A DNA stretch of 36,239 nucleotides from positions 1 to 36,239 of the forward strand of contig NZ_WHJG01000058.1 in assembly GCF_011682175.1 (NCBI RefSeq), read 5' to 3'. Position 1 is the stretch's first letter. Each line of letters begins with the position of its first letter. Of this stretch, positions 1 to 36,239 are shown one piece after another. Below the pieces are notes generated by a model. The model did no database searches. It had not been told where the DNA came from and was given only the letters and a program-made list of their open reading frames with translations. The position numbers and the translations under genes are program-made. Source of the DNA: Massilia frigida (GTDB taxonomy: Bacteria > Pseudomonadota > Gammaproteobacteria > Burkholderiales > Burkholderiaceae_D).

Positions 1-112
1 AGCCTTGAGCTCTTTAAAGGGTCGTTCGAGACCAGGACGTTGATAGGTCAGGTGTGGAAGTGCAGTAATGCATTAAGCTAACTGATACTAATTGCCCGTA
101 CGGCTTGTCCCT
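1..112 (+). rRNA. rrl: 23S ribosomal RNA, 3' end (partial)
   Basis: The first ~110 bases match the conserved 3' end of bacterial 23S rRNA: the stretch around GACGTTGATAGGTCAGGTGT, then the helix leading to TACTAATTGCCCGTACGGCTT. The 5' part lies outside the window. The mature end is placed by analogy with E. coli, so it is good only to a few bases. The spacer from about 113 to 260 has no tRNA. Confidence 0.95.
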
Positions 113-260
113 ATAACCTTAGCAGGTACAGAGATAAGAAATGCGCGTTGTGTTTTGTGCGATATGCACGATCACTACCCAAAGTAAGACATATAAAACG
201 ATACTTCTTCCAGATTCAAGCTAGTGCTGCCCAATAGGGAGCACCAAGCTGTACAAGTTA

Positions 261-376
261 TGCCTGATGACCATAGTAAATCGGTACCACCCCTTCCCAT
301 CCCGAACAGGACCGTGAAACGATTTTACGCCGATGATAGTGCTGCAACCAGTGTGAAAGTAGGTTATCGTCAGGCT
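261..376 (+). rRNA. rrf: 5S ribosomal RNA
   Basis: The terminal helix is visible: TGCCTGATGA at the 5' end pairs with TCGTCAGGCT at the 3' end. The internal blocks CCCATCCCGAACAGG, GTGAAACG and CGCCGATGATAGTG are diagnostic of 5S rRNA. The length of about 116 nt is normal. It lies ~150 nt after the 23S gene in the same direction, as expected for the end of an rrn operon. Each end could be off by one or two bases. Confidence 0.95.
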
Positions 377-391
377 AGTTATAAGAGAAAG

Positions 392-449
392 ACCCCGGTA
401 AGCCTAAGCGCGCTCAAGATCGCGCTTAGTGCAAACCGGGTTTTTTTTC
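392..449 (+). terminator. rRNA operon intrinsic terminator
   Basis: Long interrupted hairpin: outer arms CCCGGT (394-399) and ACCGGG (435-440), inner arms CTAAGCGCG (404-412) and CGCGCTTAG (421-429). A run of eight T follows (441-448). It sits 16 nt after the 5S gene. Confidence 0.92.
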
Positions 450-791
450 GTCCGCAGATTTGCGGCCAGCTTGAGCCAAGCCCAATAGGCCAGCTGGTGG
501 CGCAGTTAAACGGCAGCAGGTCGGTGACGTCATCAGCTCCTGGCTGGCGATCCTGATCACATAGCCCGATGGCGTCCTCACCTCAAGCGCCGGCTCTGCC
601 CGAGCGCTAACGCTTGGCAGCGCAATCAGCTTCGTCGTAGGCCGCGACCGCATCGCCAGGCGCTTGCGCCAGTAGTGGAACGCCGGCGCCGTCAGCCCCT
701 CGCGGACGCACCATGCCTGAATGCCAAGGTCCGCCGAGGCCTGCTCTTGCAGCCGTGCCGACCATGGATGCTGGTTCGATTCTCTTTGCAT
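426..791 (-). pseudogene. IS66-family TnpA (OrfA-like) accessory protein, decayed orphan
   Basis: From a start at 791, preceded by an AGGAG-type ribosome site 8 nt upstream, the protein reads like IS66 TnpA. It has a W-x-x-RL helix, an A-D-L-G-I-Q-A-WC segment, an H-Y-WRKRL segment near residues 40-46, and an E-V-R-T-P-S-G-Y strand near residue 70. After that strand the similarity stops, and the frame runs into the reverse complement of the rRNA terminator. This suggests a frameshift or 3' truncation. The partners TnpB and TnpC (DDE transposase) are absent on both sides, so this is probably a remnant with no mobility. A divergent HTH protein outside IS66 is less likely. Confidence 0.6.
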
Positions 792-885
792 TGTTGCGAC
801 TCCTTCTGTTGTTGGAGCCGCCAGTTTGTTTACCTGGACCAGCAATGGAAGGTGGGGTAAATATCCCGCTGACGAAACAGGGATG

Positions 886-911
886 GCGATCCGGGCCAAG
901 GCCCGGATCGC
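886..911 (-). terminator. perfect 12-bp inverted repeat after the decarboxylase gene
   Basis: GCGATCCGGGCC (886-897) and GGCCCGGATCGC (900-911) form a perfect 12-bp stem with a 2-nt spacer. It begins 18 nt past the stop of the leftward operon. No T-run follows on the minus strand, so it may be a weak or Rho-assisted terminator, or an mRNA 3'-end stabiliser. Confidence 0.5.
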
Positions 912-929
912 GACATGCCGCAAAATCGT

Positions 930-2411
930 TTAGACCTGCTCAGCGAGCATGTCGGACTTGAACGTTTCGGCTAGTTCAACGATATTCTCGAAGAGATCCG
1001 CAAACATGGCGATCGACAGGCAGGGATTGAGGATGGTGAGCTTCAAAGCCACCTTGCCGGCCACCGTGGTCTCGCCCAGTACCGCAATACCCCTCTTGAG
1101 CAAGGCCACGCGTAGCTGGCGATTGAATGCATCGCTACTTTGCGTCTCTGGAAGGTCGGTATAACGGAAAAGAACGGTCGATAACACAGGCGGCGCCAGC
1201 AGTTCAAAGTGCTGGCTTTCGCGGATCAGGCGAGCGATCGCTGTCGTCTGTTGCAGCAGATGATCGACCATCGCTCCCAGCGTTTCCGTTCCAACTGCGC
1301 GCAGCATCATGAACACTTTCAATGCGTCGAAACGGCGTGTCGTCGAGATTGTCTTGTCCACCAGGTTGGGCAAGTCATCCGACTCGCGGTTCAAATAATC
1401 CGCGTGATGCAGCAGATATTTGAAGTCGCACGTGTCGCGCAACAACAATGCGCCACAACTGACTGGCTGAAACCACATCTTGTGAAAGTCGACTATCAAG
1501 GAGTCAGCCAGCTCGATTCCTGCCAGCCGTTGCTTGGCCTGGCTGAGTATCATCGCGCCGCCATAGGCCGCGTCCACATGAAACCAGATACCCGACTCTC
1601 TGGCGATCCGGCTGATTTCGCGCAGGTCGTCCACCGCGCCATGATCGGTGGTGCCAGCCGTGCCGACGATCGCAAAAGGCAGCAAGCCATCGGCCTGCAG
1701 CTGACGCAAGGTCGATTCCAGTGCCTCGACGATCATGGTGCCATCGGGATTGGTTGGAATACGCACGACGGCATGCTGGCCAAGCCCCATGACGGAGGCG
1801 GCCTTTTCAAGCGTGAAATGGCTTTTTGCGGAGCCGATGATCCTGAGCCTGGAAGCATACGGCGGCAATCCGTCGCGCTGCACGTTGTGGCCGGAACGTT
1901 GTTGGGCGAACCAATCCCGCGCGATGAGCAAGGCCATGATATTGCCCTGGGTTCCGCCGCTGGTGAAGACGCCATCGCCTTCATCCGGATAGGAGAACAA
2001 ACTGCATAAGTTGGCGATAACGTGTTGTTCAACGAAGGTCGCTGAACCGGACTGGTCCCACGAATCCATCGACTGATTCTGTGCCGCGATAAAATTTTCG
2101 GCCGCGATCCCGCACAACATCGGTGGTGTGTGCAGATGGGCGATACAGTGCGGGTGTTGAACCATAATCGCATGGCGGGCAATGTCCGTGGCCACTTGCT
2201 TGATGACGGTATCGAGCGGGGCGACATCGTCATTTGCCAGCGACATGCCGAAGATATTCTCCCGCAGTAGCAGCGGATCGATGCCGGAATAGGGCCCCTT
2301 GGCCGATTCGAACACTGCCGCAAGTTCTTGCGTGCAGTTGGCCATGACGTTGCGATAATCCTCGCTGCCGCCCGGACCGGTGTGGATGAAATGCTCTGTC
2401 CAGTTACTCAT
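930..2411 (-). CDS. ddc: L-2,4-diaminobutyrate decarboxylase (PLP-dependent, group II)
   Basis: About 493 aa. Predicted to decarboxylate L-2,4-diaminobutyrate to 1,3-diaminopropane in the cytoplasm. Group II decarboxylase hallmarks are visible: TSGGTQGN near residue 150 (phosphate binding), HVDAAYGG near 278 with the pyridine-nitrogen aspartate (D280), and DFHKMW with the Schiff-base lysine (K311). The start at 2411 is chosen because its ATG overlaps the aminotransferase stop by 8 nt (ATGAGTAA), typical of translational coupling. A longer frame to 2462 exists but lies inside the upstream gene. The family also contains glutamate, tyrosine and aromatic decarboxylases. The adjacent DABA aminotransferase makes diaminobutyrate the best substrate guess. 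Confidence 0.88.
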   Translation of the reverse strand: MSNWTEHFIHTGPGGSEDYRNVMANCTQELAAVFESAKGPYSGIDPLLLRENIFGMSLANDDVAPLDTVIKQVATDIARHAIMVQHPHCIAHLHTPPMLCGIAAENFIAAQNQSMDSWDQSGSATFVEQHVIANLCSLFSYPDEGDGVFTSGGTQGNIMALLIARDWFAQQRSGHNVQRDGLPPYASRLRIIGSAKSHFTLEKAASVMGLGQHAVVRIPTNPDGTMIVEALESTLRQLQADGLLPFAIVGTAGTTDHGAVDDLREISRIARESGIWFHVDAAYGGAMILSQAKQRLAGIELADSLIVDFHKMWFQPVSCGALLLRDTCDFKYLLHHADYLNRESDDLPNLVDKTISTTRRFDALKVFMMLRAVGTETLGAMVDHLLQQTTAIARLIRESQHFELLAPPVLSTVLFRYTDLPETQSSDAFNRQLRVALLKRGIAVLGETTVAGKVALKLTILNPCLSIAMFADLFENIVELAETFKSDMLAEQV

Positions 2412-3819
2412 CGCCCACCTTGGTGCAGGCCGCCAGCGCACGCCCGAATGCTTGTCCGGCAAAGTCGATTTGTTCGGCCGTGATGTTCAGCGGCGGCAGA
2501 AAACGCAGTACCGCGCCGTGGCGGCCACCCTTTTCGATAATCAGCCCATTCTTCAAGGCTGCGCGCTGGATCTGGCTGGCCAATTCCGGATTCGCCAATG
2601 GATGACCGAGTGCATCGGACTGGCCGGGGCAGACAATCTCGACACCCAGCATCAAACCCTTGCCACGAACTTCAGCGATACACGGGTGGATATCTTGTAA
2701 GGCACGCAGTTGCGCGCTCAGGCGTTCGCCCATCAGGTTGGCGTTGCCGGTCAGTTTATCGCGCCCGATGATTTGCAGTGTCTTGGCGCCCGCCACCATG
2801 GCCAGTTGATTGCCACGGAAAGTGCCGGCGTGCTCGCCCGGATTCCACGTGTCGAATTCTTTTTTAAACACCAGGCAGGACAGAGGCAAGCCGCCGCCGA
2901 TCGCCTTGGACATGATCAGGATGTCCGGATCGATGCCCGCATATTCGAAGGCAAAATTGCTTCCAGAGCGGCCAATGCCGCACTGGATTTCATCGAATAT
3001 CAGGAGAATTCCCAGTTCACTGGTGATGCGGCGCAATTCGCGCAGCCAATAAGCAGAGGCGGCGATTACCCCGCCTTCACCCTGGATTGGTTCCAGGATG
3101 ATCGCTGCCGGCCGCACGATGCCGCTCTCCTGGTCATGCAAAACGGATTCGATGTAGCGAATCGATGCGCGCTCGCCAGCTTCGCCGCCCAGGCCGAATT
3201 TGCAACGCAGATTGTAGGGATAGGGGAAGAAATGGACGTCAGGCATCAGCCCGCTACGGCGCATTTTCGCATTCAAATTTCCCATCAATGCCAGCGAACC
3301 GTTGGTCATGCCATGGTAAGCGCCATGAAAGGAAATGATATTGCTGCGCCCCGTCACCTGCTTGGCCAGTTTGAGCGCGGCCTCGACGGCGTCGGAGCCG
3401 GACGGGCCGCAGAACTGGATGCACGCATTGGCGGCAAACGACTCCGGCAGGAAGGCCATCACTTCCCGGATAAACGCATCCTTGACGGGCGTGGTGACAT
3501 CGAGCGTCTGGAAGGGCAAGTCGGCCCGGATGTGGTCGATAATTTCTTTCACCACTTCGGGGTGATTATGGCCAAGCGGCAGTGCGCCCGCCCCCGACAG
3601 GCAATCAAGATACGATTGGCCGTTGGTGTCTTCGACCAGTGCGCCCTGGGCACGTTTGATCGCAATGGGGAAGCGCCGTGGATAGGACCTCACCTCGGAT
3701 TCGAGATTCTCCTGATTGGTCAACGCCGGATTGGTTGGGAACTGATAGTTGCCCGCATTGCTCAACGTGATGCAGTCCGGCTTGGCGTGTGTCAGGAATT
3801 CTTCTGTAGCTCTGTTCAT
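2404..3819 (-). CDS. dat: diaminobutyrate--2-oxoglutarate transaminase (class III)
   Basis: 471 aa. Class III PLP aminotransferase expected to make L-2,4-diaminobutyrate from aspartate semialdehyde, with glutamate as amino donor. Visible: CGPSGSDAVEAALK near residue 137, FHGAYHG near 164, FDEIQCGIGRSG around 275 with the cofactor aspartate, and SKAIGGG at 304 with K305 as PLP lysine. The order Dat then Ddc is the one seen in rhizobactin 1021 (RhbA, RhbB) and in acinetobacter-type diaminopropane loci. The start at 3819 gives the usual N-terminus; longer upstream frames run into the neighbouring gene. Separated by 41 nt from the monooxygenase stop and overlapping the decarboxylase by 8 nt, so very likely one transcript. 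EctB of ectoine synthesis is related, but no ectA or ectC is nearby. Confidence 0.9.
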   Translation of the reverse strand: MNRATEEFLTHAKPDCITLSNAGNYQFPTNPALTNQENLESEVRSYPRRFPIAIKRAQGALVEDTNGQSYLDCLSGAGALPLGHNHPEVVKEIIDHIRADLPFQTLDVTTPVKDAFIREVMAFLPESFAANACIQFCGPSGSDAVEAALKLAKQVTGRSNIISFHGAYHGMTNGSLALMGNLNAKMRRSGLMPDVHFFPYPYNLRCKFGLGGEAGERASIRYIESVLHDQESGIVRPAAIILEPIQGEGGVIAASAYWLRELRRITSELGILLIFDEIQCGIGRSGSNFAFEYAGIDPDILIMSKAIGGGLPLSCLVFKKEFDTWNPGEHAGTFRGNQLAMVAGAKTLQIIGRDKLTGNANLMGERLSAQLRALQDIHPCIAEVRGKGLMLGVEIVCPGQSDALGHPLANPELASQIQRAALKNGLIIEKGGRHGAVLRFLPPLNITAEQIDFAGQAFGRALAACTKVGDE

Positions 3820-3860
3820 TTTGCTGTTCCAATGATGGGAAATGTATGTCGACGGTGGGG

Positions 3861-5195
3861 TTATGCGTTTTTGGCGCTGTCGCGCCACTGGTCGGCGATG
3901 CCGAAGTTCTGGAACACTGTCCTGGTTCTGGCCGGATAACGTTCCTTGCCGAGTAATTTGTTGATGATCACCGCGCTGCGGTAGGCACCCAGTCCCAGGT
4001 CCGGTGCGGCAATACCATGGCTGTGCATTTCGCCGTTTTGAACGAAGATGGTGCCGGGGATATCCGCGGACGTTTTCAACGTGTAATCGCGGGTGATGCA
4101 GGGACGGTTGTCCGCATCGAATTCGATGGATGGGCGAAGATCGCTCAGGCACGCCGGGAAGACATACTGATAGCCTGTTGCCAGTACCAGCGCCTCGGTC
4201 TTGACCTGGAATGTCTGCTGCAATTCGAGATGCTGGAACTCGAGCTGGAATCCGTCACCGACCCGCGCGATTTTCTCCAGCTGGCTGCATGCCTGCAAGA
4301 CGGAACGGTTGGGTTGATCGATCGAGCGCGCATACAGGCAATCGTAGATTTCCTTGATGGTGCTGAAGGAAATCCCCTTGTACCAATTGCCTTGCTTTGC
4401 CAGGATGGATTTGCGCTGCGTCTCCGGCAATCCATAGAAGTGTTCGACGTAATCGGGGGAAAAGTGTTCCAGGCCCAGCTTCGAATACTCCATCGGAAAG
4501 AACCCATTGCTGCGTGTCAGCCAATCGAGTTCATAGCCAAACTGCGGCTGGTCGCGCAGCAGGTCGAGGAAGACCTCCGCCGCACTTTGCCCTCCGCCGA
4601 TCACCGTGATGTGCTTCTTGCGCTGGAGTTCAGGCTTGACGAACATGTACTGCGACGAGTGCGCGCAGTCGGCGCTGTTTTTGAAATCGCTGGCGGCGCG
4701 CGGCCAGTTCGGCACGGTGCCGACCCCGAGCACGATATTGCGCGCCAAATAGCGGGCTTGCTCGCCGGTGCGGCTGTTCTTGACCGTGATGCGAAACAGC
4801 GTGTCGACCACCTCGATCCCCACCACCTGGTGCGAAAACGCGATGTTGCTCAGTTTCTCGCTGACCCATTGGCAATAGCGGTTGTATTCGACGCGCGGGA
4901 TCTGGAAATTCTCGTAGAAATAGAATTGCAGCAGGCGGCCCTGTGCGTGCAGGTAGTTCAAGTAGCTGTAAGGGCTGGTCGGATCCGCCATGGTCACCAG
5001 GTCGGCCATGAAGGGAACCTGCAGGTGGCAATCCTCCAGCAGCAAACCCTCGTGCCAATTGAAGCGTTCTTTCGCCTCGAAGAATTTGACTTTCAGCGTG
5101 TCGACCGGCTCCAGCAGCGATGCCAAGCCAAGGTTGAACGGGCCGACACCGACCCCGATCAGATCAAAAATGTTGTTTTCTGCAGAAATGCTCAT
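3861..5195 (-). CDS. L-lysine/L-ornithine-type N-hydroxylating monooxygenase, probably acting on 1,3-diaminopropane
   Basis: 444 aa, the family length of IucD, PvdA and RhbE. FAD- and NADPH-dependent N-hydroxylation of a primary amine. Visible: GVGVGPFNLGL near residues 14-24 (FAD loop), a conserved WHEGLLLED segment near 47, GGGQSAAE near 200 (NADPH loop), and ATGYQ with a late GLGAYRSA segment. Substrate is inferred from context. The two genes downstream make diaminobutyrate and diaminopropane, so N-hydroxy-1,3-diaminopropane is the likely product, as for RhbE. Lysine or ornithine cannot be excluded. The product could feed a hydroxamate siderophore or an N-N bond-forming step. Confidence 0.88.
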   Translation of the reverse strand: MSISAENNIFDLIGVGVGPFNLGLASLLEPVDTLKVKFFEAKERFNWHEGLLLEDCHLQVPFMADLVTMADPTSPYSYLNYLHAQGRLLQFYFYENFQIPRVEYNRYCQWVSEKLSNIAFSHQVVGIEVVDTLFRITVKNSRTGEQARYLARNIVLGVGTVPNWPRAASDFKNSADCAHSSQYMFVKPELQRKKHITVIGGGQSAAEVFLDLLRDQPQFGYELDWLTRSNGFFPMEYSKLGLEHFSPDYVEHFYGLPETQRKSILAKQGNWYKGISFSTIKEIYDCLYARSIDQPNRSVLQACSQLEKIARVGDGFQLEFQHLELQQTFQVKTEALVLATGYQYVFPACLSDLRPSIEFDADNRPCITRDYTLKTSADIPGTIFVQNGEMHSHGIAAPDLGLGAYRSAVIINKLLGKERYPARTRTVFQNFGIADQWRDSAKNA

Positions 5196-5250
5196 ACTGG
5201 GACTTTAAGTTGGTAATATCACGCGTTGATATCGGGTTGGATTGAACAGG

Positions 5251-5913
5251 CTAGTTGTTGGCTTTTGCCCAGCTTGTGACATAGTCCGGCGTCGGCACCG
5301 CCTCATTGCCGGCGCCGATCGGATCCCCGTGAATCGTCTTCAGCGGCAGCACGCCGGCCCACACGGGTAAATCGAGATCTTCTTCCTTGTCGACCGGCCC
5401 GTTGTTGCTCACTTTTGCCGCGGCTTCGTCCAGCGACACCCGCAGCACATTGGTGGCGGCCAGTTCCTTGGCGTTGCCGGTCCGCGCTTCGTGCTGGCGT
5501 CCGGACGCAAGCTTGTCCATGAAGATATCCATGGCTTCCATCTTTTTCGCGTTTCCCCTGACCTGCTCGAAAACGCCATAGATGACGGCGGACCGGTAAT
5601 TCATGCTGTGGCTGAAGGCCGATTTCGCCAGAACCAGCCCGTCGATATGGGTCACCGCGATCGATGCCTGCGCGCCGCCCAGCAGTGCCTTGACCATGCG
5701 GCTGCCATTCGACCCGTGGATATAAAGATGGTTGTCGATGCGCCAGCATGCGGTCGGAATGCAGTGAATACTTTCTCCGTCATGGAATGCGATATGGCAG
5801 ACATACGCTTCATCCAGAATGGCATGCAGCGTTTCTTGTTCGTAGTCCGCCAGTTCGGCAATGCGGCGAACGCGCGTGCGTGGCGAGGGAGGGGCGGAGG
5901 ATCGCTGGCCCAT
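5251..5913 (-). CDS. FMN-binding split-barrel protein (pyridoxamine-5'-phosphate oxidase-like)
   Basis: 220 aa. Resembles the Pyridox_ox_2 (PF12900) type of flavin-nucleotide-binding proteins: an R-I-A-E-L-A-D-Y entry, an IPTACWR strand, the YIHGSNGSRM motif, an FSHSMNYRSAVIYG strand, and a C-terminal DLPVWAGVLPL motif. No signal peptide. Substrate and cofactor (FMN, F420 or heme) cannot be read from the sequence. It lies 55 nt upstream of the N-monooxygenase and 109 nt downstream of the methyltransferase in the same direction, so it is probably part of the pathway. Piperazate synthase (KtzT/PaiB) has the same broad fold and works on N-hydroxylated ornithine. That parallel is suggestive only, since this is a different subfamily. 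Confidence 0.75.
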   Translation of the reverse strand: MGQRSSAPPSPRTRVRRIAELADYEQETLHAILDEAYVCHIAFHDGESIHCIPTACWRIDNHLYIHGSNGSRMVKALLGGAQASIAVTHIDGLVLAKSAFSHSMNYRSAVIYGVFEQVRGNAKKMEAMDIFMDKLASGRQHEARTGNAKELAATNVLRVSLDEAAAKVSNNGPVDKEEDLDLPVWAGVLPLKTIHGDPIGAGNEAVPTPDYVTSWAKANN

Positions 5914-6022
5914 GATTGTTCCGTTTCTAAAGAGAGAATTCCGCCGGCAAAACCGATGGAGAGAGGGGCGCCGTCCAGCGCGGCCGCCAAAGCGCCGGGC
6001 TGGCGACGCGGATGAGCAGTGC

Positions 6023-6826
6023 CTACATTTTCATCAGTGCGTAGGAAACGTAGACCAATTGACCGTGATTCAATTCATCCCAGATGGTCGTGCCGACGCA
6101 TGCCCATTCGTTGAGCCACCAGGCCGCGCGCGCGTCGCTCAAGCCCATGTCCTTGATCAGCGCCACTTTCCGGGCATTGTCCGCAGCCAGGCTGGCCAGG
6201 ACATTGGCCGTAATATCCCGGCTTCTTACCAGTTCCACCGGAAGCTGGCGAAGCTTGGCTTCAATTTCCCGGCTCTTTTCCGGCGTCACCAGATCCGCAT
6301 AGCAAAAATAACCCCCCGGTTTGAGGATGCGCAGCGTTTCGGAATAGAAGCTGTCAAGGTTCGGATAGCAATGCGACGATTCGATGTTGACCACGACATC
6401 CTTCGACGCCGAGTCAAATGGCAGTTGCTCGGCATCGCCCTGGACAAAGGACAAGCCATCGATCGCAAAGCTGCTCCTGGCGATATCCACGCTCTGGCCC
6501 AGATATTCCAGCCCCGCCACGCTCCTGGCGCCGCAGTATTTCTTCATGTAGTAGGCCCCGCCCCCGCGTCCTGAGCCAACCTCGACGATGTCTTTGTCAT
6601 GCAACGATGTTGCTGACGTGACGAAGTGGTAGAGCTGTGCGGAAATCTGGAAATCCCGGTCCTGTGCTTCAAGCAGGGGCATCGGCGGCAACGGCGCCGC
6701 ATAGCCATACCCATAGTTCAAAAACGGCTGGTAGCGGCTGCCCAGTTCATTATTCACCCGGGTATACATGTCGGTCACCGTGCCATGCATGTCGTGCGCA
6801 TCATTCTTGCTGAGTTCTGTATCCAT
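6023..6826 (-). CDS. class I SAM-dependent methyltransferase
   Basis: 267 aa from the ATG at 6826 (N-terminus M-D-T-E-L-S-K). A longer frame extends upstream but has no conserved content. Motif I is VEVGSGRGGG (81-90), followed by an acidic post-I region (AGLEYLGQSVD), FVQGDAEQLPF and LKPGGYFCYADL. It belongs to the Methyltransf_11 / small-molecule methyltransferase group, including lipid and sterol-type enzymes. The methyl acceptor cannot be predicted. A hydroxylamine oxygen or amine nitrogen of the pathway product is an inference from context. Intergenic gaps of about 100 nt on each side leave room for an internal promoter, but none is clear. Confidence 0.85.
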   Translation of the reverse strand: MDTELSKNDAHDMHGTVTDMYTRVNNELGSRYQPFLNYGYGYAAPLPPMPLLEAQDRDFQISAQLYHFVTSATSLHDKDIVEVGSGRGGGAYYMKKYCGARSVAGLEYLGQSVDIARSSFAIDGLSFVQGDAEQLPFDSASKDVVVNIESSHCYPNLDSFYSETLRILKPGGYFCYADLVTPEKSREIEAKLRQLPVELVRSRDITANVLASLAADNARKVALIKDMGLSDARAAWWLNEWACVGTTIWDELNHGQLVYVSYALMKM

Positions 6827-6933
6827 GTTGATGTGATCTGAAAGAGAAAGCCTGTTTTGCCAGAATAATGAGCCATGACTGGCGCTTGGGCCGCCGTGCC
6901 GTACGACGCGGTGGATGATCGCTTGCGCGCCTG

Positions 6934-7407
6934 TCAGCTTGCTGGTTGCAGCATCTGGTGATACGTGATGTACACTTGTTCCTGCTCGTATCCCAGCGAC
7001 TCGTAGAGATGCTGCGCGATCTTGTTGCTTGTCGCGGTATCGAGGGTCAATCGCTGCGCGCCTTCGGCGGCAAATTGCTCGCTCACCGCCTGCATCAGGA
7101 ACCTGGCATACCCATTTTGTCGGCAGGATTGATCGACGTACAAGTCGGAAAGGTAGTAATAGGGTTTCATCGAAATCGAGCAATAGCTCGGGTACAGCTG
7201 CGAAAAACCGACCGCCTTGCCTGCCGGGTCGAGCAGCAGCAACAGGCGCGAGCGTTTCTTTTCAACGTTGTCGCGGATGAAGGCGTAGCACGCGGGCAGG
7301 TCGCTTTCCTGTTCGTAGAACATGCGGTAGGCGTTAAAAAGTTCCGCCGCGCTTTGCAGGTGCTGTTCGGCGCATTCGACAATTGTCATGTTGGGTGCCG
7401 TTGACAT
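6934..7407 (-). CDS. GNAT-family N-acetyltransferase
   Basis: 157 aa, a normal single GNAT domain. The acetyl-CoA pyrophosphate loop reads RQNGYA (96-101), after the typical YYLSDLYVD strand. The C-terminal ASLGY-like end is NKIAQHLYESLGYEQE. The ATG at 7407 shares a base with the stop of the VOC gene (TGATG), indicating coupled translation. In rhizobactin- and aerobactin-type pathways an acetyltransferase converts the N-hydroxyamine to a hydroxamate, but RhbD/IucB belong to a different acetyltransferase branch. Whether this one acylates the hydroxylamine or confers self-protection is unknown. Confidence 0.82.
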   Translation of the reverse strand: MSTAPNMTIVECAEQHLQSAAELFNAYRMFYEQESDLPACYAFIRDNVEKKRSRLLLLLDPAGKAVGFSQLYPSYCSISMKPYYYLSDLYVDQSCRQNGYARFLMQAVSEQFAAEGAQRLTLDTATSNKIAQHLYESLGYEQEQVYITYHQMLQPAS

Positions 7408-7853
7408 CAGTTCACCTGCCCGATTTCGATCTGGACGCCATTCAGGTCGCGGAAAAAGAAGGCTTGATAACCACCCAGTTCAGTGGCGACATACGGTGCG
7501 TCGGTCGTCGTTTCCAGGCCCAGTTGCTTGACCTTCTGGAACGTGTCGGCGATGTCGTCCACCATGAATGCCAGGTGAATGCCGCACACGTCGTTGTGAT
7601 TGGCCACCAGGTGCCTGCCTTTCGATCCGAGGTGCTCGATCAGCTCGAAATTGCGATTGCCGATGCGCGCCATGCAGGACTTGTAGTCCGGGTTCTTGAC
7701 CCGGATGACCGCCCCGACACCGTCGCCGGTGATACGGACAGTCTCTTCGAAAATCTCGACGCTGGTGAGCTTGCGATAGAAGTCGAGGGTGTCTTCGATA
7801 CTCAGGACGGTGAGGCCGACGTGGTTAAGACCGGGGAGAAGTTGATTAGTCAT
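7407..7853 (-). CDS. VOC-family (glyoxalase/dioxygenase fold) protein
   Basis: 148 aa, one complete vicinal-oxygen-chelate unit. The four expected metal ligands are present: H11 (LNHVGLTV), E70 (FELIEH), H93 (GIHLAF) and E143 (VQIEIG). This supports a metal-dependent lyase, isomerase or dioxygenase, although some VOC proteins are binding or resistance proteins. The ATG at 7853 overlaps the stop of the adenylation gene by 8 nt, so the two are translationally coupled. Its role in the pathway is unknown. Conversion of an alpha-keto or hydroxylamine intermediate, or drug binding for immunity, would both fit. Confidence 0.8.
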   Translation of the reverse strand: MTNQLLPGLNHVGLTVLSIEDTLDFYRKLTSVEIFEETVRITGDGVGAVIRVKNPDYKSCMARIGNRNFELIEHLGSKGRHLVANHNDVCGIHLAFMVDDIADTFQKVKQLGLETTTDAPYVATELGGYQAFFFRDLNGVQIEIGQVN

Positions 7854-9567
7854 TTTCAGTGAGGTTGTGGACGAGGAATTCGATGGTGGGATTGTCCAGA
7901 AAATCGATGAAATCGATCCGGACGCCGTAGTGCGTTTCAATAGAGCTGAGCAGGCGGACTATATTGATGGAGGTGCCTCCCAATTCGCGGAAATTGGAAG
8001 ACGGCTGCAAGCTGGCGGCGTCGAGCATCAGCTCGTTCGCCCACAGTGCGATGATGGGTGCGTAGTGGTCATCGCGGGTGCCGGCGCAGGCTGCCGCGGG
8101 AACAAAATCGGGCAGTGCCGCATAGTCCACCTTGCCGCTGATCTTGTAGGGAAAGCGCGCCAAGCCGATGACGTGCTGTGGAATCTTGTAGTCGCTCAGG
8201 ATGCTTGCCAGGCGCGCGCGCAGGGCCTCGCCATCAAGGTCGGTGTCGGCGTCGCTATCGGCAACGATGTAAGCAACCAGCGCTCCCTGCGCGCTCACTT
8301 TCACCGCCACCTCCGCATAGCCGAGGCGCTTGAGCGCCCCTTCGATCTCTTCGAGTTCGACGCGAAAGCCGCGCACCTTGACCTGGCGGTCGATCCGCCC
8401 GAGAAAGCGCAAGTCGCCTTGCTCATCGCGCTCGACCAGGTCGCCGGTCTTGTAGAGGCGGCCGGCATCGAGCGTGGGAAGATGCAGGAACGTTTGCGCG
8501 TTGACGTTGGCATTGCCAATGTAGCCGGGCGAGACAGCCACGCCTGCGACGTACAGCTCGCCCCTGCTGGCCGGCTCCCTGTTCTCGTCGAGAACATGCA
8601 GGCGCACGCCGGGAATCGCCTTGCCGATATTCGATTGCGGACACGTGCCATCCATGCGCTTGTAGCTGACCAGGACCGTGCATTCCGTTGGCCCGTACAG
8701 ATTGTAGAGCCGGCGTCCCGCAAGCCAATCCTGCATGGCTTGCGGGCTGCATGCCTCGCCACCGGTGAGCAAGGTGGTGATGCCGGGGAAGCGTTGGGCG
8801 GACAGGCTGGCCAGCAGTGCCGGCGACAGGAACGCATGGGCAATCTCGTGGCGCGCGCAGAACTCGGCCAGTTCAGCCTCGGACAAACGCTGTTTCTGGC
8901 TGGGGATGCACAGCGTCGCGCCGGACAGCAAGGTGGGAAAGATATCGAGTATCGATGCATCGAAATTGATCGTCGAATACTGCAATGCGCGCACGCCTGG
9001 TGCGAGCGTAAATTCCGCGATCGCCCAGTCCACCAGATTGAGCAAACTCGTGTGGCTGATCGGCACACCCTTGGGGCGTCCGGTGGAACCGGAAGTGAAA
9101 ATCGTGTACGCAATGTCCGCGCCGCTGGCACGCACGACGTCCACACGCGCGGCCGGGAGCGAGCCGGCGCGCTGACAGTCGGCGGGAGCAATCACGGCGG
9201 CCCCGCCGACCCCCGCAAGCAGCGCATCATGCGCGACAATCAGCTGGCAGCGGCAACTGAGCACCACATGCTCTTGCACGTCGCGCTGTAATTGCGGATC
9301 GATCGGGACGTAGCTGGCGCCGGTGCCCAGAATGCCCAGGATCGACAGATACAGATCGGCACATTTATCGATGCAGATGCCGATGACATCCGCCGGGCCG
9401 GCGCTGCGGCCCTGATGGGCGAGGAACCACGCATCGATGGCCGATGCCATCTGGCCTGCCCGTTGGTACAAGGCCGCATAGCTCAGCGCCTCCGTATCCG
9501 ACAGCAGGGCCGTGGTGCCGGGATGGGCTTGCACGATGGCGCGAAAGCGCGAAACGATGGTGCTCAT
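7846..9567 (-). CDS. stand-alone NRPS adenylation-PCP didomain
   Basis: 573 aa. Activates an amino acid as its AMP ester and loads it on its own carrier domain. Motifs in order: A3 FTSGSTGRPKG (157-167), A4 with INFDAS (D203 is the aspartate that usually anchors an alpha-amino group), A5 NLYGPTEC, A7 YKTGDL, A8 FLGRIDRQVKVRGFRVE, and A10 YKISGKVDY. A peptidyl carrier domain at about 505-573 carries the phosphopantetheine serine in FRELGGTS (S533). There is no condensation, reductase or thioesterase domain. My reading of the specificity positions is D-A-L-F-L-G-L-V-L, a hydrophobic pocket; this is by eye and not a firm prediction. The ATG at 9567 shares its A with the KAS III stop (TAATG). Confidence 0.9.
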   Translation of the reverse strand: MSTIVSRFRAIVQAHPGTTALLSDTEALSYAALYQRAGQMASAIDAWFLAHQGRSAGPADVIGICIDKCADLYLSILGILGTGASYVPIDPQLQRDVQEHVVLSCRCQLIVAHDALLAGVGGAAVIAPADCQRAGSLPAARVDVVRASGADIAYTIFTSGSTGRPKGVPISHTSLLNLVDWAIAEFTLAPGVRALQYSTINFDASILDIFPTLLSGATLCIPSQKQRLSEAELAEFCARHEIAHAFLSPALLASLSAQRFPGITTLLTGGEACSPQAMQDWLAGRRLYNLYGPTECTVLVSYKRMDGTCPQSNIGKAIPGVRLHVLDENREPASRGELYVAGVAVSPGYIGNANVNAQTFLHLPTLDAGRLYKTGDLVERDEQGDLRFLGRIDRQVKVRGFRVELEEIEGALKRLGYAEVAVKVSAQGALVAYIVADSDADTDLDGEALRARLASILSDYKIPQHVIGLARFPYKISGKVDYAALPDFVPAAACAGTRDDHYAPIIALWANELMLDAASLQPSSNFRELGGTSINIVRLLSSIETHYGVRIDFIDFLDNPTIEFLVHNLTEND

Positions 9568-10505
9568 TATTGCTCCATCCCGGTTGGCAGCTTCTCCAGG
9601 ATGCACGCGCCCCATTGGAAGGGGCCGGTGCTAAATAACAGCAGCCGCGCGCCGGCGCGCACCTCACCCGTGGCCGCCACGTGGTGCAGGTTGATCAGGT
9701 TATCGGAGCTAAAGCAGTGGGCGTGGGTCGCGATGGTGCCGGTATAGGCGGTCGCGTAGCTCAGGTTGGCAAGCTGGCAGTAGAGCCGGCTGGCGGCATA
9801 GGAATAGTTATTCGTGATGTAAACATCGATCTCCTTCGCTTTCAGTTCGGCCGATGCATAGGTCGCCTTGATCAGCTGCGAAATGCAGCGCATTTCACTG
9901 TCCAGCGATGGTGCGAGAATTTGCTGGCCATCGTAACGATTGACGACCTTGCCAAGCAGCCGATAATCCATGCCGGTCGGCTCGCTGCTGAAGATACAGG
10001 CTGCCGCCGCGTCACCGGTTACATAAGGAAAATCGCTTCCCGCGCCATACAGCCGCTGCAACCTGCCGCCCGCCTTGTCGAAACTGACAAACAAGATGTG
10101 CTTGCACTGATCCGCCGCAATCAGGCTCGCGGCCAGCCGCGCCGCCCAATGAAAGCCGCCACACCCTGCCATCCCGACCTGGTAATGCACCGCATGGGAC
10201 AGGCCCAGGCGCGCATTCAATTCGCCCAGCCAGCCCGGTTCCAGGTTGTCCTGGGCGTCGAGCATGTTCGAGACCAGGAACACGGCGTCGATGTCCTTGG
10301 CCTGCAAACGGGCGCTGGCCAGGGACCGTTGAATGGCCACATCGACCAGCTCAAAGATGCTTGAGGTGCATTGCGGGAAAAGATTGGCGCCGTGCTCGGC
10401 GTGCCGCAACTGTGCGCACAGGGCGCTGTCGGCAATTTCGCTTTCGAGCGGCACGAAGCCGCCGGCGGCATACTCGGGAGCGCCTAGATAAACTGGTCGA
10501 ATCAT
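9567..10505 (-). CDS. KAS III-like condensing enzyme or acyltransferase
   Basis: 312 aa, thiolase fold of the FabH group. The nucleophile is C115 in GMAGCGGFHWA. The position where FabH has its HQAN histidine reads ITNNYS (~230), so that histidine is missing. Instead of the FabH GNTSAAS loop there is THAHCFSSDNLINL (260-273). The H-x-H-x5-D-x-x-INL pattern is what I associate with KAS III-like acyltransferases such as CerJ, ChlB3 and DpsC. It is therefore unlikely to be the housekeeping FabH. Being coupled to an A-PCP gene, it may transfer the aminoacyl or a derived acyl group from the PCP to an N or O nucleophile. First gene of the tight block; only a weak ribosome site is visible. Confidence 0.82.
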   Translation of the reverse strand: MIRPVYLGAPEYAAGGFVPLESEIADSALCAQLRHAEHGANLFPQCTSSIFELVDVAIQRSLASARLQAKDIDAVFLVSNMLDAQDNLEPGWLGELNARLGLSHAVHYQVGMAGCGGFHWAARLAASLIAADQCKHILFVSFDKAGGRLQRLYGAGSDFPYVTGDAAAACIFSSEPTGMDYRLLGKVVNRYDGQQILAPSLDSEMRCISQLIKATYASAELKAKEIDVYITNNYSYAASRLYCQLANLSYATAYTGTIATHAHCFSSDNLINLHHVAATGEVRAGARLLLFSTGPFQWGACILEKLPTGMEQ

Positions 10506-10592
10506 GAATCAACGATCTTGTGTGGGCTATCCACAAGGCCCCATGGAGGCGAACCTTGACAACATAGCGTGGGTTGAGGGTGCAAGCCGGGC

Positions 10593-11096
10593 TTAGTCTT
10601 TCCAGAACAATGGATGACGAACCACCACCTTCAACAGCTTGTCCGATTGCTGCCAAATCCCCTGGAAGCCTTGCGGCAGCACGAAAATATCGCCGTCGGA
10701 ATAGCTTGCCGTTTCGCCGCCCGGTCCGGTGACCGTGACGCGGCCGCGGATGAGGTGAATCACTTCGGTTTCGGGCCAACCCAGAATCTGCAGTTTGACG
10801 GGATCGATTTCGCACACTTCCACCGCCGCCTCTTTCGTCTTGAGCGTGTAGGGGACGTAGCAGCGATAAGAAAAATGCGTCCCATCGAGCACCTGGTAGT
10901 GGCCCGGGTCCGCATCCGGGGCGTGGGTCGTTTTGATGTTGGCGGGGATCGTTTTGGCGATCTGCACGGTGGGCCCGGCGCCAGCTGCCTCGGCCGCATG
11001 AACGCCGGCGGGCGCCAGCATGGTCAGCAGCGCCACGACGGGCGATACGGCGAGCGCCTTCAAGGCATTGACTTGTTTGGAATCGGTGATTTTCAT
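10593..11096 (-). CDS. secreted cupin-domain protein
   Basis: 167 aa from the ATG at 11096. The N-terminus (M-K-I-T-D-S-K then a hydrophobic stretch ending V-H-A-A) looks like a Sec signal peptide, so the protein should be periplasmic. The rest is one cupin barrel of the Cupin_3/DUF861 style: ETEVIHLIRGRVTV, a glycine turn TGPGGETASY, and DGDIFVLPQGFQGIW. The usual metal-binding histidines are mostly replaced, so catalysis is doubtful and ligand binding is possible. It sits 87 nt before the KAS III gene in the same direction, which suggests but does not prove membership of the biosynthetic locus. Confidence 0.75.
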   Translation of the reverse strand: MKITDSKQVNALKALAVSPVVALLTMLAPAGVHAAEAAGAGPTVQIAKTIPANIKTTHAPDADPGHYQVLDGTHFSYRCYVPYTLKTKEAAVEVCEIDPVKLQILGWPETEVIHLIRGRVTVTGPGGETASYSDGDIFVLPQGFQGIWQQSDKLLKVVVRHPLFWKD

Positions 11097-11217
11097 GATG
11101 TTCAATAAGCAAAAAAACAAGCGGATGCGCCTCTGGCGGGCCGGGCTATCGCCTGGCGCGCTGCGACCTGCGCACCATCGCGATGGCCCGGCCGGACGCC
11201 TTGCGGCGGCCAGGGGG

Positions 11218-12084
11218 TTAAATGGTCTTTGACAGGGACAGGATGGCCGTGCGCTTGCCGGGGCTGATGTGCTGGCCGTTATTGGTCAGCGAACCGTAGT
11301 TCCTGAACGCCTTTGGTTTGCTGGTGAACGAGGCCGCAAGACCGGCGGACCAGCCGCCGCCCAGTTCGCCCGTCACGCCGACGCGGCCATAGTTCCAGTT
11401 GACGTCGCGGCTGTGCGGAACGCGCTGGCGGCCGATCGTCGTCTGCAAGCTCCAGCCTTCCTTGAGCGCAAGCGTGTAGCTCCCTTCGATATTGACAGCG
11501 CCTTTCGAATCGCCGGTCAGGCCGGCCTGGGGCTGTTCCGCGTTAAAAACACCGTTGACGCCGGAATTGTTCACATTCCATCCAAAGAACGCGCCTGGAA
11601 TGTAGGCCGCGCGCAGATTGACCCCGGCAACGGTGGCGCTCGCATAAAGCTCCAGCGTGCGCGGATCCGCATCGTCGAATGCCGGTGTGAACGATGCCTT
11701 GTTGAAATTCGCACCCGGGTAATAGGCGTACACGCCGCCCAGGTCCAGTTCCACGCCTTTGAGCGAGGCTTTATATCCCAGGCTCAAGTCGGTTTCCAGT
11801 GAACCATTGGGTACATACTGGGCGCTGATATTCGAGGCGAACAAGCTGGCGTAAGCGCCGCTGGCATGGTCGGCCGTGACGCTGGCCTGCAAGGCCGGTT
11901 TACCCCAGGTTTGGGAAAACCCGCGCCAGATATAATCGGATACGACGCTAACCTGGCCCGCTACCTTCATGCCGCTGTCCGCTGCGTCGGCTGCGTGAGC
12001 GCTCATCGCCAGGAGCGTGACGCCCAGGAACGCTGCGCATGCCATGGCAAGCGAACGAAGAGAATGCGGGGAAGGGGACTTCAT
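11218..12084 (-). CDS. TorF-family putative outer-membrane porin
   Basis: 288 aa from the ATG at 12084, with a GGAG ribosome site about 10 nt upstream. Signal peptide with positive start (KSPSPHSLRS), hydrophobic core (ACAAFLGVTLLAM) and SAHAADA cleavage region. The mature part opens with GQVSVVSDYIWRGFSQTWGKPALQ, the hallmark of the TIGR02001/Gcw_chp (TorF) family, and ends in alternating beta-barrel strands with LSLSKTI. Probably an outer-membrane channel. It is the most upstream gene on this strand. The 254-nt divergent gap to the response regulator holds an AT-rich stretch near 12150-12240 and no recognisable operator. Export or uptake for the neighbouring pathway is possible but unproven. 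Confidence 0.8.
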   Translation of the reverse strand: MKSPSPHSLRSLAMACAAFLGVTLLAMSAHAADAADSGMKVAGQVSVVSDYIWRGFSQTWGKPALQASVTADHASGAYASLFASNISAQYVPNGSLETDLSLGYKASLKGVELDLGGVYAYYPGANFNKASFTPAFDDADPRTLELYASATVAGVNLRAAYIPGAFFGWNVNNSGVNGVFNAEQPQAGLTGDSKGAVNIEGSYTLALKEGWSLQTTIGRQRVPHSRDVNWNYGRVGVTGELGGGWSAGLAASFTSKPKAFRNYGSLTNNGQHISPGKRTAILSLSKTI

Positions 12085-12338
12085 GACTGACGGACTCCGT
12101 GATGATCGATATATGCGTGACACACCCTTGGCGCCAGTAGTCCTGTTGCCAAATTTGCTAGTTGTATTTTCAAAAAAGTATATCACCGGTGCAATGTTGT
12201 CACCATTCAATCTGGGTAATTTGCAATTTTTTTTCGCGAAAGTTTGGCGGGGGCACATTTGCCGGGATGAATTCCTTACTGCCCGGGGCAGATGCACGCG
12301 CTTGCGCGCCGCCCCGGCTTGTCCACTAGAATAGCCCC

Positions 12339-13028
12339 ATGCGCCTGCTCATCATCGAAGACAATCCCGACATCGTGGCCAACCTCTACGGCTTTCTTGA
12401 ACCCAAGGGCTACATCCTCGACTCGGCCGCCAACGGCTACGCCGGCCTGGCCCTGGCCGCCCAGCATACCTATGATGCCGTGGTCCTCGACGTCATGCTG
12501 CCCGGCCTGACAGGCCTGGATATCTGCCAAAAACTCCGCAGCGAACTTAACAGCACCATTCCGGTACTGATGCTGACCGCGCGCGACACGCTGCAAGACA
12601 AGGTCGCCGGCTTCGACAGCGGCGCCGACGATTACCTGGTCAAGCCATTTTCCCTGGTCGAACTCGACATCCGCCTGAAAGCCTTGCTGCGCCGCGCCAA
12701 CGGCGCCGTCGGCAGCGCCGCCATCCTGCGCGTGGGCGAGCTGAGCTTTAACACCGGCACCTACCAGGCCAGCCGCGCCGGCCAGCCCCTGGCCCTGACC
12801 AAAACCGGCTACACCATCCTCAAATGCCTGATGCGCGAGGCGCCCAAGGTCGTGCCGCGCCACGTCATCGAACAAGCTATCTGGGGCGACGACCGTCCCG
12901 ACAGCGACGCCTTGCGCACCCACATCCATGCCCTGCGCCAAGCCCTCGACAAACCCTTTCCCGCCGCCATGCTGCGCACGGTGCCGGGCCTCGGCTTCAA
13001 ACTGGTCAATCCCGATGAAGCCGCGTAA
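12339..13028 (+). CDS. OmpR/PmrA-family response regulator
   Basis: 229 aa. Receiver domain 1-115 with acidic pair E7/D8, phospho-acceptor D51 (VLDVMLPG), T80 and K102 (LVKPF). C-terminal winged-helix domain ~130-222 ending in RTVPGLGFKL. Closest in type to QseB/PmrA regulators. It overlaps the histidine kinase by 14 nt, so they form one unit. The start has no Shine-Dalgarno sequence, and a TAGAAT box ends 6 nt before the ATG, raising the possibility of leaderless translation. Downstream eptA and the phased repeats at 14244-14281 suggest it regulates lipid A modification. Confidence 0.92.
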   Translation: MRLLIIEDNPDIVANLYGFLEPKGYILDSAANGYAGLALAAQHTYDAVVLDVMLPGLTGLDICQKLRSELNSTIPVLMLTARDTLQDKVAGFDSGADDYLVKPFSLVELDIRLKALLRRANGAVGSAAILRVGELSFNTGTYQASRAGQPLALTKTGYTILKCLMREAPKVVPRHVIEQAIWGDDRPDSDALRTHIHALRQALDKPFPAAMLRTVPGLGFKLVNPDEAA

Positions 13029-14259
13029 CTCCCTGCGGCGCCGGATCGCCGTGGCCTACCTGCTGTTCGCGCTGGGCTCGTCGCTCTTTCTCGCGGCGAT
13101 CGCCATCGCGGCGGTGGAGGGGATCGAAGTCCACCTGGTCGACAACCGCCTCGCCGAGGCCGCCGCCTGGGCAGCGCCGCGCCACGCCGGCGGCTTGCCG
13201 GTCGGCATGCCTGCCGGCCTGAGTTTCCACCATGGCGCAGCGATTCCCGAGCCACTGCGCCATCTCCCCGAAGGCGTCGGCGAAGTGCACGTCGACGGCA
13301 TCGGCCTGCATGTACTTGCCGGCAAGGATGCAAGCGGCGATTACGTGGTCGTCGACCATGAAAGCGATTACGAAAAGGTTGAACTGGTGGTCTATTCGAT
13401 GTTCGGCTTGGGCTTCATCGGCATCATGCTGTTTTCGCTGTTCCTGGGCGGCTTCATCGGACGCCGCTTCGTCACCCCGATCACCACCCTGGCCACTGCC
13501 GTGCGCGACAGTTCCTCCGAATTGCCGCTGCTGGACCGTAACGACGAACTCGGCACCCTGGCGCGCGCCTTCGCCGCCCATACCAGCGAACTGCGCATTT
13601 ACCTCGAACGCGAGCGCCTGTTCACGGGCGACGTCAGCCACGAACTGCGCACGCCGCTGACCGTGATTACCGGCGCCGCCGAAATCATCATCGCCCAGCA
13701 CGACGCCAAGCCCGCCACCGCCGCCGCGGCCGAACGCATCCTGCGCGCCGCCAACGAAGCCTCCGCCTGCGTCAACGTCTTGCTGACCCTGGCGCGTTCG
13801 CGCGACCGCATCGCCCACCCCGTCACCAGCATCGACCAGATCGCGCGCGCCGAAACCGCGCGTTCCCAGTCGCTGGTCGCGGGCCGGCCGGTGGCGCTGC
13901 GCTTCCTCGGCGGCCCCGCCTTCGCCATCGCCGCGCCGCCCGAGCTGCTGGTGGCCGCCGTGGGTAACCTGATCCGCAATGCCTGCCAGTACACGCTGCA
14001 GGGCGAGGTGTCGGTACGGCTCGGTGAAGGCCTGGTGCGGGTGGAAGATACCGGCCCCGGCCTGCCGCTCGCCGTGCGCGCCACCTTCGACCAGGAACAA
14101 AGCGCGGCGCCCGGCGCCGGGTCGGCCGGTTCCGGCCTGGGCCTGGCCCTGGTGCGGCGCATCTGCGAATATCTCGGCGCCACCTTGCTTTTTAGTGAAC
14201 GCGATGGCGGCGGCAGCGTTTTCGAGATACGCTTCAGCGACGCTTTAACAAATTCTTAA
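13015..14259 (+). CDS. sensor histidine kinase (PmrB/QseC-like)
   Basis: About 414 aa, inner membrane. TM1 ~11-34, a short periplasmic sensor of roughly 90 residues, TM2 ~123-147, then a HAMP-like linker. DHp H-box is FTGDVSHELRTPL with the phospho-histidine near residue 209. ATPase domain with N-box NLIRNACQYT, G1 VRVEDTGPGLPL and G2 GSGLGLALV. The start at 13015 overlaps the regulator stop by 14 nt. The sensor segment shows no clear ExxE ferric-iron motif as in PmrB, so the signal is unknown. The 3' end of the coding region contains two of the four phased repeats described separately. Confidence 0.9.
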   Translation: MKPRNSLRRRIAVAYLLFALGSSLFLAAIAIAAVEGIEVHLVDNRLAEAAAWAAPRHAGGLPVGMPAGLSFHHGAAIPEPLRHLPEGVGEVHVDGIGLHVLAGKDASGDYVVVDHESDYEKVELVVYSMFGLGFIGIMLFSLFLGGFIGRRFVTPITTLATAVRDSSSELPLLDRNDELGTLARAFAAHTSELRIYLERERLFTGDVSHELRTPLTVITGAAEIIIAQHDAKPATAAAAERILRAANEASACVNVLLTLARSRDRIAHPVTSIDQIARAETARSQSLVAGRPVALRFLGGPAFAIAAPPELLVAAVGNLIRNACQYTLQGEVSVRLGEGLVRVEDTGPGLPLAVRATFDQEQSAAPGAGSAGSGLGLALVRRICEYLGATLLFSERDGGGSVFEIRFSDALTNS

Positions 14260-14281
14260 CGCCCGCTTGACGCCGGCTTGA
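14244..14281 (+). promoter_or_regulatory. four 11-bp-phased YTTRA repeats (PmrA/QseB-type operator)
   Basis: TTTAA (14244), CTTAA (14255), CTTGA (14266) and CTTGA (14277) lie at exact 11-bp intervals. OmpR-family regulators such as PmrA bind direct CTTAA-type half-sites with this spacing. The last copy lies close to the -35 position relative to a TATCTT box at 14294-14299, which would place transcription ahead of the TTG start of eptA. The first two copies are within the end of the kinase gene. The spacing is seen directly; function is inferred. Confidence 0.6.
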
Positions 14282-14347
14282 TGTTCTCAACTGTATCTTC
14301 AATAGCGTGCCGTCCTGGTCGACGGCGCCGCTCACCTGGAGATATTG

Positions 14348-15988
14348 TTGAAACTGAACACCGCGCCGCGCATCCACGCTCCCCTGCTCATCCTGGGCAC
14401 CTCGGTTTTCCTGCTTCTCGCCTATAACGGCAACTTCTGGCACACCTTCATCGGTGCGACCGGCGGCATCAGCCTGGCGCACTTGCCGCTGCACCTGGGC
14501 AGCTTTGCCTTGCTGGCGCTCCTGTTCAACGCCAGCCTGAACGTCATCAATTTCCGCTTCATCGTCAAACCCTTGCTGGTCGTCCTGTTCATGGCGAGCT
14601 CGGCCACTTACTACTTCATGAACGAGTACGGCACCGCCATCGACAAGTCGATGATCCAGAACCTGCTCGAAACCGATGTCCACGAAGCGGCCGAACTGTT
14701 GAACTGGAAACTGCTGCTGACCATCACCTTGCTCGGGATTATCCCGTCGCTGCTGGTCTGCCGCGCCAGGATCGCCTTTTGCGCCGGCAAGCGCGGGCTG
14801 GTCTTGCAGGTGGCCAATATCAGCGGCTCGCTCCTGCTCGCTGCGGGCTTGCTGTTCCTGTTCTTCAAAAGCCTGGCGCCGGCCCTGCGCGAGCACCGCG
14901 AACTGCGCTATCTGCTGGCGCCGACGAATTACATCCAGGCCATCAATGGCTACGTCAAACAGCAGCGCGCCCAATCGGTGGTGATCGCGCCACTGGGCAT
15001 GGACGCCACCAAACGCGTGACGGGCAGCGGCAACCGCCAGCGCTCGGTTACCCTGATCATCGTCGGCGAGACCGCGCGCGCCGCCAATTTCTCGCTCAAC
15101 GGCTATGCCCGCGCCACCAATCCCGAACTGTCGGCCCAGCCCGACCTGCTCAATTTCACCGATGTGCAATCGTGCGGCACGGCCACGGCGGTCTCGGTGC
15201 CCTGCGTGTTCTCCGCCCTGGGACGCGGCAACTATTCCGACGACAAGGCGCACGCGCAGCAGGGCTTGCTCGATGTACTCTCGCATGCCGGCTTCAGCGT
15301 GCTCTGGCGCGACAATAATTCCGGCTGCAAGGGCGCCTGCGACCGGGTCGACTACGAAGACCTGTCCAAGCCGGAACCGGGCAACCGCTGGTGCGTCGAC
15401 GATGAATGCTTCGACGAACGCCTGCTCGACGGCTTGCCCGAGCTGATCCGCAAGGCGCACCAGGACATGGTCATCGTGCTGCACCAGAAGGGTAGCCACG
15501 GCCCGGCCTACTGGAAACGCGCGCCGGCCGCCTTCCAGCGCTTCGGCCCCGTGTGCCAGACCAATCAGCTCGAATCGTGCTCGCGCGAATCGATCGTGGC
15601 CGCCTACGACAACTCGATCCTGTACACCGACCATTTCCTCAACCAGGCCATCGAATTGCTCAAGGCTAGCGCCGAAACGGAACAGGTCAACACCGCCATG
15701 CTCTATTTTTCCGACCATGGCGAGTCGCTCGGCGAACACAATATGTATCTGCATGGTGCGCCGTATGTGATTTCTCCCGCCGAGCAGCGCGAAGTGCCCT
15801 TGATGCTGTGGCTGTCGGAAGGGTTCCGCTCGCGCTTTCATATCGACCAGCGCTGCCTGGCGGCCCGCACCGGCCAATCGTTCTCGCATGACAACGTGTT
15901 CCACTCGGTACTGGGCATGCACAGCATCAGCTCGGCTGTCTACAATCCCGGCCTTGATATCTTCGGCCCGTGCACCCATGAGACATAA
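14348..15988 (+). CDS. eptA: EptA/MCR-family lipid A phosphoethanolamine transferase
   Basis: About 546 aa. Transfers phosphoethanolamine to lipid A at the periplasmic face. Four to five N-terminal membrane segments (residues ~12-180), then an alkaline-phosphatase-like sulfatase domain. Visible: IIVGETARAANF with the zinc glutamate (about E241), SCGTATAVSVPC with the nucleophile threonine (about T278), and YFSDHGESLGE with the D-H zinc pair near 456-457. Multiple cysteines in the soluble domain fit the family disulfides. No ATG is available; a TTG at 14345 or 14348 must be used. The GGAG at 14338-14341 fits the second TTG better. Predicted to lower surface negative charge and so polymyxin binding. 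Its expression probably depends on the upstream two-component pair. Confidence 0.92.
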   Translation: MKLNTAPRIHAPLLILGTSVFLLLAYNGNFWHTFIGATGGISLAHLPLHLGSFALLALLFNASLNVINFRFIVKPLLVVLFMASSATYYFMNEYGTAIDKSMIQNLLETDVHEAAELLNWKLLLTITLLGIIPSLLVCRARIAFCAGKRGLVLQVANISGSLLLAAGLLFLFFKSLAPALREHRELRYLLAPTNYIQAINGYVKQQRAQSVVIAPLGMDATKRVTGSGNRQRSVTLIIVGETARAANFSLNGYARATNPELSAQPDLLNFTDVQSCGTATAVSVPCVFSALGRGNYSDDKAHAQQGLLDVLSHAGFSVLWRDNNSGCKGACDRVDYEDLSKPEPGNRWCVDDECFDERLLDGLPELIRKAHQDMVIVLHQKGSHGPAYWKRAPAAFQRFGPVCQTNQLESCSRESIVAAYDNSILYTDHFLNQAIELLKASAETEQVNTAMLYFSDHGESLGEHNMYLHGAPYVISPAEQREVPLMLWLSEGFRSRFHIDQRCLAARTGQSFSHDNVFHSVLGMHSISSAVYNPGLDIFGPCTHET

Positions 15989-16688
15989 ACGGCTTTGCTG
16001 GGCGCTGGCCGGCAGCGCCTTCGCCATCGCATGGATCAACGCCTTCAGCGATCTCGACCTGATGCTGGCGCGCGCCATGTTCGACCCGGCCAGCGCCACC
16101 TTCCCGTGGCGCCATGCGTGGTTTGCCGAAACGCTCAGCCACGTGTGGGCCAGGATGGTGCTGCTGACCCTGGCCGGCGCCGTGCTGCTCGCGGCCGTGT
16201 TCGACCTGCTGTGGCCGCGCCTGGCCTGGCCCGATCCGTTCCGCCTGCGCCTGCGCGTGGTCGCGCTGGCGGCCGTGCTGGTGCCCTCGTGGATCAGCGC
16301 GCTCAAGTACATGAGCGCCTCGCATTGTCCCTGGGACCTGGACCTGTTCGGCGGCGGCGAGACCTATGTGCGCCTGTTCCAGGCGGTATCGCCCTACGCC
16401 TCGGTCGGCCACTGCATGCCGGCCGGCCATGCGTCGAGCGCGCTGTGGCTGGTATCCGTGGCGGTGTTCTGGCTGCCGCACCAGCCGCGCACGGCCCTGC
16501 GCGTGGGCCTTGCCATGCTTGGCCTGGGCTTTGCCCTGGGCTGGGTGCAGCAAATGCGCGGCGCCCACTTTCTCACCCACACCCTGTGGTCGATGTGGTG
16601 GACTTGCCTGATCGTCAGCATCTTGTACCTGTGCCTGATCGAGCGGCAGGGCGTGGCCCGCCGCAGCGCACATATTCAACTGTCGTGA
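15978..16688 (+). CDS. PAP2-family membrane phosphatase (LpxE/PgpB-like)
   Basis: 236 aa, overlapping the eptA stop by 11 nt, so co-translated. About six hydrophobic segments. PAP2 signature parts: a K-x6-C-P variant (LKYMSASHCPWDL, ~101-113), PAGHASSALW (~149-158) and RGAHFLTHTLW (~195-205) with the catalytic histidine. The canonical RP of the first motif reads CP, a variation I recall from EptA-linked family members. Likely removes a phosphate from lipid A or undecaprenyl/phosphatidyl lipids in the periplasm. Its pairing with eptA suggests it prepares or balances lipid A head-group modification. Confidence 0.85.
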   Translation: MRHKRLCWALAGSAFAIAWINAFSDLDLMLARAMFDPASATFPWRHAWFAETLSHVWARMVLLTLAGAVLLAAVFDLLWPRLAWPDPFRLRLRVVALAAVLVPSWISALKYMSASHCPWDLDLFGGGETYVRLFQAVSPYASVGHCMPAGHASSALWLVSVAVFWLPHQPRTALRVGLAMLGLGFALGWVQQMRGAHFLTHTLWSMWWTCLIVSILYLCLIERQGVARRSAHIQLS

Positions 16689-16727
16689 AGCCACCGGCGT
16701 GGCTTGTCCATCGATGGCGCTAGCGGA

Positions 16728-17582
16728 CTAGTGATTCTGCAAGGCATCCTGCGCGCCCAGCCAGGCGCGCAAGTCCGCCAGCGGGCGCGCCGCCTCGGTC
16801 TCGTTGAAAATCTCGTGATACAGATCGTCGTACACATGCAGCTGCGCCAGGCCGGACGGCACGTGCGCGGCAAAACGGCGCACCCCGTCCGGGTCGACCA
16901 GATGGTCGTCGCCGGCCGCCAGCAGCAGTGCCGGCACGCTCAGCCTGGCGGCGTTCGCCTGGCAATACGTGATTGAGCGCAGCATCGAGCGCATCAGGCG
17001 CGCGCTGATCTTGCCGTGCACCAGCGGATCGGCTGTGTACGCCGCCACCACCTTGGGATCGTGCGACAGCCAGCGCGGCGACAAGCCGTTCGGCACCGCC
17101 AGCGACGGCGCCAGCGCGTGCAGTACATCGAGCAGCAGCATTTGCGGGCGCGACAGGCGCAGCCCGAGAGCGGGCGAGGACAGGATCAGTCCGCGCAAGG
17201 GCGATACGGCGGACAAGGCGAAGCGCGCCGCGAACAGTCCGCCCATGCTGTGGCCGAATAAAAAGGGAGGCAGGCGATAGCGCGCGGCGAAATCGTCGAT
17301 CACGATTTCGGCATCTTGCAGCAGCGGATCGCCGTTGATGACATCGCCCCGTTTTCCCTGCGAGCGGCCATGGCCGCGGTGGTCGTAGCAGCGCACCGAC
17401 AGGCCGCAGTCGTTGAAGAACGATGCCAGGTGGCGATAGCGTCCGCCATGTTCGCCCAGGCCATGCATGATCACCACGCTGGCGCGCAGCGGCGCCGCCG
17501 GCAGCAGGTAATCGCTCACGAACAGCGTTGTGCCATCGGCAGCAAGGAGCTGGTGGCTGTGCTGCGCCACCAGCGCTGGCAT
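16728..17582 (-). CDS. alpha/beta hydrolase (monoacylglycerol lipase-like, Hydrolase_4)
   Basis: 284 aa. Serine hydrolase with oxyanion loop HGLGEH (40-45), nucleophile elbow GHSMGG with S112, an acidic residue in AAGDDHLVD (~229-235) and the catalytic histidine in DDLYHEIFNE (~258). No signal peptide, so probably cytoplasmic. Substrate is a monoacylglycerol or a similar ester by family analogy. The ATG at 17582 shares a base with the DUF1840 stop (TAATG), giving tight coupling. Its 3' end is tail-to-tail with the PAP2 gene, 39 nt apart. Confidence 0.87.
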   Translation of the reverse strand: MPALVAQHSHQLLAADGTTLFVSDYLLPAAPLRASVVIMHGLGEHGGRYRHLASFFNDCGLSVRCYDHRGHGRSQGKRGDVINGDPLLQDAEIVIDDFAARYRLPPFLFGHSMGGLFAARFALSAVSPLRGLILSSPALGLRLSRPQMLLLDVLHALAPSLAVPNGLSPRWLSHDPKVVAAYTADPLVHGKISARLMRSMLRSITYCQANAARLSVPALLLAAGDDHLVDPDGVRRFAAHVPSGLAQLHVYDDLYHEIFNETEAARPLADLRAWLGAQDALQNH

Positions 17583-17926
17583 TACACGCCCCAGACCACG
17601 TCGTGGCCGCCGGCCTTGGCTGCGCGCAGCATTTCCACCAGGGGATAGGCGCGCGTCGAAAAACTGACGACCTGGATTTCTTCGTGGTCGGTATCGTCGC
17701 CGGCTTCGTTGTGATGCGCATGGACATCGCGCTCGACATCTTCCGACACCGAATGCTGACGGCTCTCGTCGATTTCTTTTTCGAGAACCTGCAGGGCATG
17801 CGGTGCTTCCGCTGCCGTGATCACGCCCCGGTCGACATCTTTGTGGAGAAGGTCGAGGATGCGTTTTGCGTGTTCCTTGTACATCAAAACTTCTGATGCT
17901 GCTTTGGAGGTGAAGGTAATTAACAT
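17582..17926 (-). CDS. DUF1840 family protein
   Basis: 114 aa. Starts MLITFTSKA and contains ILDLLHKDVDRGVIT and the C-terminal R-A-Y-P-L-V-E-M-L-R-A-A segment ending DVVWGV, which I recognise as DUF1840. The middle is rich in Asp, Glu and His. Common in Burkholderiales, function unknown. The ribosome site is the GGAA-type region just upstream, and the gene is coupled to the hydrolase. Confidence 0.8.
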   Translation of the reverse strand: MLITFTSKAASEVLMYKEHAKRILDLLHKDVDRGVITAAEAPHALQVLEKEIDESRQHSVSEDVERDVHAHHNEAGDDTDHEEIQVVSFSTRAYPLVEMLRAAKAGGHDVVWGV

Positions 17927-18012
17927 AGGAACTTTCTAATTATGCGTACGTAGCGAAACGATAACACGAACCGGCGCTGTCGGTCGTGCCGCCTTGCGTC
18001 GCGTGCGCCAGA

Positions 18013-19557
18013 TCAAGCGGGTTTCTGGCGCAAAAAACGTGCTGTTGCCGCAAACGCAATGAGCAGCAACAGGTTCAGGCCAGCTCCGATCACGACCGCC
18101 GCCGTCCAGCCGGACCGGGTCAGGCCGAGCAGCAAGGTAAAGCTCAAGCCGGCCCAGCCGACGCCGGTCAGGAGCTCGAACACGGTCGATGCCAGGTTGC
18201 CCTTGCCGCGCGCCTTGAAGTCGCCGCGCAGCCCCGGCCGGGCGCACCATGCCACCACCAGCGCACTGTTGAGCGCGCACAGGGTGCAGCTCAGCAGCAT
18301 GGCGGCGGCCGCCGCCGGCTGGCGCATTGCCAGCCAGCACAGCGGCAGCGCGGCCACCGCGATCGGCGGGATCACCACCGCGGCCAGCTTGGCGCGCCGG
18401 ATGGTGCCCTGGCTGCAAGGCGCGGCGCGCAGCAGGTCCGGTGCATCTTCCGCCGAGATCACGATCCAGCCCAGCGAGGCGCTGAGCGTGCCGCACAAAA
18501 ACGTCAGCGCCGCGGCCAGTGCCGGCAGCGATACGGCGCGGCCGAGCAGCAACGGTGCCAGCAAGGGCAGCATGTACATCAGTTGCAGGCCGACTTGCGC
18601 GATCAGTTGCGGGTCGCGCCAGATCAGGCGCCACTCCTTGACCATGATGGTGCGCGCCAGGCCGCGCCCGAAGCGAAAGCGCAGAGCGCCCGGTGGTGCC
18701 TTGGCCACGCGTGCCGCGCCAGCCGCCTGCTGCACGCCATCGACGAAAAAGCCGTGCGTCAGGCGCGCCGTCAGCCAGAACACGGCGCCGCCCATGGCGA
18801 GCATCAGCAGCGCCGGCAGCGGCATGCCCAGCGCGGCCTTGGCCGGCAGCCACGCGATGCTGTCCGCGCCCAGGGCGAACAGCGGCAGCAGGCGCTTGAC
18901 GAAGCGCTGCAAGGCCGGCCCGAGCGGGCTGTTGAATGCCTGCGCCAGCAAAAACATGGCGGCGCCCGAGAGGGCGCCGAGCAGCTGCGCCGTCACGCGC
19001 GTGCGGCGCACGCCCAGCCAGCGCACCAGGGCCAGCGTGAGCAGCATCGAGAGCGAGGACGACACCAGCGCCATGCCCGCGATGGCCGGATAAATGCCCA
19101 GCCAGCGCCACTGCCCCAGCACCATCCCGGCATGCGCGAACGGCGTCAGGAAAAACAGGTACAGCCCGGCGCTGGTGGCCGCGATCGCCGCCAGGCGCAC
19201 GGTAAACACGCTGCGCGACGGGATTGGCGACGATAGCAGCAGGTCCAGGTCGCGCCGCTCGAACAGCGCCGTCACGCTGGTGTTCAAGCCGGTCGACATC
19301 ATCATCGTGAACACCCCGGCCATCACCGCGCTGACCGTCATCAGCAGCGTGAGCGGGGGCGTGCCGCTGGACAGGCGGGCATCCGTGAGCGCCATGAACG
19401 CGAAGCCGTGGATCAGCAGCGCAAGGATCACCCACACCGCAAGCGCCTTCCGGTTCACGCCCGTGCGCTGCGAATCCCGGCGCGCGCCCAGGATCTCGAA
19501 CATGAACAGGCGCAGCTCATGGCGCAGCAGCCACAGGGCGCTGCCGGCGCGCGCCAT
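18013..19557 (-). CDS. ABC transporter permease (ABC-2 type)
   Basis: 514 aa with about 12 hydrophobic segments in two halves separated by a polar stretch near residues 270-300. No nucleotide-binding motif. The ATG at 19557 overlaps the stop of the ATPase gene by one or a few bases, so the two form an exporter pair. The substrate is unknown. A second long frame on the same strand (17936-19435) is a high-GC shadow and was not used. Resembles large permeases of the YhaP/NatB type found beside a single ATPase. Confidence 0.85.
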   Translation of the reverse strand: MARAGSALWLLRHELRLFMFEILGARRDSQRTGVNRKALAVWVILALLIHGFAFMALTDARLSSGTPPLTLLMTVSAVMAGVFTMMMSTGLNTSVTALFERRDLDLLLSSPIPSRSVFTVRLAAIAATSAGLYLFFLTPFAHAGMVLGQWRWLGIYPAIAGMALVSSSLSMLLTLALVRWLGVRRTRVTAQLLGALSGAAMFLLAQAFNSPLGPALQRFVKRLLPLFALGADSIAWLPAKAALGMPLPALLMLAMGGAVFWLTARLTHGFFVDGVQQAAGAARVAKAPPGALRFRFGRGLARTIMVKEWRLIWRDPQLIAQVGLQLMYMLPLLAPLLLGRAVSLPALAAALTFLCGTLSASLGWIVISAEDAPDLLRAAPCSQGTIRRAKLAAVVIPPIAVAALPLCWLAMRQPAAAAAMLLSCTLCALNSALVVAWCARPGLRGDFKARGKGNLASTVFELLTGVGWAGLSFTLLLGLTRSGWTAAVVIGAGLNLLLLIAFAATARFLRQKPA

Positions 19558-20294
19558 CAGCCTTTTCCCGTCAGGTGCAGGAACACGTCTTCCAGCGTGC
19601 CGCCCTGGGCCTGGCCGCGCAGCTGGTCGAGCGTGCCCTCGGCGATCAGGCGCCCGTGCTGGATGATGCCGATGCGCTGCGCCAGCCGTTCCGCCACTTC
19701 GAGGATGTGGGTGGTGAGGATCACCGTGCCGCCGCCGTCCACGTGCGCCAGCAGCAAGTCCTTGACCTGGCGCGCGGCGGCCGCATCGAGCCCGGTGAGC
19801 GGCTCGTCGAGAATGAGCAGGCGCGGTTCGTGAATCAGGGCCCCGGCCAGCGCCAGTTTTTGCTTCATCCCGCGCGAAAAGCCGTCGGTCAGTTCATGCG
19901 CGTGCGGGGTCAGCTCGAGCCAGTCGAGCAGGCGCCGCGCGCGCGGCTCGGCTTCATCGGCTTCGATGCCCCACAGGCCGGCCACGAATTCCAGGTACTC
20001 GGTCGGCTTCAGTTTGGCGTACAGCAGCGGGTCGTCCGGCAGGTAAGCCATGGCGCGCTTGGCGCCGGCCGGGTCGCGCGCCAGGTCGACCCCGAGCACC
20101 TCGATGCGGCCGGCGTCGGGCCCCAGCAGCCCGGCCACCATGCGCAAGGTGGTGGTCTTGCCGGCCCCATTCGGCCCGAGCAGGGCATACAGTTCGCCGC
20201 GCCGCACCGTCAGGTCCAGATGGTCGACCGCCGGGCGGCCGAAATGCTTGACCAGGCCAGTGAGCCGCAGTGCGTCGCCGTGTTCGGTGTTCAT
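19557..20294 (-). CDS. ABC transporter ATP-binding protein
   Basis: 245 aa from the ATG at 20294. Walker A GPNGAGKTT (~40-48), Q-loop region near AYLPDDP, signature FSRGMKQKLALAGAL, Walker B LLILDEPLTGLD, and the switch histidine in ILTTHILE. The start is set by a 4-nt ATGA overlap with the MFS gene upstream. A longer frame to 20819 is antisense-free but lies wholly within that MFS gene, so it was rejected. Works with the permease immediately downstream. Confidence 0.92.
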   Translation of the reverse strand: MNTEHGDALRLTGLVKHFGRPAVDHLDLTVRRGELYALLGPNGAGKTTTLRMVAGLLGPDAGRIEVLGVDLARDPAGAKRAMAYLPDDPLLYAKLKPTEYLEFVAGLWGIEADEAEPRARRLLDWLELTPHAHELTDGFSRGMKQKLALAGALIHEPRLLILDEPLTGLDAAAARQVKDLLLAHVDGGGTVILTTHILEVAERLAQRIGIIQHGRLIAEGTLDQLRGQAQGGTLEDVFLHLTGKG

Positions 20295-21538
20295 GGTCGT
20301 GGATTCCCGGCTTGTGCGCGGTTGAGGAGGAAGAACACCAGCGCGCCGGCCTGCAGCAGCACGGCGATGGCGAGCGTGGCGCGGAAAGCGTCGGCAGCGT
20401 GCGCGCCGTGCGCCTTGAACAGGTCGACCGCCACCCCGAAACCCCACTGGGTGGCAAAGGCGCCGATGAACAGTTGCAGGTTGTAGGCCGAGTTGGCGCG
20501 CCCGGCCAGCGCGGCCGGAAAGGCCAGGGCCACGTGCGACTGCACCAGGGTGGTGACCGGCACGCTGGCGGCCAGCACCAGCCAGAGCAGCCAGGCCATC
20601 GGCGCGCTGGTGGCCAGCATGGCCGCCTGCGCCAGCACCATGCCGCCGATCCCGATGCCGATGATGCGGTGCGTGTTCCAGCCGCGCGCCACCAGGCGCG
20701 GCGCGGCCCAGCCGAGCGCCAGGTAGGACAGCAGCAGCACGAAATTGAATGCGAACAGGATCTGGCCGGTCTGCTGCGCGCTTTTTCCCAGCACCGTCGT
20801 CATCCACGGTCCGGCCCACAGGGTTTGCAGGGCGAAGAAAATGCCGTGATTAAGGAGGCCCGGCACGCCCATGCGCCAGAAATAGGAGCTGCCGAAAATG
20901 CGCCGGTAGCCGCCATCGGCCGCCAGCGCGCCGCCGCCCTTGGCCGCGCCGCCGTCGAACTGGCGTTCGACCGCGCGCAGGAAGAAAAAGATCGCCCCGG
21001 CGACGACCAGCAGCAGCGCCGCCACCACCCAGAAGATGCCGCGCCAGCCCAGCGCCGGCAGCGCCAGCGTGACCGGCACGGTGGCGCTGAGCGCGCCCGA
21101 GGTGCCGGCCACCAGCATCCAGCTGGCCAGCTGGCTCTGGCGTTCGAGCGGGAACCACTGGCGGTACGCCTTGAAGGCCGCCATCAGGCAGGCCGATACG
21201 CCGATGCCGATCAGGGCGCGTCCGATCCACAGGCCGGCCAGCGAACCGCTCGACGCAAACACGGCCGCGCCCAGGGCGGCGCACAGCAGCAGGCCAGCCT
21301 CGGTGCGGCGCGCGCCGTATTTGTCGAGCCACACGCCGAGCGGCAGCTGCATGGCGCCGAAGCTGACGAAATAGGCCGACGACAGCAGCCCCAGGTCGGC
21401 GTTCGACAACTGCATTTCCGCCACCAGGGCCGGCGCGATGACGGCGTTGACCGCCCGCAGCGCGTACGACAGCAGGTAGCCGAAGGCAAAGCACAGGAAC
21501 ACGCGCGCCGCGCGCGCACCGCTCAGGGGGGCTGTCAC
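20291..21538 (-). CDS. MFS transporter
   Basis: 415 aa with 12 predicted membrane segments and a central polar loop around residues 190-215. Motif A-like segment LGVWLDKYGARRTE lies after TM2 (~68-81) and RALIGIGVSACLMAAFKAYRQWFP (TM4-TM5 region) is typical of the nitrate/hexuronate-like MFS branch. Substrate cannot be assigned. Stop overlaps the ABC ATPase start by 4 nt and the lipoprotein gene lies directly upstream, so these four genes are probably one operon. Confidence 0.87.
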   Translation of the reverse strand: MTAPLSGARAARVFLCFAFGYLLSYALRAVNAVIAPALVAEMQLSNADLGLLSSAYFVSFGAMQLPLGVWLDKYGARRTEAGLLLCAALGAAVFASSGSLAGLWIGRALIGIGVSACLMAAFKAYRQWFPLERQSQLASWMLVAGTSGALSATVPVTLALPALGWRGIFWVVAALLLVVAGAIFFFLRAVERQFDGGAAKGGGALAADGGYRRIFGSSYFWRMGVPGLLNHGIFFALQTLWAGPWMTTVLGKSAQQTGQILFAFNFVLLLSYLALGWAAPRLVARGWNTHRIIGIGIGGMVLAQAAMLATSAPMAWLLWLVLAASVPVTTLVQSHVALAFPAALAGRANSAYNLQLFIGAFATQWGFGVAVDLFKAHGAHAADAFRATLAIAVLLQAGALVFFLLNRAQAGNPRP

Positions 21539-21542
21539 GCGC

Positions 21543-22088
21543 TTACTGCAGCTTGAACGAGGACATGAACATGTCGACCTGTTCCTGCGACATCTCCTTC
21601 GCCTTGCCCATCACGATGACCTGGTAAAAGCGTTTGTTGCGCGATTCGAAATGGCCCACCAGGCGCATCGGCACGCCTTTCTGCACGCCGCTCGCGTCGA
21701 TGTCGATGGCGCTGGCGCGCGCCGTGGCGCTGCCGGCGGCGGCCGAGGACTTGCCGCTCTTTTCGCTCTTGATGGTGGCGCCGATATTGCGCACCAGGGC
21801 CGTCTTCATGGCCGCTACCGCCGCCTCGGCCTTGTCGGGATCGGGCGCTTCGCCGCTGCCGACGGCGAACATGGTGCCGTCGACCTGGGCCGCGGTCATG
21901 GTCATCTTGACTTTCATGCCGTCGAGGTCGACCTCGCGCGCGTGGGTGGCCGGTTTATCGGGGAACATCACGCGGAAGGGCGCGTCCGGGCTGCTGTAGT
22001 CGCGCCAGTTGAATTGGGGGCTGCACGCGGCCAGGGACAGGCCCGCGAGCAGGGAGATCAGAAGGGGTTTGAGGTGGGAGGTTCGCAT
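21543..22088 (-). CDS. putative lipoprotein
   Basis: 181 aa. Signal peptide with lipobox LSLAAC (cysteine at ~22), so predicted to be lipidated. The mature part begins with FNWRDYSSPDAPFRVMFPDKP and ends with a segment rich in Met and Lys (GKAKEMSQEQVDMFMSSFKL). This resembles the short hypothetical proteins in which a PDAPF..FP strand opens a compact beta domain. No enzymatic motif. It ends 4 nt before the MFS start. Confidence 0.78.
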   Translation of the reverse strand: MRTSHLKPLLISLLAGLSLAACSPQFNWRDYSSPDAPFRVMFPDKPATHAREVDLDGMKVKMTMTAAQVDGTMFAVGSGEAPDPDKAEAAVAAMKTALVRNIGATIKSEKSGKSSAAAGSATARASAIDIDASGVQKGVPMRLVGHFESRNKRFYQVIVMGKAKEMSQEQVDMFMSSFKLQ

Positions 22089-22125
22089 CCCTGAATGTTA
22101 TCAGGGATATGCCTCGCCCTGATCG

Positions 22126-23064
22126 CTACGGCGCCGCTGGGCTGGTGCGCAGCAGCGCATACATATTGTCGCTGAAGGGCGTGGTGTCGAGCGCGCTCAT
22201 GCGCACCACATCGAGCCCGGCGCGCGCGGCGATCGCGCGCAAGGTCTTGGGCGTGAAGTAGTTCACGTGGTCGGGCCAGCGAAAGCCGCTCCAGCGCGGC
22301 CCGCGGATCATCCGGTTGTAGCAGGCGAAATTGGGCACCTTGACGATGATGGTGCCGTTCGCCTTGAGCCGCTTGCGGCAGTTTTCCAGCACGTCGAGCG
22401 GACTGGCTTCGTGTTCGAGGTAGGACGCCATGACGATGACGTCGAAATAGTCCTGGTCGAAGCGCAGCACGCCATCGGTGGCCGAGGCGTGCACGCAGCG
22501 TCCGCCGAGGGGACGCAGCTTGTCGTCCGACAGGGCCGACAGCGCGCGCGAAATTTCCACCCCGTGCGGCGCGACCCGCTTGCGCAGGGCTGGCGGCAGC
22601 GAGGTCATCAGCGTTTGCAGCAGTTCGCCCCAGCCGCAGCCGACGTCGAGCACATTGATGCGCGCCGACGGCGAGGCGGCGATCAACTGGTTCAGGATGC
22701 CCAGCACCTTGTTGCGCTTCAATACCTTGGCGCGGAAGCGCTTGAGCATGGTGCTGAAGGCGTAGCGGATCGGTTCGGCCTGCTTGCGGGCGGCCGATTC
22801 CTTGCTGAAGGTCACTTCGTAGGCGTAGGTTTCGCTCAGTTCTTCGTAGGCGGGCGGATTGGCCAGGAAGATGATGTCGGTTTCAGCGCATTGCTTGAGC
22901 AGCCAGGGTGCCGGCGCATAGGCCAGGTCGTGTTCGCGGCCTTGCACGGCCAGTAAAGGAGAAATCCGCAACGGTGTGGCTTGAACCAAGGTAGGTCCCC
23001 CGACAGGGTTTGCTGGCCGCCATCGGATTGCAAGGCGGGCATGCGGGTGGCGCCGGGTCGGCAC
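22126..23064 (-). CDS. class I SAM-dependent methyltransferase (Methyltransf_23 type)
   Basis: Up to 312 aa; the start is uncertain because the first ~30 residues are Arg/Pro-rich and unlike the family. Motif I is VLDVGCGWGEL (~138-148), with MASYLEHEASPLDVLENCRKRLKANGTIIVKVPN as the Methyltransf_23 core, followed by HVNYFTPKTLRAIAARAG. This is the type often found in glycan or natural-product loci, but no such genes adjoin it here. Substrate unknown. A downstream TTG/GTG start near 22990-22930 is possible. Confidence 0.8.
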   Translation of the reverse strand: MPTRRHPHARLAIRWRPANPVGGPTLVQATPLRISPLLAVQGREHDLAYAPAPWLLKQCAETDIIFLANPPAYEELSETYAYEVTFSKESAARKQAEPIRYAFSTMLKRFRAKVLKRNKVLGILNQLIAASPSARINVLDVGCGWGELLQTLMTSLPPALRKRVAPHGVEISRALSALSDDKLRPLGGRCVHASATDGVLRFDQDYFDVIVMASYLEHEASPLDVLENCRKRLKANGTIIVKVPNFACYNRMIRGPRWSGFRWPDHVNYFTPKTLRAIAARAGLDVVRMSALDTTPFSDNMYALLRTSPAAP

Positions 23065-23147
23065 CGATGCCCGATATGCATACTACCATCAGGAAATCTT
23101 CCGCGCGTGCAATTTTGCAAACAGGTTTTACAGAATGCCTTGCGGCC

Positions 23148-23948
23148 CTATTGAGCGGGTGCCCGGTCTGCGATCTCGACGATGAAGTGCGGGTCGAAAT
23201 CCACGTTTTCGGTGCCGCCGGCGCGGGTTTTGTAGCCGCAGGGATTCGATACCACCCGGCACTTGCCCACCATGTAGTCGACCGGCTCGTGCATGTGGCC
23301 ATGCACCCAGAGATCGGCCTGGCTGACCAGCTGGTCGAGGCGCGAGGCGTACGCGGCCGAAAAGCGCGACGCTTGGTAAGCCTCGGAGACCGAGCGCATC
23401 GATGGCGCCATATGGGTGACGACCACGGTGGGGCCGGCGAACGACTCGGCCAGCCGGGCGCGCAGCCAGGAGGTCTGGACCGCATGGAACTGGGCCGTGT
23501 CGGCGGCGCGCAGCTTGCGGTAGTTTTTCTGGGCCAGGCGGATGCGCTTGTAGTCGTTCATTACCGCTTCGGCTTCGCGCATGGCCGCCTGGCGGTCGTC
23601 GTCGCCGAACAGGCGGAAATCGGTCCACAGGGTCGCACCCAGGAAGCGCACATTGCCGATAATTTTTTCGTCGCACGAGAGGAAATGCACATTGCCGGCC
23701 GCGGCGCTGGCCTCGCGCAGCTCGCCCTGGACGCTGTCGAGATTGTGGCCGTAGCCTTCGTGGTTGCCGTGCACATACAGCACCGGCAAGCCGGCGAAGG
23801 TGCGCGCGGCCCAGGCGACCGCTTTGGCGCCGGTGTCGATGTCGCCCGCCAGGATGACGGCATCGGGACGGCTCAGGGCCGGATCGATGCGCGGCGCCTC
23901 GTCGCGCCAGAGTTCGTGATGCAGGTCGGAAAGTATAAGCAGGCGCAT
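23148..23948 (-). CDS. calcineurin-like metallophosphoesterase
   Basis: 266 aa. The five metal-binding blocks are present: SDLHHE (7-12), AGDIDTG (~34), GNHEGYG (~62), VVTHMAPS (~180) and GHMHEP (~219). Compact cytoplasmic enzyme without signal peptide. Similar to YkuE/Icc-type or UDP-2,3-diacylglucosamine hydrolase relatives, but the substrate cannot be assigned. Start MRLLILSD matches the usual N-terminus. It begins a leftward block; the intergenic region upstream separates it from the TonB receptor. Confidence 0.87.
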   Translation of the reverse strand: MRLLILSDLHHELWRDEAPRIDPALSRPDAVILAGDIDTGAKAVAWAARTFAGLPVLYVHGNHEGYGHNLDSVQGELREASAAAGNVHFLSCDEKIIGNVRFLGATLWTDFRLFGDDDRQAAMREAEAVMNDYKRIRLAQKNYRKLRAADTAQFHAVQTSWLRARLAESFAGPTVVVTHMAPSMRSVSEAYQASRFSAAYASRLDQLVSQADLWVHGHMHEPVDYMVGKCRVVSNPCGYKTRAGGTENVDFDPHFIVEIADRAPAQ

Positions 23949-24685
23949 GGTGCGGCATCATCAAGGAAGGGGGAGAGTCATAGTAGTCTATCGGGCTTCG
24001 CAGCGGAACCCAAGCGCCGCCCGGCAGCACCAAACGCGCTGCCGGGCGCACGGCAGCGCGCCGCCGGCCCGATACGCGCCGCCGCATTTTTTCGCGTATT
24101 GATCGCCGCGAGGGGGCGCGGAATGGGCTTTTCGGTGCGCGCACCGATGATTCCGAATATCCCTGGCCAGCGCGCGCCGCGGTAAACATGGGCGGCGCGG
24201 GGCAATGCCGAAAGTGCTGCCGATAATATGCGGGAAACAGCCGCATTTTCAGGCAATGGAGCACACCGTATTTACTTTTGGTCTAATCCCCCTGAATGAA
24301 GGCTTCCTTAAAATAGCACAGGCGACCACAGCGGAGCTGCCGGGCGGCCGCAACGGAACAGGCTGGGAAAGCCGTAAATCATGACAAAATCGATCAACAT
24401 CTATCTACGCCGCCTATTCTTCTGCAACTAGCTTATTTTTTCAGCTCATGTCGGATGGAAAATATAACATGGTTGAAGCATCAATTGTTGTTTTCTAGAT
24501 ATATGTACAAGATCAATAATTGACAGGAAACAGTGCGTGATGGTTATATGTGTGATCGATGATTTGGGCACTGCAAATCACGCTAACGCGCCCGAGACAC
24601 GGTTGCAAAATATAATTAATCCATGGCCGTTTTGCATCACGAGAGCAAAACGCGTTCATATACTTACAAAATGAGGAGCTTGGCA
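23949..24685. other. 737-bp divergent intergenic region, no gene seen
   Basis: The left half (23949-24290) is GC-rich and contains a perfect 10-bp stem with a 9-nt loop (24019-24028 with 24038-24047). It has no T-run, so it is more like a palindromic repeat than a terminator. The right half (24290-24650) is AT-rich and lacks coding signal on either strand. A TATAAT box lies at 24611-24616. No tRNA, riboswitch or Fur box could be recognised. It is unusually long for this GC-rich, gene-dense stretch and may hold regulation of the TonB receptor or a small RNA. Confidence 0.5.
24588..24616 (+). promoter_or_regulatory. candidate promoter (TATAAT) for the TonB receptor gene
   Basis: A perfect -10 hexamer TATAAT occurs at 24611-24616, in an AT-rich setting ~70 nt ahead of the chosen start. 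No good -35 is present 16-18 nt upstream, so an activator may be needed. Low confidence. Confidence 0.3.
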
Positions 24686-27454
24686 ATGATGGTGGAGACA
24701 AGAATGTCGCGGTCGATTCGTCTGATGTTTATTGGCGGTATCGCGCTGGGTATGCAGATGGCCAATGCGCAGACCGCAGGCGACAGCATTCAGAAAGTGG
24801 AAATCACCGGTTCGAGCATCAAGCGCGCCGAAGCGGAAACGATTTCGGTAGTCCAGACGCTCAGCCGCAAGGATATCGAGCAAACCGGTAAGACCTCGAT
24901 TGCCGAAGTCGTGCGCAGCATTTCCGCCGACAACAACGGCAGTATCAGCGGTTCCTTCACCACCGGCTTCGCCGGCAGCGCATCGGGCGTGTCCCTGCGC
25001 GGCCTGAGCGTGAGCTCGACCCTGGTGCTGATCAACGGCCGCCGCACCGCGCCGTACGGCTTTGGCGATGATGGCCAGCGCAGCTTCGTCGACTTGAATT
25101 CGATCCCGCTCGACGCGGTCGATCGCATCGACATCCTGAAAGACGGCGCCTCGGCCATTTACGGCTCGGACGCGATTGCCGGCGTGGTCAACGTGATCCT
25201 GCGCCAGAACTACGTGGGTAAAACCATTTCCGCCAGCGCCGGCACCTCCGGCGAGCGCGACGGCAACGTCACCAGCATGTCGGGCGCGATCGGCTTTGGC
25301 GACCTGGACAAGGACAAGTTCAACGTCTTCGCCACCCTCGACGCGAAACAACAGAAAAAGATCGATCAAAACAGCCGCAAGGACTGGATCGGCCAGGCTG
25401 ACGCCCGTCCATGGGGCGGCCGCGACCAGCGCGCCGGCCACATCACCGCGGGCAATGCCGGCGGCAGCAATTTCCTCGGCACCCTGCGCCCATTGAAGGC
25501 GGACGGCTCCGTTGGCGGTAACGTCGCCAGCAGGCCAGGCAGCTGCGATGCGATCAACCTCGATCCAAAAGCCGGCACGGCGGGCGACAACAGCCGCGGC
25601 GGTTGCATGTGGGATCCGATCGATTACGCCACCATCCAGCCAGAAACCAAGAACCTGAACCTGTTCATGCGCGGTACCCTGGCGCTCGGCGAAACCACCC
25701 GCGCCTACACCGAAGTGGGCGTGTTCAAGTCGGAAGCGAGCACCTACACTACGCCGTCGGGCCTGACCGGCGCCGGCTTCGACCTGGTCCATTCACGCGT
25801 CAACAACACCAATAGCGGACCGGACCAGCTGGTGATGCCGGCCAACCATCCGGACAATTTCCTCGGCGTGGCAGCACGCCCGCGCTGGGTCGACGCATCG
25901 CGTCCGCGCGCCTCCGACATCGAAACCACGGTCACCCGCGTGCTGGCCGGCGTCAAGGGCAACATCGCCGACTGGGATTACGACACCGGCGTGTTGTACG
26001 CGGAAAGCAAGACCGACAAAACGCAGAATGGCTACTACCGCACCAGCGCGATGCGCACGGCGCTCAACAATGGCACCTTCCGTATGGGCCAGGGCGCCAT
26101 CAACTCGCCGGAAGTGCTGGCGCTGATCTCGCCGACCTTGTACACCAGCGGCGTGACGAAAAGCACCTCGCTCGACTTCAAGGCATCGCGCGAGCTGTTC
26201 GAGCTGCCGGGTGGCAAGATGGGCATCGCGGTCGGTGCAGAGTACCGCAAGGAAAAGACCGACAGCCAGGCAACGCCGTACACCGACGTCAACGATATCG
26301 CCGGCCTCGGCTATTCGGCATCGAAGGGTTCGCGCAATGTCGCCGCGCTGTACACCGAGCTGGCCGTGCCGGTGCTCAAATCGGTGGAACTGCAGTTCGC
26401 GCTGCGTACCGATGATTACTCCGATTATGGCCGTTCGACGACGCCAAAAGTCGGCTTCAAGTTCACCCCGATCTCGACCCTGGCATTCCGCGGTACCTAT
26501 GCGGAAGGTTTCCGTGCACCGAGCGCGGCGGAAAACGGCGACAGCGCGGTGGCGGCCTTCACGACCGTCGCCAACGATCCGATCCGTTGCCCGGTCACCA
26601 AGTTGACGGCCGATTGCTCGACCCAATCGGTAGGCGCCATCACTGTCGGCAACAAGAACATCAAGCCGGAAGAATCGAAGAGCTACAGCCTGGGCATGGT
26701 GCTCGAACCGATCAAGAACGTGAATCTGTCGCTGGATCTGTGGCAAATCGTGCGTAACGGCGAAATCAACGGTGCCGATCCTGGGGCTGTCGTCGAGAAC
26801 CCGGCCGGCTACCCGACTGCGCAAATCGTGCGCGGCGAAGCGACCACCAACTTCCCGAACCTGCCAGGCCAGATCCTGATGGTCACGGCGCCGTACCTGA
26901 ACGCCGGCAAGACCAAAACCAACGGTGTTGATGTCGACCTGCGCGCCCGTTACAACATGGGCACCAGCGGCAAGCTGAGCTCGGGCGTGACGCTGACCTA
27001 CATGAAAGAGTTCACCCGTACCAACGCCGACGGCACGGTACTGGAATTCGCCGGCACCCACGGCGACACCAACCTGTCCGGTAACGGCGGCACGCCGAAG
27101 ACCAAGGTCCGCTTCACCATGGGTTGGGAAAATGGCCCGTTCCAGCTGACCGGCAACGTCAACTACGTCAGCAGCATCAGCAACACTAACCAGGTTGGCG
27201 GCGAGTGCCTGGATGTGGATGAAAACGACGTTGCGCTGCTGAACTGCCGCATTGCCTCGTTCACCACCATGGACACCTTCGGCAAATGGGCTGTTTCGAA
27301 GAACTTTGAGCTGACCGCATCGATCAGCAACCTGTTCAACAAAAAAGCACCGCTGGATGTGCAGACCTACGGCCGCATCAACTACAATCCGTCGCTGCAC
27401 CAGACGGGCGCGGTTGGCCGTTACTTCACGCTGGCAGGACGCTACACGTTCTAA
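24686..27454 (+). CDS. TonB-dependent outer-membrane receptor
   Basis: About 922 aa. Start chosen at 24686 because GAGGAG (24673-24678) sits 7 nt upstream; further ATGs at 24623 and 24671 lack such a site. The signal peptide ends MANAQTA. The plug domain (~residues 35-170) opens with QKVEITGSSIKRAEAET and has GVSLRGL, NGRRTAPYG and DAVDRIDILKDGASAIYGSDAIAGVVN. A ~22-strand barrel follows and ends in YFTLAGRYTF with the terminal Phe used by BamA. The ITGSSIKR opening is common in TonB receptors for peptides, glycans or aromatics in Oxalobacteraceae and Xanthomonadales. There is no FecA-type signalling extension. Not clearly a siderophore receptor, and it is 13 kb from the biosynthetic locus. 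Confidence 0.92.
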   Translation: MMVETRMSRSIRLMFIGGIALGMQMANAQTAGDSIQKVEITGSSIKRAEAETISVVQTLSRKDIEQTGKTSIAEVVRSISADNNGSISGSFTTGFAGSASGVSLRGLSVSSTLVLINGRRTAPYGFGDDGQRSFVDLNSIPLDAVDRIDILKDGASAIYGSDAIAGVVNVILRQNYVGKTISASAGTSGERDGNVTSMSGAIGFGDLDKDKFNVFATLDAKQQKKIDQNSRKDWIGQADARPWGGRDQRAGHITAGNAGGSNFLGTLRPLKADGSVGGNVASRPGSCDAINLDPKAGTAGDNSRGGCMWDPIDYATIQPETKNLNLFMRGTLALGETTRAYTEVGVFKSEASTYTTPSGLTGAGFDLVHSRVNNTNSGPDQLVMPANHPDNFLGVAARPRWVDASRPRASDIETTVTRVLAGVKGNIADWDYDTGVLYAESKTDKTQNGYYRTSAMRTALNNGTFRMGQGAINSPEVLALISPTLYTSGVTKSTSLDFKASRELFELPGGKMGIAVGAEYRKEKTDSQATPYTDVNDIAGLGYSASKGSRNVAALYTELAVPVLKSVELQFALRTDDYSDYGRSTTPKVGFKFTPISTLAFRGTYAEGFRAPSAAENGDSAVAAFTTVANDPIRCPVTKLTADCSTQSVGAITVGNKNIKPEESKSYSLGMVLEPIKNVNLSLDLWQIVRNGEINGADPGAVVENPAGYPTAQIVRGEATTNFPNLPGQILMVTAPYLNAGKTKTNGVDVDLRARYNMGTSGKLSSGVTLTYMKEFTRTNADGTVLEFAGTHGDTNLSGNGGTPKTKVRFTMGWENGPFQLTGNVNYVSSISNTNQVGGECLDVDENDVALLNCRIASFTTMDTFGKWAVSKNFELTASISNLFNKKAPLDVQTYGRINYNPSLHQTGAVGRYFTLAGRYTF

Positions 27455-27486
27455 TAGTTAGTTAGTTAGTTAGTTAGTCAGTCAGT
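27455..27486 (+). repeat. tetranucleotide microsatellite, six TAGT then two CAGT units
   Basis: Directly after the TAA stop of the TonB receptor there are six perfect TAGT units (27455-27478) followed by two CAGT units. The repeat also puts TAG stops in the receptor frame. Copy number could vary by slippage, but because it is beyond the stop it would not switch the receptor frame. Confidence 0.9.
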
Positions 27487-27492
27487 CGTAGC

Positions 27493-27553
27493 GCAGCCGG
27501 ACCGGCTGCCGTCCACCCTGCCGGGTGAGACGGCGGTTGCTCCGGCTTTTTTT
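27493..27553 (+). terminator. intrinsic terminator of the TonB receptor gene
   Basis: Two hairpins precede a T-run at 27547-27553: GCAGCCGG/CCGGCTGC (27493-27509) and GCCGTCCACCC/GGGTGAGACGGC with a one-base bulge (~27508-27534). An outer pairing AGCCGGA/TCCGGCT can also close the whole structure directly before the T-run. Confidence 0.8.
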
Positions 27554-27608
27554 CATTTCGTCAAACAGATTTCTAGGAGCGCTCGCATGGCTGCATGGCA
27601 GTTTGATC

Positions 27609-28124
27609 ATGGCGCATGAACGCATCGCGTTTCCCATGCCGGCCTCGTGCGAGGTGGTGTTCGACGTCTTTCACTACCATCGCTGGCGTGCGCGCTGGGA
27701 CAGCCTGGTGTCGCACACCGAGGTCGATGGCGGCGCGCCTTGCCCCAGTGTCGGCGCGGTCAGTGAAAATGTCGGCGGCGGCTTGCTGCGCGCGCTGTCG
27801 ATGCGCACCGAGTTCGTCAGTTACCAGCGCCCGCGCCTGGCGGCGGCGCGCATGCTTGGCACGTCCTTCCCATTTTCCAGGTGGGCGGCCTCGATGAAAC
27901 ATGAGCCCGCTGTCGGCGGTGGCTCGGTCCTGGTCTACACCTACAATATCGAAGCCGGTCCGCGCGTGCTGCGCTGGCTGATCGAGCCGGTGGTGCAGCA
28001 TGTCTTCCGGCGCCAGACCATCAAGCGCTTCGAGCGCATGCGCGCTTTCCTGTCCACCAACGCCGCCGAGGTGGAAGCGTGGCAGCGCGGCTATCACAGC
28101 ACTGGCTCGACCGATTCACAGTGA
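27609..28124 (+). CDS. SRPBCC (START/polyketide-cyclase-like) family protein
   Basis: 171 aa from the ATG at 27609. Begins MAHERIAFPMPASCEVVFDVFHYHRWRARWD, the usual first strand and helix of the SRPBCC hydrophobic-pocket fold, and ends with RQTIKRFERMRAFLS, the long C-terminal helix. No catalytic motif; ligand unknown. A good AGGAG lies 27573-27578 but is better placed for an out-of-frame ATG at 27587, which would give a 10-codon leader peptide overlapping this start. Likely functions alone, in the gap between the TonB receptor and comM. Confidence 0.75.
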   Translation: MAHERIAFPMPASCEVVFDVFHYHRWRARWDSLVSHTEVDGGAPCPSVGAVSENVGGGLLRALSMRTEFVSYQRPRLAAARMLGTSFPFSRWAASMKHEPAVGGGSVLVYTYNIEAGPRVLRWLIEPVVQHVFRRQTIKRFERMRAFLSTNAAEVEAWQRGYHSTGSTDSQ

Positions 28125-28173
28125 GGGTGGCGGGTACGCGCGCGGCATGCCAACGGCGCGCCACGGCGCCCGC

Positions 28174-28832
28174 TCAGGGTTCGCGCAAGCCGCGCCGCAG
28201 CTGGATCGCTTCTGAAATGTGATCGGCAAGAATGACCGGCGCGTCGGCCAGGTCGGCAATGGTGCGCGCCACTTTCAGCACCCGGTGATACACGCGCGCC
28301 GACCAGTTCAAGTGCAGCATGGCCTTGCGCAGCAACAGTTCGCCGGATTGGTCCAGGCGGCAATGGCGCTCCACCTCGCCCGTGATCAGCGCCTGGTTCG
28401 GCTTGCCCTGGCGTGCCAGCTGGCGCTGGTGGGCCAGCGCCACGCGCGCCGCGATCACGCTGCTCGCTTCGCCATCGGCATCGGCCAGCAGGGTATCTGG
28501 CTGCAGCGCCGCCACTTCGATCTGGATATCGATGCGGTCGAGCAATGGTCCGGAAATCCGGCCCTGGTAGCGCAGCACCGCGTCGCTGGTGCAATCGCAC
28601 TTGCCCGAGGGATGGCCGAGAAAGCCGCAGGGGCAAGGGTTCATCGCCGCGATGAGCTGGAAGCGCGCCGGAAAATCGGACTGGCGCGCCGCGCGCGAAA
28701 TCGTCACCCGGCCCGACTCCATCGGCTGGCGCAGCACTTCCAATACACGCCGGTCGAATTCCGGCAGCTCGTCCAGAAACAGCACGCCGCAATGGGCGAG
28801 CGAAATTTCGCCCGGGCGCGGCACCGCGCCGC
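28174..28832 (-). pseudogene. comM: comM 3' portion, interrupted by a Tn7-like transposon
   Basis: Encodes the C-terminal ~219 residues of ComM/YifB, a AAA+ helicase for branch migration during natural transformation. Visible: GAVPRPGEISLAHCGVLFLDELPEF (Walker B), an arginine-finger and sensor region, and the zinc cysteine cluster in PCPCGFLGHPSGKCDC, then LLDRIDIQIEV and the C-terminal ARVYHRVLKVARTIADL. The intact protein is about 500 aa. Upstream of codon GGC-GCG-GTG the frame runs straight into the transposon end at 28833. The 5' half with Walker A should lie beyond the right edge of the window. The insertion cuts within the conserved GGG-A-V/I-P segment. The gene is almost certainly inactive while the element is present. 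Confidence 0.9.
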
Positions 28833-28841
28833 TGTCAATTC

Positions 28842-28918
28842 CATCAAAATATGCGACTCAAAGTCCTTGACTTCATAGGCAAGTGTCGTCAATATTACAT
28901 CAAATAACGCGACCAAAA
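28842..28918 (+). repeat. transposon-end direct repeats (probable TnsB binding sites)
   Basis: Two imperfect direct repeats, 28842-28862 and 28898-28918, share CATCAAA, then GCGAC, then AAA (16 of 21 positions identical), 56 bp apart. Both are preceded by GTCAAT a few bases before (28834 and 28888). Shorter relatives with ACGACTGGAT occur at 28931 and 28961, overlapping the tnsA start. Repeated ~20-bp sites at each end are characteristic of Tn7-like elements. Confidence 0.65.
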
Positions 28919-28940
28919 ATACCATTAAACACGACTGGAT

Positions 28941-29627
28941 ATGGAAAAACACGAGATTACGCGACTGGATGCGCTGAGCCCGGCACGCTTGCTATCGACG
29001 AGCCGTCGATCGTTGACTGGCCGTGTCCGTGTCGAGTCTGGAAACGCCGTGGGGTTCGAGTCTTCCTTGGAGCGGGACTGGCTGATCTGTCTGGATTTTG
29101 ACCCTAACGTTCAGCTGATTCTCGAGCAGCCTTTTTCGTTGACGTATGCAGTTGATGGGGGCGAGCGTCGATACACGCCCGACGTCCTTGCGCAATTTCG
29201 AGAGCAAAACGGGGTCGTGCCTGTGGTCGTGTATGAAGTGAAGCCGGTTGAAGTGCTGCGTCTGGAGTGGCAGAAATTTCAACGGCGGTTTCGTGAGGCC
29301 GTGCGCTTCTGTCGGGAGCGGGACTGGCGCTTCAAGATCGTGACTGAAAAGCACATTCGAACGCCGTACCTGCAAAACGCCAAGTTTCTGCGGAAATATC
29401 GCGGCAATCCGGTTCAGCAGATGTACAAGGATCAGCTGTCGTACAGTTTGAAGGGATTGGGTTCCACTACGCCTCAAGCACTCTTGGCACTTTCCTACCT
29501 GGAAGATGAAAAGAAGATGGCCGCCCTGACTGAGCTGTGGCGGATGGTCGCGACAGGCGAGATTTCAACGAGCCTGGACAAGCCGCTAACGATGCATTCC
29601 CCTATCTGGAAAAGCTCATGGGCGTGA
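28941..29627 (+). CDS. tnsA: TnsA-family endonuclease (Tn7-like)
   Basis: 228 aa. Cleaves the 5' ends of the element together with TnsB so that it moves by cut-and-paste. PD-(D/E)xK-like catalytic set: E44 in SSLERDW, D81 in YTPD and E99-V-K101 in YEVKP. In Tn7 TnsA the equivalents are E63, D114 and Q130-x-K132. The domain is followed by a C-terminal helical segment thought to bind TnsC. The only ATG in a suitable place is at 28941, where weak GGA lies upstream and the short terminal repeats overlap the start, so TnsB binding may repress it. Overlaps tnsB by 10 nt. Confidence 0.88.
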   Translation: MEKHEITRLDALSPARLLSTSRRSLTGRVRVESGNAVGFESSLERDWLICLDFDPNVQLILEQPFSLTYAVDGGERRYTPDVLAQFREQNGVVPVVVYEVKPVEVLRLEWQKFQRRFREAVRFCRERDWRFKIVTEKHIRTPYLQNAKFLRKYRGNPVQQMYKDQLSYSLKGLGSTTPQALLALSYLEDEKKMAALTELWRMVATGEISTSLDKPLTMHSPIWKSSWA

Positions 29628-31525
29628 ACATCGTGCATAAAGCCTTTTTTGCGGCAGAGCCGGGCCAGGTGGTGACGTCGAGCGGTCGCCAGTACCGTAT
29701 TACCCATCTCGTTTCGATCGACAGTGTATTCGCCACGGATCTTCTCACTGGGGACAGCGCACGCTTGCGAGTTGATACGCTGCAGCCAGTTCATCCGGAT
29801 GAAGAGGCACCAAGTACCATACCGTCCGCAAAAGATATTGCTCAGTATAGCGACAAGGAATGGGCAGAGGCGCAAAGACGGTTCCAGGCGATCAAACCGC
29901 TTCTAGATAACCCCGTACGGTCCAGGACCGATGCTGAGATGATCGCCGCCCAACATGGAGTACATGCTGCAACTCTTTACAAGTGGCTAAAGACGTATCA
30001 GGAAGCTGGTCACGTATCGGCTCTTGTGCCAACAAAACGTGGCCGGCGCGTCGGGGTTAAGCTGCTAACTTCCGAACAGGAAAAGCTGATCGAGACTGTG
30101 ATCGAAGACGAGTTTCTTACCAAGCAACGAAACAAGCCGCAACATATAGTCGAGGAAGTCGAGCGACGTGCTCGGCTCGCGAAAATTGCGGCACCGCACC
30201 CGAACACAGTGCGCAATCGTATCAAGGCGCTGTGCATTCGTGACACGCTGCGTCGTCGTGGGCACCGCGAAACGGCGCGCAACATGTACGAGCCCATCCT
30301 CGGGGAGTTCCCGGGGGCAGATTTTCCCCTTTCGGTGGTGCAGATCGATCACACCCCAGCAGACATTATCCTGGTCGACGAAGCACACCGGCGCCCGATC
30401 GGCCGCCCATGGCTGACCCTTGCTATCGACACCTGGAGCCGGATGGTGGTGGGACTCTACATCACGTTCGAAAAGCCGAGCTCGACATCTGTTGGCATGT
30501 GCGTTTCGAATGCGATCTGTTCAAAGCGGGAATACCTTGCTGGACTTGGCGTCAGTGGCGAGTGGCCGGTATGGGGAGTCATGAATACGATCCATGTGGA
30601 CAATGCGAAAGAATTCCGGGGCGCTGTTCTAGAACGAGGATGCGAGGAATACGGCATTGATCTGCAATGGCGGCCAGTGCTGCGCCCGCATTACGGTGGA
30701 CACATTGAACGACTCATGGGAACGATGGCCAACCAAATCCGAAAATGGCCTGGCGCTACGTTCTCGAATACCGCAGAACGAAAAGGATACAACTCTGAAG
30801 CCGAAGCTGCATTGACCCTTTCCGAGTTCGAACACCTCGTCGTCGACTTCATTGTGAACGTCTACCATCAACGCAAGCACAGCGAATTGGGTATGCCCCC
30901 GCGGCGGAAGTGGGAGCTGGGAATTCTTGGCGACGCAACTACGCCTGGTGTTGGCATTCCCCCAGTACCCGAAAATCCTGCCAGACTACAGCTCGACTTT
31001 ATGCCGTTCTTCGAGCGCTCAGTTCAGCAGTATGGTATCCAGATCGACCTTATAAATTATTACGACAAGGTTCTGAACCCTTACATCAACACTACCGACC
31101 CGGACAACGATAAAAAGCGCCGCCAATTTCTCATTCGTCGCGATCCGCGCGACATTAGCAAGATCTATTTCTTTGATCCTCTCAGCAATGCCTATGTTCC
31201 GATCGCGTATCGTGATATCGGCCACCCGGCCATGAGCGCATGGGAATTAAAGGAGGTGCAGCGTGTGTTACGCGAGCAAGGGCAAAAAGATGTTGATGAG
31301 AACAGGATATTCGAAGCACTCGGTCGGATGAGGACCATCGTCGAGAACGCTCTGCATAAGACCAAGGCAGCTCGACGCCAAGCGACGCGCAACCCGACAA
31401 AAGTCAGGACGGCGGACAAGCCGGCTATGCCGGCGCCTGTGGAGAATGTCGGGCAGCCATCAATTGAAGAGGATTTGTTCGCGCTACCTGTTGTTCCCTT
31501 TGAAGACTTGGCGGTGTCCCGATGA
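29618..31525 (+). CDS. tnsB: TnsB-family DDE transposase
   Basis: 635 aa. RNase H-fold integrase with DDE set D244 (VVQIDHTP), D328 (TIHVDNAKEF) and E364 (GGHIERLMG). N-terminal helix-turn-helix DNA-binding region around residues 100-215 and a C-terminal beta-barrel/tail of about 220 residues (Mu_C type). Makes the 3' end cuts and strand joining. The start at 29618 is chosen over a longer frame to 29537 because GGAAAA lies just upstream and the overlap with tnsA (10 nt) is the usual kind. The very C-terminus (DLFALPVVPFEDL) is a plausible TnsC-contact tail. Followed by tnsC with a 4-nt ATGA overlap. Confidence 0.93.
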   Translation: MGVNIVHKAFFAAEPGQVVTSSGRQYRITHLVSIDSVFATDLLTGDSARLRVDTLQPVHPDEEAPSTIPSAKDIAQYSDKEWAEAQRRFQAIKPLLDNPVRSRTDAEMIAAQHGVHAATLYKWLKTYQEAGHVSALVPTKRGRRVGVKLLTSEQEKLIETVIEDEFLTKQRNKPQHIVEEVERRARLAKIAAPHPNTVRNRIKALCIRDTLRRRGHRETARNMYEPILGEFPGADFPLSVVQIDHTPADIILVDEAHRRPIGRPWLTLAIDTWSRMVVGLYITFEKPSSTSVGMCVSNAICSKREYLAGLGVSGEWPVWGVMNTIHVDNAKEFRGAVLERGCEEYGIDLQWRPVLRPHYGGHIERLMGTMANQIRKWPGATFSNTAERKGYNSEAEAALTLSEFEHLVVDFIVNVYHQRKHSELGMPPRRKWELGILGDATTPGVGIPPVPENPARLQLDFMPFFERSVQQYGIQIDLINYYDKVLNPYINTTDPDNDKKRRQFLIRRDPRDISKIYFFDPLSNAYVPIAYRDIGHPAMSAWELKEVQRVLREQGQKDVDENRIFEALGRMRTIVENALHKTKAARRQATRNPTKVRTADKPAMPAPVENVGQPSIEEDLFALPVVPFEDLAVSR

Positions 31526-32409
31526 GCGGCCGCGCGCATCTGGCACCTGAAATCGTGCCTATTCTTGAGCTGACAACTGATGAACGTATCGAGGCGTGCA
31601 ATCTGGACCGATGGATCGGCTATACCCGCGCACAGCAGATTATGCAGCAGCTCGATCAGCTCTTGCTGTACCCGAGGACGCTTCGCATGCCAAACGTACT
31701 CATTGTGGGCCAAAGCGGAAATGGGAAGAGCTCGATTCTTGAGCGATTTTGCCATCGTCATCCAGTACAGGTAACGTCGACAGGAACACCCATTGCGCCT
31801 GTGCTGCATATATCGATGCCTGAAACCCCGGACGAAACGGAACTGTGGTCGCTGATCCTTTGGTCGTTGGGCATAAGTCATGGTGAGCGCGCGCCGGCGT
31901 CCATCAAAAAGCGGGAAGCAAAATCCGCGATGACATATGCGGGCATCCGTGTTTTGGCGATCGATGAATTCAACAACCTGACCTATGCTGGACGTCGCGC
32001 CGCCGATTTGCTCGCGCTCATCAAGGGCCTAAGCAACGATCTGAAAATTTCGATCGTCGCCGCTGGTACGCAGGCAGCGATCAACGCATTGAATTCCGAG
32101 CCCCAGATGAAGTCGCGCTTCGAACCTGCTGCCCTCGACAGATGGCGTCTGGATACTGACTACCTGCGTTTCCTCGCAAGCTATGAACGGTTTTTACCGT
32201 TGGCACAACCATCCAACCTGGCTTCCAGGGAGCTCGCTCCGGTCATCTACGGTATGGCCGGCGAAACCATCGGTGGAACAGTCAAGCTGCTAAAAGCCGC
32301 CGCAGTAAAAGCAATCCAACTCGGCCGCGAGCACATCGATACCGGTGTGCTCAAGAGTACAGACTTCGTGCGCAAAGATGGATGGGATGACGTGATGAGA
32401 CGGATATGA
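31522..32409 (+). CDS. tnsC: TnsC/TniB-family AAA+ ATPase
   Basis: 295 aa. Regulates target choice and recruits TnsA-TnsB. Walker A GQSGNGKS (63-70) and Walker B VLAIDEFNNL (D148, E149). Short TniB-like size rather than the ~555-aa Tn7 TnsC. The ATG overlaps the tnsB stop (ATGA). By analogy it forms a filament that is capped by TniQ and the target selector. Confidence 0.92.
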   Translation: MSGRAHLAPEIVPILELTTDERIEACNLDRWIGYTRAQQIMQQLDQLLLYPRTLRMPNVLIVGQSGNGKSSILERFCHRHPVQVTSTGTPIAPVLHISMPETPDETELWSLILWSLGISHGERAPASIKKREAKSAMTYAGIRVLAIDEFNNLTYAGRRAADLLALIKGLSNDLKISIVAAGTQAAINALNSEPQMKSRFEPAALDRWRLDTDYLRFLASYERFLPLAQPSNLASRELAPVIYGMAGETIGGTVKLLKAAAVKAIQLGREHIDTGVLKSTDFVRKDGWDDVMRRI

Positions 32410-32416
32410 CTCTCCC

Positions 32417-33484
32417 ATGCGCCTGCTCCCCGGACTAGTCGAGAACGAGCTATTGAGCTCGTATTTGGGACGCTGTGCTGCCATGCGCGGAACGAGCCTT
32501 TATCGATTTTCAAAAGCATGCTCTCCGGATTGGCCCGCTTGGTCTCGTGACCTCGACCGCGCGTGCGGCGATGTCGTACTGAACCAGATTGCTATTTGTA
32601 CTGGCGTGTCAGCTGGCCGGCTTAGGGAAGCGACGTTAGAGGCGGTCGCTCGACCGTTGCAGTCGCGCTGTCGGACAGGCACGGGGGTGACGCCCTTCAT
32701 CAACGCGATCGGCCTGCGCAGCTGTACTGCCAGGCGCCTATACGGTTTGCAGTTCTGCCCCGCCTGTCTGTCCGAAAGTCCCGTGTTTCTGCGCGATTGG
32801 AGAATGTCATTTGTCACGGTGTGCGAAAAACATAAAACGTCATTGCTGGACCGTTGCCCGCATTGCAGCAGTCCAGCCATCCCTGGGTGGCGGTCGAGCA
32901 TCCTGGTACGCTGTTGGGCATGTGGCGCGTGGCTCAAGAACGCTCGTCCGGGCGGGCAAGCTGACCATATGGAGTTCATGTTGAGGGCACAAGGTTTGCT
33001 CTTGAAGGCAGTCCACGCTAATCCGGTTGAGTTCAGCAATTTGCACGTCGCAGGTACCGAATTCATCGAAGGGGCCGTCATTTTGCTGCGGGTGTTGAAA
33101 GGGCACATTCGTGGACCTATACAAGTGGAAGGGTGGGACGGAGCGCCGGCTCTGGGTCAACGTATCGAGATGCTTGGAGTTCGGGAACGCTTCACGTGGT
33201 TTTCCTTTCTCGGCTGGCTATTGGCTGACTGGCCTGACAATTTCGCAAAGGTAGCAAAGGAGGTATCGCTGACGCAGGTTCCATTTGAGTCTGGCACTCC
33301 CCTACCTCGCTGGCTTGATGTCTGCGTCCAAGCCCTTCCACCGCGACGACGGGCTCGCAAGTGCCGATGGACTTCTGCACTGGTCAATGAGGTTCGGCGT
33401 GTTGAACGTCTTGGCCGCGCGACGTACCGGTCTGATCGAGCGGAGGTGCTATTGAGCGCAGCAAGGAGTCGACGTGGGTCTTGA
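32417..33484 (+). CDS. tniQ: TniQ-family target-selection adaptor
   Basis: 355 aa. N-terminal TniQ domain opens LLPGLVENELLSSYLGR. Zinc-binding segments follow: CPACLSES (~115), VCEKH (~134), RCPHCSS (~145) and RCWACGAW (~162). The C-terminal half (~200-355) is helix-rich, about the length of short TniQ proteins and much shorter than TnsD of Tn7 (~508 aa), so it probably links TnsC to another targeting protein. It starts 7 nt after tnsC and overlaps the next gene by 11 nt. Confidence 0.9.
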   Translation: MRLLPGLVENELLSSYLGRCAAMRGTSLYRFSKACSPDWPAWSRDLDRACGDVVLNQIAICTGVSAGRLREATLEAVARPLQSRCRTGTGVTPFINAIGLRSCTARRLYGLQFCPACLSESPVFLRDWRMSFVTVCEKHKTSLLDRCPHCSSPAIPGWRSSILVRCWACGAWLKNARPGGQADHMEFMLRAQGLLLKAVHANPVEFSNLHVAGTEFIEGAVILLRVLKGHIRGPIQVEGWDGAPALGQRIEMLGVRERFTWFSFLGWLLADWPDNFAKVAKEVSLTQVPFESGTPLPRWLDVCVQALPPRRRARKCRWTSALVNEVRRVERLGRATYRSDRAEVLLSAARSRRGS

Positions 33485-34949
33485 CCCCAAATTCGGGCGC
33501 TTCTGCGACGAGTGTGGCGATATGTTCGCAAAAGCGCACAAGGTCCATTGTGGACGGGAATACTGCTCAACGTGCTATGCGCGTGTATTTAAGCCAGCGA
33601 TTTGCATTACGTGTGGCTCCGGCGTGCGAGCTCACCGAAATGCCCAAACCTCAACGCGCTGTCGTAAATGCGAAGCATCCTCTCGCACTTGTGTCCGGTG
33701 CGACAAGGCGGTGCCCAGGGCAAGTCTGATTCTACCGAACGGACCCGTGTGCCCTTCATGTGCACCGTACTTTCGGGATAAACATAACTGTGCCCACTGC
33801 GGCCGCGAAAGTGCGCGCTTGTCCGCCATGCCGTCGATGGGAATCGAGGAAAAGATATGTGACTCATGCCGTAACAAGCACACGCACCGCACGTGCTCCG
33901 TCTGCGCGAAGTACCGTAAGGTCGTTGCGAAAGTGGACGGCAACCCCTTGTGCGTGCGGTGTGCAAGCGAGCAAAACGCTGTTCACGCCTGTCCTGCATG
34001 CGGGAGCGACGTGCCAGGATTGGGGGCGAGCCGTTGTCGCGCGTGCACCAACGAGAACGCTGTAAGTCTTGAAGTTGATTTATCCCAGCATGTCTTCGAA
34101 CAGGAATGGACTAAACAGGCCTGGGCAGAATTTGGGAAATGGTTACACCGCAGATCTCCCGATCGGCCACGGCTGCTGGCTGTGCTTCGCTCCCATCAGC
34201 CGTTCTTTGAAAGGTTGGATGCCGAGTTCCATTCAAGCAGCAAGCTGCGCGAAGACGAGATCTTGCGGATATTGGGCTCGAAGATGCTGCGCAAGCATTT
34301 GTTGGGAATGCGTTTTCTCGAAGAGCACTTCGGTATCGTCATAACCGGGCAGACGCGGACAATTTCGGCAGATGGAGACCGAATAGCGGCCGCGCTGGCT
34401 CAGGGCCGCCATGAGCCTTGGTATGAACAGCTACTTTCGTACCATAAACATCTTGAACGGGCCAACCTCATTGCGCGCACGCGCAGGATGTATGTTTCTA
34501 CTGCAGCCAACTTCCTGCGCCGCTCAGCGAACGATGGCCAGCAATGGCGCCCTGAAGAGCTTGGTCGCTTTCTTCAGTCGCACCGTGGAGCGCGCAACAA
34601 TCTAGGACGATTTGTTAGCTATTGTAGGGAGCAACTGGGCTGGAATGTAGCGATGCCGACGGATAATGCGATCGAGGTTCTTGCTAGCCCTACACAGTCA
34701 GCTGAGCGGCTGGCTACGCTGCTTGCGAAAGTCGACGATATTGGCTTGGAAACGGCCGATACGGGGTTACTTATCGAGATCCTTTCGACGGCGCTTGGCT
34801 ACTCGGAGCGTCGTCTTCTTAGACTAACAGCCCAGGATTTTTCGGCGCCAAGCAAAGGTGCGATGGTGCTGTCTGTTGGGAAAGAACGTATAGTACTTCC
34901 AGCTGGACTCATGCCGGTCGCAGCACGCCTGCGCGCAGTCCTGAAGTGA
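33474..34949 (+). CDS. tnsF: TnsF-like comM target selector: zinc-ribbon array plus inactive tyrosine-recombinase domain
   Basis: 491 aa. GTG start at 33474 with AAGGAG 5 nt upstream; overlaps tniQ by 11 nt. Residues ~10-195 contain twelve CxxC pairs (CDEC, CSTC, CITC, CRKC, CVRC, CPSC, CAHC, CDSC, CSVC, CVRC, CPAC, CRAC), i.e. about six zinc ribbons. Residues ~310-410 resemble the SAM-like core-binding domain of XerC/D recombinases. The last ~70 residues match the start of the catalytic domain, but the catalytic Arg I position reads LGYSERR (Ser instead of Arg), and the protein ends before the HxxR box and Tyr. So it can bind DNA but not cut it. This agrees with the published TnsF selector of Tn6022-like elements, which directs insertion to comM. 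Called TniE in older AbaR nomenclature, as I recall. Confidence 0.82.
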   Translation: MGLDPKFGRFCDECGDMFAKAHKVHCGREYCSTCYARVFKPAICITCGSGVRAHRNAQTSTRCRKCEASSRTCVRCDKAVPRASLILPNGPVCPSCAPYFRDKHNCAHCGRESARLSAMPSMGIEEKICDSCRNKHTHRTCSVCAKYRKVVAKVDGNPLCVRCASEQNAVHACPACGSDVPGLGASRCRACTNENAVSLEVDLSQHVFEQEWTKQAWAEFGKWLHRRSPDRPRLLAVLRSHQPFFERLDAEFHSSSKLREDEILRILGSKMLRKHLLGMRFLEEHFGIVITGQTRTISADGDRIAAALAQGRHEPWYEQLLSYHKHLERANLIARTRRMYVSTAANFLRRSANDGQQWRPEELGRFLQSHRGARNNLGRFVSYCREQLGWNVAMPTDNAIEVLASPTQSAERLATLLAKVDDIGLETADTGLLIEILSTALGYSERRLLRLTAQDFSAPSKGAMVLSVGKERIVLPAGLMPVAARLRAVLK

Positions 34950-35028
34950 ATGCCCGTTTACGGCCCGCCATGAGGAAAATTTCAAATTGGCCGGTCGGGT
35001 AAAGCCATTTCAACGAGCCTGCCAGGCA

Positions 35029-36045
35029 TCAAGTAAGCCGGTTTTCGAAAAACGCTATAATTGACGGCATCGATATCGCTGTACGCTCTTCATTGTAGTC
35101 ATGCCGGTAGGCCGCTACATGTATCCCATAATGTTTGAGCCGAGATGATAAGGTGGCCTTTAAGTTTCGTCCTTTGCGGTCGACGATTATCTCCAGGGCG
35201 TATTCGAGAATGTCATGATAGTCAGGCCCGAGGTTATATAGAACAGGCGAAGTGTAGCCGTCTGCAGGGTTCTTTCGCTCAATTTGTAGCCAATAATACT
35301 GTTGGCCTCGAAACCTGATTGCAAGGATCAACACGGTTCTGTACACAACACCTCGAACTGCTTTCTTGCCGGGATCGAGAACTTGCCAGCTCCTTCGTGG
35401 TCGAGCAATATTTTGTCGTACCTCTTCGTCGATAAGTGCCCAGGCTGGCCATCCATTTCGGTCGGTCTGTTGACCCCGATGGCGCGCGCGAACGGCTTCA
35501 AAGCCTTCGAAAAAGCCGTCCCTGGTGAGTTCCTCAAAAATGCCGACAAGGTGAGCGAAGTACACGTTCGGCGGGCTGGTGATGGTTTTGATTTCTCCTT
35601 TCGGCCGTGAAGCTTCCTCGTGCGTAAGCTCGCCTGTTGAAACTACGTCGCTATCGCTTTCTTCTTGTACAGGCTGCCGATCTTGATATTTTTTGCTCAA
35701 GGCCTTTGGCATGGTGATGCGCGGTGGCCGGACGTCCCACTGCCAAGTTTCACCTTTTATAACCGTAGCCCCAGAATTGACTTGGGCATCGACTGCCGAT
35801 GTGATGACAGTCTCGTCGCTCTCGATTTTTGCTGTAGGACGTTTTACGTATGGCGGCGGCAGATCCGTATATTCCTGCTCGAATCCTTCGCCGTTGCGAT
35901 TCGTTCGCCCAACAGCTATCAACGGATAGTGACTTGGAAAGTTCGAGCCGACGATTTGCGTGACGAGGAATTTGCGTATCTCGCACCGCTCGCCATCTTC
36001 GTCTTTGTACCAAGACACGCGAAGCGGGATACACCGCAGAGCCAT
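35029..36045 (-). CDS. tnsE: TnsE-like protein (C-terminal TnsE domain)
   Basis: About 338 aa. The ATG at 36045 is preferred because AAGGAG lies 8 nt upstream; another ATG at 36063 has none. N-terminal part begins MALRCIPLRVSWYK, the middle is acidic and disordered (EESDSDVVS, residues ~110-150) after RPPRITMPKALSKK. The C-terminal ~150 residues (RTVLILAIRFRGQQYYWLQIERKN, then SPVLYNL and LSSRLKHYGIH) match the strand pattern and spacing of the TnsE C-terminal domain, including the RPSRI-like segment found in Tn7 TnsE before its acidic region. Tn7 TnsE (538 aa) directs insertion to replicating DNA through the sliding clamp; this one is much shorter. Convergent with tnsF, 79 nt apart, with no clear terminator between them. 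Confidence 0.68.
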   Translation of the reverse strand: MALRCIPLRVSWYKDEDGERCEIRKFLVTQIVGSNFPSHYPLIAVGRTNRNGEGFEQEYTDLPPPYVKRPTAKIESDETVITSAVDAQVNSGATVIKGETWQWDVRPPRITMPKALSKKYQDRQPVQEESDSDVVSTGELTHEEASRPKGEIKTITSPPNVYFAHLVGIFEELTRDGFFEGFEAVRARHRGQQTDRNGWPAWALIDEEVRQNIARPRRSWQVLDPGKKAVRGVVYRTVLILAIRFRGQQYYWLQIERKNPADGYTSPVLYNLGPDYHDILEYALEIIVDRKGRNLKATLSSRLKHYGIHVAAYRHDYNEERTAISMPSIIAFFENRLT

Positions 36046-36239
36046 TTTGAGTGGCTCCTTCATCGGCTTGAACGGGATTTTCGCGCTCGCATACCACTTC
36101 GCATCCGGTCTGTTGAGCCTCTTGCAAAACTAGCGGAACGGATGAAAATTGCTTGGCAGCGCAAGCGAAAAGGTGGGGGTGGGCGCCCATTTCTGGCATG
36201 ATTTAGTTTCTAACGCTTAATCAAAACGCCCACACCATG

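What the first reader, a model, noticed from the sequence alone, without database searches (positions are those of the whole stretch)
930..10505. Unusual hydroxylamine pathway: diaminopropane N-hydroxylation coupled to a KAS III / A-PCP assembly unit
Nine same-strand genes, several overlapping by 1-8 nt, combine Dat, Ddc and an N-monooxygenase (the known route to N-hydroxy-1,3-diaminopropane) with a stand-alone A-PCP protein, a KAS III-like enzyme, a VOC protein, a GNAT enzyme, a methyltransferase and a split-barrel protein. No IucA/IucC synthetase, condensation domain or thioesterase is present, so it is not rhizobactin or another standard NIS siderophore. The combination does not match any pathway I can name. 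A small N-hydroxylated or N-N bonded metabolite made from an amino acid and diaminopropane would fit.
Basis: partly seen in the sequence, partly recalled or inferred. Interest (0 to 1): 0.78.

Follow-up and report, generated by a model that had tools for sequence, protein, structure and literature searches.

The report
Condensation-domain-free hydroxylamine metabolite gene cluster
A compact, rare set of bacterial genes seems to make a small molecule by joining an activated amino acid to an N-hydroxylated diamine without the usual peptide-joining enzyme; no described pathway matching it was found here, so its product and joining chemistry may be undescribed.

Summary
At 930-10505 nine minus-strand genes encode a KAS III-like protein, A-PCP, VOC, GNAT, methyltransferase, PNPOx-fold protein, diamine-type N-monooxygenase, Dat and Ddc. 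The unit is larger: a secreted-looking cupin (10593-11096) and a TorF-family porin (11218-12084) belong to it. The 11-gene block is one indel between an rrn operon and a two-component/EptA operon; relative G009 lacks it.

The core KAS-(A-PCP)-VOC-GNAT-NMO is syntenic in 10 of 10 loci (2 Massilia-type, 3 Acidovorax/Paracidovorax, 5 Pseudomonas), all found through KAS; the cupin is in 9. Dat-Ddc are in the five non-Pseudomonas loci only, so diaminopropane supply is an accessory. MT and PNPOx are in the two Massilia-type loci only.

Best reading: NMO makes an N-hydroxydiamine, GNAT caps an amine, A-PCP loads a small aliphatic amino acid, and the KAS III-fold protein (Cys115; FabH's His and Asn replaced by Asn232 and His263) transfers it in place of a condensation domain, giving an aminoacyl hydroxamate or ester on which the VOC acts. 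Not NIS, not canonical NRPS. Every reaction is inferred; the product is unknown; N-N bond formation stays open.

The parts
11218..12084 (-). TorF-family putative outer-membrane porin, first gene of the block
   Evidence: TIGR02001 89.8 bits, cut-off 47.15; inside the indel block; also in L037, and a 147-aa match in L033
10593..11096 (-). cupin with signal-peptide-like N-terminus (judged by eye); two conserved Cys; no conserved HxH metal motif
   Evidence: PF05899; in 9 of 10 loci, split over two frames near its end in L032; conserved residues; 40 hits (one the window's own), 15 longest-contig lengths shared with KAS
9567..10505 (-). KAS III-fold protein, proposed aminoacyl transferase in place of a condensation domain (Cys115, Asn232, His263, Asp268 invariant in 39 aligned)
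   Evidence: PF08541/PF08545; alignment A1; residue equivalence to FabH; model pLDDT 90.4; best fold ChlB3, then NatS, DpsC, FabH, CerJ
7846..9567 (-). stand-alone A-PCP; specificity positions read by eye as DALFLGLVLK (small aliphatic amino acid)
   Evidence: PF00501, PF00550; best solved match LgrA; motifs nearly constant in the 8-9 of 10 loci where they were extracted
7407..7853 (-). VOC protein with H/E/H/E ligand set
   Evidence: PF00903/PF13669; H8, E67, H90, E140 invariant in 27 aligned; all four motif patterns in 13 of the 22 left out, 7 of the rest being short fragments; 48 hits
6934..7407 (-). GNAT acetyltransferase, polyamine-acetyltransferase-like
   Evidence: PF00583; best solved match 2eui (probable acetyltransferase), then DpA polyamine acetyltransferase 8a9o/8a9n
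6023..6826 (-). SAM methyltransferase, lineage-specific
   Evidence: PF08241; only in window and L037 of 10 loci
5251..5913 (-). PNPOx-like split-barrel protein, lineage-specific
   Evidence: PF12900 126.5 bits; only in window and L037 of 10 loci
3861..5195 (-). flavin N-monooxygenase of the diamine-hydroxylase type
   Evidence: PF13434 402 bits; closest solved: 5o8p (titled L-lysine 6-monooxygenase involved in desferrioxamine biosynthesis) 393, 7us3 putrescine N-hydroxylase 382, 6xbb 378 bits; next is MbtG at 189
2404..3819 (-). Dat, diaminobutyrate-2-oxoglutarate transaminase (accessory supply)
   Evidence: TIGR00709 561 bits, cut-off 401.6; in 5 of 10 loci
930..2411 (-). Ddc, L-2,4-diaminobutyrate decarboxylase-like (accessory supply, would give 1,3-diaminopropane)
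   Evidence: PF00282; NF052646 423.5 bits, below its equivalog cut-off 900; in 5 of 10 loci
398..12318 (.). approximate extent of the block absent at the same site in relative G009 (5S rRNA, about 570 bp, then RR-HK-EptA)
   Evidence: no KAS match in G009, G002, G016

Best explanation
This is a small, self-contained, gained-or-lost-as-a-block biosynthetic module for a hydroxylamine-derived metabolite, assembled without a condensation domain. Inferred route: (1) a diamine (1,3-diaminopropane from Dat-Ddc in the Burkholderiales loci; probably putrescine or another cellular diamine in Pseudomonas) is N-hydroxylated by the NMO; (2) the GNAT acetylates one end, most likely the free amine; (3) the A-PCP loads a small aliphatic amino acid as a thioester; (4) the KAS III-fold protein takes the aminoacyl group onto Cys115 and hands it to the N-hydroxydiamine, giving an aminoacyl hydroxamate (or O-ester); (5) the VOC metalloprotein binds the vicinal C=O/N-O pair and acts at the alpha carbon or the N-O bond (epimerisation first choice); (6) the product is handled outside the cytoplasm by the cupin, with the porin as an outer-membrane route in some lineages. 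MT and the PNPOx-fold protein decorate the Massilia-type version. Shown: gene content, synteny, conserved residues, family relationships, block indel. Inferred: every reaction and their order.
For: Core order KAS-(A-PCP)-VOC-GNAT-NMO in 10 of 10 loci, cupin in 9 of 10. NMO sits with 7us3 (putrescine N-hydroxylase), 5o8p and 6xbb (that the last two are diamine enzymes is recalled). GNAT resembles a polyamine acetyltransferase. A-domain motifs nearly constant with and without Dat-Ddc. KAS has Cys115, but FabH's His and Asn are replaced by Asn232 and His263; the Asn232, His263 and Asp268 motifs are also in the left-out members that reach there, with P0037 Ser at 233. Best fold ChlB3 acyltransferase. 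Precedent: BomK, KS-like, makes an amide and CerJ a C-O bond (PMC10006239, passages); AzsD, KAS III family, moves an acyl group from one carrier protein to another (PMC10445470, passages), and a 26.2%-identical relative with the same NN and H....D motifs lies in an azs-like Sinorhizobium cluster. VOC ligands invariant in 27. The 11-gene block is a single indel.
Confidence: 0.5

Rival explanations
1. N-N bond route: the KAS III-fold protein esterifies the hydroxylamine oxygen with the amino acid, and the VOC metalloprotein rearranges the ester to a hydrazine, a PCP-based analogue of the MetRS/cupin hydrazine synthetases and of VlmA/VlmO.
For: In described systems an N-hydroxylated amine plus an aminoacyl ester is rearranged to a hydrazine by a metal enzyme (PMC11705231, passages). 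NMO, aminoacyl activation, a candidate transferase and a metalloprotein are all present. A distant KAS relative sits in an azs-like hydrazine cluster.
Against: The review PMC11705231 has no occurrence of 'glyoxalase' and no paper listed holds 'vicinal oxygen chelate', so no VOC precedent was found. The cluster's own cupin has a signal-like N-terminus and its single His is Gln in 3 of 9 loci, so it is unlikely to be a cytosolic metallo-cupin synthetase. In azs, hydrazinoacetate synthesis is assigned to the Spb38-40-like proteins and the KAS acts later (PMC10445470, passages).
Confidence: 0.17
2. Acetohydroxamate variant: the GNAT acetylates the hydroxylamine nitrogen, and the KAS-like protein joins the amino acid to the other, free amine as a plain amide; the product is a small monohydroxamate metallophore.
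For: N-acetyl-N-hydroxyputrescine is a known siderophore unit (fimsbactin, recalled). A FepA-family TonB receptor lies beside the Pseudomonas locus L034, with 757-aa ORFs of near-identical N-terminus in the close relatives L042 and L043.
Against: The GNAT is polyamine-acetyltransferase-like, and PF13523 (siderophore hydroxylamine acylases, recalled) was not hit at E<=0.001. No Fur-box-like site exceeds the 95% level of shuffles in the ten upstream stretches tested (one L031 stretch equals it).
Confidence: 0.2
3. The KAS III-fold protein is a true condensing enzyme that extends an acyl or aminoacyl thioester by C-C bond formation; the N-hydroxydiamine is attached otherwise.
Against: The His and Asn that FabH uses for decarboxylation (roles recalled) are replaced in all 39 aligned members. 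No enzyme that would supply an extender unit was recognised among the cluster proteins.
Confidence: 0.08
4. Two unrelated gene groups that happen to be adjacent.
For: Dat-Ddc, MT and PNPOx vary between loci.
Against: Core order identical in 10 of 10 loci across Massilia-type, Acidovorax/Paracidovorax and Pseudomonas; the whole block is one indel.
Confidence: 0.02

Closest known systems
KAS III-family acyltransferases of natural-product pathways (AzsD/Tri13, BomK, CerJ, ChlB3)
   Same: KAS-type fold, nucleophilic Cys, acyl transfer without C-C bond formation; AzsD takes the group from a carrier protein (PMC10445470, passages); BomK makes an amide, CerJ a C-O bond (PMC10006239, passages)
   Different: Here the donor is apparently an aminoacyl A-PCP and the presumed acceptor an N-hydroxydiamine; identity to solved structures is at most 20% in the rows shown
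Diamine N-hydroxylase siderophore pathways (desferrioxamine DesB/DfoA, fimsbactin FbsI)
   Same: NMO closest to solved enzymes of these pathways (protein names DesB, DfoA and FbsI recalled); N-hydroxydiamine plus acylation
   Different: No IucA/IucC-type synthetase in the cluster, and none in 8 of 10 cluster-bearing genomes; no Fur box evidence
Rhizobactin-type N-hydroxydiaminopropane supply (Dat/Ddc, RhbA/RhbB)
   Same: Dat and Ddc homologs with an NMO
   Different: Ddc below the RhbB equivalog cut-off (423.5 of 900); no IucA/IucC; Dat-Ddc absent from 5 of 10 loci
Azaserine/triacsin hydrazinoacetate clusters (azs, tri)
   Same: N-hydroxylase, stand-alone adenylation and carrier proteins, GNAT, KAS III-family transferase (PMC10445470, passages)
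   Different: No MetRS-like or acyl-CoA-dehydrogenase protein among the cluster proteins; a VOC instead
Valanimycin pathway (VlmA/VlmO)
   Same: N-hydroxylated amine plus amino acid logic (PMC11705231, passages)
   Different: Aminoacyl-PCP rather than aminoacyl-tRNA; no membrane or diiron-oxygenase family hit among the ten proteins scanned; no direct VlmO search was made
Pbo cluster of P. syringae pv. phaseolicola
   Same: KAS III-family gene beside NRPS fragments
   Different: Different gene set (condensation domain, KS, radical SAM, ATP-grasp); no N-monooxygenase in its table, and the word monooxygenase does not occur in the text (PMC8473136, section 25 and passages)

Membership tests
NIS siderophore cluster | IucA/IucC-type synthetase encoded | tested here: not met
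   PF04183 absent from own genome and from 8 of 10 cluster-bearing genomes counting it; present elsewhere in G200 and G201
Canonical NRPS cluster | condensation domain with A-PCP | tested here: not met
   None among the ten cluster proteins scanned; condensation domains occur on other contigs, so in-trans action remains open
FabH-type decarboxylative ketosynthase III | Cys-His-Asn catalytic set (recalled) | tested here: not met
   Cys115 kept; His position is Asn232 and Asn position is His263; TIGR00747 44.2 of 292.1 bits
KAS III-family acyltransferase (AzsD/BomK/CerJ kind) | KAS III fold with Cys and altered His/Asn | tested here: met
   that altered His/Asn marks this kind is my inference
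KAS III-family acyltransferase (AzsD/BomK/CerJ kind) | acyl transfer activity | not testable with these tools
   needs enzyme assay
Diamine N-hydroxylase (DfoA/FbsI/DesB) | closer to solved diamine-type hydroxylases than to the lysine/ornithine ones | tested here: met
   378-393 bits for 5o8p, 7us3, 6xbb; 189 or fewer for MbtG and the ornithine/lysine enzymes below it. Only 7us3 is titled as a diamine enzyme; 5o8p is titled lysine 6-monooxygenase; the diamine use of 5o8p and 6xbb is recalled
Histamine N-monooxygenase TIGR04439 equivalog | score over 700 bits | tested here: not met
   466.7 bits
MetRS/cupin hydrazine synthetase | cytosolic zinc cupin and MetRS-like domain | tested here: not met
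   The one cupin has a signal-like N-terminus and no conserved HxH; no MetRS-like hit among the ten proteins
Active metal VOC enzyme | four conserved metal ligands | tested here: met
   H8, E67, H90, E140 invariant in 27 aligned; ligand roles recalled from VOC enzymes; activity not tested
Fur-regulated siderophore operon | Fur box upstream | tested here: inconclusive
   No site above the 95% shuffle level in ten stretches, one equal to it; simple consensus count only; L037 and L043 not scanned
Characterised MIBiG cluster | same gene set with known product | not testable with these tools
   MIBiG not available; the papers listed by literature searches (several lists capped) do not describe this gene set in title or abstract start; of six papers passages were read

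The most novel reading that the evidence does not exclude
A carrier-protein-based hydrazine-forming pathway: the KAS III-fold protein esterifies an N-hydroxydiamine with an amino acid from a stand-alone A-PCP, and the cluster-specific VOC metalloprotein rearranges the ester into an N-N bond. This would be a tRNA-free and MetRS-free solution to intermolecular hydrazine synthesis and, as far as I know, the first VOC enzyme to do it.
Probability: 0.15. Interest if true: 0.85.

Novelty: new variant of a known kind. Interest (0 to 1): 0.6.

Why it matters
If right, six small proteins do what an NRPS module, a condensation domain and a tailoring set usually do, with a KAS III-fold enzyme as the joining catalyst between an aminoacyl carrier and an N-hydroxylated diamine. 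That is a compact, testable biocatalytic route to hydroxamates or hydrazines. Three small protein families (KAS, VOC, cupin) appear largely dedicated to it, so the module can be found by simple search; in Pseudomonas avellanae it lies next to integrating-conjugative-element genes.

Tried and rejected
Rejected or unhelpful: NIS siderophore (no IucA/C in the cluster); the Pbo phaseolotoxin-associated cluster (different genes); iron regulation (no convincing Fur box); cupin as metallo-hydrazine synthetase; anti-phage defence models for VOC, cupin and GNAT (no hits); actinonin/matlystatin warhead logic (AurF-like N-oxygenase, PMC5719088 passages). Foldseek/VIA ranking does not separate acyltransferases from FabH by more than about 2 Z. 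A fold of the VOC (A2) could not be obtained.

Limits of the counts: one search matched KAS in 40 of 196 relatives at E<=0.001, but only the source genome and G012 have the ortholog; the other 38 are 22-33% KAS III-type matches. Alignment A1 holds the window and 38 of 45 KAS hits; the 7 left out (partial, fused or distant) were checked by pattern only: three fragments of 176-191 aa show no Asn/His motif, P0042 lacks the Cys part, P0037 has Ser at position 233, and in P0045 (27% identity) no Cys motif was matched. A2 holds the window and 26 of 48 VOC hits; of the 22 left out, 13 show all four motif patterns, P0071 and P0079 miss one, and seven are fragments of 83-109 aa. In one search the VOC of L035 and L036 was mis-framed by my script (tblastn shows them at 61-64%); the L037 A-PCP was mis-framed, so the A-domain motifs cover 8-9 of 10 loci. 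Genome searches scored only a few candidates per genome: A1 in 398 genomes of the Pseudomonas genus, 4 hits; in 399 of the Paracidovorax family, 2 hits; A2 in 399 of the order, 1 hit, the source genome. Two of those KAS matches carry a TGA (G201, G198); the ORFs in L036 and L033 are open for 308 and 316 aa. Eleftheria terrae has VOC and cupin entries with one contig length but no KAS entry with it; not followed up. One search compares only the listed longest-contig lengths. Of the ten plasmid hits I looked at five neighbourhoods; Halioglobus shows no adenylation gene that I recognised among its listed ORFs.

Literature: PMC8473136 passages and section 25; PMC11705231, PMC10445470, PMC10006239, PMC7204872 and PMC5719088 passages only; all others seen in search listings only.

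Full report
What is there. The window is a whole contig of a Massilia-type genome (G000, 7.79 Mb in 255 contigs); the name is inferred from 90% identity to a protein labelled Massilia antarctica. It starts with the 3' end of a 23S rRNA and a 5S rRNA. On the minus strand, running from 12084 down to 930, lie eleven genes: TorF-family porin, cupin, KAS III-like, A-PCP, VOC, GNAT, methyltransferase, PNPOx-fold protein, flavin N-monooxygenase, Dat and Ddc.

Boundaries. Relative G009, whose EptA is 92% identical to the window's and which has no KAS match, has the same rrn operon end followed after about 570 bp by the same response regulator, kinase and EptA operon. The segment corresponding to window about 398-12318 is missing as one piece. 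G002 and G016 have the same flanks with about 2.7 kb between and none of the cluster genes at E<=1e-6. G012 (M. antarctica-like) carries the block at the same site (L037). So porin, cupin, MT and PNPOx were gained or lost together with the rest.

Conservation. A genome-collection scan with the KAS alignment gave six further loci, a Pseudomonas-genus search two more, and relatives gave L037. Counting the window, 10 of 10 loci keep KAS-(A-PCP)-VOC-GNAT-NMO in this order. 9 of 10 have the cupin (not L033, where a porin match of 147 aa directly precedes KAS; in L032 the cupin is split over two frames near its end). 5 of 10 have Dat-Ddc (all non-Pseudomonas) and 2 of 10 have MT and PNPOx. All these loci were found through KAS. 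Separate protein searches with VOC and cupin found similarly small families: 45 KAS (E<=1e-3), 48 VOC (E<=1e-15) and 40 cupin (E<=1e-6, one the window's own) entries, each a 90%-identity cluster, among 5.8 billion. Of these, 16 KAS/VOC and 15 KAS/cupin pairs share the identical longest-contig length. VOC and cupin thus look largely private to this module. In P. avellanae (L035) the module is followed by integrating-conjugative-element genes (TIGR03745, TIGR03746, TIGR03749, TIGR03752).

Which diamine. The NMO's closest solved relatives are 5o8p (titled lysine 6-monooxygenase involved in desferrioxamine biosynthesis), 7us3 (putrescine N-hydroxylase) and 6xbb at 378-393 bits; the next, MbtG, has 189. 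That 5o8p and 6xbb are diamine hydroxylases is recalled. It falls well short of the histamine N-monooxygenase equivalog cut-off (466.7 of 700). The five Pseudomonas genomes lack a close Ddc: none in G200 and G201, and only 31-32% matches in G199, G304 and G310. Since the A-domain motifs hardly change between the two groups, I infer one chemistry with different diamines, Dat-Ddc being a supply accessory.

Which amino acid. The A-domain's best solved match is linear gramicidin synthase LgrA. Reading the ten specificity positions by eye (GrsA numbering recalled) gives DALFLGLVLK, an aliphatic-type pocket with the Asp that binds an alpha-amine. Val, Ala, Leu or Ile are all possible.

VOC, GNAT and cupin. 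The VOC has all four metal ligands invariant in 27 sequences, so it is probably an enzyme; a hydroxamate offers exactly the vicinal oxygens this fold chelates (inference). The GNAT's best solved matches are 2eui (probable acetyltransferase) and then DpA polyamine acetyltransferase, which suggests capping of the free amine rather than of the hydroxylamine. The cupin has a signal-peptide-like N-terminus, two conserved Cys and a His that is Gln in 3 of 9 loci, so a secreted, probably metal-free binding or maturation role is likeliest.

What it is not. IucA/IucC is absent from 8 of the 10 cluster-bearing genomes, the source genome among them. None of ten upstream stretches shows a Fur-box-like site above the 95% shuffle level, and the FepA-type receptor beside L034 is weak evidence for iron. 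It is not the Pbo cluster. No paper in the lists of the ten completed literature searches (several lists capped) describes this gene set in its title or abstract start; MIBiG was not available.

Verdict. A real, rare biosynthetic module, gained or lost as a block; new variant of a known kind. The N-N reading stays open at about 0.15.

Noticed in passing
28941-34949 (+): Tn7-like transposon genes: TnsA-like, Mu-transpos_C (TnsB-like), TniB, TniQ, and a 491-aa ORF without Pfam match.
   Followed up: no
12339-15988 (+): OmpR-type response regulator, histidine kinase and EptA-type phosphoethanolamine transferase, divergent from the cluster; EptA matches at E<=1e-150 in 14 of 17 genomes of the genus.
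   Followed up: partly
24623-27454 (+): 943-aa TonB-dependent receptor.
   Followed up: no
L033:9463-10906: Acidovorax locus lacks the cupin; a short porin-like ORF (156 aa) abuts KAS, as if a deletion had removed the cupin.
   Followed up: no
P0042: A 449-aa protein joins an MFS-transporter part to the C-terminal half of this KAS family; likely a broken or rearranged copy.
   Followed up: no
L050:7598-10895: Halioglobus plasmid: P450, a distant KAS III-like gene (27%), a further ORF and a VOC protein in a row, again KAS with VOC.
   Followed up: partly
L049/L051 (Sinorhizobium meliloti pSmeSM11b): An azs-like gene set (NMO, FAD enzyme, class I tRNA ligase, GNAT, C45 peptidase, AzsD-like KAS) on a plasmid typed as conjugative.
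   Followed up: partly
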